NCBI GenBank assembly: GCA_005843805.1
Contig: SZXY01000024.1
Location: 1 to 56,440 of the forward strand
Direction: 5' to 3'
Length of the DNA: 56,440 nt
Source of the DNA: Chlorobium sp.
GTDB lineage: Bacteria > Bacteroidota > Chlorobiia > Chlorobiales > Chlorobiaceae
The notes beneath the pieces were generated by a model. The model was not told the origin of the DNA. It did not search any database and saw only the letters and a list, made by a program, of their open reading frames with translations. Within the stretch, counting starts at the first letter, position 1; every line of letters begins with the position of its first letter. Of the stretch, positions 1-56,440 are shown one piece after another. The translations under genes were made by a program, and so were the position numbers.

Positions 1-390
1 TCGTATACAATGGATAAAAGGGGATTGGTTTCTGTGTCAGGAGCAGATGTGTCAGGTTTATCTTTCATGGCGAATGGTTATCGCGATTTTCCTTTAAAAA
101 ATTCCGGCATTATTCCTTATCTGACGGCAGGTCTTGGTATTGCCAAGGTTAAAGGTGCGGATACATCAAGTGCGGTATTCTCACTCGATCAAAGCAAGTT
201 TGCATGGCAAGCTGGTGCTGGTTTGGGTATCAAGGCTTCGGATAACGTTATTGTTGATCTTGGCTACCGTTATTATAAGATATCAACGGCAACTGGTATT
301 AGTCCTGATAACTCTGGTACGGGCGAAACATTTGAAATATCCAATCTTGGAGGAAGCCAGTTTCTTGCTGGTGTACGGTACGGTTTCTAA
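1..390 (+). CDS. Outer-membrane beta-barrel protein, 3' part only
   Basis: The reading frame is open from the first base, so the gene begins upstream of the window and the ATG at 10 is probably not its start. The visible part has alternating glycine-rich strands such as YLTAGLGIAKVKG, WQAGAGLGIKAS and VDLGYRYYKIS. It ends in FLAGVRYGF, with the terminal phenylalanine typical of proteins inserted by the BAM machinery. This fits the small OmpA/Opa-like surface-porin barrel families. It would sit in the outer membrane; its ligand or role cannot be told. It converges on the NRPS cluster and is followed at once by a strong terminator. Confidence 0.8.
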   Translation, partial: SYTMDKRGLVSVSGADVSGLSFMANGYRDFPLKNSGIIPYLTAGLGIAKVKGADTSSAVFSLDQSKFAWQAGAGLGIKASDNVIVDLGYRYYKISTATGISPDNSGTGETFEISNLGGSQFLAGVRYGF

Positions 391-419
391 GGCGTTATTG
401 CTTTTTGTGCAACACGTTA

Positions 420-450
420 CCGGCAGTAAATTTTTACTGCCGGTTTTTAT
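420..450 (+). terminator. Rho-independent terminator of the beta-barrel gene
   Basis: An 11-base perfect inverted repeat, CCGGCAGTAAA and TTTACTGCCGG, has a two-base loop and is followed by TTTTT. It lies 30 bases past the stop codon on the + strand. The minus side has no T run, so it is a one-way terminator. Confidence 0.85.
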
Positions 451-508
451 ATCTTTTCACCCCAATCTGTCAGGACGACATGAAGCTTCAGACAAAAAGC
501 CCGGAAAT

Positions 509-751
509 TCATCTGGACGTGACGAGCTTGTAATGCTTGAAAGGCTCAACCAGTCTGAAATTCTCTTCATTCCACCCATCTTCCGTTTTATCCACCCATG
601 AGATAAAATTCAGTACTTCTGGACTGGCAGCCGCCAGGTGGTTCAGGTTATACCAGGCAGCAACGGACATGCTCAACGATGATGCGGGCAGTTGACCGAC
701 AGGAAGTTCAACATCGTTCGGTCTCTTCAACAGTTTCTGCAGAGCATGTCG
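509..751 (-). other. In-frame open stretch after the stop of the last NRPS gene
   Basis: The region 451-751 holds no gene I recognise. The NRPS reading frame ending at TAA (752-754) stays open for about 80 more codons on the minus strand, down to TGA at 509-511. The stretch includes a possible ATG at 730. Its product, with segments such as AAWYNLNHLAAASPEVL and FISWVDKTEDGWNEENF, looks like plausible protein and has no NRPS motif. It could be a separate short gene, a remnant of an inserted or deleted sequence, or the tail of a longer protein cut by a nonsense mutation. No RBS supports an independent start. Confidence 0.3.
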
Positions 752-3700
752 TTACAGCGTTCCGCTTTGGCGTTGGGGATGAGTGGTGGCTCTGTTTTGC
801 TCTCTTGGTAAACTCGTGCTTACTTTTTGCAGCGAGCCTGCACGATCAGCCATTATTTTTTCCTGCTCTTCTTGGGGCAGGATTTCAAGCAGGGAAAGCG
901 GTGTTTCGGGAGCTTCTTCAAGCGCCGTGACCAGGGTTTCCAGGGCATATTGCATCAGGTTACAAATCCGTTCAGGATCAATGGAGGCATCAATTTGAAC
1001 AGTCAAGCCAAACCCTTCTTTCAAATCATCGATGGACAGGCTGATTGGATAGTTGGTTCGTTCTTCAGTATGGCGGATGAGTTCAATGCCTTCAAGGTCG
1101 AAAGCGACATCATTTTGTTTTCCTCCCTGTCGATAGTTCAACAGAGAGGAGAAGAGAGGTGTCGAGACCGGAACAGCACTGCAGCGTTGAGCCATGCTCA
1201 GTGAGGCATACTCATGGAGCATCAGTGCCAGAAGGCGATGCTGGGTATCACGAAGCGCTTCTGAAACCTTGCGCGCACTGCAGGTAACCCGAAACGGGAG
1301 AGTATTGATGAATAGACCGAGTGCCCGCTCAACTCCTTCCCCTCCCTGCATTCGACCCAGGAGTACTGTGCCGAAGACCACATTCTCCTGATTGCAACAA
1401 CGGGAAAGGATAAGAGCCCAGGCCAGATGGAAAATAGTGGCCGGAGTTGCACTGAAACAACGAGCCTGTGAGCGTAACCGCAGAGCCAATTCCAGTGGCA
1501 GAGTGCGGTGTGCTTCGACAATCCTTGATCCATCACCTTGAACATCGAGCAAACCAAATGGTGTGGTTGGACTCTTGATATCATTTAGCATGTTTCGGAA
1601 AAAAGTTTCGTGAGCCTCGTTTGTAATTTCTCCTCGCATGTTGGCGATAAAATTACGGAACGGCACAGGTGTTTTCAGTCCCTTTGTATCTTTCTTCAGG
1701 TATGCTCTGATTTCTTCAAACATGATCTCCATGCTCCATTGATCCATGACAAGATGGTGAGCGATCAGAAGCATCAGCCAGCGTTTCCCGTCCTTTGCTA
1801 TTGCGATCCGAAGCAAGGGCGCGTGAGTGAGATCGAGACGAAGCTGGCGGGGATGGAAGGATTCCATCAATTGGTTGGCAATGAAACCCTCTTCGGGATT
1901 GAAATGCAGCACGTCAACCGCCAACCGGGCATGACGCCAGACAACCTGGAGCGGTTCCGGTAACTGTTTCCACACAAACGCCGTGCGCAGTATGTCGTGG
2001 CGATCGATAACAGATTGCAGTGCTGCAATAAATGCTTCGCAACGCTCCAGAGAGTCGATACTGAAAAGTTGGTGGCTCAGGTAGAGATCACTATCGCTTT
2101 GCAGTTGGTAGTGGAAGAGCATGCCTTCCTGGAATTGTGTCAGTGGATAGATATCCTGAACGTTGCTTGCACCCTCCTCGACACTCTGCACCACTTTGTC
2201 GATGTCAGTCTGTGAAAGGAGTGGCAGCGAGAGAAGATCCGTTGTAATTCGGGTTGTGCCAGGAAGAATGCGGTTAGCCGGAATGGTCACGAGTGCTTCA
2301 TGTTTATGGCCAGATCTACGGATTCGCCCGGCAAGTTCAAATGGCGTTGGAGCTTCAAAGATCCAGCGGATTGGTATGGAGATGCCGGTGGCATCGCGCA
2401 GCATAGAGGCAAGTTTGGTCGCCAACAGGGATTCTCCACCAAGTTCGAAAAAGTTGTCGTGGACGCCAGGGCGGTTCTGTTGGAAAAGTGTGGCCCAGAT
2501 ATCGACAAGGATCTCTTCAATGGTGTCGATCGGGGCAACGCTGTCGCTCTGTATGAAGGCTTCGGGTTCGGGAAGCGCATGTCTGTCAATTTTTCCGTTG
2601 GGGGTCATGGGCATCGCTTGAAGGAATACAAAAGCCCCTGGCAACATGTAATCGGGAAGAGTGATCTTGAGAAAGGCTCGCAGTTCAGCGGAGGTAAGCA
2701 GCGCTTCCGGCGAAACGACATAGGCGACAAGACGCGTTTGTCCTGATTTCTCTGTGCGAGATATGATCAGGGCTTCCCGGATGGAGGGATGAGCCGTGAG
2801 GGCACATTCTATCTCTCCCGGTTCGATGCGAAATCCCCGGATCTTGATCTGATGATCGATGCGGCCAAGAAATTCAATATTTCCGTCAGGTCGGTATCGG
2901 GCAAGGTCGCCGCTCTTGTAGAGACGTGCGCCTGGTTTGCGGGAAAAAGGGTCGGAAATAAATTTTTCAGCAGTCAGCTCGGGGCGGTTCAGATAATTGC
3001 GAGCCAGACCGACACCTCCAATGTGAAGTTCGCCGACAACTCCTGTGGGGGTTGGCTGCAGGTGGCGGTCGAGGATGTAGATCCTGACGTTTGCAATTGG
3101 TCTGCCAATGGAGAGTGGCGTGTCAGCAGAGATGCATGAATGGTGGCATTCGGCAATGGTGGCACATACCGTTGCTTCGGTTGGGCCGTAGGCATTGAAC
3201 AAACGTCGCCCTTTAGACCAGTAAGATACCAGAGCTGGAGGGGATGGCTCACCGGCTACAATCAGGCTCTCCAATACAGGCAAAGGATATTGCGGGAGGG
3301 CAGCAAGCACCGTTGGAGGCAAGGTCAGATGGGTGATCGCCGCCTCATCGAGGTAGTGAAGCAACGAGAGACCGGGAAGGCGTTGTTCGTCATTGGGAAG
3401 ATGAAGTTCAGCCCCGGCACAGAGAGCCATAAATATTTCAGATACGGATGCATCAAAGCTGAATGAGGCAAACTGGAGTACCCGGCTTTTTGCGCCAATC
3501 GCAAAGGATGAGATCTGGGCACAGGCCAGGTTGGCCAGACCGCAATGTGCAATTGCAACACCTTTTGGGGTTCCGGTTGAGCCTGAGGTATAGATGATGT
3601 ATGCGAGTTGTTGCGGATCGATTTCAAGATCGGGGTTCTTGATGGGTTGAGTCGTAATAACTCTCTCATCATCATCGACATAAAGGGTATGTTGTGCAGC

Positions 3701-5440
3701 AAGATGTAATTTGTCATGCAGGGATTTGGCGGTGATCAGAATTCTTGTATTGGAATCCTCAAGCATGAAGCGGAGGCGTTCGAGAGGATAAGAGGGATCA
3801 AGGGGGAGGTAGGCACCGCCAGCCTTGAGGATAGCCATCACGGCAACAATCATGGCCGGAGAGCGTTCCAGCGCAATGGCGACCGGCCTGTCAGCTTCGA
3901 CACCAAGAGCAATAAGCGTGTTTGCAAGATGGTTGGCTTTTTCGTTTACATCATTGTAGGTGAGTCTCTCATTTTCAAAGACAACTGCCACAGCATGAGG
4001 GTTCTTTGCTGCGTGGGCTTCAAACATTTGATGAACATGGTTTTCTGGCAAGGTGCTATCCGTTGCGTTCCAGTTTGTCAGCAGTTGTTGGCTTTCAGCG
4101 GGTGGCAGCAGCTCTAATTGAGTGATTTGCTCTTCAGGTCGAGAGAGCACCTCTTCCATCAAATGCATCAATCGTCTCTTGATTCGCTCTATTTCCAGAG
4201 CATTGAAATATGCCAGGTTATAGGCAAAGTCGATCTGGATATCCTTATTTCCGGAGTAGTCCCGCACAAAAATCGCCAGCGGAGTTTGCTCATATTCATG
4301 CACTACCGCAACGGTTTGGCTGATGTGACTGGAGCCGAAAGTTGCAGCACAATTGAGTTTTTCAAATGAGAAGGTGAGGTCGAACACTCTCTTTCGAGCG
4401 GTCTGAAGCACTCCGGTCAGACGATTGATCTCGCTTGCAGGTAGACATTGGGAGTGGTAGCTCTCTCGCAAGGTTTTGGCGATTGCCTTTATCAGTTCAA
4501 TAAAGTGGATCTGACGGCCATAGGCGAAACGTTCAGGAATCATAGTGACAAAAAGACCTATGGTTTTCTTGAAAGCAGGAGTGTGACGGTTAAGGAGTGG
4601 CAGTCCGATGACACATTCATCCTGATCCTGAACACGGGTGAAGTAGACATAGAGGATGCCAAGCAAGAGGTGGAAGAGCGATACAGAATGCAATCGGGCA
4701 AGGCTGTTGAGTCGTTCGTATTGAGGCCGGGGAAGGAAAGTGGTGTGGACTCCTCCTTTGATGATCTCCATGCGGTCGCCATACCCGGCCAGCGGCGAAA
4801 AGAGTGGCGCAGGAAGGGTTGAAAATTTTTCCATCCAGTAACGCCGGTGAGCATTGAAACTGGCGGATTCATTACCGGCAGTGTCGATAACGATAAATTT
4901 CTGGTATGCATTGTTAACTCCCCGAGGGAGTGATTCACCTTTCAGCAGGGCATTGTAGTGTGCCGAAACCTTTTGAATGATCAAGGATGTTGCCCAGCGA
5001 TCAACCACCAGATGGTGATAGGTGTGTGACCAGATATAGTAATGTTCAGGGAGTTTGTAAAGGTGATGGCGAAACAGTGGCTCTTCGAAAATACGGAACG
5101 GTTGATTGACAACGTTTCGGATGCTTGAGAGCGCTCTCTGCAGTGGATTGGCATCATCCGGGAAGTCAAAAATCGTGAGCGTTACTTGGGGCATTGGGGG
5201 AAACGACTGGAGAGGAACGCCGTTCACTTCACTCAGTTTAAGACGCATTGCATCGGTTTCTTCTACCATCAGTGTGATTGCCTCGCGAAATATTTGCAGG
5301 TCAAGCTCTCCCTCGATCTGATTGTAGCATCCCACGTTATAAACCGGGGTGTCAGGATACAGTGACTGATCACACCAGATTTCACGCTGAACCGATGAAA
5401 GAGGGTAAAGCGCCTGCAATTCGCTGTCTGGAATATTCAT
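752..5440 (-). CDS. Nonribosomal peptide synthetase, C-A-T-C (1562 aa)
   Basis: Last gene of the cluster. Domains by approximate residue: C (1-450), A (465-960), T (975-1050; FFELGGESL) and C (1090-1530). The A domain has intact core motifs (YTSGSTGTPKG, YGPTE, NGKIDR). Its pocket residues read D-A-S-T-I-A-A-V-C-K by GrsA alignment, close to codes for aromatic amino acids (Phe/Tyr); that is an inference. The first C domain carries HHLVVDR and the second HHLVMDQ, so the glycine of HHxxxDG is replaced in both. The second C domain opens with DIYPLTQFQEGMLFH, the signature of C domains that take a D-configured donor. The protein ends just past that C domain with no A domain, so it needs a partner beginning with A; the MT-interrupted A-T-TE protein of this cluster is the obvious candidate. 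The start ATG overlaps the upstream stop (ATGA, 5437-5440). Confidence 0.93.
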   Translation of the reverse strand: MNIPDSELQALYPLSSVQREIWCDQSLYPDTPVYNVGCYNQIEGELDLQIFREAITLMVEETDAMRLKLSEVNGVPLQSFPPMPQVTLTIFDFPDDANPLQRALSSIRNVVNQPFRIFEEPLFRHHLYKLPEHYYIWSHTYHHLVVDRWATSLIIQKVSAHYNALLKGESLPRGVNNAYQKFIVIDTAGNESASFNAHRRYWMEKFSTLPAPLFSPLAGYGDRMEIIKGGVHTTFLPRPQYERLNSLARLHSVSLFHLLLGILYVYFTRVQDQDECVIGLPLLNRHTPAFKKTIGLFVTMIPERFAYGRQIHFIELIKAIAKTLRESYHSQCLPASEINRLTGVLQTARKRVFDLTFSFEKLNCAATFGSSHISQTVAVVHEYEQTPLAIFVRDYSGNKDIQIDFAYNLAYFNALEIERIKRRLMHLMEEVLSRPEEQITQLELLPPAESQQLLTNWNATDSTLPENHVHQMFEAHAAKNPHAVAVVFENERLTYNDVNEKANHLANTLIALGVEADRPVAIALERSPAMIVAVMAILKAGGAYLPLDPSYPLERLRFMLEDSNTRILITAKSLHDKLHLAAQHTLYVDDDERVITTQPIKNPDLEIDPQQLAYIIYTSGSTGTPKGVAIAHCGLANLACAQISSFAIGAKSRVLQFASFSFDASVSEIFMALCAGAELHLPNDEQRLPGLSLLHYLDEAAITHLTLPPTVLAALPQYPLPVLESLIVAGEPSPPALVSYWSKGRRLFNAYGPTEATVCATIAECHHSCISADTPLSIGRPIANVRIYILDRHLQPTPTGVVGELHIGGVGLARNYLNRPELTAEKFISDPFSRKPGARLYKSGDLARYRPDGNIEFLGRIDHQIKIRGFRIEPGEIECALTAHPSIREALIISRTEKSGQTRLVAYVVSPEALLTSAELRAFLKITLPDYMLPGAFVFLQAMPMTPNGKIDRHALPEPEAFIQSDSVAPIDTIEEILVDIWATLFQQNRPGVHDNFFELGGESLLATKLASMLRDATGISIPIRWIFEAPTPFELAGRIRRSGHKHEALVTIPANRILPGTTRITTDLLSLPLLSQTDIDKVVQSVEEGASNVQDIYPLTQFQEGMLFHYQLQSDSDLYLSHQLFSIDSLERCEAFIAALQSVIDRHDILRTAFVWKQLPEPLQVVWRHARLAVDVLHFNPEEGFIANQLMESFHPRQLRLDLTHAPLLRIAIAKDGKRWLMLLIAHHLVMDQWSMEIMFEEIRAYLKKDTKGLKTPVPFRNFIANMRGEITNEAHETFFRNMLNDIKSPTTPFGLLDVQGDGSRIVEAHRTLPLELALRLRSQARCFSATPATIFHLAWALILSRCCNQENVVFGTVLLGRMQGGEGVERALGLFINTLPFRVTCSARKVSEALRDTQHRLLALMLHEYASLSMAQRCSAVPVSTPLFSSLLNYRQGGKQNDVAFDLEGIELIRHTEERTNYPISLSIDDLKEGFGLTVQIDASIDPERICNLMQYALETLVTALEEAPETPLSLLEILPQEEQEKIMADRAGSLQKVSTSLPREQNRATTHPQRQSGTL

Positions 5441-8400
5441 GGCAATTCGCTCTCTGAACTGGTCGTTGGCAAGCTTTCAATGCTGGCGCTTTTGGCAAAC
5501 TGAATAAAATAGTCAAGCCAGCGCTCAATGGTTACGGCATCGAGTATATCAGTGTTGTATTCGAGCATCAGTTCGGTTTTTTCTTCCTGGTCAACATAAA
5601 AAAAGATCAGGTCGTGCTTTGCGGTCTGTGTGTAGACGACTTCATTGAGTGAACGCTCAAATGTTTCGCTTATTGGTGGCGCAGGCGGGAAAATGTTTGT
5701 GGTATTGACCGGTTCGAAACGCTGATACTCAAATACAACGTTTATAAGGGGCTGCCGGTTACCTGTGCGCTTTGGAGCAAGGTCACGCACAAGACAATCA
5801 AAAGGATAATCACGATGCTCAAGCGCAGCCATAAGCGCCTCATGTACCTGGGTGACAAGAGCGTTGAATTCGCTTTCTTCATCAAGATGGATACGGATGG
5901 GCAGTACGTTGACAAAAAACCCGATTACTCCCTCAAGTTCTGCATGGTCACGTCCGGCAACACCCATGCCTATGACCATGTCACACTGGCGGGTAAGGCG
6001 AAAGAGCAGGGCAGAAAACAAGGCAAGAGCAAGTGCGGCCATGCTTGCCCCACTCTGGCGGGCAAGAGATTGCAGAGCCCAGGCGATTTCTGGCGGGAGT
6101 TCTTTTATTAGTGTGGCGCCTTTGTTCGATGCTTTTTCAGGCAAGGGTCGATCACACGGAAGTACGATCTGCTCAGGAGCATCTTGCAGGTTTTTTTTCC
6201 ACCAGGCGGAACTCTTTGACCAGTCACGGGTACGTTGCCAGATTGCATAGTCGCGAACAGTGAGCGGCAGGGGAGTAAAGTTTGACTTGGTTCCCTGCAT
6301 TGCTGCCAAATACGAAATCTGCAGCTCACGTAAAAAAATTCGTGAAGACCAGCCGTCATGGACAATGTGGTGGGTAATGATGAGAATGAGATTCTGTCCC
6401 TCACCAAGACGCATCAGCCTGACGCGGAGAAGTGGTGGCCTCCGGAGATTGAAAGGATGTGAAACTTCCTGCTTTGTCAGTTGCAGGGCCACTGAAAAGG
6501 GGTCGGAAAGTTGACCAAGATCCTCTTCTTTCCAGTCGAGGTTTATTGATGATGTATTTTCAATTCGACGAATGATCACTCCTTGCTCTTCCTCAAATCC
6601 GGTGCGCAAGGATTCGTGCCGATCAACGAGAGTCAGAAGTGCCTGCCGCAACGCTTCTCTGCGGAACTCCCTGCCCGCACGAAACATAAAGGTCATATTG
6701 TAGGCAGCCGCTGTGGTATCGATGCTATGCATCATATAAAGCCTTTCTTCAGAATGGCTTGCGAAAGGAAATGCGTTCTGTGGGGCACAAGGAATGTGTG
6801 TGCTGATTTTATCCTTGTTTTTGCCGGTATCGACCCGGGAAGCAAGAGCTGCAAGAGTGGGAGAAGAAAAAAAGTCGCTCACTGCAAGACGGATGCCGGA
6901 ACGCTGGGCAATCCGGTTTATGGCGCGAATGATAATGAGGCTGTGACCACCAAGATCAAGAAAGCTTGTATTGCGATCTTCTACAGAACAAACGAAGATT
7001 TCAGAAAAAACTTCGGCAATCATTTTTTCTGTTTCACTCTCTGGGGGGGCGACTGTTGTCAAGTCGTCATCGGGGAGTCTTTTTCCGTTTTCGGCTTCCC
7101 GGTCAAGAAGGAATCGGTCAACTTTGCCGTTGGCATTGACTGGTATGCTCTCAATCTGAATGAAGCGTGCAGGAACCATGTAGGCGGGGATGCGATGCAA
7201 GAGCCAGGAACGGAGTTCGCTGGCATGAAGAGCATCCTTGTCGGCAGAGAGTAAACAGGCAATAAGCTCTCCTGTTTTGGGACGAAAAAGAACTGACGCA
7301 TTTTTCACCAGGGGGTGGATTAAGAGTGCAGCCTCAATTTCTGCCAGTTCAATGCGAAAGCCTCTGAGCTTGATCTGTCCATCTTTGCGTCCTCCGAATT
7401 CAAGAACTCCATCCTTCCTCCACCGTCCAAGGTCACCTGTTCGATAGTAGCGATTGCCCGAAGGTTCTGAAAAAAACCTGGCAGCGGTCAGTTCTGGTTG
7501 ATTCAGGTAACCATCAGCCACCCCATCTCCGCCGGTCACGATTTCGCCCCAAATTCCGATCGGGACCAGTTGGCCTCTATCGTCCTGCACTCTGACTGAA
7601 GAGTGAGGGAGAGGGCGACCAATGGGAATTGTATTTTCTGTCAGGTCACTCTGGCTGATCTGATAGGTTGTCGAAAAAGTTGTATTTTCGGTAGGGCCGT
7701 ACCCGTTTATAAATGTTGTTGAAGGGCAACTCTCCATCACCAGGCGCACATGTGCAGGGCTTATCGTGTCTCCCCCGGTGATGACTGTTCGGAGTGTGGA
7801 AAAACTTTCCGGCAATGTTTCGGCCTGTCGGTTGAAGAGTCCGGTTGTCAAAAAGATGATGCTGATCTGCTGGCATTTCAGGATTGCTGCCAGTTCAACC
7901 GGGTCGAGTATTTCGTTGCGACTGGGGATGTAAAGGCGCGCTCCGTTCAGCAGTGTCCCCCAGATTTCAAACGTTGAGACATCAAATGCGAGAGGTGCAA
8001 TTTGAAGTATGTGATCGAGGGGAGTCAAACATACATAGTTCTCATCAACAACAAGGCTTATGATGCCGCGTTCAAAAATTCTTACACCCTTGGGTAATCC
8101 TGTGGAACCCGATGTGTACATGATATAGGCAAGCGGCTCTTTATGATGCTTTATTCCGGGAAAGAGGCTGCTTGCCTGAGCCAATTTCTCTGCATCAATG
8201 ATCTTCCGTATCGCTGCAACCGGCTGATTATCAACTGTTTTTCCTTCTGTTTCAGCCGCCTTGTCTGCTTCAGCCAGTGATTTTCGGCCAGAAGCATCAG
8301 CAACCACTATCCGACAGGAGGCATCAGAGAGTATCCAGGCAATACGAAGCGGCGGATACGCTGGATCAAGTGGTAAATAGCAGGCTCCGACAGCATTGAT

Positions 8401-11400
8401 ACCAAGAATGGTGGCAATTGCTGTGCAACTTCTTTCCATGTGCATGGCGACCGTATCACCCTCGCAAACCCCTGCCTCAATAAGTTGTTTTGCTATGCCT
8501 CCGGCCCTGTAGAGCAATTCGCCATAGCTGAGACTTTCGGTATGGTCGCTGACCGCAATTGCATCGCTCTCTTTTTTTGACCTGGCAGAAAAAATTTCAA
8601 AAAGAGTTGCTGCTGCCGGTAAGGGAGGGGTTTTTGTGATGTTTCCTGCTCGATCAAGCCAGCTCTTTTCTGTTGCTGAGAGTAGCGGAAGATATGCGAG
8701 CCTGTCATCGGCTTGTGACTCTGTCAGTGCAGCAAGCAAGATATTGAAATGTTCTCCCATACGTTCAATGCGGTCACGATCAAAAATGGCGCTGTAGTAT
8801 TCGCAGACAACGCTGATTTGTTGGGGAAGATCCCGCATAAAGATGGAAAGGTCGTTTTTTCCATCACTGCGTTCGATGCCGGAAAGGCGAAAAGCATCAT
8901 CGTTCTCCCCCTCAACCCCTCTTCCCTCGGCATAATTCATGTACGAGAGAGTTACTTCAGAAAGCAGGGTGCGTTCGGGTGTAACTGGTGGCGCGAGTGC
9001 TTCGAGCAACATTCCGAGGGGACAGGCCCGATGGCTCATGGCATCGGCAACATTGGCATGAACTCGTTTGATAAAACTATCCACTGATTCATCCTGCTCG
9101 AATGAGAAGCGCAATGGAAGCAGTGATACCATCATGCCTGGCATGCCCGGTGTGCCAACCCTGTCACGGGCATCTACCGGTACAGCAATGACAATATCAT
9201 CGCTATTGCAATAGCGGGCAAGTAATGCCGCCCAGGTAGCCAGTACCACGGTAAATGGTGTCGTGCTGTGAGCCGAGGCAAATCGGCGCAAGCTTTCCGC
9301 CCTCTCTTTTGGAAGAGAAAAGGCAACACTCTCGCACTGCCATGTGCAAAATGGCGGGCGTGCTCGATCTGTCGGCAAATCAAGAAGTGGCAGCGGTAAA
9401 CTATAACGTTCAAGCCAATATTTTTTGGCATCTTCAACTGCCTCAATACCAGCTCCCTTTCGACTCCACCATGCGTAATCCTTGAACTGCAGTGATAAGG
9501 GAGTCAGATTTATTCCTGCATAGAGCGCTGCAAGGTCGCCTGTCAATATTTCAAGGCTGAGACCATCTGCCAGGCTGTGATGAATGTCGATGAGGAGGGC
9601 TTCAGGTTTGCCGTCAGAATGTTCAACCAACTCAAAACGGTACGGGAGTTCTGTTTCCAGATCAAAAGGACGAACCCACTTTTTATAGAAAGCCGTTGTC
9701 ATCCCTTCCCGGGGACGAAGGCGTGGTAATCGAGGAGTCACTTGGGAGAGTATCTCCATTTCAGGCTCACTCTTTTGCAGATGAAAGCGGGTGCGAAGAA
9801 TGTCGTGACGGGCGATGAGCAATCCAAGGGCGGCTTCCAGTCGCTCAGGGTTGCAATCCTGTGGCAGGGTGAGGATATTTGGCAAATTAAAGGCAATGCT
9901 TTTCTCCGCCGCCATCTGTGCGCGAATGACTGCCAGTTGTTCCCAGCCAAGAGGGTAACGGTTTTCTGGTGGAGCCGGGGTGAGGAGAGTGAGTGTGCGT
10001 GAAGCAAGAGCCGGGTTTGGACTCTGCGCCTGAGTGCGAAGCCGTGCTGCAAGTATTCTGACCGTTGAGGACTCTGTAAGATCGGCAAAGGTTACTGGAT
10101 GGCCGAGATCCTTGACGATGCGATCGACGATATCGATGCCCGACATCGAATCCCCCCCAAGAGCGTAGAACTCATCATCGTATTCAACCTTTTCATAGCC
10201 TAAAGTCTCTGCCCATATTTCTGCCAGCGCTTTTTCCAGAATTATTGATGATTGTTGCAATGGTGCTGGAACTGGTTCCGCTTTTTCTTTGGTTTCTTCC
10301 CCATAAAGCAGCGAGACTTGTGCTGATCCTGAAGATAGTGCCCATCGCCAAAACCTGATGACCTCCTCCTCTGAAAGAGAGTACTCGGCAAATCTGCCCT
10401 CAATTATTCTTGCGGCCATTCCTGTTTTTCCGATCTGACACCAGTCGATTGTGAGGGCGACTCTTCCCTCACTGCGTCGCCAGATTGCAAAGGTGTCGAG
10501 GAATGCATTCGATGCTGTATATGCTCCGCTCCCGGCACGACCCTCGATCGCTGTCAGTGACCCTGAGAGGACAAATGCCTCAAGAGGATCCTTACGAGTC
10601 AGTAGGTCGAGATTACGTGCACCATCCACCCTGGCTGCCGTTGCGTGTGCAAATGACGCTGCGTTTTCCTTCACCAGAAGGGAGCTGTCCGGCAGGCCGG
10701 CGTTGTGAACCACAGCGGTGATTGGGCCGAGTTCAGAACGGACTTCGTCAAGGACCTGAGAGAGTTGTGCCTGGTCACTGACATCAACGCACCAGTGACG
10801 AATGTTGATGCCGCTTTTCAAGAGAGTCTCCAGAAGCTCAAAACGCAGGCGCGAGTCAGCATCATCGCCAGCGGCAAGCTCGTGGCGAGAGAGCAGTGCA
10901 AGCGCCACTCTGCCTCCTGCAGCAAGTTCTGCCGCAAGAAGCAGGGCAAGGCCTCCGGTACCGCCACTTATAACACAACAGCCTGAATTTGGCCAGGCCA
11001 TGGTGGACGAAACAGGCAAAACCGGAAGCGGCACAAACTTCTGTATCAGACGTTGCCCGCAGTGATCGAGCAGAACAGGAGCATTTTCATGCTTGTCGAA
11101 GCGTGCAAATTCATTAAAAATGGAGTCAAGTGGCGCTTCATCATGCAGTTCCAGGTAACGTGCCGAGAGCATCGACTCTTCACGTGCTGCAACCATAACC
11201 AGGCCAGCCATGAGTGCCATATCAGGCTGCATCTTGCCGGGTTTCTGTTCGACCGCAAACGCTCCCTGTCCGATTGCCAGGAGCTGCAGGGGTTTGTGCA
11301 TGACGAGCAAAATGCGGCGGAGCAGGCTGGCAACTCGGAGACCAAGATCATTGCCTGGCGCGGGGATCAGAAGAATATGGCTGACAACTCCTTCGGCAAT

Positions 11401-14400
11401 GGCGCTCAATGCCTCTTCAGAGGGATCATGGGAGCCTGTCGTTGTGAGCGGAGTTGTTTGGAGCATTGGGTGCGAGCGGACTTTCTCGTAAAGATCGCCC
11501 TCACCGATGAGAAGAAGTGCAGGAAGAGCAGTCATGGTTTGCTCCGCAGGAGCAGGCACCCATACCGGTGATGACGCTATCACTGGAACTTTCCAGCCGG
11601 CGCGGTTTGCCGGAGCAATGAAACGCAAGTTGCTGAACGTGATACAGAGCAACCCGCTTTCCATGTCGAAGAGGCTGACATCGGTTGCAATTTCCTCATC
11701 TGACAAGAAGCTTTTTGTGGCGTGAGCCAGAACTTTTGGAGGCAACGGGCGGTATACCTGAATCTCGGAACAACTTGCAGGTACCAACCCTGGCCTTTCA
11801 AGAACAAGGCTGACTGCGCTGTCGAGAAGTCCGGGATGCAAAGCCTGCAAGTTCCCGCTTTCTTGAACGGAGTCAGGCAGTTCAAGGTGAGCGAAAATTT
11901 CATTCTCCTTGACACAGATGGCACGCAGGCAATTCCATCGATCGCTGACTTGAATGTTCTCATTTTTCTCCCCAATCCGGAGATTTGCCGGGGATAGTTC
12001 GCCTTTTTTTTGCTCGATTTGCTCAATATCCAGAAATACCGGAGGGGGTATGGGAGCGCTCTTGCTTAAAGTGGCTTCAGAGAAATTTTTCCAGTTTCCG
12101 TCCAGCCCGCGACCGCCGAGGATGGCATGGTGTTGGTCTGCATCGGCTTCCGTGATGAGCAGGCTGACGCTGCCAGCTTTAAGCAATGGTGTTTGCAGGG
12201 GTCGAAGCCACCGGATCTCCCTGATTGAAAATGTTGAACATTCTTTGCCGCTGATGGCGGCCATCGTATCGGCAAGAAGAGGTAACATTCCCATACCCAC
12301 GAGAGTTGGAACTCCTCCAGCAAGGTGTTCGGCTATCGGCCAGAACATTGGAGAGTGCACATCGAGAGGATAACGGATTCCTTCAGGGGTATCGAAGGGC
12401 AATCGATAATGAAGCGATTTGGTTTCACGCGCTCCATTGCCAGAGTGGCCTTCAGGACGGCAGATTATTCTCTGCAAGGGTGTCGGAGGAAGGTGAAGGC
12501 GATGGGCTCGATGTTGCGGAGGCCAGGTGAGTAGCGCACCTTCAGCAAAAGCCTGTGCCGCCGCAAGGGCTGAATCTTCATCGGCAACCTGGCAAAAAAC
12601 AGGGACGGCAGAGTGCTTCTTTTTATGACGGGGGAGCGTGCTGGTCAGCCGCCTTTGGTCATCATTGCCTGAAAGAAAATTTTCCCATGCAATGATTAAC
12701 TCTTTGCGGTTACGTACCCAGACCACAAGACGTTCTGAAAGCGAATCACGTCCTGTATTCAGGGTATATGCCATGTCGGCAAGTAAGTAGTCTGAATTAT
12801 CACGGATGAGGTCAGTCAGGGCTTTCACTGAATCAGCGAGCAACTCTTTGGTTGCAGCAGAGAGTCCGATTACCGTCCAGCCAGAATAAAGGGGATACTG
12901 GTGCAATGAAGGTGGAGGCGGAACTTCAATGATAGTATGAACATTGATTCCACTCAATCCGAATGAACTGACACCGGCTCGGCGTGGTGTGCCGCGATCA
13001 GGCAATGCAAGCAGTTGCCTGCTGACTTGAACTGGCGCATTGGCAAAGTCGATACGGGGGTTTGCCTGGCAAAAAAATGGCTGAGGTGGCACCTGGTCAT
13101 TTTTTAAGCAAAGGAGGGCACGCAGCAAACCAAGAGCACCTGCACAGGAGTCGAGGTGGCCATAATTGCCTTTTCCTGAACCGATGAAGGCAAAGGCGGT
13201 TTCCCTGGTTTCAGCGCCAAAAGCCAGACGAATACCCTCGATTTCAACTGGATCGCCAAGATGAGTGCCGGTACCATGCGCTTCGATATAGGAGATGGTG
13301 GCAAGCGACACGCCAGCTTTGGCCGCAGCCGCCGTAATTACCTCTGCCTGTGCTGTCGGATTGGGTGCTGCCATTCCGCTTGAAGCTCCATCCTGGTTGA
13401 TGGCTGTTCCAAGAATCAGGGCGTGAATTGGATCGCCATCAAGGGTGGCCTGTTCCATTGTTTTTAAAAAGAAGACAACTGACCCTTCTCCCGCACCAGT
13501 GCCATCGGCACTCTCGTCAAATGCATGGGTACGGGAAGTTGAGGATTCGATGGTGAAGCGTGTGGCCGATGAGGGCGGTATCATTATCAGCTTGGCACCT
13601 CCGACCAGTGCGGCGCGGCACTCTCCGTTAATGAGCGCCTGGCTTGCCAGATGCAGGGCTGTCAGTGCTGAAGAACATGCGGTATCAACCAAACTTGCCG
13701 CTCCCCTCCAGTTATGAAGAAATGAGAGACGGGTGGCGATATTGGAGGGTACATTGTTGACAAATATCTGTTCTGCACGTTCAGGGAGAGCTTTCAGTGC
13801 ATAATCGCTCCAGATCGATCCTCCTCCGCTCATGCCGACAAAAACACCGATTTTTTCATTATCCAGCGCGTTGCCTCCATAGCCGGCATTTTCCAGGGCC
13901 ATAAGTGCAGTCTCCAGAAAAAGTCGTTGCTCAGGATGAACAAGAGCGGCGTCAGCCGGAGAGATTCGAAAACGTTCCGGGTCGAAGGAGAATATATTGT
14001 CAAGCCAGGCTGCTTCACGGAACTCTTCCGGAACTGGAAGAGCCAGGAGCTCCATCATTTGTCGAATCTGCTTTGCGCGTTCTTCTGGCATGGCACAAAC
14101 CCGATCAACACCTTTTGCTATATCACGCCATGATGCTTCCAGCGTTTCAGCCCCCGGGATACGCACTCCAATGCCGACGATTGCTATATGACCGGATGTT
14201 GTAACTGCCTTCTCCGGCAGGGAAGTGATTCTCTCCTTCCCCTCTTCTGCACTTTTTTCCCGTATGAAGCTGGCCTGAGCGGCAATGGTCATGATGGAAA
14301 AAAGTCGGGCCACGCTAAAGAGTCCGGGCCAGCAGGATGCAAGCTTTTCATGCAGACGAAGAAGAAGCAATGAATTGCCTCCAGCGTCGAAAAAACCGTC

Positions 14401-14958
14401 ATCGACGCTGAAATCGGCACCTGGCAGGAGGGTCTGCCAGATCGCATGAATTTTGGCTTCAAGAAGGTCGTTGCCGTTGTTCGACGAGCCGGACTGGTTG
14501 AAAAGAAACAGAGAGTCGAAAAGGGGAGAACGACCGCCAATGGTTTCCATGTCGGCCAGCAGGAGATCACTGTGCCGTCGACTTGCTTCTTCAAGCTCCG
14601 AAACGCGAAGGAGAGTCTCGCTCCAGCTTTCATCATTGCTGGTGGCGTTGAAAATCAGAGGAATCGGGTTTTCGTCAGCTCCGCTATTTACCGTAATTCC
14701 TGTCACGGTTCGTTTTTCAGGGCTCTGCATTGACAGAACTTTAAGATGAACCGCAAGAAGAAGAGTTCTCGGCGAAATTCCATGTGTTTCGGCAAATGCC
14801 TTGAGCAGCCTGGTTTGAACCGCATCGAGCTGTAGTTCGATTATCTCACTCTCTTTTGCGCAAGAGGGCGATGATGATCCATAACTGCGTGAAGCAAACT
14901 GAAGTGGTGGCAGATCAGCCAGCAATCTGCGCCAGAAATCGTGCGATTTGGTTGTCAT
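5437..14958 (-). CDS. Hybrid PKS/NRPS without AT: C fragment-T-KS-DH-KR-T-C-A-T-C (3173 aa)
   Basis: Start set at 14958 because its ATG overlaps the stop of the phosphopantetheinyl transferase (ATGA); the track start at 14976 is less likely. Residues 1-145 are only the middle of a condensation domain, without HHxxxDG. Next come T (~194, AGGNSL), KS (250-675, with TACSS, EAHGTG and NYGH all present), a ~150-residue linker in place of an AT, DH (~850-1130), KR (~1315-1500, ISGGTGG and a YTASN active-site region), T (~1605, ALGGDSM), C (HHSLADG ~1795), A (TSGSTG ~2287), T (~2672, GGHSL) and a final C (HHIVHDG ~2867). Malonyl must be loaded in trans. The DH has HLAGGVPTLV where HxxxGxxxxP is expected, and its aspartate motif lacks Q/H. 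The A-domain pocket reads D-V-F-F-I-G-G-T-F-K, resembling aliphatic Val/Ile codes (low confidence). It would extend a peptidyl chain by one ketide and one or two residues. Confidence 0.93.
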   Translation of the reverse strand: MTTKSHDFWRRLLADLPPLQFASRSYGSSSPSCAKESEIIELQLDAVQTRLLKAFAETHGISPRTLLLAVHLKVLSMQSPEKRTVTGITVNSGADENPIPLIFNATSNDESWSETLLRVSELEEASRRHSDLLLADMETIGGRSPLFDSLFLFNQSGSSNNGNDLLEAKIHAIWQTLLPGADFSVDDGFFDAGGNSLLLLRLHEKLASCWPGLFSVARLFSIMTIAAQASFIREKSAEEGKERITSLPEKAVTTSGHIAIVGIGVRIPGAETLEASWRDIAKGVDRVCAMPEERAKQIRQMMELLALPVPEEFREAAWLDNIFSFDPERFRISPADAALVHPEQRLFLETALMALENAGYGGNALDNEKIGVFVGMSGGGSIWSDYALKALPERAEQIFVNNVPSNIATRLSFLHNWRGAASLVDTACSSALTALHLASQALINGECRAALVGGAKLIMIPPSSATRFTIESSTSRTHAFDESADGTGAGEGSVVFFLKTMEQATLDGDPIHALILGTAINQDGASSGMAAPNPTAQAEVITAAAAKAGVSLATISYIEAHGTGTHLGDPVEIEGIRLAFGAETRETAFAFIGSGKGNYGHLDSCAGALGLLRALLCLKNDQVPPQPFFCQANPRIDFANAPVQVSRQLLALPDRGTPRRAGVSSFGLSGINVHTIIEVPPPPSLHQYPLYSGWTVIGLSAATKELLADSVKALTDLIRDNSDYLLADMAYTLNTGRDSLSERLVVWVRNRKELIIAWENFLSGNDDQRRLTSTLPRHKKKHSAVPVFCQVADEDSALAAAQAFAEGALLTWPPQHRAHRLHLPPTPLQRIICRPEGHSGNGARETKSLHYRLPFDTPEGIRYPLDVHSPMFWPIAEHLAGGVPTLVGMGMLPLLADTMAAISGKECSTFSIREIRWLRPLQTPLLKAGSVSLLITEADADQHHAILGGRGLDGNWKNFSEATLSKSAPIPPPVFLDIEQIEQKKGELSPANLRIGEKNENIQVSDRWNCLRAICVKENEIFAHLELPDSVQESGNLQALHPGLLDSAVSLVLERPGLVPASCSEIQVYRPLPPKVLAHATKSFLSDEEIATDVSLFDMESGLLCITFSNLRFIAPANRAGWKVPVIASSPVWVPAPAEQTMTALPALLLIGEGDLYEKVRSHPMLQTTPLTTTGSHDPSEEALSAIAEGVVSHILLIPAPGNDLGLRVASLLRRILLVMHKPLQLLAIGQGAFAVEQKPGKMQPDMALMAGLVMVAAREESMLSARYLELHDEAPLDSIFNEFARFDKHENAPVLLDHCGQRLIQKFVPLPVLPVSSTMAWPNSGCCVISGGTGGLALLLAAELAAGGRVALALLSRHELAAGDDADSRLRFELLETLLKSGINIRHWCVDVSDQAQLSQVLDEVRSELGPITAVVHNAGLPDSSLLVKENAASFAHATAARVDGARNLDLLTRKDPLEAFVLSGSLTAIEGRAGSGAYTASNAFLDTFAIWRRSEGRVALTIDWCQIGKTGMAARIIEGRFAEYSLSEEEVIRFWRWALSSGSAQVSLLYGEETKEKAEPVPAPLQQSSIILEKALAEIWAETLGYEKVEYDDEFYALGGDSMSGIDIVDRIVKDLGHPVTFADLTESSTVRILAARLRTQAQSPNPALASRTLTLLTPAPPENRYPLGWEQLAVIRAQMAAEKSIAFNLPNILTLPQDCNPERLEAALGLLIARHDILRTRFHLQKSEPEMEILSQVTPRLPRLRPREGMTTAFYKKWVRPFDLETELPYRFELVEHSDGKPEALLIDIHHSLADGLSLEILTGDLAALYAGINLTPLSLQFKDYAWWSRKGAGIEAVEDAKKYWLERYSLPLPLLDLPTDRARPPFCTWQCESVAFSLPKERAESLRRFASAHSTTPFTVVLATWAALLARYCNSDDIVIAVPVDARDRVGTPGMPGMMVSLLPLRFSFEQDESVDSFIKRVHANVADAMSHRACPLGMLLEALAPPVTPERTLLSEVTLSYMNYAEGRGVEGENDDAFRLSGIERSDGKNDLSIFMRDLPQQISVVCEYYSAIFDRDRIERMGEHFNILLAALTESQADDRLAYLPLLSATEKSWLDRAGNITKTPPLPAAATLFEIFSARSKKESDAIAVSDHTESLSYGELLYRAGGIAKQLIEAGVCEGDTVAMHMERSCTAIATILGINAVGACYLPLDPAYPPLRIAWILSDASCRIVVADASGRKSLAEADKAAETEGKTVDNQPVAAIRKIIDAEKLAQASSLFPGIKHHKEPLAYIMYTSGSTGLPKGVRIFERGIISLVVDENYVCLTPLDHILQIAPLAFDVSTFEIWGTLLNGARLYIPSRNEILDPVELAAILKCQQISIIFLTTGLFNRQAETLPESFSTLRTVITGGDTISPAHVRLVMESCPSTTFINGYGPTENTTFSTTYQISQSDLTENTIPIGRPLPHSSVRVQDDRGQLVPIGIWGEIVTGGDGVADGYLNQPELTAARFFSEPSGNRYYRTGDLGRWRKDGVLEFGGRKDGQIKLRGFRIELAEIEAALLIHPLVKNASVLFRPKTGELIACLLSADKDALHASELRSWLLHRIPAYMVPARFIQIESIPVNANGKVDRFLLDREAENGKRLPDDDLTTVAPPESETEKMIAEVFSEIFVCSVEDRNTSFLDLGGHSLIIIRAINRIAQRSGIRLAVSDFFSSPTLAALASRVDTGKNKDKISTHIPCAPQNAFPFASHSEERLYMMHSIDTTAAAYNMTFMFRAGREFRREALRQALLTLVDRHESLRTGFEEEQGVIIRRIENTSSINLDWKEEDLGQLSDPFSVALQLTKQEVSHPFNLRRPPLLRVRLMRLGEGQNLILIITHHIVHDGWSSRIFLRELQISYLAAMQGTKSNFTPLPLTVRDYAIWQRTRDWSKSSAWWKKNLQDAPEQIVLPCDRPLPEKASNKGATLIKELPPEIAWALQSLARQSGASMAALALALFSALLFRLTRQCDMVIGMGVAGRDHAELEGVIGFFVNVLPIRIHLDEESEFNALVTQVHEALMAALEHRDYPFDCLVRDLAPKRTGNRQPLINVVFEYQRFEPVNTTNIFPPAPPISETFERSLNEVVYTQTAKHDLIFFYVDQEEKTELMLEYNTDILDAVTIERWLDYFIQFAKSASIESLPTTSSESELP

Positions 14959-15698
14959 GTTTCTATGAGATTGCACGGAAAAATCAGTTGTTCATTACAA
15001 AACAATGGTTTCATTCTTTTCAACTCTCCACTTTCCTGAGGCCAGGCTACAGCCAATCGATGAAGGGAAGAGAGTTGTTCACGCCATAAACTCCAGTTGC
15101 TGCCTGAAGAGCTTTCATGTTCAGGAATAGTCGCGGTGTTTCTTGCCCGATCAATCCGGATGAGGGAAAAAGGAAGAGAAAGGCCGCGTCCGTCAGCCTT
15201 GGCAACGGCTTCCCGTGCGGTCCACAGATCGAAAAATGCGTCACTTCTTTCGGGTTCGGAAAGCGATGCGAGCTCTGTTTTTTCTTCATGACTCATTCCA
15301 AAAGCTGATACATCGTGCTGAGGCATCATCTTTCGATCAACCGCCTCGACATCGACACCGACTTTTCCAGCCTTACTGATAGCGACCGCGACCATGCCTG
15401 CAGTATGAGAGATATTAAAATCGAGACGGAGAGATTCTGGTGCATGGAGAAAAGGCTTTCCCATGCTGTCACGTGCAATAATCAGGGATGCTGGAGGTAA
15501 CCCGAGAGTCTGGCTGAGTGTGCATCGGAGCAGGGCATGTGCTGCAACGTAGGCAATCCGGTCGCGTTCCTGCCGAAACCGCAGGCAATGCAAGCGCTCT
15601 TCGTCACCAAGAAGTTCGAACCACTGAGGAGGGAGCATTACTATCTCCTTGAGGTCAAGCGTCCATAAGCTGACAGTATGGCGATTGTTCCGGTTCAT
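14955..15698 (-). CDS. Sfp-type 4'-phosphopantetheinyl transferase
   Basis: At 247 residues it matches the usual length of Sfp-type enzymes, which move phosphopantetheine from CoA onto the conserved serine of T/ACP domains. The three family motifs are visible: NISHTAG, the Mg-binding VGVDVEAVDR, and FDLWTAREAVAKADGRGL (WTxKEA-type motif, with R for K). It lies inside the cluster and overlaps both neighbours by ATGA (15695-15698 and 14955-14958), so it is almost certainly co-expressed with the synthetases. It probably activates the ten or so carrier domains encoded here. The housekeeping AcpS usually serves fatty-acid ACP only, which would explain a dedicated enzyme. Confidence 0.95.
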   Translation of the reverse strand: MNRNNRHTVSLWTLDLKEIVMLPPQWFELLGDEERLHCLRFRQERDRIAYVAAHALLRCTLSQTLGLPPASLIIARDSMGKPFLHAPESLRLDFNISHTAGMVAVAISKAGKVGVDVEAVDRKMMPQHDVSAFGMSHEEKTELASLSEPERSDAFFDLWTAREAVAKADGRGLSLPFSLIRIDRARNTATIPEHESSSGSNWSLWREQLSSLHRLAVAWPQESGELKRMKPLFCNEQLIFPCNLIET

Positions 15699-18600
15699 GG
15701 AGCTGTTCGATCGATGTATTGGCGAATATGGTCAGCCATTTGTCCCGCAAAAGGTGGATGCAGCATCTGTCCGTGTGTGCCGTCGATCCAGCGTAACTCT
15801 ACTTTGCCGCCAACAAGGGAACTCCAGCCATTATAGTCGTCACCCGGAATACCTGGAGCTTGACTTGAGGGAATTCTCGGACGGATGAGAAGCAAATCTT
15901 CTGTGCTTGCTGGTGGCTGGTAGCGTACGGCAGCCATGCCGTTATTCTGGAAAAGAGCAAGGAGACGGCGCATTTGCTGACGATCCAGCCCGTTGGGCAG
16001 ATAATCTCCGCCGCGATCAAGAAGGACGATCTGATCGAGTCGTTCTTCCGGAGTGAGGCTCCTCAAAAATTCAGCACTTCCAAGTCCCATCTCATCGAAC
16101 AGGGTAGCAATAAAATCGGCTTCATCTTTTTGAAGCATGCTGCGGATGGGATCGGGGGTGGCAATTCCGTCGAGAATAATGACGCTCTCGATTTTTCTGC
16201 CCATTTGTCGCAATTGGTGTGCAGCCTCCCAGGCAAGCAGACCTCCAAAGCTCCATCCAGCCATGATGAGGGGATGATGGGGTATTATTTCATTTAACTC
16301 TCGCAGATAACCGGAAACCATCATTTCGATAGTTGGTTGCAGAGCCTGGCCTGCTTCCAGGCCGGAGGCCTGAACCATGTAAAGGGGCCAGTCACTGCCA
16401 AGAGCCTCGGCAAGAGCTTTGTAGCAAAGAACATTGCCACCTACCGGATGAAAGCAGACCAGAGGTGTGTGGCTCCCCCCGGTATGGATTGCAACGACGG
16501 AATGCCACGCAGAGGCCTCCTGTCGAGCTTCAATCCGGTCAGCCATCCGGGCAATTGTTGTCGACGTAAAAAGCTCTGTCAATGGTATTTTTACACCAAA
16601 GCTGCTTTCAATAAGGGAGAGTAATCGTATTCCAAGAACGCTGTGACCACCCAGCATAAAAAAGTCGTCGTCAGTGGACTCAACTGGTAGATCGAGAATT
16701 TTCTGCCACAAGGCTGCCAGTTTGCGTTCTGTATCGCGGGTGAATAGCTTACGCGCTCGATTGTTCGGGTTGAGCCTGTCAGTTTTATGCAAAGATGGCA
16801 GACGGCGCTCATCTATTTTTCCATTTGAAGTGATAGGCAGTTCATCGATTTCCACAATAAGGGTTGGCATCATCCAGGCAGGAATACGCAGATCCAGATC
16901 GGCTCGACAACGTCCAGAATCAAAACCTTTATTTGCAACAATATAGGCAACCAGAACCCGGTCACCGTCATTGCGTGGATCAGCGACCACTACAGCCGCC
17001 TGACGAACCAGAGGAGAAGCCAAAAGGGCTGACTCAACCTCCGAGAGCTCAATGCGGTAGCCACGCACCTTTACCTGGCGGTCTTCTCGTCCTGTGAATT
17101 GCAGAAGGCCTGGCTGAAGCCAGCGTCCAATGTCTCCCGTACAGTACCAGCGTTTTCCCTCTTCATCCAGAACGAAATGGCGTGCAGTCAGTTCAGGTTC
17201 ATTGAGGTATTCACGGGCCAGACAGGCACCGCCGATCCTGATCTCTCCGGGTATACCTGTTGGCATTGAGCGTCCGGCCTCATCACAGATCTTGATATCG
17301 ACACCGGAGAGAGGCGAGCCGACAGGTGGGGGTAAAAATTTATTCCAGGTCGAAGCGCTCATCCGGTATTGGCTGGCAGAGACACAGGTTTCGGTAGGGC
17401 CATAGGCGTTCCACACTTCACTGTTCAGGTGTTCAGTGAAAGCGTAAAAACGTTCCATGAGAGAGGTGCTGAGAGCCTCGCCGCCGAGGATGAAGCAGTT
17501 TGCGGTGCATCCCCTTTCATTACTCTCCCAGTAATCGATAAGCAGGGCAAAAAGGCTGGGTGTGGCATCGACGACATTGAGCCGATGAGACTCAATAAAA
17601 CTGTGCAGTCGCTCCGGGTCTTGCCGTGTTTCTTCCAGAGGCAGATGTACGGTATGTCCATTGAGTAATGGAGTGAATATTTGATGAATGGAGCCGTCAA
17701 AAGCGAAAGAGAAACAACAACTGATGTCGAGGGAGCCTTGCTTTGTTTCTGCCAGGAGGGGGGCGTAGATCTTTTCTTCAATCGCATGGCTCAGATTGAT
17801 GACCGGTCCGTGTTCTACAAGCACTCCCTTTGGTTGTCCACTCGATCCGCTTGTAAAAATCAGATATGCAGCCCTGCGAGGGTTGATTTCCATTCCGGAC
17901 GGTTCAGGAGGGTTTGGTTGTTCAGCAAAGAGTGCCCTGCGGTCAAGATGGAGAGGCGATCGGCTCTCTTCAGATGGAGTGCCTTCCAGGGATTCCTCAA
18001 AGCTGATAATAACATCAAATGCATAGGGCGCAGGATCAAAACCGGGAGCTTCGATTCTTGATGCCATGATAGAGGGATTTTCAGCTTGTTGAGCTGCCCA
18101 GTTTAGGAAAAAGGCAGAGGGTACAAAAAAACTGCCGGCAAGATTGCTGCGGGTAGAATAACCCTCATCGGCATGTGTTCGGGCAAATTCAGCGAGATCA
18201 GCCAGGTAGGCGTCATGACGTTCCAGATCCCACAAATTGCCGAGAAACAATCTTCCGCCAGGTGCCAGCAAGTTTGTCGATTTGTTGAGAACCATGCGAA
18301 GATAACCGTAACCGGGAAAACTTTCGATCACGCTGTTCAGGATAATGAGATCGAAACTTCCTTGTGGCAATATGTCAATGTCATGAGCCGCCAGATGGCG
18401 ACCGGTAACGTGGCGCATGCCGAGACTTCGGGCAACAACCTCGACTCTTTCTGCATTGTGCCGGGAGAGGTCTGTGGCAAGATAAGAAGCACTCAGAGGT
18501 GCAATGTAGCGCATGGTAAAGCCGGATGCACAGCCGATTTCCAGAACTCTTGCTCCAGGTTTGAGAAGAGGTGCGATTTTTTTCAGGGCGTTGGTACCAA

Positions 18601-19228
18601 ATTCTGCCATCGCCGAAGGGGTGAAAGCGAGACCGGTAAAGGCGCTTTTCCAGCCACCTGCATCGATATCATCATCTGCTTCAGCAGCAATATGATCCCA
18701 AAGCTCTTCCCTCATAAGCTCTCCTGGTGTTTCAATCAGGGAATCAACATCGTCGGAATCAAGTGTGAGGCTGAATTTCAGTTCAGGGCACATCCACTCC
18801 AGTTTTTGCATGTCACCGGCGGTTTCGGCAGAAGCAAGAAGTGCAACGGCATTGGCTAACGAAAGAAGCTTGCTGCGACGTTCAAGTGGAAGAGTCGGGT
18901 CAATGGGAAGATAGACACACCCGGCCTTAATGACGCCAAAAAGGGCTGCAATAAAGAGACGATGCCGCCCGATCATGACGCCGACCCGACTCTCCGCCGT
19001 CACCTGCTGGTGATTCAGAACATCTGCAATGCGATTTGACAGCTCGTCAAGTTCCGCGTAACTCATGCATCCCTCTTCATCGACTACCGCATGACGTGCA
19101 GGAAAAAGGCGGACAATTTCAGAAAAACGTGAAACGATATCGGCAGAGCCAATGGCAGCAGAGGATTGAGGGCTTCCTGAAGCAACCTTTGCTGATGGGT
19201 CATCAAAAGTAAAATTTGCAATTTTCAT
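15695..19228 (-). CDS. NRPS termination module: A domain interrupted by methyltransferase, T, TE (1177 aa)
   Basis: The A domain starts at about residue 30 (MSYAELDELSNRIADVL, then the A2 region GVIKAGCVYLPIDP). It is broken at about residues 165-430 by a SAM-dependent methyltransferase (motif I VLEIGCASGF; LLAPGGRLFLGNL) and resumes with A3 (IFTSGSSGQPKG, ~463), YGPTE and NGKIDE. T follows (~858, LGGHSV), then a type I thioesterase (GWSFGG ~991, a DG aspartate, and THGQ near the end). Interrupted A domains with the insertion between A2 and A3 are a known but small class; they methylate the residue they activate. Pocket residues around FDGSIHQIF do not match a code I know. The TE would release a linear or cyclic product. 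There is no C domain, so a partner ending in C must feed it. Start and stop both overlap neighbours by ATGA. Confidence 0.93.
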   Translation of the reverse strand: MKIANFTFDDPSAKVASGSPQSSAAIGSADIVSRFSEIVRLFPARHAVVDEEGCMSYAELDELSNRIADVLNHQQVTAESRVGVMIGRHRLFIAALFGVIKAGCVYLPIDPTLPLERRSKLLSLANAVALLASAETAGDMQKLEWMCPELKFSLTLDSDDVDSLIETPGELMREELWDHIAAEADDDIDAGGWKSAFTGLAFTPSAMAEFGTNALKKIAPLLKPGARVLEIGCASGFTMRYIAPLSASYLATDLSRHNAERVEVVARSLGMRHVTGRHLAAHDIDILPQGSFDLIILNSVIESFPGYGYLRMVLNKSTNLLAPGGRLFLGNLWDLERHDAYLADLAEFARTHADEGYSTRSNLAGSFFVPSAFFLNWAAQQAENPSIMASRIEAPGFDPAPYAFDVIISFEESLEGTPSEESRSPLHLDRRALFAEQPNPPEPSGMEINPRRAAYLIFTSGSSGQPKGVLVEHGPVINLSHAIEEKIYAPLLAETKQGSLDISCCFSFAFDGSIHQIFTPLLNGHTVHLPLEETRQDPERLHSFIESHRLNVVDATPSLFALLIDYWESNERGCTANCFILGGEALSTSLMERFYAFTEHLNSEVWNAYGPTETCVSASQYRMSASTWNKFLPPPVGSPLSGVDIKICDEAGRSMPTGIPGEIRIGGACLAREYLNEPELTARHFVLDEEGKRWYCTGDIGRWLQPGLLQFTGREDRQVKVRGYRIELSEVESALLASPLVRQAAVVVADPRNDGDRVLVAYIVANKGFDSGRCRADLDLRIPAWMMPTLIVEIDELPITSNGKIDERRLPSLHKTDRLNPNNRARKLFTRDTERKLAALWQKILDLPVESTDDDFFMLGGHSVLGIRLLSLIESSFGVKIPLTELFTSTTIARMADRIEARQEASAWHSVVAIHTGGSHTPLVCFHPVGGNVLCYKALAEALGSDWPLYMVQASGLEAGQALQPTIEMMVSGYLRELNEIIPHHPLIMAGWSFGGLLAWEAAHQLRQMGRKIESVIILDGIATPDPIRSMLQKDEADFIATLFDEMGLGSAEFLRSLTPEERLDQIVLLDRGGDYLPNGLDRQQMRRLLALFQNNGMAAVRYQPPASTEDLLLIRPRIPSSQAPGIPGDDYNGWSSLVGGKVELRWIDGTHGQMLHPPFAGQMADHIRQYIDRTAP

Positions 19229-22200
19229 GTGAGAGTATCCCGTTGACTTGGCAGAGTAGTTTGGGAGGGTGCATGCAAGTCAGAAGATTGACTGGCGATT
19301 TCCTTGAGCAGGGATGAATAGTCTCTTGCAAGTGCAGCTCTTTCATCCGGCGAGATCATGGCGGTATTGAAACAAAGGCTGAGTGTCAGGGTTTCACTGC
19401 TCTCATCAAGATGGAAGGAGGTTGTCAAAGCTGTATTTCGCTGGCTCTCGTACCTGCTCTTCGGGATAAGCGGTTGTGGCGATGATGTTACAATGGTTTT
19501 TGAATGTTGCTCCAGATATTTCCTGTCGAGTTTTCCGTTCAAGGCAAGAGGCAGCTCTTTGAGTGGAAAAAATCGTGCAGGAATCATGCTTTCCGGAAGA
19601 TGCTGCCGGAGAAAATGACGCACAGCCCCAATATCAGGGCTACCTTCACACACTATCCATGCATGAAGTTCGGTAACATTATTGTTTAATGCAGGAACGA
19701 CGACGGCCTGCTTTATCTGGCCACAACGTTCAAGAACATGTTCAATTTCGCCCGGTTCAATTCGCTGGCCACGAATTTTTACCTGCCAGTCAGAACGTCC
19801 AAGGTATTCGATGCTGCCATCACTTTTCCATCGGCCTGTGTCACCGGTTAAATAGATCCGGCCTTTCGGATTAAACTGGTCTGTGATGAAGCGTTCGAGA
19901 GTGAGTTCCGGGCGGTTGAGGTAGCCGCGTGCCACTTGAATGCCGCCAATTGCAATTTCGCCGGAGATTCCTGCAGGCAAGGGTTGATGGTTTTCATCAA
20001 GAATGTAAAGCGTGGTGTTGGCAATGGGTCGGCCAATGGAGGGTATTTTTTCCCCTGACCATGGTGACGCCGCTTGCCAGCTCACATCTACAGTGGCTTC
20101 AGTTGGGCCATAAAGGTTATGGAGTTCAGTACCGTAACGATCATACAGGAGTTGGTTAAAACGTTCGGCCAATACAGGGTCGAGAGCTTCACCACTGACA
20201 AAGACAACTCTCAGGCTTGACAGGGAGTGGTACTCTATGTGGCCACCGCACAGAGAGTCAAGAAAAACGGTGAGCATGGACGGAACGAAGTGAATGATCG
20301 TAACCTGATGTTTTTCAATTGCTTTGGCCAGTGCTTCAGGATCTTTTTCATCCCCTGGTTTAAGCATGGCCACAGCAGCTCCGCTCCATGACCACCAGAA
20401 GAGTTCCCAGATCGAAACGTCAAAGGTTATTGGCGTTTTCTGTAAAATAACGTCACCCCGGAGGATCGGGAATTTACTCTGCATCCACAAGATGCGGTTA
20501 AGCACGGCTTGATGCTCGATCAAAACACCTTTTGGTTTTCCGGTCGACCCGGATGTATAGATGATATAAGCCAGGTCATCAGGAGCAGCCAGACAGAGTG
20601 GTTCCGCGTTACTTTCGGGTGCTGGAAGGGAAAGGTATCTGCAGGAACCTGACAATTCTGGAAGCATCGGCCCATCAATGAGGACAAATGGCTGGTGAAG
20701 ATCATCAAAGATGTCACGAAGACGCGCCAGTGGCTGGTTTGGGTCGAGAGGAACATAGACGGCTCCTGCCATAACTATTCCAAAGATTGCTGCCAGCATT
20801 TCCGGAGAGCGGGGAAGCAGCATGGCGACTCTCTGGCCTCGCTGGACACCTGCTTTTTTTATATGTTCAGCTATGGCGCCAGCCCGACGGGCAAAATCGA
20901 TGTAATTAGTCCTCTCTCCATCCGCCGAAAAAACTGCAGGGTCGCTGGAGTGGGTGAGTACTCTATCAAGAAAAGGTTCTGGAATGGAGCGTTGCGTCGG
21001 CAATGCCAGTGCTGTGTCGTTAAAATCTTCGATGACCTGTTTTTTCTCTCCTGGAAGCCAGATATTCAGTTCAGCAACCAGAGCGTCGGGTTTCTCTGTG
21101 ACAGCGGCGATAAGTGCCAGCAGTCTGCCAGCGAACCTTGTAATAGTTGGCTCTTCGAACAGTTCGCCGGAAAATTCAAGGAAGAGTTCGATCTCTCTTT
21201 CCTTCCTCAGGAAGTTGAAGGAAAGGTCGAATTTTGCAAATGGAAGGTTGGTCGGAATCGACGAGCTTTTTAATCCAGGCAATGCCGGAGCTTCTGGAAA
21301 GGAATCCTGCCATACCACGAGAACGTCAAAAAGTGGATTGCGTGCCAGGTCGCGACTCAGGTTCAGGCACTCAACGAGCTTGCCGAAAGGGCACTGCTGA
21401 TCGGACAGCGCAGCCTGCCACTCCTCTTTGACACATGCAAGGTGTTCGTGAAATGTCTGGTCAGGTTTGAGGTGGCAAGGTATTGCAAGGGTATTGACAA
21501 AAAATCCGACCAGTTCCGATAACTCAGTTCGGTCACGACCGGACGTTAAGGCGCCCAGAGCAAAATCGTTTACTCTCTGGTGACCAGAGAGTCGATAGAG
21601 AAGCAGTTCAACGATAGCCAGAAGCAGGACAAACGGTGTTACTTCGCAATCTCTTGCGAGTTGGTCCAGGCTTTGGCTGATCGAGGAATCGAAAGGGAAA
21701 TGGAGTGTTCTACCTCCAAAATTACGATTCAGCGGTCGAGGATGATCGGTCGGCAAATCAAGTGGTTCCAGGGGCGGGCTCAGTCGCTTTATCCTGCGAT
21801 CGAGCATTTGTTGACTTGCTTCGCTTTTCAGAAAGGTGATTTGTGAGTCAACATAATCCGACAACTGATACTTGATGGGTGAAAGCGGAGTTGCTGGCAC
21901 TCCTGTTTCAAGGGCATAGAAAGTCGCAAGATCGTGCAGCAGAATTCCTAAACTCCAGCCGTCGCATGCGATGTGGTGAATGACCATTAAAAAACGCCAG
22001 TGATCTTCATGCAGCTTGAAGAGAAAAGAGCGTCCCGGAGTTTCATGCTCCAGGTGGAACGGCCGGATAGTTTCGGCCAGCATCTTTTCGTTTGTGGCGC
22101 CTTCAGGGTCAGCAACCCGGCTGAAATCAAGGGTAAGCGGGGAGAGATTGCCTGCGGCCACCAGACGTTGCCGGGCGATATGGTTATTGTCGTCTGCCGG

Positions 22201-24411
22201 GCAGATGAGAAGCCGGAGTGCAAGGTGTCGCTTTTCAAGGGAAATGAGTGCCCGTTTGAATGCCGCAACATCCAGGTTTCCCTTTATTTCAAAGGCTGAG
22301 GGAATATTGTAGAACGCAGAATCAGGAGTCAGCCGCTGCAATATCCAGAGCCGTTCCTGGCCATTTGAGAGGGGGAAAAAAGCGGTTTCCTTATGGAGTA
22401 TCCTGCTCAGTGCCTCACGATCCTTTTTCCCGTTCGAAGTAATCGGCAAAGAGTCCATCACGATAAAACGTGCTGGCATCATGTAGATGGGAAGACGTTC
22501 GGCAAGATGGTGTCGCCATGCCATTTCTTCATTGTTACTTGAGGCGATGAATGCAACCAGTTCCTTTGTTTCCCCTTCACCATCCACCATCACCAGTGCA
22601 TCATGAACGCCCAGGCAGCCAGAAAGAGTGGCCTCAATTGCGGAAGTCTCAACACGATGTCCGCGCAGTTTGATCTGTCCATCGCGTCGTCCGCCAAATT
22701 CAAGCACCCCGTCTTTGCGCCAGCGGGCAAGATCGCCGGTTCGATAGATGCGTTCTTCAGGATGAGCCGGCAAGGAGACAAATGATTTGTCGGTGAGATC
22801 TTTCCTGCCGGCATATCCAATAGCCAGACCATCACCGGCAGCGCACAACTCTCCCCATGTGCCGATCTCTGCCGGCGACAACTCCTCGTCGAGCACATAG
22901 ACCCTCGTATGGGCAATGGGGCGACCTATGGGTATGCTGCTGGCCAGAAGATCAGTTGCAGTAACAGCATGCAGTGTGGTGAAGGTCGTATTTTCCGTGG
23001 GGCCGTAACCGTTCAATATCTGAAGGTTTGGACAAGCGGCCATCACTGTTTTTATATGGGGAATACTGAGCACCTCGCCACCGGTCAGCAAAACTTTAAG
23101 CGGGTCAAAGGCCTCGGGGCGAAGGTCAGCGATCCGGTTGACAAGGCTGGCGGTCAGCCACATTGCCACCACACCCTTCTTGTGCAGGTAATCGCCAAGC
23201 CATTCAGGTTGCATAAGCAGGCTCTCTTCTATGAATACGAGAGAAGCGCCGGAAAGCAGTGTTCCCCAGATTTCCAGAGTCGAAGCATCAAAGCCAAACG
23301 GCGCGGTTTGTGCCATTGCATCTCCCGGATTGAGTGCAAGCACATTTTTATCAAGCGCAAGACGTATCACGGCGCGGTGGGGTACAATCACACCCTTTGG
23401 TTCTCCTGTTGAGCCAGAGGTAAACATGATATAGGCCGGGTCGCTGCCACACGTTTCAGGAATTTCAGGTATTGCTGCAAGAGCTGAAATTATTGTCAAC
23501 TTTTCGAGCGGAAGTATTCTGATCTCTGCGAGTGATAAAAGCCTTTCTCGTCCAGCAAGGTCGGCAATGAGCCAATGCGCATCAGAGAGAGCCAAAAGGC
23601 TTGCGGTCAGCATGGGTGGCATTTTTTCATCCAGTGGCAGATAAGCCGCACCACATTTGAGAACAGCAATAAGGGCGGCTACAGCTTCAGGTTTGCGTTG
23701 CAGGGCCAGCGCTACCGTGCAGCCCGCTCTGACCCCTTCAGCCAAAAGGCCTGCTGCGATTCTGCTCGACCACTCGTCAAGTTGTTGATAACTGATGCAT
23801 TCATCGCCATACACCATAGCTGTCAGGCTCCCATGACGTTTTGCCGCAATCTTCCATAAATGGGCCAATGAGAGATCACGGGGATAAGGATCGTCACTCT
23901 GCATTGAGCTTGAAGTGCATGGCATCACGGAATTCGGCCCGTCAACTGATGGCTGGAAAACTTTTTCAGGCAGTCGAATCAAGGTGTTCCCGGCGTTATC
24001 GAGCAGCAGGGCCATTTTTTTGAGGGTTCTGGCGCTCATTGCCTGAGCAAGATCGATGTTCCCCATGCCAGAAGATTCAATTCGGTGTACAAGTCGCATG
24101 AGGAGCAGGCTGTGTCCTCCGAGGATAAAAAAGTCGTCGTTACGGCTTATGTTATCACTGTTTAAAAATTCACTCCAGAGTAGTGCCAGTCGTTTTTCGG
24201 TCTCAGTTTGTGGTGGTTCAGGAGCAATGAGCGGGTGATTCCGCTCTTTTTCAAGGAATGCAATCAACTCGGGTTTTATTGCCAGCACTTTCTTACGGAG
24301 CTCCTCGTTGAAACTGCCTTCAGGAGCATTGAAATGCAATGTGCCCTCTGAAACCCAGAGTCGAATATCAAGTTCACTCAGTTCGGCAAGCAGATCTTTG
24401 ATCGACATCAT
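19225..24411 (-). CDS. NRPS with TubC-type docking domain, order T-A-C-A plus C-domain tail (1728 aa)
   Basis: The track start at 24417 is a TTG; ATGs at 24411 and 24408 fit better, the latter starting exactly at the docking domain (MSIKDLLAELSELDIRLW...). Order by approximate residue: TubC_N-like docking domain (1-55), T (~102, LGGHSL), A (TSGSTGEPKG ~336), C (HHIACDGWS ~815), A (TSGSTGKPKG ~1293), then ~70 residues matching only the last part of a C domain (TLTLSLCFNTAMISPDERAAL). No T follows either A domain. The pocket of A1 reads D-A-L-W-L-G-G-T-F-K (Val-type) and that of A2 D-V-W-H-F-S-L-V-D-K, a common serine code. The docking domain implies an upstream protein partner. The missing T and truncated C suggest an internal deletion next to the following gene, or loading of T domains in trans. 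Confidence 0.92.
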   Translation of the reverse strand: MMSIKDLLAELSELDIRLWVSEGTLHFNAPEGSFNEELRKKVLAIKPELIAFLEKERNHPLIAPEPPQTETEKRLALLWSEFLNSDNISRNDDFFILGGHSLLLMRLVHRIESSGMGNIDLAQAMSARTLKKMALLLDNAGNTLIRLPEKVFQPSVDGPNSVMPCTSSSMQSDDPYPRDLSLAHLWKIAAKRHGSLTAMVYGDECISYQQLDEWSSRIAAGLLAEGVRAGCTVALALQRKPEAVAALIAVLKCGAAYLPLDEKMPPMLTASLLALSDAHWLIADLAGRERLLSLAEIRILPLEKLTIISALAAIPEIPETCGSDPAYIMFTSGSTGEPKGVIVPHRAVIRLALDKNVLALNPGDAMAQTAPFGFDASTLEIWGTLLSGASLVFIEESLLMQPEWLGDYLHKKGVVAMWLTASLVNRIADLRPEAFDPLKVLLTGGEVLSIPHIKTVMAACPNLQILNGYGPTENTTFTTLHAVTATDLLASSIPIGRPIAHTRVYVLDEELSPAEIGTWGELCAAGDGLAIGYAGRKDLTDKSFVSLPAHPEERIYRTGDLARWRKDGVLEFGGRRDGQIKLRGHRVETSAIEATLSGCLGVHDALVMVDGEGETKELVAFIASSNNEEMAWRHHLAERLPIYMMPARFIVMDSLPITSNGKKDREALSRILHKETAFFPLSNGQERLWILQRLTPDSAFYNIPSAFEIKGNLDVAAFKRALISLEKRHLALRLLICPADDNNHIARQRLVAAGNLSPLTLDFSRVADPEGATNEKMLAETIRPFHLEHETPGRSFLFKLHEDHWRFLMVIHHIACDGWSLGILLHDLATFYALETGVPATPLSPIKYQLSDYVDSQITFLKSEASQQMLDRRIKRLSPPLEPLDLPTDHPRPLNRNFGGRTLHFPFDSSISQSLDQLARDCEVTPFVLLLAIVELLLYRLSGHQRVNDFALGALTSGRDRTELSELVGFFVNTLAIPCHLKPDQTFHEHLACVKEEWQAALSDQQCPFGKLVECLNLSRDLARNPLFDVLVVWQDSFPEAPALPGLKSSSIPTNLPFAKFDLSFNFLRKEREIELFLEFSGELFEEPTITRFAGRLLALIAAVTEKPDALVAELNIWLPGEKKQVIEDFNDTALALPTQRSIPEPFLDRVLTHSSDPAVFSADGERTNYIDFARRAGAIAEHIKKAGVQRGQRVAMLLPRSPEMLAAIFGIVMAGAVYVPLDPNQPLARLRDIFDDLHQPFVLIDGPMLPELSGSCRYLSLPAPESNAEPLCLAAPDDLAYIIYTSGSTGKPKGVLIEHQAVLNRILWMQSKFPILRGDVILQKTPITFDVSIWELFWWSWSGAAVAMLKPGDEKDPEALAKAIEKHQVTIIHFVPSMLTVFLDSLCGGHIEYHSLSSLRVVFVSGEALDPVLAERFNQLLYDRYGTELHNLYGPTEATVDVSWQAASPWSGEKIPSIGRPIANTTLYILDENHQPLPAGISGEIAIGGIQVARGYLNRPELTLERFITDQFNPKGRIYLTGDTGRWKSDGSIEYLGRSDWQVKIRGQRIEPGEIEHVLERCGQIKQAVVVPALNNNVTELHAWIVCEGSPDIGAVRHFLRQHLPESMIPARFFPLKELPLALNGKLDRKYLEQHSKTIVTSSPQPLIPKSRYESQRNTALTTSFHLDESSETLTLSLCFNTAMISPDERAALARDYSSLLKEIASQSSDLHAPSQTTLPSQRDTLT

Positions 24412-24444
24412 GTTCAATGAGCTTTATTATGAGATGAACCAGGG

Positions 24445-26085
24445 CTAACTGTTTTCGTTCCTGTTTTCCTGAAGCTTTTCGATCTGGCCATCATGCATTT
24501 TGTACATGCTGTCTGCCAGGTGGAACCATCGATCATCATGCGTTACACATATAATGATCTTTCCACGTTTTTTGAGATCCGGCAAAATTTCTTCGTAAAA
24601 GATGCGGCGAAAGTGAGGATCCTGGTCTGCTGCCCATTCGTCAAGGACAATGATCGGTTTGTTCTCAAGTTCAGCGACGATAAGTGCGAGCCGTTTCCGC
24701 TGTCCAGAGGAGAGATCTATTGTACTGAAAGAGCCATCGCAAACCGTCACTTTGTCTTGCATGCCGAAACGTTCGAGCATTTCACCAATCCTCGCCGGAT
24801 TTGGTTCTTCAATTGATGTGAGGCGTCTTGAAAGATGGAAATCGGAAAAAATGGCCGAAAATCTGTTTCGATAGTCCTGCATCTGCTCAGTTTTGAGTTC
24901 TGTGCCATCAGCCAGGAGAGAGCCTGTGTCAAGTGGAATAAGGCCGGTGAGCAGTCGCAGCAAGGTCGATTTGCCGGAACCATTTCCCCCGGTGATGAAG
25001 GTGATCTGGCCGGCATGGAACTCAGCAGTTAGTGGACCGACTTTGAAGAGGGAGATTCCTTCCTTGTCACGGTAAGAGAGTTCGGCGTTTCTGAGGGCAA
25101 TTGACAAGGGTGATTTTTCCAGCGAACCCGTCTCCTCACTTGATACTGTTTTTGCAGCGGCAGCCAGCCGGTTTTTTATGTTGTCAATATTTTCAAGTGC
25201 CAGTTCGGCTTTTGTTACGAGGGGAGTGACAAAGGAAACCGTACTTACCGGTCCTGAGATAAAAAGTACAGCGATAGTGGCAGGAAGAACTACCTCGTGG
25301 AAGCCGGCAACGAAGAGCGGGACAACGAAAACCATCAAGCCAACCAGAGAAAACAACATTGCCTCGATGACGGCATAATTTCGGCCCCACTGCGCTTTGA
25401 GTAATGAGCTGGTTGTGCGTGATTCTTGAGATGCCTCCCCGAGGGTTGCTGTTACATCGTCCGCACGCGCTCCGCTCATTCTGATCTCTTTGAATCCGTG
25501 CAGGAGCTCGGTAAGGCCATCAAAAACCCTTTTTTCAGCGTCGGAAGCTGATTGCATCATTGTTCGCAGTGCCTTGACGCGAGAAAAACGTATCGCGACG
25601 GTTAACCCGGCAAGACCGAATGCGAGGATACATGCAAAAGGTGAAAGCCAGGCAAGGTAGGCTGCAAGGAAAAGCAGCATGACAGCCTGCTGAAACCCTA
25701 TGACGAGCATTGGCAGCACTTCGGCAAGAATTTGCGTATCCTGGGTAAGAGCACCCTGAAGGGTGGCGTGACCGATTTTTTCGATCGTGACCAGATCAGT
25801 TCGGCGGATCAGCTCGAACAGGCCAACACGCAGCTTGTGTATCAGTCGTTCGGTATCTTTCGAGGCCGTCACCAGCGTATAGATGTGTGTTACGTGATAG
25901 AGTGCCAGAGTGATGGCGAACATCAGCATAAGACGTCCGCTGATTTGGCCGCTTCCGCCCTCTTTTGAAGCTGTCGAAACCAGTGCGACGAGGGACATTG
26001 TTGCCACTGCTGACAAAATATTCATCAAGAGGAGTGATTTGAGATTTTCCGGAATTTCCCGCACAACGGCGTTAAATAGTCTCAT
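24445..26085 (-). CDS. Peptide-export ABC half-transporter, SyrD/PvdE type (copy 2)
   Basis: 546 residues, with about six hydrophobic segments in the first 300 residues followed by an ATPase domain. Walker A is GGNGSGKST, the signature region is DLSSGQRKRLAL, and Walker B reads IIVLDEWAADQDP. The DEWAADQDP form is characteristic of the cyclic-peptide/siderophore export family (SyrD, PvdE). In that family one polypeptide carries membrane and ATPase parts and works as a dimer in the inner membrane. The start overlaps the stop of the closely related gene upstream (ATGA), which suggests a heterodimer. It probably exports the cluster's peptide or an intermediate to the periplasm. Confidence 0.92.
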   Translation of the reverse strand: MRLFNAVVREIPENLKSLLLMNILSAVATMSLVALVSTASKEGGSGQISGRLMLMFAITLALYHVTHIYTLVTASKDTERLIHKLRVGLFELIRRTDLVTIEKIGHATLQGALTQDTQILAEVLPMLVIGFQQAVMLLFLAAYLAWLSPFACILAFGLAGLTVAIRFSRVKALRTMMQSASDAEKRVFDGLTELLHGFKEIRMSGARADDVTATLGEASQESRTTSSLLKAQWGRNYAVIEAMLFSLVGLMVFVVPLFVAGFHEVVLPATIAVLFISGPVSTVSFVTPLVTKAELALENIDNIKNRLAAAAKTVSSEETGSLEKSPLSIALRNAELSYRDKEGISLFKVGPLTAEFHAGQITFITGGNGSGKSTLLRLLTGLIPLDTGSLLADGTELKTEQMQDYRNRFSAIFSDFHLSRRLTSIEEPNPARIGEMLERFGMQDKVTVCDGSFSTIDLSSGQRKRLALIVAELENKPIIVLDEWAADQDPHFRRIFYEEILPDLKKRGKIIICVTHDDRWFHLADSMYKMHDGQIEKLQENRNENS

Positions 26086-27731
26086 TTTGTATCCTCCTTG
26101 TCTATATCGAGTTCTGTCAACTGACCTTCCTCAAGATGCAGACGACGGTCTGCACTATCAAAATAGCGGTCATCGTGCGTTACAGCGATAATGGTTATTT
26201 TTCGACGTTTTAGTTCCGGCAGGATTTCACGATAGAATTTATGCCTGAAGTATGCATCCTGGTCAGCGGCCCATTCGTCAAGGATCAGGATTGGTTTTTT
26301 TTCAAGGAGTGCCGCCACAAGAGCAAGACGCTTGCATTGACCCGTAGACAAGTCAGTGCGGGTAAATCTGTCGCCATTGATTCCGACCACACGCTCCATC
26401 TCCATCCAGTGCAGAAGATCTTCTGCGGTTACATTATCGACTTTCCCAAGTCCGTAAAGCTTTGAGAAAAGGTGAAAGTCAGAGAATACCGGTGCCATCA
26501 GGGAACGGTATCCTGAGAGGTTTGTTGGTGAGACAACCCTGTTGTCTTTCAACAGTTGGCCACGTTGGGGATGATAGAGACCGGTCAGCAGTTTGATGAA
26601 GCTTGATTTTCCCGAGCCGTTGCCACCGGTGATGAACAGGACTTCCCCTGGATGTATGGTGACGTTCAGCGGGCCGAGAGTGAAAGGAATCTCTCCTTCG
26701 GGGGCTGGATACGCAAATTCAATATCAGCCATCCGGATTTCGTTGAAGTTGGTTGAAGGTGGCTCGGCAGCTTCCGCACTGCTTTGCTCTTCAATGCTTG
26801 CCAGTTCGCTGTCAAGTGCCATCATACGGCCTGCTGCAGCTTTTGCCGCACGCAAAACGGTAAGGGATTGCATCAGTCCAAAAACAGGCGGAACCATGAA
26901 AAGTACCGCTGCTGATATCTTTACCAACTCACTCCTGATTGCAGGAGAATAAATCGGGACAACAAACACCACAAGTCCCAGCATCAGGTTGAACATCGTT
27001 TCACCAAAGACGAACTGTTGCCAGCTTTGGCGGTGCAGTTCGCTTCGTGTTGTGACCGTGTGGGTAGAGAGCTCATTAAACTCATCGCCAAGAGCCTGGC
27101 TCCGTTTGCTGTTGAGTCGCTGCTCCTTGAATCCGTCAAGGAGGTCGGAGACGCATTCAAAGAGTTTGGCTTCATCGGTGGATAACTCTTCCTGGCATTT
27201 CTCCAGCGAAAGACCAAGCTGGTAGTATGCATAAGAAGCGGCGACAAGCAGGATTGTCAAAAGCAGAAAGGCGACCAGCGAGATTGTGGCGATGTAGATG
27301 AGGATCATCGCGATCTGTATGACTGAACGTGTTGCCAGGGCAAGGTATTGGGAGTTGGATGAAACGATCTTGCAGCTCTGCGTGATGTTTCCGAACAGCC
27401 TGCTTTGGCCAAAGTGTTCGAGTTTCCAAAGATCGCCATGGCGAAGCCGATAGATCAATTTCATTCGCAGTTTGTCTATCGCTTTTTCAATATCAGACGC
27501 AAACTGCTCAACCAGACGGCTTTCATAGACAACGTAGATCAGCAGGCAGATTAAAAAGAGCCCGGCAACCGGTACATCGACAAATTCCTCTTTCGTATCA
27601 TTGATCTTTTGCGCAGCGATGGTAACAACTGCAAGTACAAGGGTGGTGCTTAATGCCGATGCTGACGCAAAGGCAAAAAGCTTGCGGAGTGGTTTGTCAC
27701 TGATCGATTGCAGGAGGCGAAGCAGATTCAC
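26082..27731 (-). CDS. Peptide-export ABC half-transporter, SyrD/PvdE type (copy 1)
   Basis: 549 residues with the same layout as the following gene: N-terminal membrane segments, then Walker A GGNGSGKSS, DLSTGQCKRLAL and Walker B ILILDEWAADQDA. The start codon is GTG (27729-27731) with a strong upstream AAGGAGAG, one of the few clear ribosome-binding sites in the cluster; it decides the start. It overlaps the next half-transporter by four bases. The two proteins are clearly related throughout, so this is an old tandem duplication whose products probably pair. Family members export lipopeptides and siderophore precursors. Confidence 0.92.
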   Translation of the reverse strand: MNLLRLLQSISDKPLRKLFAFASASALSTTLVLAVVTIAAQKINDTKEEFVDVPVAGLFLICLLIYVVYESRLVEQFASDIEKAIDKLRMKLIYRLRHGDLWKLEHFGQSRLFGNITQSCKIVSSNSQYLALATRSVIQIAMILIYIATISLVAFLLLTILLVAASYAYYQLGLSLEKCQEELSTDEAKLFECVSDLLDGFKEQRLNSKRSQALGDEFNELSTHTVTTRSELHRQSWQQFVFGETMFNLMLGLVVFVVPIYSPAIRSELVKISAAVLFMVPPVFGLMQSLTVLRAAKAAAGRMMALDSELASIEEQSSAEAAEPPSTNFNEIRMADIEFAYPAPEGEIPFTLGPLNVTIHPGEVLFITGGNGSGKSSFIKLLTGLYHPQRGQLLKDNRVVSPTNLSGYRSLMAPVFSDFHLFSKLYGLGKVDNVTAEDLLHWMEMERVVGINGDRFTRTDLSTGQCKRLALVAALLEKKPILILDEWAADQDAYFRHKFYREILPELKRRKITIIAVTHDDRYFDSADRRLHLEEGQLTELDIDKEDTK

Positions 27732-27785
27732 GTATCTCTCCTTGTTATTAAAATAGCTGAACGCAAAATGTTACTTGTCCGGCGT

Positions 27786-29051
27786 TCATGGGTTGAGATA
27801 ACTCGTTATTTTCTCCACATTTTTCTTGAAAGCTTCACACAACAGCCTGTGGCTCTCTTCTTTAAGGCAGCTTTCAACCCCGAATCCTGTTTTTCCTTCT
27901 CTGCTCAATCCGTTTATCTCCACAATATTGCCAAACCGGTTATCGGGGTTCATGCTCTCGCCACTTGACTCTCCCATGCGTATCTGCCAGAATTTCTCTT
28001 CTGTCCCGCCAACATGTTCAAGATAGTTAAAGAGAATTTCAGGCAACTGCTCATAGCCATGTATTGCTCCGTATCCTATGGCCTTGTGACGAACTCTGCT
28101 TTGGCTATTGCGGTTCCTCTCGATTGTATCGTCGATATCTTTGCCGACACTTAAACAGAGAGGGAAGAGTGTTGTGAACCATCCCACCGTTCGACTTATA
28201 TCTGTATGGTTGTCCAGCTTGTCCCGCCCATCTTTTTCGACGGTGATCCAGTTCTGCTTTTTGCCACTTACCTCATAAAGAGCATAACTCAAGCCGCTCA
28301 ACAGCACATCATTGATGTCGGTATTTCTTGCGCTTCTCTTTGTCTGAAATAACGTCCTGCTGATCTCTGCCGAAAAATCCACTCTGCTGTATCGTAACTC
28401 GCGGTCATCTTTTTCGGCAAGTTCCTGCCACTCATCTTGTTGATGTTCTTTGCGCTCTCTGTGCCATTCAAGCCAGTATTGGCGCTCTTCTGCGGTCGCG
28501 GTTTTTCCATATTCCTTCACAGCTTCAACCCATTGAGGGTAACTGCTGCAATTGTTTTCGACTTCCCTGCCTTCATAGAGCGCTTTCAGCTCTTCCCGGA
28601 TTATCGGCCAACTGGCGGCATCGAACACCAGATGGTGGAAAGCAAGATATATCCGTTCGCTCCCGTCTGCATATCCTCTCAAGATACCGCATTGCCAAAT
28701 ATAGCCTCTCTCGGTGTCAAACCCGCTTTGCCACTGTGTCAGTTCATGGAATATCTCGTCTTCTTTTTTTCCTCTGATATCCAGCTCCCTGATTTCCGCT
28801 ATTGGGCTCTCTTTGCGAATGTATTGTTTTCCGTCTCGATATACGGCCCTCAACATCGAATGCCGCCTGTTCAGCTTTTCAAGCGCTCTTTGTACTCTCT
28901 CTTTGTCCGTTTTTTCATTGACATAAATAAGAAAAGAGTGGTTAAAATGATTTGCTGCCGGCAATGTTTTTGCCATAAACCATTTTTGAATTGGCAGATA
29001 TCCAATGGGTTCCATTTCCATTTGCTTATCGAATACGGGCATGCTCTTCAT
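27786..29051 (-). CDS. Free-standing NRPS epimerization domain
   Basis: At 421 residues it is the size of one condensation-superfamily domain, with no A, T or other domain attached. The epimerization-type motifs are present in order: PIQKWF near residue 20, HHLVFDAASWPII (HHxxxDxxSW), RTVGWFT, IGYGAIHGY and LFNYLEHVG. E domains normally sit in cis behind a T domain and racemise the bound residue's alpha carbon. Here none of the NRPS proteins has an E domain, so this protein probably acts in trans on a carrier-bound peptide. The D-donor-type C domain at the end of the 1562-residue NRPS is a natural consumer. Spacers of 48 and 54 bases separate it from the neighbours; no SD is seen upstream. 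A trans-acting C-like role is the main alternative. Confidence 0.85.
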   Translation of the reverse strand: MKSMPVFDKQMEMEPIGYLPIQKWFMAKTLPAANHFNHSFLIYVNEKTDKERVQRALEKLNRRHSMLRAVYRDGKQYIRKESPIAEIRELDIRGKKEDEIFHELTQWQSGFDTERGYIWQCGILRGYADGSERIYLAFHHLVFDAASWPIIREELKALYEGREVENNCSSYPQWVEAVKEYGKTATAEERQYWLEWHRERKEHQQDEWQELAEKDDRELRYSRVDFSAEISRTLFQTKRSARNTDINDVLLSGLSYALYEVSGKKQNWITVEKDGRDKLDNHTDISRTVGWFTTLFPLCLSVGKDIDDTIERNRNSQSRVRHKAIGYGAIHGYEQLPEILFNYLEHVGGTEEKFWQIRMGESSGESMNPDNRFGNIVEINGLSREGKTGFGVESCLKEESHRLLCEAFKKNVEKITSYLNP

Positions 29052-29099
29052 AACAACGCTATCTTTTTATGGCGTACAGGAGGTTTGTTGTTTTTTTTC

Positions 29100-32000
29100 T
29101 CATGCGTTGAAGGTTGTCATTGCCCTCCTCAAAAGAGCCTTCACTCCTTTTGCTGGAATTGAGGGCCAGGTGATGCCGGATTTCTCAAGCAGCAGCCGGG
29201 TTCGATCTGAAGCAACCTCCATTCCATGTTGCCGGGAGAAGGGTGAGTGGCCTGTTTGAAGTCCATAATTTTCAACGGTTTCAGCAAGAGCAGATTCCAT
29301 CTCCGGCTCGTCGATTGCGCCAAGTAATCGTTCAAGAAAAGAGCTGAAGTTGCAGGTGCGGACTTTACCATCCAGCTCTCCGGCTGAAAGAATTATGTCG
29401 GCCAGCGACTCCCTGCGTGAGGTGTCAATATGGTGAATCTCATTGGAGAGCGTTTTTCTGCCAGCGAGTGCAATGATCGCTTTTGCAACAATGTCAACAT
29501 GGCAAAGCGATGCTGAAAGTTCAGTCGGCAGGCAGCCAAGGCGCAGAAACGCCGAAAGTTGGCGGAAAAAAGCGTTATCTGAAATGTTCCTTTGCAATTG
29601 TGTGCTGTCTGTTGCAAAGGCAATGTTACCTGCACGATGGATGCATGTGTTTGCCAACACTTCCCGTGATGAGATTACCAGCCGTTCTGCCTCCTGTTTT
29701 GTGCGGATATAGTAGTTGTCATCGGCAGTTTCAGGGGCGTAGTCATACTCTGTAAAGAGTCTGAAATCGCTTGACGATGCGCTGGCGAATACCGAAAGAG
29801 TAGAGACAAAATGAAAATCAGCCGTGACCGGTTTTTTTTGTGCAGCCAAATTCAGCAGGTGTCGTGTTGCGGCTACGTTGTCAGCAAAAAAATCACGGTA
29901 GAGCCCTATATGGTTTACATTGGCTGCGCAGTGAAAAATGGCATCCACACTGGCTGCAAGTTGGTCGTAATCGTGCCGTGGGAGAAGAAGTGTCTCGTCC
30001 CTCAGGTCACCTGCCAAAACATGCAGGCGCGGGTTGTCGCCTAACGCGCTGCCATGCTCACTTCCGAAGTAGCCTCTCAAAACCTCTCCAAGACGGCTGC
30101 GAGCAGTTTGGTTGTCGTTGCTGCGTACCAGCGTTGTTACCTTGATCGACCGGTCGGCAAGAAGCTCACGCAAAAGGTAACTGCCAAGATAGCCGGTTGC
30201 TCCGGTGAGCAGCACATGACGGTATGAGTTGCGCGATTCAATATCACGCTGGAGATCAGCCTGTATCCTTGTTTCATAAAGGGTGCGTTGCGGTCGCAGT
30301 GCATTGTCACGTTCGCTTGCACGAACTGCCTGCAGACTCCGGCCATCATCATATTCTTTTTGGGCACTCTTGATCATCAAGCGCAGGTGATCGGGACGTG
30401 GACGGCAAAGAAGGGCGAAGTCCGAAAGAACCGGATGTTCGTAAAGGTTGTTCACCTGACACTCGAACTCGCGGCGGAGTCGGTTTATCACAGCGATTGC
30501 CCTGAGGCTGTCGCCGCCAAGTTCAAAGAAATTATCCTCTCGTGCGGCATCAGCACCATTGAGCTGAGCCGACCATATTTCAGAGATCCGCTTTTCAATG
30601 CCGCTCTGCGGAGGAGTTCGCACTCTGTTGTTTCTGGCCTCCGGGATCTCTTTAATTCCACAATCTGCTGCTCGGTTCATCATGTCGAGCAGTGCACGGC
30701 GATCCACTTTGCCCGCCGCCGTAAGCGGTATTTCGGAGACACTGAAAAAGGATGACGGAATCATATAGGAGGGCAGTGATTCTCTCAGGAAGGCTGACCA
30801 CTCGGCCTGGGTTGGAGTCGCATGAACGGCATCAAGTTTGACGAAAGAGCGGAGTGCTTGTGTCTGGTCTTCCAGTGTTTCTATGAGGGCTACAGCCTGC
30901 ACTACACCCGGAAAGGTTGCAAGGCGATGTTCGATCTCGCCAAGCTCAACCCTCTGTCCGCGCAATTTGACCTGTGTGTCTCGACGGCCAAGGATTTGTA
31001 ATTCACCTGTCCGGAGCCAACGTCCCAGATCGCCGGTTCTGTAGAGTCGTTCACCCCCCGAATCCACGAAAGCTGCAGCGGTGAGATCTGGACGATTGAG
31101 GTAACCTGCAGCAAGTCCGATGCCTCCAAGCAGCAGTTCGCCGATAACTCCAGGAGGGAGAGGATTCAAGCACTCATCCATAATGTAGACACTCATGTTG
31201 GAGAGAGGCCTTCCTGCCGTGATGAGCTCCGTGTCGGGAAAAATACGGCCAAGTGTTGTTGCGGCAGAATTTTCGGTTGGGCCATAGCCATTGAAGTAAG
31301 CGAGCTTCGAGGCATAGTGGCGTGCGTCATCCGCAATGGGCGATTCTCCGACGGTCATCAGAATCTTCAGGCCAGGGAAATCAGCTCGCCCGAAAAGCCG
31401 CAGATAGGATGGTGACATAGTCGCAATAGTGACTCCGAGTCGCTCGATCAGCGCTTGTATGCCGGAAATGTCATTCATCTGCTGGCGCCTTACTGGAACC
31501 AAACATGCACCCCTTGCCCATGTTATCACAAGATCGCTGATCCATAGATCGAACGATGGTGATGCAATCTGCATGGTACGGTCATCTTTGCTGATGCCAA
31601 AAATTCGGCTCTCGTCCATAGCGAGATTGAGCATGCCTTTGTGGCGCAGTGCAACCCCTTTTGGAACGCCGGTTGAACCCGATGTGTAGATAATATAGGC
31701 GGTTTCGTCGGGAGTGATTGTTATGTCGAGAGCGGGTGGATCAACTGCACCGGCAGCAATCTCTTCGGGTCGAAGAGAGGTAAAGTGATCACTCTTGAGT
31801 TCAGGTGGAAGAGAGAGAGAGTCCAGCACAATGATCAAACGTAACCCGGCATCCCTGGCCATGAAGGCAAGTCGTTCTGCGGGAAGATCGGCAGTCAGGG
31901 GCAGATAGCATGCCGCAGCCTTCCAGATTGCAAGGACAGTTTCTGGAAGCGCGGCTGACTGTTCTGTGAAAACCCCGACTGTTTCGCCGCGCCTGACACC

Positions 32001-35000
32001 AAGGTTGATGAGTGCCCTTGCAAGGGCATCTGCGCGACTGTTGATTTCCTCGAAGCTCACTACCCCGTCGTCAGTGACTATTGCCGCTCGTTCAGGGTAA
32101 GCCGAGACTATCTGCTGAAACAGCTCAGGGAAAGAAGTTGCAGGCAAAGAACGGATCGGGCCATTCTGCCACTTGTCAAGCAGTTCTCTTTCCTCTGGCA
32201 GCAGTTTCGGAAGCTGCATATCGTTTTTGTAAGAGTTCTCCCCGAGGAATCGCATCCAGCCAACAAGCGAATCAAACCATGTAAGGGCGCTCTCTTTCAG
32301 GTAAATTGCGGCATTGGCGTACCATGTCAGGACAAGGGAACCATCGCTCTCTGACTCATGTACCAGTACCAGGTCTTGTGCAGGAGCATTGCGCCGCAGT
32401 TCGTAGCTGGTTACTCCAGCCTCATGAACTGTCGTGGCACTGAAACAGGGATCTCTTTCAGGAGTGACCCTGAACGCAGGGTTTTCGGTGACCGCAATGT
32501 CAAAAAGCGGATAACGGGCAGGGTGCGTTGCAAGTCGATGTTTCTCTCGAAAGTTACCATAGATGCGCACAAAAGGGAAGCGGGAATGCTGCAGTGCTTC
32601 TGCCAGATGTTGTTGCATTGCTTGTACCAATTCATCGAAAGAGCCTGATTGAGGAATATGGCAGGCAAGAGGAAGCATGTTTATAAAGTAGCCGATTATT
32701 TGTGCTTCGGCTGCCGACTGGCGGGTTGAGCTTGCTGTGCCCATCAGAAATTCAGAACGTCCTGTGCGGCGCCGTACTTCGTGTCCGAGAACGGCAAGCA
32801 TGAGTGCATGGAGAGTAGAGTTGTTTCGCCTTGCAAGTTTTCGAAGTGCATTTGCCGTTACAGCGTCAATCCGTGTTTGTAAACAATGGCTTCCCGGGCA
32901 AGAGGTTGCCGAACGAGCATTGGTGCGTGGTATGTCAAGAGGCCATTCGTCGAGAGAATCTGGTGCTCGCTCAATCAGGTTTTCGATGACCTTTTGCCAG
33001 TAGTCGGCATCTGAACTGGCGGTTTGGCTCTCAAGATATGCCGCTTCGTTAGCTGCTGCCCGGTCAAATCCTGCTGGTGGGGGAGGCAGCCTTTCGCCTT
33101 TCATCAGTGCAGAAAGCTCATCGATGAGGATACCAAGCGAAAGACCATCCCCAATGGCATGATGCATGACAAACCAGAAAATTGTTTGATGGCTCTCTGT
33201 AACTTCCGTCAGACCGGCACGCCAGAGAGGCGGCATGGCCATGGAAAAAGGTTCTGTCTGGCGATTGCCAATATGCAGATACGCTTCATTGCTCGATGCT
33301 GCAACATGCAGCTCAAGGGTTTTATCGATTTTTTCAGTGACAACACGTCTGAGAATACCGGCCTCGTTTTCGAGGAAAGCTGTGCGCAGAGCCTCGTGTC
33401 GTGAAATCAGTTCGTTCCATATTGTTTCCCATCGTTCGATGGCAATCGCATTGCCATGCACGACAAGCTTCAGTGGAATATTGAAACCGCTTGTGTCGAG
33501 TCCCGCCTGCTGGGCTGTCCAGAACTCACACTGTCCAGGCGTTGCCAGATCGGTTGAGATATCGGGGGCTGGCCTGGAAGGTCGGGCAAGACGAACTCTT
33601 TCGGTAAAACCCGCAAGTGTTGGTTCAGCGAACAGTTCGCGGGCTGGCACTTCAAAGCCGAGCGATTTTTCGAGCTGGTGGACGACTGCGATTGCAAGCA
33701 GGCTGTGTCCTCCGAGCGCAAAGAAGTTGTCCTCCAGATGGATATGATTTCGTCCGAGTACTGATGCCCAGATTTCAGCAACGCAACATTCCAGTTCATC
33801 CCTGGGTGAAGTGGAGCCTGATGGCAGAGTCTGCTCTCGGAGCAAGGCATGCAGTGCGGTTCGGTCAACCTTGCCTGCAGCCGTCAATGGAATCGATTGC
33901 AGCGCAATCACACCGGAAGGAATCATGTGCGAAGGAAGTCGCTCTCCGAGGAAGGCTTTCCATTCATCCATCTCCGGCATCTGGTGTCCAATCGACATCA
34001 GGACAAAGGCCCATAGACTTTTTATTCCTTCATCCTGCTCCAGGAGCACAACCACAGCCTGCGAGAATGCCGGATGGCTTGCAAGTGCATACTCGATCTC
34101 GCCGGGTTCAATGCGGATTCCGTTCAGCTTTACCTGATTGTCTTTACGTCCGATGATCTCGATTGTTCCATCCTGGTGCCAGCGGCCAAGATCGCCGGTG
34201 CGGTAGCGACGTCCCGATGGTGTGACGATGAAACTTGCCTCAGTCAGTTCTGGCTGGTTCAGATAGCCCTGACAGATACCTGCTCCACCAAGCCAGATCT
34301 CTGCGGCAACTCCTGGAGCAACCGCATCTCCTTTATCATTGCAGATATGAACGCTGGTATTGGGTAGAGGTCTGCCAGCCGAGATATAAAGCCCTTCGTC
34401 ACCTGTAATGCGCCCCATTGTACTGGTGATAGTGTTCTCCGTAGGGCCATAGGCATTGAAATAGCTGAGTGTCGAACCATATTTTTTTACATCAGCCGCC
34501 AGCGGCGCCTCTCCACCGGTGACCAGAATCCGCAGGGAAGAAGGAAGTGCAGCCCCTTCGAAGAGTCCAAGGTAGGTTGGCGTGATATCTGCCACTGAAA
34601 TGTGCAGCCTGTCGAGGAATTCAATAAAACGGTTTGGTGACTCAATGATGTTGTAAGGAACCGGGCAGATCGCGGCTCCGCAGACGAGAGGCAGTCCAAT
34701 ATCGGAGAGAGAGACATCGAATGAGGGTGAGGCGAACATCAGGCAACGATCGATGGCTTTCAGACGGAACATGCCGGCAGCACCGAGTACCATGTTCACG
34801 AAACTGTCGTGACCGATTATAGTGCCCTTGGGTTTGCCAGTCGATCCGGATGTATAAATAATGTAAGCCGCATCATCATACTGGCTGAAAGAGAGAGGTT
34901 TTTTTGAGTGTCGCTGACAAAACGATTCGGATAACTCCTCCGGGCGGAGGGGTTCCGGTAATCCTTCCGCCAGAAGATCAGGCATGGTAATGCCGTCGAG

Positions 35001-38000
35001 AGCAATAAGGTGCGAGATTCCGGCGTCGTGAGCCATAAAGGAAAGACGTTCGGAAGGCTGGTCTGAGGCAAGAGGCAGGTAGGTGGCACCCGCTTTCCAG
35101 ATACCAAGCAGTGTGGCAGGGATGTTCAGGGAGCGGGCGGTCAGAACACCGACAATGCTTCCGCGTTTGACCCCTTGCTGTACAAGGCTGTGGGCGATGG
35201 CGTTGGCTTTCTCATCGAGAGCTCGATAGGAAATGCTCTTTTCGAGGGTGATTATGGCAGGACGACCATCTTGTCCTGGCTGCTGAACCATCATTTCGAA
35301 CAGTTCGTCGAAGCGCAATCGAGGTCGCTCGATGCTCTCTCCCTGTTCCCGGATAGCCAGAAGTATTTCTTCTTCCGGCAACAACGGTGGAAGGGGTTGT
35401 GTTGCATGTTTCGGATTTTCGGCGAGCCAATTTGCCCATCCTCTCAGAGATTCCATCAGGATTCTTGCACTCTCTTCGGTGTAGATTGCCGCGTTGACAT
35501 GCAATTGCAGAAGAAGTCCGCCTTCTTCCAGATTTTCATGAATGAGGACCATATCCTGCCCCGGAGAGGCATCAGTCCGTTCATAGCTTATGGTGCCGGG
35601 AAGCTTTGCTGCTCTTGCCACCGTAAAACGACGGGGCAGGCTTCCGGTTCGGCTGCCGGGGTTTTCGGTTACTGCAATGTCAAAGAGAGGGTAGCGCTGG
35701 GGATGGCGTCTGTCGGGGTACTCCTTCCAGAATGCACTGTAAATGCGGGAAAATGGCAAACGTGCATGTTGCAGGGCTTCAGCGAGAGTTTGCTGCGTTG
35801 AACGCAAGAGGTTCCGGAAGCACTCCTGTAAATCCGGACGAAGGTGCAGCGGCAGCATGTTTACGCCGTAACCGATAATGTGCGAGTCAGATGTTGACTC
35901 CCTGACGGATGCTGTCGTGCCGATCATGATGTCAGAACGACTGCTACGGCGAGCGCTTTCCATTGCAAGGAGCGTCACTATCAGCGAGTGAAGAGTAGAC
36001 TCGCAAGTTCGAGCAAGAGTTCTCAGGGCTTCTGCTCTCTGTGGGTCGATAAGAACCTCAAGACGATGGTTTCCTGATGGAGTTCTCGATGAACGCATCA
36101 TATCAAGGGGCCACTCCTCAAATGCTTTGGAAGGTACTTTTTTCAGGAGATCACTCCAGTATTGTGAGTCATCTATGGAGTCTGATGAGGCAAAGTATAA
36201 CTCTTCGCGGGCGGCAAACACCTTTGCTCCAGGCGAGGCCGAGGAAAGCTTTCCTTCGTCAAGTACTACTGTCAACTCGTCAAGGAGTGTGCCGACTGAT
36301 TGTCCATCACCAACGGCATGGTGAAGGGCAAGCCAGAAAAATTGAGAGTTCTCATCACGCGCTTCAACGATACCGGCACGCCAGAGTGGGGCAACTTTCA
36401 TTGACAGTGGAGCAAGCTGGCGCTGGCGGATGAGAGTCAGTGCGTCAGAGGCAGAGGAGGTAACGCTGAATTCCAGAATGACATCGATTTTCGAGGTGAC
36501 CCGTCGTTTCAACTGCCCGGTTTCATCACTTTCAAAAAACGTTCGTAATCCATCGTGTCGGTTTACCAGCGTTGACCAGGCGCTCTGCAAGCGCTCCGGG
36601 GAAAGGTTTCCAGTGACGATCTGGTTAACAGGAATGGTGAAGGTACGGGTATCGAGCCCTGCCGATTCAGCAATCCAGAACTCTTTTTCGCCTTCAGTGG
36701 CAAGATCAGTTTCGGGCAGCTTCTCATTGTGTTCCTGAAGAGCAGATTGCCTGGCAATTATTTCAACAAACCCCGCAAGAGAAGGGGCAGCAAAGAGTGC
36801 ACGTGCTGACACCTGAAGCCCGAGACTCTCCTTCACGCGGTGCGCCACACTTACCGCCAGCAGGCTGTTGCCGCCAAGAGCAAAGAAATTGTCGTTGCGG
36901 GCCACAGGAAGTTTGAGCAGATCAGACCAGATGGCAGCGATACGCTTTTCAAGCGGATCTTGAGGCATCTCTTGAACAACGCTCCTGTGCTGCTGTCTGG
37001 CATGGTTGAGAAGCGCTTGCCGATCAATCTTTCCTGCAGGGGTAAGCGGGATAACGGCAACCGGTATGATCGTCGAAGGGATCATGTGTGCGGAAAGATG
37101 TTCGGCAAGAAATGCTGTCAGTGAAACCTCGGAGAGTGCAGCCTGGTTGTTTGGTTGAACAAACGCCTTGAGAACCTTGACGTTTATCTCTGACTCCTCG
37201 ACAAGAACGACAGCATTGGCGACTTCAGGGTGTCGGCAGAGTATCTGTTCTATTTCACCAAGCTCAACCCGTTGGCCGTTCAGCTTGATCTGTTGGTCGA
37301 TACGGCCACTGATCACTATCTGGCCCTCTGTATTCCAGTGTCCAAAGTCTCCTGTTCGATAGAAGAGCGTTTCTGGTGTGGCCACAAAGTGCATGGCACT
37401 CAGTTTGGGCTGGTTGATATAACCATGTGCAATTCCGATACCTCCGAGCCAAAGCTCACCCTTGGCACCGGGTGGTACCAGGGAGCCGTCTTCACGTCGA
37501 ATCGAAATTCGTACATTTGGCAGTGGTCGTCCAACCGAGAGCGGCATATCCGGATCATGATCGCTCAGGATATGTTCTCCTGAAACCACGATTGTTGCTT
37601 CAGTTGGGCCATAAAAATTCCAGAATGCGCACCGGTCGGCATAATGGCGCAGGTCATTATAGTTCGGTGCTTCTCCACCAGTCAGCAGGATGCGCAATCC
37701 CTCAAAAGGAAGCTGTTCGCTGACACGCAGGTAGGAGGGAGCATGAAAAGCAATGGTGACACCGAGTTCACGATAGTATGGTTTCAGCAGCCAGGGATCG
37801 TCACGAAGGCTCTGCGATACAGGCACAAGGGCAATCCCACTCAGTAATCCGTGTCCAAGTTCCCAGAGAGATGCGTCGAAGCTGGCAGTGGAGACCAGCG
37901 CTATACGGTCATCAGGGCGAAGGCCAATTCTCTCTGTCACTCCGAGAATGGTATTGATATATGCAGCATGGGTGACGGGAACCCCTTTTGGCGTTCCCGT

Positions 38001-41000
38001 CGTGCCAGAGGTGTATATTATATAGGCAATGTCATCGGGAGAGGCCTGCGTGTTTAAACGGCGCAGAGAAGGAGTAAACTCCCCGGTATGGATAATGGTT
38101 TGTACCGATTCTTCCAGAGCAGGCGGGATGGTAAGTCCGTCAAGGACGATGAGTATGGATGCACCTGCGTCGCTGGTCATTCTCGCCAGTCGTGCTCCTG
38201 GCAGTTCATAAGCAAGTGGCAGGTAGGTTGCGCCTGTTTTCCATATTCCCAGTATAGTTGCCGGAAGATCGGGTGAGCCGGCAGTGAGCACGGCAACTGT
38301 GCTTCCTCGAACTGCACCACGCTCTGAAAGTCCCTGTGCGATTCCATTGGCCAGGGTATCGAGTTGTGCACAAGTTGTGATGCGATCGCGGCAAACGACA
38401 GCCTCTTTATTCGGATGCTTCTCACTCAACGCTTCGAAGAGTTTGTGGCAGCACTGGTCTGGACGAGGCTGCTTTGCACCCTGTTCCCAGAGTTCCAAAA
38501 GAGTGATTTCGTGGGGGAGCAATGCCGGAACCGGACAGAAAACGCGGTCGGGATCCTCGGCAAACCATCGTGCCCATGCAGCAAATGAGGAGAGCCATGC
38601 CCTGGCACACTCTTTGGTGCATACATCAGGGTTCCATGTCAGAAGGAGATTCAGTACTCCACCGTTTTCAGGGGATAGCTCATGGCTGAACGAAAGATCA
38701 AGACCTGCAGCCGTGTGTTCGAGCTCTCCCGGCAATGAGTAAGGCGCCAGGGTGAGAGCCGCTTCCTGGTCTATGCTGATTCTTGGCGGTATTGCTGTCA
38801 GTGCGATATCAAAAAGCGAGGTGCGTGAACCTGCCCGACAATCGGGATGACGTTGGCGGAACTCCCTGTAGAGCAGGCCGGCTGGATAGGAGCCATGTTC
38901 AACCGTTTCGGTAAGAGCGTTCTGGGTGCTTCGAAGAAGATCAGGAAAGGTCAGCTCTTTTTCTTGCGGAAGGATTACGGGAAGCACATTGACAAAGTGC
39001 CCGACAGTGCTATCGTCTCCTGCGGGGCGGATGGTTATGCCGCTGCCAACCATGATGTCACGGTGACCGCTCCGTCGCCTTATCTCTATGGCGAGGATGG
39101 TGAGCAAAAGTGCGTGCAGTCCGATTGCATGCATTTTTGCAATGCGGCCAAGTGCAGTAAGCGTGATGGTATCGAGTTGTTCGGCAAGGGGTTCTGCACC
39201 TCGTCCACCGGGTACTGCTGGTCGCGGGAGTTCGGTGACGCACTCATTGAAGGCGTCGCTTTCACTGAGAGCAAGATCATCGAGCCTGCTTAACCAGAAC
39301 TCCCTGTCGCGAGTGGCTTTTGCAGAAGCAAAGTATTGTTGTTCTGCAAAGCTTGCCAGGGCGATACCGTTTGGTACCGGCGGCAAGGGACGCAGGGCAA
39401 GCAATGCAAGCAAATCCTCCTGGATCAAACGGGCTGATGAACCATCTGCCACGCAGTGGTGGAGGACAAACCAAAAAAGTGTTTCGTTTTCCTCATCGAT
39501 CGTTATCAAGCCAGCTCTTGCAAGGGGGGGGACAGTAAGCTGGAATCTTTCGTTTGCCCATCGTTCCACTATGTTGCGGGCATCCTCCATCGAGAGGCAG
39601 TGATCAATTCGGATCAATGCAGATGACGGGAGTTCGTGGGATGCTACAGTCCTCCAGCAGAGAGTGCGTTTTTCGTCCAGATACAACGCCGTGCGCAGGG
39701 CGGCATGACGATCAAGCAGGCCAGTCCAGGCCGATTTCCATGCAGCAGGAGATGGTATCCGACCTCTGACTTGCAGAACCCGAACAATGTGGGAGGCAGC
39801 CGGAGCCAAACCAATTTCCGAAGCAATCCAGAAATCCTCCTGGTCAGTCGTTGCAATATTCTCAAGTGAGGTTTCATTGGTAATGTCTGGCGCTTGATGC
39901 TGCATAGCCTCGATATGTGATGCCAGCGCCTTTACGGTCAGCGTTGTGAGTACTGTCTGCACCGGGACGCTGTATCCAAGCCTTTGAAGGCGCTGACTTA
40001 CGGCAATTGCCAGAAGACTCGTTCCCCCTACCGCAAAGAAATTGTTTTCCCTCTGGATCGGTCGTATATCAAGGAGATCCTCCCATATCCCGGCAATTGT
40101 CACTTCCAGTTCGCTCTGCGGAGCTGTTCCGCCATCTCGTTGCCGATCTTCTTTGAAGAGGGATTCGACGCTCTTGAGAAGGGCGTTTTGATCGATTTTT
40201 CCGGCAGAATTGATGGGTATTTTAGCCAGTACGGCAATCTCGGCAGGAATCATCCAGGAAGGCAGTTTCCTTTGGAGAAACTCCCTCCAGTCAACAGCTT
40301 CTCGCTGGTCTGGATTTTTGCACTCCACACACGCCACAAGCCGGCCATTGAGTTGCAAGACCTTCGCTTGTCCCACTGCAGGGTGGCTTTGCAGTGCAAG
40401 CTCAATTTCGCTGGACGAGACTGATTGCCCGGAAATTTTGATGACATTGTCTTCCCGACCGAGTGTCTCAAGTTCTCCGTTTGAGTTCCATCGAGCCAGG
40501 TCGTGCGAACGAAACGCTCGTCCGTAAGGTGTTTCGACAAAATACTCGGCTGTCAGTTGAGGTTGTTTCAGATATCCGGGTGAAACGCCGATACCGATGA
40601 CATGGAGTTCGCCGACCTCGCCTTTCGGGACTTCATTGCCCTCTGCGTCGAGCAGGTGGACTGATGTATTGGCAAACGGTCGGCCACTCGGGATCAACCC
40701 CTTTTCTTCAGGATTGACATGATGCATGCAAATCGTGCCGCAGACTTCGGTAGCTCCGTGTATATTCCAATAGTCGAGATATCGTGCGTAATGCCTTGCT
40801 TCATCATCATTTGGTCGTTCGCCGGCAGTAATGATACAGCGAAGTCCCTTTGGCACGGTTCTGTTGAGCAGATGCAGATATGATGGAGTAAACATTGCAA
40901 TCGAAACGAGATGTCGCTCCATAAATTCGAGAAGGAGAGTCGGGTTGTCGATTGTTGAACGCGATACGGGTACGAAAGAGGCTCCACTCATGAAAGGAAG

Positions 41001-41654
41001 GCATAGCTCACGAAAGCCAAGGATAAAGCCTGGTGAGGCAGAAAGTAAAAGACGATCCTCACAGGATATGTTGTGTGCGGCAATATGACCGAGTGCCATA
41101 TTCACACAACCCTGATGCTGGATCATAACACCCTTGGGTATTCCGGTAGAACCGGAGGTAAAGAGAATAGCTGCCAGATCACTCATCTCGGATGTTTGCG
41201 GGCAGACCGGGGAGGTTTCCTGCCAATCTTCCGGTAATAACTCAGGCCGGATAAGTGTTTGAGAGAGAGTCACAGAACCATTGCCTGTCACCTGCTCGAT
41301 GAGCTCAGGGGGAGGTTCAATGCCATCGAGCACAATTAAAAGACGAATATCTGCTTGCCTGGCAATGTTTGCCAGACGTTCTGCGGGCAGGTCGGTGACC
41401 ATTGGAACATAGACACCACCAGCCTTCAGAATTCCCATGAAGGCAGCCGGCAATCCTGCTGATCGCTCAGTAAGCACTCCAACCGCTTCCTGGGCTTTAA
41501 TTCCCAGGCGACGGAGTTCCATGCCAACCTTTTCTGCAGCAGCGTCCAGTTCGCCGTAGGTGAGGAGAAAATCATCGGTAATAAGCGCTGGGGCCGATGG
41601 TTGCTTGAGCGCCAATCTCTTGAAGCTGTCGTGTATTTTTTGGTAATGATGCAT
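29100..41654 (-). CDS. Giant NRPS, A-T-C-A-T-C-A-T-C-A-T-reductase (4184 aa)
   Basis: Approximate residues: A1 (1-500), T1 (~546), C1 (HHCVADG ~732), A2 (TSGTTG ~1216), T2 (~1596), C2 (HHAVGDG ~1776), A3 (~2272), T3 (~2650), C3 (HHAIGDG ~2830), A4 (~3328), T4 (~3717, LGGDSL) and a terminal NAD(P)H reductase domain (GATGYLG ~3820, YxxxK in YYIRTKQ). It starts directly with an A domain, so it is an initiating synthetase, and would release its acyl-tripeptide as an aldehyde or alcohol. In A1 the A4 motif reads GFILGFREL, so the aspartate that binds the alpha-amine is missing; A1 probably activates a carboxylic acid without that amine. A2 reads D-A-W-F-L-G-F-I-V-K (Leu-like); A3 and A4 match no code I know. 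The three C domains lack the usual first motif and share EFWxA openings. It begins 6 bases after the radical SAM gene. Confidence 0.94.
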   Translation of the reverse strand: MHHYQKIHDSFKRLALKQPSAPALITDDFLLTYGELDAAAEKVGMELRRLGIKAQEAVGVLTERSAGLPAAFMGILKAGGVYVPMVTDLPAERLANIARQADIRLLIVLDGIEPPPELIEQVTGNGSVTLSQTLIRPELLPEDWQETSPVCPQTSEMSDLAAILFTSGSTGIPKGVMIQHQGCVNMALGHIAAHNISCEDRLLLSASPGFILGFRELCLPFMSGASFVPVSRSTIDNPTLLLEFMERHLVSIAMFTPSYLHLLNRTVPKGLRCIITAGERPNDDEARHYARYLDYWNIHGATEVCGTICMHHVNPEEKGLIPSGRPFANTSVHLLDAEGNEVPKGEVGELHVIGIGVSPGYLKQPQLTAEYFVETPYGRAFRSHDLARWNSNGELETLGREDNVIKISGQSVSSSEIELALQSHPAVGQAKVLQLNGRLVACVECKNPDQREAVDWREFLQRKLPSWMIPAEIAVLAKIPINSAGKIDQNALLKSVESLFKEDRQRDGGTAPQSELEVTIAGIWEDLLDIRPIQRENNFFAVGGTSLLAIAVSQRLQRLGYSVPVQTVLTTLTVKALASHIEAMQHQAPDITNETSLENIATTDQEDFWIASEIGLAPAASHIVRVLQVRGRIPSPAAWKSAWTGLLDRHAALRTALYLDEKRTLCWRTVASHELPSSALIRIDHCLSMEDARNIVERWANERFQLTVPPLARAGLITIDEENETLFWFVLHHCVADGSSARLIQEDLLALLALRPLPPVPNGIALASFAEQQYFASAKATRDREFWLSRLDDLALSESDAFNECVTELPRPAVPGGRGAEPLAEQLDTITLTALGRIAKMHAIGLHALLLTILAIEIRRRSGHRDIMVGSGITIRPAGDDSTVGHFVNVLPVILPQEKELTFPDLLRSTQNALTETVEHGSYPAGLLYREFRQRHPDCRAGSRTSLFDIALTAIPPRISIDQEAALTLAPYSLPGELEHTAAGLDLSFSHELSPENGGVLNLLLTWNPDVCTKECARAWLSSFAAWARWFAEDPDRVFCPVPALLPHEITLLELWEQGAKQPRPDQCCHKLFEALSEKHPNKEAVVCRDRITTCAQLDTLANGIAQGLSERGAVRGSTVAVLTAGSPDLPATILGIWKTGATYLPLAYELPGARLARMTSDAGASILIVLDGLTIPPALEESVQTIIHTGEFTPSLRRLNTQASPDDIAYIIYTSGTTGTPKGVPVTHAAYINTILGVTERIGLRPDDRIALVSTASFDASLWELGHGLLSGIALVPVSQSLRDDPWLLKPYYRELGVTIAFHAPSYLRVSEQLPFEGLRILLTGGEAPNYNDLRHYADRCAFWNFYGPTEATIVVSGEHILSDHDPDMPLSVGRPLPNVRISIRREDGSLVPPGAKGELWLGGIGIAHGYINQPKLSAMHFVATPETLFYRTGDFGHWNTEGQIVISGRIDQQIKLNGQRVELGEIEQILCRHPEVANAVVLVEESEINVKVLKAFVQPNNQAALSEVSLTAFLAEHLSAHMIPSTIIPVAVIPLTPAGKIDRQALLNHARQQHRSVVQEMPQDPLEKRIAAIWSDLLKLPVARNDNFFALGGNSLLAVSVAHRVKESLGLQVSARALFAAPSLAGFVEIIARQSALQEHNEKLPETDLATEGEKEFWIAESAGLDTRTFTIPVNQIVTGNLSPERLQSAWSTLVNRHDGLRTFFESDETGQLKRRVTSKIDVILEFSVTSSASDALTLIRQRQLAPLSMKVAPLWRAGIVEARDENSQFFWLALHHAVGDGQSVGTLLDELTVVLDEGKLSSASPGAKVFAAREELYFASSDSIDDSQYWSDLLKKVPSKAFEEWPLDMMRSSRTPSGNHRLEVLIDPQRAEALRTLARTCESTLHSLIVTLLAMESARRSSRSDIMIGTTASVRESTSDSHIIGYGVNMLPLHLRPDLQECFRNLLRSTQQTLAEALQHARLPFSRIYSAFWKEYPDRRHPQRYPLFDIAVTENPGSRTGSLPRRFTVARAAKLPGTISYERTDASPGQDMVLIHENLEEGGLLLQLHVNAAIYTEESARILMESLRGWANWLAENPKHATQPLPPLLPEEEILLAIREQGESIERPRLRFDELFEMMVQQPGQDGRPAIITLEKSISYRALDEKANAIAHSLVQQGVKRGSIVGVLTARSLNIPATLLGIWKAGATYLPLASDQPSERLSFMAHDAGISHLIALDGITMPDLLAEGLPEPLRPEELSESFCQRHSKKPLSFSQYDDAAYIIYTSGSTGKPKGTIIGHDSFVNMVLGAAGMFRLKAIDRCLMFASPSFDVSLSDIGLPLVCGAAICPVPYNIIESPNRFIEFLDRLHISVADITPTYLGLFEGAALPSSLRILVTGGEAPLAADVKKYGSTLSYFNAYGPTENTITSTMGRITGDEGLYISAGRPLPNTSVHICNDKGDAVAPGVAAEIWLGGAGICQGYLNQPELTEASFIVTPSGRRYRTGDLGRWHQDGTIEIIGRKDNQVKLNGIRIEPGEIEYALASHPAFSQAVVVLLEQDEGIKSLWAFVLMSIGHQMPEMDEWKAFLGERLPSHMIPSGVIALQSIPLTAAGKVDRTALHALLREQTLPSGSTSPRDELECCVAEIWASVLGRNHIHLEDNFFALGGHSLLAIAVVHQLEKSLGFEVPARELFAEPTLAGFTERVRLARPSRPAPDISTDLATPGQCEFWTAQQAGLDTSGFNIPLKLVVHGNAIAIERWETIWNELISRHEALRTAFLENEAGILRRVVTEKIDKTLELHVAASSNEAYLHIGNRQTEPFSMAMPPLWRAGLTEVTESHQTIFWFVMHHAIGDGLSLGILIDELSALMKGERLPPPPAGFDRAAANEAAYLESQTASSDADYWQKVIENLIERAPDSLDEWPLDIPRTNARSATSCPGSHCLQTRIDAVTANALRKLARRNNSTLHALMLAVLGHEVRRRTGRSEFLMGTASSTRQSAAEAQIIGYFINMLPLACHIPQSGSFDELVQAMQQHLAEALQHSRFPFVRIYGNFREKHRLATHPARYPLFDIAVTENPAFRVTPERDPCFSATTVHEAGVTSYELRRNAPAQDLVLVHESESDGSLVLTWYANAAIYLKESALTWFDSLVGWMRFLGENSYKNDMQLPKLLPEERELLDKWQNGPIRSLPATSFPELFQQIVSAYPERAAIVTDDGVVSFEEINSRADALARALINLGVRRGETVGVFTEQSAALPETVLAIWKAAACYLPLTADLPAERLAFMARDAGLRLIIVLDSLSLPPELKSDHFTSLRPEEIAAGAVDPPALDITITPDETAYIIYTSGSTGVPKGVALRHKGMLNLAMDESRIFGISKDDRTMQIASPSFDLWISDLVITWARGACLVPVRRQQMNDISGIQALIERLGVTIATMSPSYLRLFGRADFPGLKILMTVGESPIADDARHYASKLAYFNGYGPTENSAATTLGRIFPDTELITAGRPLSNMSVYIMDECLNPLPPGVIGELLLGGIGLAAGYLNRPDLTAAAFVDSGGERLYRTGDLGRWLRTGELQILGRRDTQVKLRGQRVELGEIEHRLATFPGVVQAVALIETLEDQTQALRSFVKLDAVHATPTQAEWSAFLRESLPSYMIPSSFFSVSEIPLTAAGKVDRRALLDMMNRAADCGIKEIPEARNNRVRTPPQSGIEKRISEIWSAQLNGADAAREDNFFELGGDSLRAIAVINRLRREFECQVNNLYEHPVLSDFALLCRPRPDHLRLMIKSAQKEYDDGRSLQAVRASERDNALRPQRTLYETRIQADLQRDIESRNSYRHVLLTGATGYLGSYLLRELLADRSIKVTTLVRSNDNQTARSRLGEVLRGYFGSEHGSALGDNPRLHVLAGDLRDETLLLPRHDYDQLAASVDAIFHCAANVNHIGLYRDFFADNVAATRHLLNLAAQKKPVTADFHFVSTLSVFASASSSDFRLFTEYDYAPETADDNYYIRTKQEAERLVISSREVLANTCIHRAGNIAFATDSTQLQRNISDNAFFRQLSAFLRLGCLPTELSASLCHVDIVAKAIIALAGRKTLSNEIHHIDTSRRESLADIILSAGELDGKVRTCNFSSFLERLLGAIDEPEMESALAETVENYGLQTGHSPFSRQHGMEVASDRTRLLLEKSGITWPSIPAKGVKALLRRAMTTFNA

Positions 41655-41660
41655 GCAGCC

Positions 41661-42989
41661 TCAAATAGAGCCATTGTTGTCAGGGAATAATCTGGTCTGG
41701 TAACCCAGGCAGCGATAGCCGTTTGCGGCGGATACTTTGTCAATGCTGCGTACCCATTCGGCGTTAGCGCCCAGCTCATGCTTTACCCAGTTGCATAGAC
41801 TGATGGTTATTCCATGTTGCTCGGCAGCATGCTGAATTTTCTTGAGGTACTCAACACAGACGGAGCGTTCAGGCGCTATTCTTGAGCGTTGTTTGATATG
41901 GTTCTGATTTTCATCCGACAAGTATGGCCTAAAAAACTCCTTGACGAGCTTGGGGTCAAAATAATTGATGTAATTGGCAAGGATAACCAGATTTCGTATT
42001 TCTGTGGTCAGGAATTCAGGTTTGATGTTGCGGACTCCGGCTGACACGAGAAGCGCAAAGTATTTGTCGATGTTCTCATCGGTCAGATAGGGAAGCATCA
42101 GTGGCTGACACAACACTGACTCGGCATATATACCGAGTTCCCGGCATTTAACCAGTGTATCCAGCCTTTCCTCAATGGATGCAGCATTTGGTTCGAGCAC
42201 ATCACGAAGATACTTCGGCATGATGCCGATACTTCCGTTCAGTTGGATTTTTGAAGCGATGAGACTCATCAACGAAAAAAGAGAGTCGCCCTTATGGGTG
42301 ATATCGAGGTGCCTTGGGCCACCTTTTGTTGCAATGAAGATACGAATTGCGGAATCCGGGTGCCGGTCAAAATGACGTACAAAGGTGCGAATGATCTCAT
42401 GCGCTATGCCATTGAAAAGGTGTGGCTCCGAGAATGCTTCGGTTTTGGGTGAAAAGTAGTAGAATATGGATCTATTCCGATTTCGCTCAAGGGAGTTTGC
42501 CAGTCGCTCAGCATAGTTAGTATAGACTGTAATTGGTTTTACGTGATTGCCGTCGGTTACCAGACAGTACTGGCATGCCACTGCACACGATCCCGAAGAG
42601 GGAGATACTTCAAGAACGTTGGTTGGACAAAGTCCAGTATAGTTATGAATCTCCAGCTCCTCATTGCTCTCTGTCAGGCTTTCCTGATAATGATTGCCAG
42701 GAGTGAGATTATTGTTTTTATAGAGTTGGCCAAACCATTCTGAACCTCTCAGAAGCTCGGAGGTAACGTTTTGGCTGATTGTGTAGTCACGACCTGGTTC
42801 GTTGAGTACGGTGTTTTCAATGTCCAAAGGGGCAAATCCCTTTAGATCAGGACAGGCCGGTTTTTGTGAAATATACCGGAACTGGATGTCTGAAGGAGTT
42901 GCAGCCTTACATTCCTGACACTGAGTATGAGTGATATGGTTTGATTCCTGGGGCATAAATGAGGGGTTCAATCGTTTTTTATATCCCAT
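41661..42989 (-). CDS. Radical SAM protein heading the NRPS cluster
   Basis: 442 residues. The 4Fe-4S motif is CAVACQYC (CxxxCxxC, near residue 135), within SPSSGSCAVACQYCLV. The surrounding layout (SIFYYFSPKTEAF, RIFIATKGGPRHL) recalls the spore-photoproduct-lyase-like branch of radical SAM enzymes. Additional cysteines lie at the N terminus (CQEC) and near the C terminus (SLCNW, RCLGY) and could bind a second metal site. The reaction cannot be told from sequence. Its position as first gene, 6 bases before the giant NRPS, points to making or modifying a building block or to tailoring the peptide. The start ATG has no clear SD; M13 is an alternative. An AT-rich divergent promoter region lies upstream. 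Confidence 0.85.
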   Translation of the reverse strand: MGYKKRLNPSFMPQESNHITHTQCQECKAATPSDIQFRYISQKPACPDLKGFAPLDIENTVLNEPGRDYTISQNVTSELLRGSEWFGQLYKNNNLTPGNHYQESLTESNEELEIHNYTGLCPTNVLEVSPSSGSCAVACQYCLVTDGNHVKPITVYTNYAERLANSLERNRNRSIFYYFSPKTEAFSEPHLFNGIAHEIIRTFVRHFDRHPDSAIRIFIATKGGPRHLDITHKGDSLFSLMSLIASKIQLNGSIGIMPKYLRDVLEPNAASIEERLDTLVKCRELGIYAESVLCQPLMLPYLTDENIDKYFALLVSAGVRNIKPEFLTTEIRNLVILANYINYFDPKLVKEFFRPYLSDENQNHIKQRSRIAPERSVCVEYLKKIQHAAEQHGITISLCNWVKHELGANAEWVRSIDKVSAANGYRCLGYQTRLFPDNNGSI

Positions 42990-43348
42990 TTATTCAATGA
43001 GTACAAGTAAAAAAAGTAAAAAGCAGGGAACGAGCTATGAAAATATTATCATAGCGGTTTGTAGTAATAATATATCTAAAGCCCTGTTAATCTGTTCATC
43101 ATTTTGTTTGATAGAAAGCAAATCACTTCACTGTAATATAAGTAATACAATAGTAACTCTTTTAAAATAGAAGTGGTTTGCTTGTATTAAATTTTTGTTT
43201 ATAATAAAAAATGTTGAGCTTTGGATGCTGAGCCTGCAGAACTGAGTCAAGGATAATTTCCCGGACAAGTTTTTTTTATGTATGCTTTTATATATTCACA
43301 TCCTGCGGCATTTGTTATTGGCTACATGAAATATCAGGAACTCTTGTA
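42990..43348. other. AT-rich divergent intergenic region
   Basis: About 360 bases between the divergently read radical SAM and SPFH genes, markedly richer in A and T than either flank. I see no coding sequence; the 79-aa ORF track entry here has no supported start and overlaps the radical SAM gene. The promoters for the biosynthetic run (minus) and the SPFH gene (+) must lie here. TATATTATTA- and TTTATATATT-like stretches could serve as -10 regions, but I cannot pair them convincingly with -35 boxes. Confidence 0.6.
43116..43183. promoter_or_regulatory. Imperfect inverted repeat, possible operator
   Basis: AAGCAAATCACTTC (43116-43129) and GAAGTGGTTTGCTT (43170-43183) are inverted copies with one mismatch in 14 and a 40-base AT-rich spacer. 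It lies in the only obvious promoter region of the biosynthetic cluster. It could be a split operator or a long-loop hairpin in a leader. No regulator gene is near. Confidence 0.35.
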
Positions 43349-44215
43349 ATGAAGCTTCATCGTCAGTGGCTTGCACATATCAGCTCCCTGAGCAAATCTT
43401 TCATACGGCAAAACGCCCTGCCGTTAATATCGGCTGGTTTATTGGCCACTCTTCTTCTCATATTCTTTTTTAACAGGATTGTAATTTCGATTCACTCAGG
43501 CGAAAGGGGGGTTCTTTGGCGACGGCTTGGTGCCGGCACTGTGATTGATACTGTCTACCCTGAAGGATTGCACCTTATTTTTCCTTTTAACAAGATGTAT
43601 ATTTATAATGTTCGCAAGCAGCAGTTTAGTGATTCGATAGATGTTTTAACGTTTGATGGGCTGACTGTTCGGGTAAAGTACACCGTGCGCTATTACCTTG
43701 ACCCCTCTACGCTGCCTATACTCCATCAGGTCATTGGTCCTGATGTTGTCAATGTCGCAATTCGTCCTGATGTCCGATCTGTTATACGAACTCTTTTCGG
43801 GCAGTACAAGCCCGAGGAAATCTACACTTCGCAGAAAGCTATCCAATTACTTTTGACCGAGCAATCAAAAGTACTTCTTGCCGCCCGTTTTGTCAAGATT
43901 GACGATGTTCCAATTGAATCAATCACTCTTCCAGTCAGCATTTCCCGAGCTATTGAGGAGAAGATGGTTCAGCAGCAACGGGAGGGGGAATATGTCTATC
44001 GTCTTTCTATTGCATCCAAAGAATCGGATCGTCTCAAGATCGAATCCAATGGAATCCGGATGTACAATGAGATGATTAACAAAAGTTTAACGCCATCTGT
44101 TCTCAAGTGGGAGGGTATTCGTGCAACGCAGGAGCTGGCAAAATCGCCGAATGCCAAGGTAGTGGTGATAGGTGCCGGTCAATCTGGATTGCCGATTATT
44201 TTAGGCAAGGATTAA
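43349..44215 (+). CDS. SPFH/prohibitin-family membrane protein
   Basis: 288 residues. A single hydrophobic segment (about 25-45, LISAGLLATLLLIFFFNR) is followed by an SPFH domain: GERGVLWRRLGAGTVIDTVYPEGLHLIFPF, VKYTVRYYLDP, then a helix-rich part rich in E/Q/R (AIEEKMVQQQREGEYVYRL). This is the prohibitin/HflK-like layout of membrane-anchored ring proteins, which organise membrane patches or hold proteases; the exact role is unknown. AGGA upstream of ATG 43349 is a weak SD. The next gene starts 5 bases after the stop, so the two are probably translated together. Confidence 0.85.
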   Translation: MKLHRQWLAHISSLSKSFIRQNALPLISAGLLATLLLIFFFNRIVISIHSGERGVLWRRLGAGTVIDTVYPEGLHLIFPFNKMYIYNVRKQQFSDSIDVLTFDGLTVRVKYTVRYYLDPSTLPILHQVIGPDVVNVAIRPDVRSVIRTLFGQYKPEEIYTSQKAIQLLLTEQSKVLLAARFVKIDDVPIESITLPVSISRAIEEKMVQQQREGEYVYRLSIASKESDRLKIESNGIRMYNEMINKSLTPSVLKWEGIRATQELAKSPNAKVVVIGAGQSGLPIILGKD

Positions 44216-44220
44216 ACTAT

Positions 44221-45369
44221 ATGAAGAAGGTTTTTTTTTTGACAGCATCGATTGGATTGCTTGTTTTTCTCTTGCTCTCCCAATTTGGTTCCTATGAGCA
44301 GAAGGGAGAACGTCGAATCGAAGCGTTGGGTTCGCCCTCGAAAGAGGTGCTGGTTGGGGTGTGCTGGCCTTTTTCTGTAAACCGTGACGGCATGGCCAAT
44401 GGTCTTCAGATGGCTCTCGACGAGATCAATTCCCGGAATCTCGCTGGGGGATATACTCTTCGCCTGGTTATACGGGATGATGCTTTTGATGCTAACAAGC
44501 AGAAAAGGATAGCCAAAGAGTTCGCCAGTACACCTGAAATGAGTGCTGTGATTGGATACTATGATGACGGTCCCGCCATCAAGGCTTCGACAATCTTTGA
44601 GTCAAGTCGGTTGCTGCATCTCATGATCGGGCCCAACAGTACGGATATGACCTCTCATGGTTTTCAATATATTGTGCGCACCATTCTCTCCAGCGACCGG
44701 ATTGCCTCGAAACTTGCAGCTATAACAACAAAGCGTCATTACCAGAAGATTGTAGTGCTATGTGAGGAAGATGCCTTTGGTGAGGATCTTGCCCGTCAGT
44801 ATCGGGTAGCTCTTGATAAATTAAACGCCCAGGTGGTTTATCAATGGTCTTATTCCCGTCATCACGCAGACTTTCGCTTACTGGTCAACGAGCTGAAAAT
44901 GATCGATGCGGATGTCATTTTTTTTAGCGGAATAGAACCTTATGCCGGCGATTTTTTACGCATCGCCCGTAAAGTCGGCTTGAAGACTCCCGTCATCGGG
45001 GCTTTCAGCAATACCCCTCAAATGCAGGAACATGCGGGGTCGGCCTATGAAGGCGCCATGTATTTTGATTTTTATGACGCCTGCTCCACAACTCGAGAAA
45101 ATAGTTTGTTTGTCAAAAATTATTACGCGAGGTATGGTACTGTTCCTGATACCTGGGCAGCACAAAGCTATGATGCCTTATACCTTCTTGCGAAGGCTGT
45201 AAAGTTCACAGGATCACGTAACCCCCTTGATTTGTCCTACGCCATTCGGTATTCTGATCCCTGGGAAGGCGCCAATGGGAGATACAAGTTTGACCGTGCA
45301 GGTAATCTTGAAGACAAGCCACTTTTTCTTTATATGATTCAGCACGGAGTACCTGTGTTGATTCAATAA
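44221..45369 (+). CDS. Branched-chain-amino-acid-type solute-binding protein
   Basis: Start taken at 44221, giving 382 residues: AAGG lies 13 bases before the ATG, and the product begins with a signal or anchor sequence (MKKVFFLTASIGLLVFLLLSQ). The longer track start at 44107 would overlap the SPFH gene. The mature part is a type I periplasmic-binding fold of the LivJ/Peripla_BP_6 kind (KEVLVGVCWPFS, GLQMALDEIN, VIGYYDDG, LCEEDAFGEDLA, SYDALYLLAKAV). There is no lipobox cysteine, so it is either released to the periplasm or kept as a membrane anchor. No permease or ATPase gene is adjacent; it may be a sensor-like partner of the SPFH protein rather than part of a transporter. Confidence 0.85.
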   Translation: MKKVFFLTASIGLLVFLLLSQFGSYEQKGERRIEALGSPSKEVLVGVCWPFSVNRDGMANGLQMALDEINSRNLAGGYTLRLVIRDDAFDANKQKRIAKEFASTPEMSAVIGYYDDGPAIKASTIFESSRLLHLMIGPNSTDMTSHGFQYIVRTILSSDRIASKLAAITTKRHYQKIVVLCEEDAFGEDLARQYRVALDKLNAQVVYQWSYSRHHADFRLLVNELKMIDADVIFFSGIEPYAGDFLRIARKVGLKTPVIGAFSNTPQMQEHAGSAYEGAMYFDFYDACSTTRENSLFVKNYYARYGTVPDTWAAQSYDALYLLAKAVKFTGSRNPLDLSYAIRYSDPWEGANGRYKFDRAGNLEDKPLFLYMIQHGVPVLIQ

Positions 45370-45484
45370 GAGAATGTTATGTTTTTTTACTGCTTCTTTG
45401 AATAGGGTTTATTTTGCTATCTTTGTTTTTATTGGTAATAAGTGAAATCAACTTTAACCTGCCATTTAAGAAAGGAGATTACTT

Positions 45485-46021
45485 ATGAAAGACCAGACAG
45501 TTGAAGCTACGGCGGAAGTGGTATCCGAGAGCGTTAATGACACCCTTGATCGCGACAAGCGTGTTGAAAGACATGCAAGAAATCACATTTTGACAGCAAT
45601 GGGGGTAGGACTTTTCCCGCTTCCGTTAATTGATATGGTAGCCTTGGTTGGTGTCCAGCTCGATATGATCAGGACGCTTGCAGGTGAGTATTCTATTCCA
45701 TTCAGAAAGGATATCGGCAAATCTGTCATCACGACCTTGCTGGGTGGTTTCATTCCTGTTGCCCTGGGAGGCTCACTTGCCAGTTTGATAAAATGTATTC
45801 CTTTAATTGGTCAGACTACGGGTGCCGTTACCATGCCGGTTATTTCCGGAGCCTCTACTTATGCTATTTACAAGGTATTTATACAGCATTTCGAGTCAGG
45901 CGGAACCTTTCTCGATCTCGATCCAGCCAAGGTTAAGTCCTATTTTGCCGAACAGTTCACAAAAGGCAAACAGGTGGCTGCGGATATAAAAGCAGAAGGA
46001 AGTGCTGGTTCATCAAACTGA
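45485..46021 (+). CDS. DUF697/YcjF-like membrane protein
   Basis: 178 residues with a perfect AAAGGAG SD upstream. A charged N terminus (about 1-35) precedes HARNHILTAMGVGLFPLPLIDMVAL and glycine-rich hydrophobic stretches (VITTLLGGFIPVALGGSLASLI; GAVTMPVISGASTYAIYKVF). The pattern matches the DUF697 family, often linked to GTPases in other genomes; none is adjacent here. The function is unknown, and it is probably an inner-membrane protein. A terminator follows directly. Confidence 0.75.
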   Translation: MKDQTVEATAEVVSESVNDTLDRDKRVERHARNHILTAMGVGLFPLPLIDMVALVGVQLDMIRTLAGEYSIPFRKDIGKSVITTLLGGFIPVALGGSLASLIKCIPLIGQTTGAVTMPVISGASTYAIYKVFIQHFESGGTFLDLDPAKVKSYFAEQFTKGKQVAADIKAEGSAGSSN

Positions 46022-46050
46022 TGATCTCAACCCATAATTGAAGGCGATAG

Positions 46051-46095
46051 AATAACGCACATGAAGCCTTTGGCCTTTTTGTGCGTTATTTTAGC
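46051..46095 (+). terminator. Probable terminator after the DUF697-like gene
   Basis: AATAACGCACA (46051-46061) pairs with TGTGCGTTATT (46080-46090) around an 18-base loop, followed by a short T-rich TTTTA. The stem is 11 perfect pairs, starting 30 bases past the stop; the T run is weak. Confidence 0.65.
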
Positions 46096-46210
46096 ACTGT
46101 GTTTCTGGAGTCACCTCTGTTACTCCAATGGCTATTATGACGTTACGGTGGCAGTACTGGTGATTTCAGTCTGATTATCAGCCGTGAACTTAATTGTACA
46201 AGGAAATACC

Positions 46211-46429
46211 ATGACGATTCTTCTTGTGTATCTTACGCTCTGTTTTCTCATTCCCTTTGTTGGAACGAACAGAAAATTTGGATACTGGGGGTATTTTTTC
46301 TGCTGTTTTTTTTTAACGCCACCAATAGGCGCTCTTCTTATCTTTGCATCTGATCCACGACAGAAGCCACTGGAAAAATGTCCAAAGTGTTCATGTTCCC
46401 TTTCTGATTCACCAACTCACAAGCATTAG
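46211..46429 (+). CDS. Small membrane protein with a C-terminal CxxC pair
   Basis: Start set at 46211 (72 residues) because AAGGA lies 8 bases upstream; the track start at 46184/46187 has no SD. Two hydrophobic segments (ILLVYLTLCFLIPFVG and GYWGYFFCCFFLTPPIGALLIFA) are followed by a short tail with CPKCSCSL. The tail could bind a metal. Phage-shock-type and superinfection-immunity-like small proteins have a similar two-helix look, but I do not recognise the family with certainty. Confidence 0.6.
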   Translation: MTILLVYLTLCFLIPFVGTNRKFGYWGYFFCCFFLTPPIGALLIFASDPRQKPLEKCPKCSCSLSDSPTHKH

Positions 46430-46657
46430 CAGAGAGATACAGTGCCCCTCCCGGATGAGCACTGAGCCATTTTCAGTTGCCTTTGGATATTTCCGGTAGC
46501 ACTAAAAGCTTTCCGTCAGCGTTTTATAATTGGCTGCAATGGTCAAAATATGGATCACTCCAGTCACCGTAGCCTGCCCTTTTATATGAAGATAAAAAGC
46601 GAGTGAAAGCTTTTTTTTCAAGGCCTTAACTTAACTCAACAGAACAGGAAAACCAGC

Positions 46658-47575
46658 ATGTCAGAACAAAATCCGAATCACTTCATTCCTCGTGTTGCAA
46701 TAGTAGTCTCACCGGTCAACAATGTCATGCAGGCATTCAGTGCGGTTACCGGTACATGGGTTTCGTTTTCCGGCACAGTTCAGGATAGTGGCGCCACGGT
46801 TTTGACGGGTACCAACGTCGGTCTTGTGGTTTCTCCAGTCAATAACGTCATGCAGGCATTCAGTGCACTGACGGGGACGTGGCAAAGTCTGAGCGCCACG
46901 ATTCAGGATACAGGCGCTGTCATTCGCGCTGCCGGAAACGTTGGGCTGGTGGTTTCACCAGTCAACAACGTCATGCAGGCATATAGTGCGGTTACCGGTA
47001 CCTGGGCTTCGCTCGCCGGTACAGTTCAGGACACTGGAGCTACAGTTCTTGTGGGAACCAATGTCGCATTGGTAGTCTCACCCGTCAATAATCTCATGCA
47101 TGCTTTCAGTGCGCTGACAGGGACGTGGCAAAGCCTGACGGCCACGATTCAGGATACGGGAGCCGTGATTCAGGCCGCAGGTAACGTAGGGTTGGTAGTC
47201 TCACCTGTCAACAATGTCATGCAGGCATATAGTGCGGTCACCGGCACCTGGGTTTCGCTCTCGGCCACAGTCCAGGACACTGGCGCCACTGTTCTGACGG
47301 GAACCAACGTTGCTCTTGTGGTCTCACCAGTCAATAATGTCATGCAGGCATTCAGTGCACTGACAGGTTCATGGCAGAGCCTGACGGCCACGATTCAGGA
47401 TACTGGTGCCGGCATTCAGGCCGCAGGTAACGTAGGGTTGGTGGTTTCTCCAGTCAACAACGTCATGCAGGCATTCAGTGCAATCACCGGTACATGGGCT
47501 TCGCTCTCCGCCACAGTCCAGGACAGTGGAGCGTCAATTCTGGTTGGAAACATTGCTGGTACCGACGCCGGATAA
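46658..47575 (+). CDS. Protein of seven 41-residue tandem repeats, unknown function
   Basis: 305 residues. After 12 residues the whole chain is seven head-to-tail 41-residue units of the form V(A/G)LVVSPVNNVMQAFSALTG. Units alternate between type a (TGTW(V/A)SLSATVQDTGATVLTGTN) and type b (TGTWQSLSATIQDTGAVIQAAGN), so the effective unit is 82 residues; the last unit runs into a short GTDAG tail. The repeats have regular V/L, T and G spacing, which would suit a beta-rich stacked fold; that is an inference. There is no signal peptide, cysteine or charged cluster. AGGAAAA precedes the ATG. I recognise no family. Confidence 0.8.
   Translation: MSEQNPNHFIPRVAIVVSPVNNVMQAFSAVTGTWVSFSGTVQDSGATVLTGTNVGLVVSPVNNVMQAFSALTGTWQSLSATIQDTGAVIRAAGNVGLVVSPVNNVMQAYSAVTGTWASLAGTVQDTGATVLVGTNVALVVSPVNNLMHAFSALTGTWQSLTATIQDTGAVIQAAGNVGLVVSPVNNVMQAYSAVTGTWVSLSATVQDTGATVLTGTNVALVVSPVNNVMQAFSALTGSWQSLTATIQDTGAGIQAAGNVGLVVSPVNNVMQAFSAITGTWASLSATVQDSGASILVGNIAGTDAG
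46694..47554 (+). repeat. Seven 123-bp tandem repeats within the coding sequence
   Basis: Seven in-frame 123-bp units, arranged as 246-bp a/b pairs plus one extra a unit. Some segments are almost identical between pairs, for example around ATTCAGGCCGCAGGTAACGT in units 4 and 6, while others differ at third positions. This points to expansion by recombination under selection for protein sequence. Confidence 0.9.
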
Positions 47576-48128
47576 GCATTAAGGCAGTTGTTTTTCATTG
47601 CCGAATCCCGTTAGCGGGGGAGTAGCTTCGAATTTCAAAACCGTCTTTTGCTTGATAGCATGATCGGGATCTCAGCACCTTCTGACGAATTCACCTGCCA
47701 ATGGTGCGATCGCTCTTGCTTGCCAATGGCTTGCCCGACGAGGATGTTGGTGACCACGAGTAAGACATTTCGTTGATGGAACTGGCTGAGCGGGCAATTT
47801 TTGTATGTCCTGATGAAAAAAATGCAGCGTGAGGCTGGTCGGAGAGGATGGGTGTGCTTGACAGGGATGAAGTGTAAATTGCTTTCATTAATGCAAAAGT
47901 AACTGAGGCGGCTTTTCAAGTCAGACTTATTTATGTGTAAAGGTTTTTTTTTCGACTTGACCGGTTACTCTTCTCAGAGAACCGTCGAATTCCAACACAA
48001 GCCTTGGCGCTACCACCATGCAAATCCGGCTGCGATTATTTGCATGAGAACGCTTAAATTCCCTGAATTGTCAACGGGGGGAACGTCGAGCTCCGGCTCT
48101 TAACGGTATAACAAGAAGGCCATAACTT
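47576..48128. other. Intergenic stretch with gene debris and a hairpin
   Basis: 553 bases without an intact gene. Track ORFs on the minus strand (47635-47919) have no recognisable family or SD and appear to be antisense readings of a decayed + strand gene (see 47701-47829). A stem-loop occurs near 47951-47989: TTCGAC and GTCGAA as outer arms, CGGTTACTCT and AGAGAACCG as inner arms. It lacks a following T run in either direction. Confidence 0.5.
47701..47829 (+). pseudogene. Remnant of a HAD-superfamily phosphatase
   Basis: Read in one frame, this stretch gives LLLANGLPDEDVGDHE, a stop codon (TAA at 47761), then DISLMELAERAIFVCPDEKNAA and another stop. The pattern matches the C-terminal Mg-binding region of HAD-type phosphatases (GDSxxDIPMLELAxxxVxVNPD). 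No other HAD motif is seen upstream, where the frame has several stops, so only a decayed tail remains. An accidental similarity is possible because the stretch is short. Confidence 0.45.
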
Positions 48129-48941
48129 ATGAATGAACGTTTTTTTCTGAAGCTTCTTCTCGCACTTTTTTCGGGGCTTATTGTGGCTGAGCTGCTTGTT
48201 GTGGCGCTTTACGGGCTGCGGCTTGAGCTGATTCTGCTCTGTTTTATCATCGCGGTGGCTTTGACGGGCATTGTTATTGTGGCGCGGCTCCTGGTTCCTG
48301 AGCGTTCCGGCAGTGAGTCGGTTTCGATGCGGCGGGCGCGGGCGATGAGGGAAGAGAGTTTGCGGGACCGGTTTGGGGAGTATGCGGTTGACGAGGAGTT
48401 CCTTGACGGCAAGGGTGCCCGGCGTTCCAAAGTGAGTGTGGCGGAACCGTCCATGCCGAAGAGTTCTGGCGGAAGCAGTGATCTCAACAGAGGTGGAGCG
48501 GTTTCGCTGGAGAACTCTATCAGGGCTCATGCGGAGATGTATGGTGGCCTTCGGCAGTTGCTTATGATGATGGAAAAGATCGATGAAACTGCTTTTAGCC
48601 AGCTCAAGGCCAAGGCTGGGCTCGGGGGTGTTTCGAAGAGTGAGGTTATCTGCCAGATTCGCGCCATGGCGGCTGTAGAAGAGGGGGAGTGCTGTGAAAC
48701 TTTTAAAAGCTCGCTCGATGAGACAATCAAGGCGTTTTCCTGTGACCGGGAGAGTTTTGAGGATTATATCCGGCGGAGTATGACTACCGGTGGCGATCAA
48801 TCCTCTGGTGGTGATGAGGGTTTTTCGGTTGAGCTTGACAGTGCCGCGCTTTCCCAGGTTCCTGGCACCATGCCTGAGGACTTTTCCCATGATCCCAAAG
48901 CGGTGTTTTCGAAGCTGAAAAAATCGGGATTGAACTCATGA
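48129..48941 (+). CDS. Two-TM protein of unknown function
   Basis: 270 residues, AAGAAGG upstream of the ATG. Two adjacent hydrophobic helices (residues ~6-28, LKLLLALFSGLIVAELLVVAL; ~34-55, LILLCFIIAVALTGIVIVA) are followed by a basic stretch and a long soluble part. That part has a low-complexity linker (SSGGSSDLNRGG) and a helical region (HAEMYGGLRQLLMMMEKIDE). I do not recognise a family. The stop overlaps the start of the rRNA methyltransferase gene by ATGA, so they are co-translated. Confidence 0.75.
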   Translation: MNERFFLKLLLALFSGLIVAELLVVALYGLRLELILLCFIIAVALTGIVIVARLLVPERSGSESVSMRRARAMREESLRDRFGEYAVDEEFLDGKGARRSKVSVAEPSMPKSSGGSSDLNRGGAVSLENSIRAHAEMYGGLRQLLMMMEKIDETAFSQLKAKAGLGGVSKSEVICQIRAMAAVEEGECCETFKSSLDETIKAFSCDRESFEDYIRRSMTTGGDQSSGGDEGFSVELDSAALSQVPGTMPEDFSHDPKAVFSKLKKSGLNS

Positions 48942-49741
48942 AGCCAGTTGAGACGCTTCCTTTGAGCAAAGCCAGGTTCCGTCATTATGTCAAGCTTCAT
49001 CAGAAAAAGTTTCGGGATCAGGAAGGGCTTTTTCTTGCCGAAGGGCTTCGAACTGTGAGGGAACTCTGTCTTAACTTGCCCAATGAGGAGATGCTTGTGG
49101 CTCTGCTTCTCGGGGAGAGTGAAACGATGGATGCCGGTTTTGTCAGGAGCCGAAAGGAAAAGCTCTTTTCACTCAGCGACAGGGAGTGTTCGGAACTTTC
49201 GCAAACTTCGACGTCGCAGGGCATTTTTGGTGTTTTTCGCAAACAGCGAGAGGGTGAAGCTGAGGCTGGCAGTGGAGTGTCGGGGAAGTCATTCATGGTG
49301 GCACTCGATGATGTTCAGGATCCGGGTAATGTGGGCACCATCCTGAGAACGGCTGTCTGGTTCGGGGCTGACGCCCTTATTTGCAGCGTCGGCACCGCCG
49401 ACCGATATAATGCCAAAGCGGTGCGCTCGTGTGCTGGCAGTATCTATGCTGTGCGTCATTACGGTGTTGAGCGTCTTGACCTTGAACTCCAGCGGCTGAA
49501 GGAGATTGGGTATTCCATTGTCGCCGCGTCGCTTGAGGGAAGGGATTTCAGGGAGTTTGACTTATGGCCGGAAAAGCTGGTGCTGGTGATCGGCAATGAA
49601 GCCAACGGTGTCAGTGAATCGGCAAGAGCACTGGCTGACCGGCTTGTCAGGATACCGCATGGCGGTAACCATGCGCGGGTTGAGTCGCTTAACGCGGCGG
49701 TCTCAGCCGCCATTCTGATGGATCGGCTGGTGCTGCAGTGA
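48938..49741 (+). CDS. SpoU/TrmH-family RNA 2'-O-methyltransferase
   Basis: 267 residues. An N-terminal substrate-binding part (LSKARFRHYVKLHQKKFRDQ, FLAEGLRTVREL) is followed by the SPOUT catalytic domain with the three family motifs: VALDDVQDPGNVGTILRTA, LVLVIGNEANGVSE and IPHGGNHARVESLNAAVSAAI. Such enzymes methylate a ribose 2'-OH of rRNA or tRNA using SAM and bind it in a trefoil knot. The layout is closest to the RlmB/TsnR-like branch, but the target nucleotide cannot be told. Confidence 0.92.
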   Translation: MKPVETLPLSKARFRHYVKLHQKKFRDQEGLFLAEGLRTVRELCLNLPNEEMLVALLLGESETMDAGFVRSRKEKLFSLSDRECSELSQTSTSQGIFGVFRKQREGEAEAGSGVSGKSFMVALDDVQDPGNVGTILRTAVWFGADALICSVGTADRYNAKAVRSCAGSIYAVRHYGVERLDLELQRLKEIGYSIVAASLEGRDFREFDLWPEKLVLVIGNEANGVSESARALADRLVRIPHGGNHARVESLNAAVSAAILMDRLVLQ

Positions 49742-49753
49742 TGGGCTGTGTCG

Positions 49754-50596
49754 TCAGACGAGCAGTACCGGGTAGTCGATGCTGTTGACAAGCTCGTGAA
49801 CGGACTCTTTTGGAATGTTCATCCGGTCACTGAGAACGAGCAGGCCGGAGTCGGCCATTCGGATGTAGCGTGCAAGTGTTTTTCCCTCTTTCAGCGGCAG
49901 GTGGTGGTATTCGATATCGGTGGCAGGAATCGCTGTCGTTGCCATTAGCTCGCGCTGCATCTCTTCTGCCTTTTCAGGGGTTTGACCGAGGATAAGCACA
50001 CTGAGCGGGATGCCGGGCTGCAGGAGGGCGAGCGCACTGTTGAGAGCCTGCTGTGATCCTTCTGATCCGTCGTAGAGTACCAGTACTGTCCCATCTTTGG
50101 CGGAGAAACCGGGTCGCATGAGCAAAAGCGGTTTTTTGCCTTCAGCCATAGCTTTTCTTGCTGTTGAGCCAAGTCCTTTTCGGCAGGTGGGCGATCGTCC
50201 ACTTCGACCGAGTACGAGCAGATCGGCTTCAAGCGCTGCAGCGATGACCTCTGCCGGAACCATCCCCCGCGAGACCCTGAAGGTGTATTCAACCATAAAC
50301 TCTCCGGCAATTCGCTGCAGGGCTTCCTCTGCTGCTCTTGCCTGCATTTTCAGGGAGCGTTCAAGCTGTAAAGTCTCTATTTTTTCAGGTTCCTGAGTGT
50401 AGACGCGAATTTCTCGGCTGAATGGCAGTTCCGCCATTCGCAGAAGATTGAGGTCTTCGACAAAAATTCCGGTAAGATCGGCATGCATCCGCCGGGCAAG
50501 TTCGGCTGCAGCCCTCAGCGAGGCTATGCTGTGCGGTGAACAGTCGAGAGCGACTGTGATGTGGCGGATCACCTTGTTGGTGTGTCGTTCCGGCAT
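49754..50596 (-). CDS. Universal stress protein, two UspA domains
   Basis: 280 residues holding two Usp folds. The first (about 10-160) opens ITVALDCSPHSIASLRAAAELA and ends in LVLGRSGRSPTCRKGLGSTARKAM, near the nucleotide-binding GxxGxxx(9)G(S/T) motif. The second (about 165-280) starts VLVLYDGSEGSQQALNSAL and ends NSIDYPVLLV, with a less complete motif. Usp proteins bind ATP or related ligands under stress. It lies 3 bases downstream of the Lon-like gene, and GAGGAAT inside that gene's end gives a good SD. Confidence 0.88.
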   Translation of the reverse strand: MPERHTNKVIRHITVALDCSPHSIASLRAAAELARRMHADLTGIFVEDLNLLRMAELPFSREIRVYTQEPEKIETLQLERSLKMQARAAEEALQRIAGEFMVEYTFRVSRGMVPAEVIAAALEADLLVLGRSGRSPTCRKGLGSTARKAMAEGKKPLLLMRPGFSAKDGTVLVLYDGSEGSQQALNSALALLQPGIPLSVLILGQTPEKAEEMQRELMATTAIPATDIEYHHLPLKEGKTLARYIRMADSGLLVLSDRMNIPKESVHELVNSIDYPVLLV

Positions 50597-50599
50597 GGG

Positions 50600-53023
50600 T
50601 TATTCCTCTTCGTCGTTTAAAGAGGCATTGAATTTTTTGAGTTTTTCAGCCATTTCGCCAAGGCGTGCCAGTGCCATGCCGTTGATGCTTTCGGAAGGGT
50701 AGTTGCCGTTTTCATCTGCAACACCAGCAGGAATGCCGGTCAGAATTTCGATCCCTTCATCGACATGGGTGACCGGATAGATCGCGAAAAGCCCGTTTCT
50801 CGACGCTTCAACCACCTCCTGACGAAGCATGAGATTATCGACATTGGATGCAGGGATAAGTACACCCTGTTTTCCGGAGAGTTCTCTTGCCTTGCAGAGA
50901 TCAAAAAATCCTTCGATTTTTTCGTTGACTCCTCCTATTGCCTGCACTTCGCCAAACTGGTTGACCGAGCCGGTGACAGCGAAGCATTGATGTATGGGAG
51001 CGCCAGAAAGTGCGGAGAGGAGGGCGTATAACTCGGCTGAAGATGCGCTGTCGCCCTCTATGCCGCTGTATGATTGTTCGAAGACCAGCGATGCGGAGAG
51101 TGAGAGTGGCTGGTCAATGGCAAAGCGGGCGCCGAGAAATCCCGAGAGAATCATCACTCCTTTTGAGTGGATAGGGCCCCCCATTTCAACTTCACGCTCA
51201 ATGTCAATTACCTCTCCTTTGCCGAGTCGAACTCTGGCCGTTATTCTTCCGGGATGACCGAAGCTTTGTCCACCGGGCGAGTATATGGCAAGGCCGTTGA
51301 TCTGGCCGATTTTTTCTGAGTCGGTATCGATAAGAATTGAGTTTTTCAGGGTTGCTTCCCTGATTTTTTCCTGGATTCTCGATGAGCGAACAGTTCTTGC
51401 GTCGATGGCGCGCTGGACATCTTCAGCCTGCACAATATCTTTTTTGGCTGAAACGGCATAGTATTCGGCCTCATGCACCAGGTCGCAGATGCTCTGCAGG
51501 TGCGCTGTGAGTTTTTTTGAGTCCCCCGAGAGACGGCTTCCGTGTTCGATAACCCTTGCGACGGCACCTCTGTCAAAGTGATGCAGGTTGTCTTTTTTTG
51601 CTATAGAGCTTATAATGCGGGCGTAGGCAAGCTTGCCGTCACTGTCGCCTGCAAGTTCGTCTTCAAAATCTGCAGCAACCTTGAAGAGTTCGCTGAAGTC
51701 AGGATCATAAACGCTGAGCAGATAGTAGAGGTGACGTTCTCCGAGCAGAATGACCTTGATGTCGAGCGGAATTGGCTCTGGTTCAAGCGAGACCGTGCTG
51801 ACAAGGCTGTAGAGCTGGGCCAGTGACTCAATGTGAATTTGCCGGGTGCGCAAGGCTTTTTTCAGCGCTTCGTAGGCAAGGGGTTCCATGAGCAGCCGTC
51901 TTGCATCGATGAGCAGATAGCCTCCGTTTGCGCGGTGCAGCGCTCCTTTCTTGATCAGGGTAAAGTCGGTGACCAGGGTGCCCATCTGCGAGATGTGCTC
52001 GATATCACCAACCAGGTTCTGGCATGCAGGTTTGTCTTCATAGACGACCGGAGCGCCTTTGGTTTTGCTGTTGTCGACAATGACGTTGACACGGTAGCGG
52101 TTAAACGAAGCTCCTCTGTGGGAAAATTTTCCGGGAGAGATTCCAAGCAACAGCTCTCTTGGATCAGGCTCTCTTTCAAGGAACTGGTCGAAATTTTCAA
52201 CAAGGTCACTTTCTACGCTCTCCAGATATGCCATCACCCCTTCCAGCAGTTCATAGCTTGTTTTGAGTTCACTAATCAGAGGTTTTACGGCAAAATTTGC
52301 GATGTTGCGGTTCAGCTCCTTGATCTTTTCCTGGGTTTCACGCTGCCATTTGGGGATTTGAGCCATAATGGACTGCATTGCCGTTTTCAGAATCTCTATT
52401 TCTTCTTCGATGCTGTCACGCTCTTTTTTTGAGAGCTGCATGAACTCTTCAGGCTTGATGACTTCACCCTGTTTTTGAGGGGCAAAGGCAAATCCGGCAG
52501 GTGTTCTGATGAGCGCTATCTGGCGTTCTGCCGCTTTTTTTTCAAGTTCTTCAATAGCTTCTGCCTGCTGTTCCTGGAACTTTTCCCGTATATCCTTTTC
52601 TTGTGCCTGGTACTCCTCACTGCTGAACGCTGCAGGCAGGACAGTAAAAAGTGCCTCGACAAGGTGTTCCATATTCCGGGAGAGGGTGCTGGCCTTTCCC
52701 GCCGGAAGTTTCAGTGCTTTTGGGTGACGCGGTTGTTCAAAGTTGTTGACATAGCACCAGTCGGAAGGTACCGCCGCATCGGGGGCTGTGTTGCCGAGAA
52801 AGTGCATTATAGCGGTTTGCTTGCCTGTGCCGTTGGGACCGAGAGCAAAAAGGTTGAACCCGTCGTGCCGTATTCCCATGCTGAAGGTTATGGCGTCGAA
52901 TGCCCTCTCCTGGCCCGTCGCTTTTATGGGGCCATCAAGCTCCGCTGTGGTGTCGAAGCTGAATCCTTCGGGGTTACAGGTTCTGTAGAGTTTTTCGGGA
53001 GCAAGCTTTGCGGGTAGTGCCAT
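50600..53023 (-). CDS. Lon-like AAA+ ATP-dependent protease (LonB/LonC type)
   Basis: 807 residues. Walker A is GPNGTGKQT (about residue 60), followed by a long coiled-coil insertion rich in K/E/Q (about 140-250). The C-terminal S16 protease domain has the serine motif in [17 protein letters not shown] (~657) and the lysine in [11 protein letters not shown] (~700). This matches the single-chain Lon-related group with N-terminal domain differing from classical LonA. It degrades misfolded or specific cytosolic proteins. It is probably transcribed with the UspA gene (3-base gap), which suggests a stress role. Confidence 0.9.
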
Positions 53024-53084
53024 AGTGATCGCTTCTTTGTAGGGTTGATCTCTTGCTGGTCGCTTTATCCTTCTTATACAATGT

Positions 53085-53124
53085 ACAAAAACCCCCGCAA
53101 AACAATCTGAATGTTGCGGGGGTT
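53085..53124 (-). terminator. Rho-independent terminator of the terC-like gene
   Basis: On the minus strand AACCCCCGCAA and TTGCGGGGGTT form an 11-pair GC-rich stem followed by TTTTT, 32 bases past the TerC stop. On the + strand the hairpin lacks a T run. Confidence 0.9.
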
Positions 53125-53155
53125 AACGGAGGGGGATGAACCGGGCAGCTTTCGT

Positions 53156-53914
53156 TCAGGCGCTGTCGCCGTCAATATTCAGGGTTGAATGAAGATGTAC
53201 CGGCTTTATGGTTTTTTTGCGCAGGCGGATGTTCAGCATTTCAACCAAGACAGAAAATGCCATGGCAAAATAGATATACCCCTTGGGAATTTCAAACCCG
53301 GCCCCTTCGGCAAGCAGGGTGACTCCGACAAGGATAAGAAAGCTCAGGGCAAGCATTTTGATGGTCGGGTGCGCTTCGACGAAATCGCTGATTGATTTTG
53401 CGGCCAGCATCATGATGGCGATAGAGATCATGATGGCGATAATCATCACTTCGACATCTTTGGCCAGTCCGACAGCGGTAATGACAGAGTCAAGCGAAAA
53501 AACAATGTCAATAATGGCAATCTGCACCATGGTGATTGCAAAACTGCCTTTTGAGTTGTTTTTGATTGCCTCTTCATCGCCTTCAAGGCTCTGGTGGATT
53601 TCATGGGTGCTTTTTGCAAGCAGAAAGAGCCCTCCGCCAATAAGGATGAGGTCGCGTCCAGAAACAGCGTGATCAAGCAAGGTGAAGAGTCCGGCTGTAA
53701 GTCCCATGACCCAGGTTATCGAGAGCAGGAGGGCTATGCGGGTCATCATGGCAAGTCCCAGACCAATAACCCGTCCCCTGCTGCGCTGCTCTTCCGGCAG
53801 CCGTCCCACAATAATCGAGATAAAAATAATATTGTCGATACCGAGAACAATTTCCAGAGCTGTTAATGTTGCAAGCGCAATCCAGGCTTCAGGCTGTGTG
53901 ATCCATTCCATCAT
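53156..53914 (-). CDS. TerC-family integral membrane protein
   Basis: 252 residues with about seven hydrophobic segments. TerC-type signatures are present: LTALEIVLGIDNIIFISI near the N terminus and IAIIDIVFSLDSVITAVGLA in the middle, with the paired acidic residues (E/D in membrane) conserved in the family. Members are linked to metal (Mn2+) export and tellurite resistance in other bacteria; the substrate here is inferred only. Start ATG at 53912-53914 or the next codon. The gene is monocistronic, ending at a strong terminator and divergent from the aldehyde dehydrogenase. Confidence 0.9.
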   Translation of the reverse strand: MMEWITQPEAWIALATLTALEIVLGIDNIIFISIIVGRLPEEQRSRGRVIGLGLAMMTRIALLLSITWVMGLTAGLFTLLDHAVSGRDLILIGGGLFLLAKSTHEIHQSLEGDEEAIKNNSKGSFAITMVQIAIIDIVFSLDSVITAVGLAKDVEVMIIAIMISIAIMMLAAKSISDFVEAHPTIKMLALSFLILVGVTLLAEGAGFEIPKGYIYFAMAFSVLVEMLNIRLRKKTIKPVHLHSTLNIDGDSA

Positions 53915-54096
53915 TGGTGAAAAAGGGTATAGTTTTTCTATATAAGGCTCGACTCATGAGGGTAATGTACTGAACAGATTCTGCCCTGCAAAAAAACCGA
54001 AGCCGTGTGGGTGGCGGGGTTACGGCAGCAGGTGATTTTTCGTTACATTGCAAAGCGGTAAAGGTTTGCTGATAATGTGTTTATACCACCCTTGCC

Positions 54097-55485
54097 ATGC
54101 AGAAAGATGAGATTTTACCTCTTTTGGCGCTATTGAGAGAGTCGTTTGAACGTGGTCTTACCCGTGACCACTCATGGAGGCGTTCCCGGTTGCAGGCCCT
54201 TGAAGCTTTTCTCGTTGAACGCGAAGAGGAGATTGCCACAGCGGTGCATGATGATTTTCGTAAATCCAGAGCTGAAACTTTCTTGACGGAAACGGGATAT
54301 CTTCGTTCTGAAATCCGGTTTGCCCTTAAGCATCTTGGATCATGGATGAAGCCCCGCCGGGTTTCCATTCCGCTCATCTACCAGCCGGGAGATGGCTGGT
54401 ACGCCAGTGAACCCTATGGCGTTGTCCTTATTATCGGAGCGTGGAATTACCCTCTGCAACTTTGTCTTGCCCCCCTTATCAGTGCTATCGCAGCCGGTAA
54501 CTGTGCGGTTGTCAAACCTTCGGAACAAGCTCCCCATACCTCTGCACTTCTTGCGGAAGGATTGTCTCACTATCTTGACAGGAATGCAATTGCGGTGATC
54601 GAGGGTGGGGTTGACGTGAGTCGAACCCTTCTTGAGGAGCGTTTCGACTATATTTTTTTTACCGGAAGCCGGGCGACAGGTTGCGAGGTAATGCATGCCG
54701 CAGCACGGCATCTGACCCCTTTGACGCTTGAACTCGGGGGCAAATGTCCCTGTATTGTCGATCTGGAGGGTGACGTGCGTGTGGCAGCCCGCCGGATTGT
54801 GTGGGCCAAGTTTTTAAATGGTGGCCAGACCTGTGTAGCGCCCGATTATGTTCTGGTACACAGGAAGAGAGAGCAGGAGCTGATCGGGTATATGCAGCAA
54901 GCAATTACCTGCTTTTATGGTGACGATCCCCGTCTGAGTCCCGATTATCCCCGCATTGTCAATGACCATAATTTCATGCGTCTTGAAGGGATTCTTGCCG
55001 ACTCATCGTTCAGGAAAGGAGGAAAAACCGATCCTGGTGAGCGTTATATTGCGCCGACAATTCTTCATGACGTGACGCTGGATTCGGTAATAATGCAGTC
55101 GGAGATTTTCGGTCCCCTTTTGCCGGTCATTGCCTATGAGGATCTTGATGAAGTGTTCGATACTCTGCGCAAAGGGAACGAACCCCTTGCACTCTATCTT
55201 TTTTCTTCTGACAGAAATGTGCAGGAGAGGGTCGTGCGTCAAACCCGTTCAGGTGGTGTGTGTATCAATGACCTGCTCTTTCATGCAGCCATTCACTCTC
55301 TCCCTTTTGGGGGGCTTGGCAGCAGTGGCTTTGGCGCGTATCATGGCAGGGCGGGGTTTGAGACCTTTTCTTTTCAGCGGAGCGTTCTGCGCCGTTCACT
55401 CTGTCCTGATCCTGATTTGCGCTATCCGCCTTATGGCAAGAAAAAGCTCAGCATCCTCAAACGCCTTGTAACTCTTTTTCATTAA
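54097..55485 (+). CDS. NAD(P)-dependent aldehyde dehydrogenase, class 3-like
   Basis: 462 residues, typical of the shorter ALDH3-like branch. Motifs in order: LIIGAWNYPLQLCLAPLI, AVVKPSEQAPHT, FFTGSRATG, the general base in LELGGKCP (~212) and the nucleophile cysteine in NGGQTCVAPDYV (~246). It oxidises medium- or long-chain fatty aldehydes to acids in family members. A patatin-like lipase gene follows 39 bases later, which would suit a lipid-turnover or membrane-repair pair. It has no evident link with the distant NRPS reductase product. Confidence 0.93.
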   Translation: MQKDEILPLLALLRESFERGLTRDHSWRRSRLQALEAFLVEREEEIATAVHDDFRKSRAETFLTETGYLRSEIRFALKHLGSWMKPRRVSIPLIYQPGDGWYASEPYGVVLIIGAWNYPLQLCLAPLISAIAAGNCAVVKPSEQAPHTSALLAEGLSHYLDRNAIAVIEGGVDVSRTLLEERFDYIFFTGSRATGCEVMHAAARHLTPLTLELGGKCPCIVDLEGDVRVAARRIVWAKFLNGGQTCVAPDYVLVHRKREQELIGYMQQAITCFYGDDPRLSPDYPRIVNDHNFMRLEGILADSSFRKGGKTDPGERYIAPTILHDVTLDSVIMQSEIFGPLLPVIAYEDLDEVFDTLRKGNEPLALYLFSSDRNVQERVVRQTRSGGVCINDLLFHAAIHSLPFGGLGSSGFGAYHGRAGFETFSFQRSVLRRSLCPDPDLRYPPYGKKKLSILKRLVTLFH

Positions 55486-55524
55486 CCGCTGAACGTCGTC
55501 CGGAACGTGTAACGCCAAAAAATC

Positions 55525-56313
55525 ATGAATAATAGAGATATCCAGAAAACAGGTCTCGGGCTCGGAGGCGGAGCAGTGCTTGGTGCTGCCCATGTAGGAG
55601 TGCTCAGGGCACTGGCTGAACTGCATATTCCTGTTGCCATGGTGAGCGGTACCAGTATCGGTGCCTTTATTGCTTCTCTGTACGCTTTCGGCAAAAGCTG
55701 GCAGGAGATTCGCGATATTTCGTTTGATCTCGACTGGCTCGACATGTCTGGTCTTGCGCTTTCGCAGTACGGGCTTTTATCGAACAGGAAATTCGGAGGC
55801 ATTGTCACCGAACTCCTCGGACAGCGAGATATTCGGGATGCCCTGATACCTCTTTCAATGGTTGCTACCGACATCGGCAGCGGCAAAAAAGTGGTTTTTA
55901 CTGAAGGGGATGTAGCCTCGGCAGTGATGGCAAGCAGTTGTATTCCTGGTATTTTCCGGCCAGTGGAGTTTGAGGGTGCGTTGCTTGTCGATGGGGTGCT
56001 TATGGAAAATGTTCCAGTTGCTCCGCTACTCGAAAGCGGTGCGGACTCGGTCATCTGTGTTGATCTTCTGGCCCACCATGCGTTCAGAAAGCCCGACAAT
56101 ATTATCGGACTTCTGCTCAATGCCTTTTACAGTACCATCACCAATACAACAGCCCTGCAGACAGGGGTGGCCGATTTGTGTATTTCACCCGATCTGTCGG
56201 GATTTAACCTGATCGGTACCGGTAATATTCCGGATATTATGGAGGCTGGCTATCAGGCGGCACTGCCCGCACTTAAAGCATGGCTGGAAGGAAAGCGGCC
56301 TGCTCTGCCATAA
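55525..56313 (+). CDS. Patatin-like phospholipase (NTE/RssA type)
   Basis: 262 residues. The oxyanion-hole region is [19 protein letters not shown], the nucleophile serine is in GTSIG ([14 protein letters not shown], about residue 41), and the catalytic aspartate is in [13 protein letters not shown] (about 155). Bacterial members hydrolyse acyl groups from membrane lipids. There is no signal peptide, so it is probably cytosolic or peripheral at the inner membrane. The 39-base gap to the aldehyde dehydrogenase implies co-transcription. The sequence is complete at 56313. Confidence 0.92.
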
Positions 56314-56440
56314 ACCTGGTTACTACCGGACAGATTGGATGGCACGGTGTTGCCGATTATTAATCTGATAAAGCGTTTTCGCATGTAACACGTTGAATAT
56401 TGTTTCCGGAATTTGTAGATTTAAGCAGAAAGTATAGATG

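Follow-up and report, generated by a model that had tools for sequence, protein, structure and literature searches.

Epimerization (E) domains nearly always form part of peptide synthetases (NRPSs), where they are paired with D-specific condensation (C) domains, so the stereochemistry of an assembly line is hard to change. The DNA analyzed here, positions 1 to 56,440 of a Chlorobium sp. contig (SZXY01000024.1; hereafter, the window), raises the question of what an apparent E domain is doing in a gene of its own, and which synthetase and which carrier (T) domain it would serve. We found no described stand-alone or trans-acting E domain in the open-licence papers searched. The genes and domains concerned are as follows.

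24445..26085, minus strand: second ABC transporter, cyclic-peptide-export type
26082..27731, minus strand: ABC transporter of the cyclic-peptide-export type, 54 bp after the stop codon of the E gene
27786..29051, minus strand: stand-alone E domain gene, 421 aa, with H140, D144, E272, R276, N342 and Y343
29100..41654, minus strand: NRPS4, a four-module, reductase-terminated synthetase of 4184 aa (A1-T1-C1-A2-T2-C2-A3-T3-C3-A4-T4-R)
29103..30407, minus strand: terminal thioester reductase (R) domain region of NRPS4, Rossmann and YxxxK motifs intact
30414..30587, minus strand: carrier domain T4 of NRPS4 (DNFFELGGDSL), the proposed target of the E protein
41661..42989, minus strand: radical SAM protein with a CxxxCxxC motif, encoded by the operon's first gene
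43349..46021, plus strand: divergent genes for Band 7, periplasmic binding and DUF697 proteins, which travel with NRPS4

The E reading frame starts with an ATG at 29051, and its product is a complete single E domain, to which neither a docking, T or A domain nor any other is joined. The earlier note had found the E-domain motif set in this protein and nothing else, and both observations hold: the sole Pfam match is Condensation (PF00668, 6.7e-48), and the motifs PIQKWF, HHLVFDAASW (of the form HHxxxDxxSW), RTVGWFTTLFP, IGYG and FNYL are all present. These motifs are kept in orthologs at 54–63% identity, and dN/dS values of 0.10–0.30 among the orthologs indicate purifying selection; together, motif conservation and selection place the gene beyond chance. 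A 241-aa open frame lies antisense to it (28437-29162, plus strand), and its status as a gene is unsupported. Base composition shifts across 28001-29000 (GC skew −0.158, AT skew −0.236), with GC content down to 0.46 over the E gene, and the flanking synthetase genes differ in this respect.

By sequence, the best matches to the E protein among solved structures are the epimerization domains of BacC, GrsA, PvdL and TycA. Its remaining matches in its own genome are the C domains of the adjoining synthetases (23–26% identity), and the E domains of Salmonella plasmid NRPSs share 33% identity with it. No phage match was found, and a search of 395 Bacteroidota genomes and of another 395 from the phylum to which genome G395 belongs (E<=1e-20) returned no stand-alone E protein beyond this family. 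Within the window, only 27786-29051 among the C-superfamily stretches carries the E4, E5 and E7 motifs, which bears out the earlier statement that none of the synthetases has an E domain in cis.

To place the protein within the superfamily, we built a phylogeny of 172 C-superfamily domains taken from the window and its relatives, from NRPSs of Bacteroidota, and from annotated NRPSs on plasmids (among them those of bacillomycin, Paenibacillus and Nostoc), in which domains were labeled by position: those after a T and before a C domain as E, and those after an E domain as D-accepting. All stand-alone proteins nest inside the E clade with support of 100/100, and a tree with the stand-alone proteins outside that clade is rejected (AU p=0.0009). 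The other full-length C-superfamily domains of the window fall outside the E clade. The nearest E relatives in the tree are the domains found in cis in a giant NRPS from Bacteroidota (G292:C344), a Flavobacteriaceae synthetase (L035, 33% identical to the window protein), a Vibrio synthetase (L081) and a Photobacterium synthetase (L082). Unlike the window protein, all four are embedded after a T domain, and the C domain that follows E in G292, L035 and L082 is of the D-accepting type. Structure prediction points the same way. The AlphaFold model of the E protein built with a deeper alignment has a pLDDT of 83.9 (an earlier model from nine close orthologs only had a pLDDT of 54), and a fold search of the PDB with the E model returned E-domain-containing chains as its top 13 matches (TMq 0.77–0.84), with C domains ranking after them. 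Membership of the predicted protein in the E-domain family is strongly supported by these trees and models, and the placement within C domains that the earlier note had named as its refutation did not occur.

Free-standing C enzymes do exist, as in VibH (PMC5577590) and SgcC5 (PMC10212144), each of which resembles the window protein in being a single C-superfamily domain, encoded by its own gene and acting in trans. These enzymes make bonds, whereas the window protein belongs to the E clade and has E4, E5 and E7 motifs that are specific to E domains; with the C side rejected by the AU test as well, we give hardly any credence to a free-standing condensation enzyme here, and a C-domain or VibH-like placement is ruled out by the tree and that test. 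A different stand-alone C-superfamily protein of 421 aa, encoded beside NRPS genes in another Bacteroidota genome (G277:C16, about 106500-107800; L074), groups with condensation domains and not with E.

A member of the E family need not be an active one, and we therefore considered the residues on which catalysis depends. The list of residues mutated in GrsA, which reportedly goes back to Stachelhaus and Walsh in 2000, comprises H753, D757, E892, R896, N975 and Y976. Their equivalents in the window protein are H140, D144, E272, R276, N342 and Y343 (numbering checked by spacing in a sequence alignment with GrsA), and all six are invariant in 10 of 10 stand-alone E proteins. One motif departs from the canonical form. 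The E4 motif, canonically EGHGRE, reads EKDGRD in the window protein and E[KRN]xGR across the stand-alone family, in which K, R or N and then P, H, Q or D stand in place of the GH that 29 of 30 cis E domains have after the catalytic Glu; the catalytic Glu and Arg are kept. Because this replacement is family-wide, catalysis may differ from that of known E domains. We predict that the window protein is a catalytically competent epimerization domain, and hold this, jointly with the assignment to T4 made below, with somewhat better than even confidence.

The altered E4 motif would also suit an E fold that does not epimerize: a relic, a domain that recruits partners as the X domain does in glycopeptide NRPSs, or an enzyme of other carrier-bound chemistry, perhaps together with the radical SAM protein. 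Repeated loss of the E gene (see below) fits such a role, and no Chlorobium E gene occurs without the radical SAM gene, which is present in 9/9 E-positive Chlorobium genomes, in both genomes with E remnants and in 0/4 of the other NRPS4 genomes (Fisher p=0.011, uncorrected for kinship). Against it, the residues known to matter in the E domain of GrsA, whose loss would mark an X domain or an inactive E-like domain, are all retained, and selection on the gene is purifying. We regard a non-epimerizing role as improbable. The radical SAM protein (41661-42989) has no close named family, and it may act on the same product as the E protein. Its gene also occurs in G081, a 77% complete genome in which NRPS4 was not found, and a radical SAM gene lies between E and the transporters in L032, a metagenome-assembled genome (MAG) labelled Geobacter.

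If the protein epimerizes, it very likely does so in trans, judging from gene architecture. A canonical cis E domain belongs to a T-E-C or T-E-TE unit and has a T domain upstream in the same protein, and the window gene and all of its orthologs are single-domain ORFs, which leaves trans as the only mode. This mode is supported by strict co-location with a single synthetase. Ten orthologs were found, every one stand-alone, in 9 of 86 Chlorobiaceae genomes and in the MAG labelled Geobacter (55% identical), and E lies directly after NRPS4 in 10/10 loci. The NRPS4 stop codon is 48 bp before the E start in the window, and the two genes overlap by 4 bp in three orthologous loci. Downstream come two ABC transporters, immediately after E in the Chlorobium loci and past several unrelated genes in L032. 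Related loci with a named source come from Chlorobium ferrooxidans DSM 13031 and from Chlorobium MAGs of lakes. In almost every Chlorobium copy of NRPS4 with flanking sequence, the Band 7, periplasmic binding and DUF697 genes are divergent from it; a role in self-protection or export is possible for them, and the start at 44107 in this group is probably 38 codons too early. The evidence supports NRPS4 as the partner synthetase of the E protein. The trans-acting epimerase proposed in the earlier note thus stands as a free-standing E domain by phylogeny, residues and fold, with co-location supporting the trans mode, and its list of candidate T domains can be shortened.

A second NRPS/PKS block in the window (752-24417) likewise has no cis E domain and could in principle be what the E protein serves instead of NRPS4. 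The two do not travel together: E occurs without this block in G070, G072 and G033, the block occurs without E in G066 and G074, and E adjoins NRPS4 in every case. The presence pattern rules the block out as an obligate partner, and that it is the true client is very improbable. Several features of this block are unusual in themselves. The genes at 15695-24417 (minus strand) have an odd module split, in which the product of 19225-24417 ends in an A domain with no T, and that of 15695-19228 has an A domain into which a methyltransferase is inserted, followed by T and TE, without a C domain. Two adjoining proteins encoded at 752-6759 (minus strand) meet as T-C | C-A-T-C, and the last C domain (854-2161) has no T after it and groups, on a long branch, with D-accepting C domains. 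Where the block is missing, other convergent NRPS genes lie downstream of the NRPS4-E-ABC genes (G072:C122 from 24762; G070:C46 from 102532).

Which of the four carriers of NRPS4 would be the substrate? Carriers that precede an E domain read GGDSI in 31 of 32 references, and carriers that precede a C domain have GGD in 3 of 38. In the NRPS4 copies where each is present, T1 reads GGTSL, T2 GGNSL, T3 GGHSL and T4 GGDSL, so that only T4 has the GGDS motif; the carrier before the reductase in unrelated NRPSs has GGD in 0 of 11 cases. E-less relatives of NRPS4, and the Azospirillum synthetases, also keep GGDSL at T4, and since it persists there the motif does not track the presence of E, which weakens it as proof of E pairing. 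Profile scoring of T domains (26/29 and 33/34 correct in leave-one-genome-out controls) places T2 and T3 firmly among carriers before C domains, and gives intermediate scores of −0.4 to +8.8 for T4, mildly of the E type, and −1.5 to +7.9 for T1, where true carriers before E average +22. The candidates thereby narrow to T4 and then T1, with T2 and T3 looking like ordinary carriers before C.

An active E protein could instead serve NRPS4 at an earlier carrier, T1 or, less probably, T2 or T3, in which case a D donor would pass to the next C domain. T1 is weakly E-like by profile score too, and the NRPS4 C domains are divergent: they fall outside the D-accepting (DCL) clade in the best tree, and their grouping with it is not rejected (AU p=0.25), so they are not proven L-acceptors. 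A1, however, lacks Asp235 when the A-domain codes are read with a PheA-like scaffold, and the first unit on T1 is therefore probably no alpha-amino acid; T2 and T3 score as C-type; and NRPS4 remains intact, with the same C motifs and A codes, where E has been lost, which would be hard to explain if a downstream C domain demanded a D residue. We consider an earlier carrier unlikely. On T4, no downstream C domain has to accept a D residue, which would make loss of E tolerable for the line. This tolerance and the carrier evidence make epimerization on T4 before reductive release the simplest reading. The E protein would dock to T4 once the last condensation is complete and flip the alpha-carbon of the final residue in the peptidyl thioester, whereupon the R domain would release the chain reductively with a C-terminal residue that is D or an L/D mixture. 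That T4 is the target and that the C-terminal residue is D are both likely on the sequence evidence, and for this course of events as a whole we consider the balance modestly favorable.

The history of the gene is one of repeated loss. NRPS4 was found in 15 genomes, 6 of which are without E, and the distribution of E on the NRPS4 tree needs five changes, which we interpret as a single gain and four losses; in its resolved parts, the E tree matches the NRPS4 tree. Two genomes retain remnants of E at the expected place: the last 25 codons in G074 (89% DNA identity over 76 bp to G051), and, next to inserted DNA in G037, a short piece that is degraded and has an in-frame stop. In G068, G063 and G066, NRPS4 is followed by the transporters with no E between them, and in G066 the gap has 19 bp that match the E gene, a mere hint of a further remnant. 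The NRPS4 of E-negative genomes is full length, except in G042, where a contig end cuts it, and the histidine motifs of its C domains, its R-domain motifs and its A-domain codes are unchanged.

A related line occurs in another phylum, on two Azospirillum plasmids.

L146 6721-23628: NRPS4-type synthetase
L147 6691-23628: NRPS4-type synthetase

Each is a four-module, reductase-terminated NRPS, 53–54% identical to NRPS4 from end to end, and as in Chlorobium the cluster includes two ABC transporters after the NRPS as well as DUF697 and prohibitin (Band 7 type) genes. Neither plasmid has a match to E; the gene slot that E holds in Chlorobium is occupied by a TauD-type dioxygenase. The cross-phylum cluster is of the peptide-aldehyde/alcohol type, and this reductase-terminated peptide family, common to photoferrotrophic Chlorobium and Azospirillum, is apparently uncharacterized. 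Repeated loss with NRPS4 intact, together with the dioxygenase in the Azospirillum slot, indicates that E behaves as an optional tailoring gene. It is quite possible, and we propose it tentatively, that the separate E gene is an evolutionary stereochemical switch by which Chlorobium lineages toggle the handedness of the last residue on the same reductase-terminated line, with the slot filled otherwise in other phyla. If so, these genomes offer a natural comparison between the epimerizing and non-epimerizing forms of one assembly line, and a small E domain from its own gene becomes a possible plug-in part for NRPS engineering.

Compared with known cis E domains (GrsA-E, TycA-E, TycB3-E, PvdL-E2, BacC-E), the window protein shares their fold, the HHxxxD motif, the catalytic Glu and Arg, RTVGWFT, GYG, FNYL and their clade. 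It differs from E domains of the GrsA type in being encoded on its own, lacking a T domain, an A domain and a COM region, and in the replacement of GH by K, R or N and a variable residue. Epimerization at the end of a line has a precedent in the penicillin ACV synthetase, where E precedes TE and no condensation follows epimerization in the last module (PMC10212144), as proposed here. The two systems part in how these steps are arranged: the ACV synthetase has its E domain in cis and releases its product hydrolytically through TE, whereas the Chlorobium line would pair an E domain in trans with reductive release by R.

Follow-up and report, generated by a model that had tools for sequence, protein, structure and literature searches.

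The locus considered here raises the question of what fold is adopted by a protein that consists of little else than near-identical repeats, and of whether such a chain stacks into an open array or closes into a ring. The gene lies in a stretch of 56,440 nucleotides (the window), which is one whole contig of the genome of a Chlorobium sp. (2.38 Mb in 208 contigs); a gene for the FMO antenna protein (PF02327, E 1e-227) in the same genome marks it as that of a green sulfur bacterium. With its stop codon the gene occupies positions 46658..47575 of the forward strand. It starts with ATG and encodes 305 amino acids, and an AGGA at 46646..46649, read in the sequence 8 nucleotides upstream of the ATG, is a possible ribosome-binding site. 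Judged by its pattern of substitution, the reading frame is coding, because dN is far below dS between the repeats and full-length homologues exist elsewhere.

The chain is comprised of a 13-residue leader (MSEQNPNHFIPRV, 46658..46696, delimited by alignment with relatives), seven repeats of exactly 41 residues and the five-residue tail GTDAG (47558..47572 in the translation). Comparison of the repeats assigns form A to repeats 1 (46697..46819), 3 (46943..47065) and 5 (47189..47311) and form B to repeats 2 (46820..46942), 4 (47066..47188) and 6 (47312..47434), whereas repeat 7 (47435..47557) is A-like, so that the order is A-B-A-B-A-B-A', three AB pairs followed by the A-like seventh. The motif VSPVNN occurs seven times and all six spacings are exactly 41 residues. 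Tandem Repeats Finder reports two periods, one of 246 bp (3.3 copies) and one of 123 bp (6.7 copies). Identity is 80-90% among the odd repeats 1, 3 and 5, 87-90% among the even repeats, and 60-75% when odd and even repeats are compared with each other (repeats 1-6); repeat 7 represents a third, odd-like form, 70-75% identical to the odd repeats. The repeats are not due to chance, since self-identity of the protein is 63% at an offset of 41 residues and 78% at 82, and did not exceed 20% in 500 shuffled controls at offsets 20-164.

This spacing and identity pattern bears out an earlier note, made from the sequence alone, which described a stand-alone chain made entirely of repeats in two forms. 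The alternation that the note proposed holds for repeats 1-6, the seventh being a further, A-like form, and the leader, given there as 12 residues, has 13 before the first full repeat. The composition (0 Cys, 0 Lys, 2 Arg, 8 Asp, 1 Glu) agrees with the stated absence of cysteines. Nor was a signal sequence seen, as the note had also said, and a cytoplasmic location is therefore likely.

Four full-length relatives, 38-48% identical to the window protein, were found: one in Hymenobacter and three in Saprospiraceae or the same order. The Hymenobacter volaticus protein (WP_245127304.1) is encoded on a plasmid and annotated as 'hypothetical protein'; it was found by tblastn at 46.7% identity (E 9e-61) and is 48% identical in the alignment. 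The other three (loci L013, L014 and L019; 38-40% identity) came from a scan of a genome collection with the pattern AFSxxTGTW, for which artificially masked rows had been added to the query alignment so as to guide the choice of pattern; an earlier scan of the genome collection with an SPVNN-type pattern yielded no relative. The number of repeats is seven in all five full-length members, none of which has capping segments. The N-terminal MSExNP...RV is conserved among the window, Hymenobacter and Saprospiraceae proteins, and their lengths are nearly equal, with repeats of 41 residues in the window protein and 42 in the relatives. By these shared features the proteins are one unnamed family.

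No relative of the gene was found in 36 congeneric genomes, and further wide samples of the phylum gave no convincing one. Weak matches in other Bacteroidota genomes (L003, L004, L011) were discarded, as the genes there look unrelated or off-frame. Repeated scans of viral contigs likewise gave no relative; a viral origin was rejected on this ground, weak tblastn matches to Vibrio phage tape-measure proteins being judged compositional. The blade motif recurs in more distant proteins, namely a Desulfobacterales protein (L015, P0006), a surface-type protein (L020) and the Streptomyces protein P0003, all of which the family profile ranks above controls. The L020 protein (1459-2523, reverse strand) has as its last part an amplified propeller-like array of five blade-like repeats (NFLIHEYDQAIVFNASTGTW...) that are near-identical. 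Another array was met in L002 (706-2853, reverse strand), where a secreted-looking protein carries many near-identical GNKWIGTxxGGLAEFDGTNWTLYNTSNSGLP repeats and is probably a repetitive propeller array.

The family libraries gave weak, repeat-inflated matches to the window protein, in keeping with the statement in the earlier note that no named family could be recognised. In each of the three lineages the best Pfam match is Kelch_6, which falls at the same place in the repeat (E 8e-11, 6e-7 and 0.006). These scores are sums across the repeats, no single stretch passing the cut-off; by whole-protein score the window and Hymenobacter proteins lie above the cut-off and the Saprospiraceae proteins below it. 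Profile comparisons rank Kelch and tectonin-like proteins above NHL, hexapeptide and reversed controls, though weakly. Summed matches to PHROG, NCBIfam and PADLOC were rejected because they scatter over unrelated families, and a role in anti-phage defence has no real PADLOC support. A sequence search of solved structures returned only flagellin at E ~0.3, and the family profile nothing; a literature search gave nothing useful on Kelch propellers in Chlorobium or on symmetric SAKe propellers.

The strands of the repeat, taken from the model of a relative and named as in Kelch proteins, run in the order B-C-D-A: GLVV forms strand B, followed by the loop SPVNN, VMQAFSA strand C, followed by TGT, WQSL strand D, and, after a further loop, GAVIRA strand A. 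Kelch propellers have a tyrosine in strand C and a tryptophan in strand D (PMC4668279, PMC12035522). In all 28 repeats compared a Phe or Tyr stands at position 14 and a Trp at position 21 (F/Y-x6-W). By definition, the hydrophobic strand B of a Kelch repeat ends in a double glycine (PMC12035522, PMC4668279); this Gly-Gly is absent from the family, and Ser/Gln-Pro takes its place in 28 of 28 repeats. As this defining feature was tested and is lacking, the family, by its sequence, is not a formal member of Kelch. The resemblance is real but falls short of membership, and no clear match to a described family of known function emerged.

Structure prediction gave a divided answer, the model of a Saprospiraceae relative being blade-like and the single-sequence model of the window protein solenoid-like. 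For the relative, the input alignment consisted of that protein, the window protein and one further relative; AlphaFold reached a pLDDT of 85.6 and a pTM of 0.85, with at least 82.8 in three of the five models. Six of the seven repeats have four strands, strand A of repeat 7 being unassigned. Foldseek found 853 PDB matches at E<=0.001, and the 50 matches listed are, to judge from their titles or known folds, β-propellers; they are led by the designed symmetric SAKe6 proteins (E 3.6e-11), together with the Kelch domain of Keap1. The corresponding BFVD list is headed by viral WD40 and Kelch proteins. Superposition on whole propellers is poor (TM 0.25-0.30 and rmsd 11-14 Å in Foldseek; best Z 8.3 at 10.1 Å in VIA-align), which implies that the predicted ring is open, under-wound or wrong-handed; in this model the blades match propellers locally, while their overall arrangement is not that of a normal closed ring. 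For the window protein itself, the best single-sequence model has a pLDDT of 79 and the other four range from 67 down to 36. Single-sequence prediction is unreliable for near-identical repeats, and the absence of a propeller from the structural matches listed for this model was not counted against that fold. Prediction alone does not settle the choice between ring and stack; the sequence arguments and the constant number of seven favour the ring.

The criteria applied for a propeller were repeats of ~40-50 residues that form four-stranded antiparallel blades, with four to twelve blades in a closed ring, and those for a β-solenoid or functional amyloid were an open-ended stack, a variable repeat number and end caps. 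It is likely, in our judgement, that the protein is a small cytoplasmic seven-bladed β-propeller with Kelch-like blades, which binds a partner through a repeated face. Each 41-residue repeat would form one four-stranded blade in the order B-C-D-A. Since the chain would begin at strand B of blade 1, the terminal strand A (GASILVG, at the end of repeat 7) would complete that blade, and we infer that the ring closes in the manner of Keap1, where the C-terminal final strand A completes blade I (PMC4668279). The protein would be soluble and remain in the cytoplasm.

The earlier note had guessed at self-assembly into a filament or stacked fold. In its present form this reading, to which we give a low probability, is an open β-solenoid or β-helix stack, which may form polymers through its ends or attach to a target that is flat or linear. 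In its favour are the few charged residues and high symmetry of the window protein and its single-sequence model at pLDDT 79, for which the comparison with the SufD β-helix gives Z 14.2 (216 residues aligned at 4.9 Å) and the best Foldseek match, a weak one, is a curli subunit. That model, however, is the only one of five with such confidence and has no PDB match at E<=0.001, whereas the relative with diverged repeats gives blades in three models of similar confidence, with 853 matches of which those listed are propellers. Hexapeptide β-helix proteins fail to match the family profile. The count is constant at seven in three distant lineages, capping segments are lacking and the chain ends are of the ring type; the Kelch model is the best Pfam match in the three lineages, and the better of the two structure models has propeller-matching blades. 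A filament is thus unlikely. Less probable again is an open arc or oligomeric ring, in which two or more chains form a larger closed propeller. The relative's model fits best, albeit poorly, to large multi-blade propellers such as eIF2A and IFT80, and engineered fragments of WD40 propellers do close as 6- to 9-bladed oligomers (PMC6805158). Geometry predicted from three sequences carries little weight, however, and a start at strand B, an end at strand A and seven blades in one chain suit closure within the chain; seven is also the median number of blades in highly repetitive WD40 propellers (PMC9218822).

A different kind of alternative is that the array is a very recent tandem expansion that drifts without a selected function. 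The high internal identity and the absence of the gene from the other searched genomes of the genus would suit it, but about half of the silent sites differ between repeats, while the amino acids are mostly the same, with dN/dS ~0.1 within a form, and the Saprospiraceae relatives show dN 0.04 at dS 1.2. We regard this explanation as very improbable. Pairs of blades of the same form in the window protein have dN of 0.06-0.14 against dS of 0.5-1.2. With silent sites far more diverged than amino acids, it is selection on the protein, as read from these rates, and not recent copying that keeps the blades alike.

Returning to the seven-bladed propeller, the blades of different lineages are best matched in register, an arrangement equalled by 66, 72 and 11 of the 5040 permutations; most of this signal seems to come from the end blades. 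This match indicates that the seven-blade layout probably predates the Chlorobiaceae, Hymenobacter and Saprospiraceae lineages. Forms A and B differ mostly in strands D and A and their vicinity. At the codons of 20 invariant residues, the odd/even split fits the silent differences best among the 35 partitions, closely followed by another, and the differences reach their minimum in the blade pairs 1/5 and 3/7 (0.15 each). The Hymenobacter blades show no odd-even pattern at silent sites. These values, from a small sample, suggest that blades were copied or converted in two- and four-blade steps in the lineage of the window protein.

From 48129 rightward the gene order is conserved in five congeneric genomes, and nothing from ~28 kb up to the repeat gene adjoins this block there. 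By synteny, the repeat gene thus marks the edge of a variable region, of which a large peptide-synthetase cluster forms part. Genes for a Band-7 protein, a periplasmic-binding-type protein and a DUF697 protein lie upstream on the forward strand (43349-46021); the DUF697 gene has strong matches in 12 of 40 congeners, at other places, and where both are listed it and the downstream gene are on different contigs. The non-ribosomal peptide synthetase cluster (752-42989, reverse strand), seemingly unusual for a 2.4-Mb green sulfur bacterium, encodes a 4184-residue protein (four adenylation domains, three condensation domains and, at its end, a reductase-type domain), a 1730-residue synthetase that carries a TubC docking domain, two ABC transporters and a protein with a condensation domain; open reading frames of 3179, 1562 and 1177 residues lie further left. 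On the Hymenobacter plasmid (L007, 4921-7972) the related gene is flanked by a pair of exact 854-bp direct repeats containing tyrosine-recombinase fragments, an arrangement like that of a mobile unit. In Saprospiraceae the gene is near a putative sugar-phosphate isomerase/epimerase gene, named by eye. Comparison of the neighbours in the three lineages revealed none in common and none that hints at function, and the protein therefore probably works alone. The gene is rare and patchy, and it appears to be accessory and to have been passed among Bacteroidota/Chlorobiota bacteria.

In Kelch propellers the substrate face is built from the B-C and D-A loops (PMC4668279). In the window protein every one of the seven repeats has the same B-C loop, SPVNN. 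With both loops on one face, the ring would display the same site seven times around its channel, and this repeated face would bind a partner or ligand. The most economical proposal, we infer, is a multivalent or symmetric binder that acts through the seven SPVNN loops, seven identical loops under selection suggesting a ligand that is itself symmetric or multivalent. We would give even odds to a broader proposal: that these proteins are an unnamed, horizontally moving family of stand-alone, near-symmetric seven-bladed Kelch-like propellers without Gly-Gly, whose member in Chlorobiaceae was built or homogenised in two-blade steps, with selection for seven identical ligand loops. If so, it would be the second reported two-blade amplification, and a bacterial one, and a natural counterpart to the designed symmetric propellers. 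Natural propellers with near-identical blades are raw material for asking how copied units yield closed folds. Three points are notable here: a period of two blades in the window protein, selection that keeps its blades alike, and a repeat number that stays at seven across distant hosts. Its members display three states, near-identical and paired in Chlorobiaceae, uniformly similar in Hymenobacter and diverged in Saprospiraceae, with seven copies throughout, so that a 30-kDa protein makes it possible to test how repeat number is linked to ring closure.

Among known systems, the Kelch propellers (Keap1, Pfam Kelch_1 and Kelch_6, SAKe6) provide the best matches of the family in both fold and sequence. 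They share with it the B-C-D-A order, the hydrophobic strand B, the aromatic residue in strand C and the Trp in strand D, and as in Keap1 the C-terminal strand A of the window protein would be free to close blade 1. Unlike them, the family has [Ser/Gln]-Pro in place of Gly-Gly, repeats of 41-42 residues instead of about 50, no partner domains and no single repeat above the Pfam cut-off, and the repeats of the window protein are nearly identical. The Streptomyces tectonin/Kelch-like protein (P0003, plasmid NZ_CP108132.1) has the blade motif with GTW after strand C and a weak profile match, but it is longer, has an N-terminal signal-like and other region and is ~21% identical. Within the family itself, the Hymenobacter and Saprospiraceae relatives differ from the window protein in their 42-residue repeats, and the Saprospiraceae blades have diverged. 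Pereira and Lupas (2022) define highly repetitive β-propellers by a median blade identity of >60%. The window (71%) and Hymenobacter (69%) proteins exceed this value and the Saprospiraceae proteins (38%) do not. Among 10,474 such domains these authors reported one two-blade amplification, in a fungal 47-blade NACHT protein, which they called the first observed, and a disrupted Kelch-like seven-bladed propeller in a Verrucomicrobia bacterium (PMC9218822). Like the highly repetitive propellers, including WRAP of Nostoc and the set of PMC9218822, the window protein combines a median blade identity above 60% with seven copies and a scattered taxonomic distribution; it differs from that set in that its period is two blades and its silent divergence implies an amplification that is not recent.
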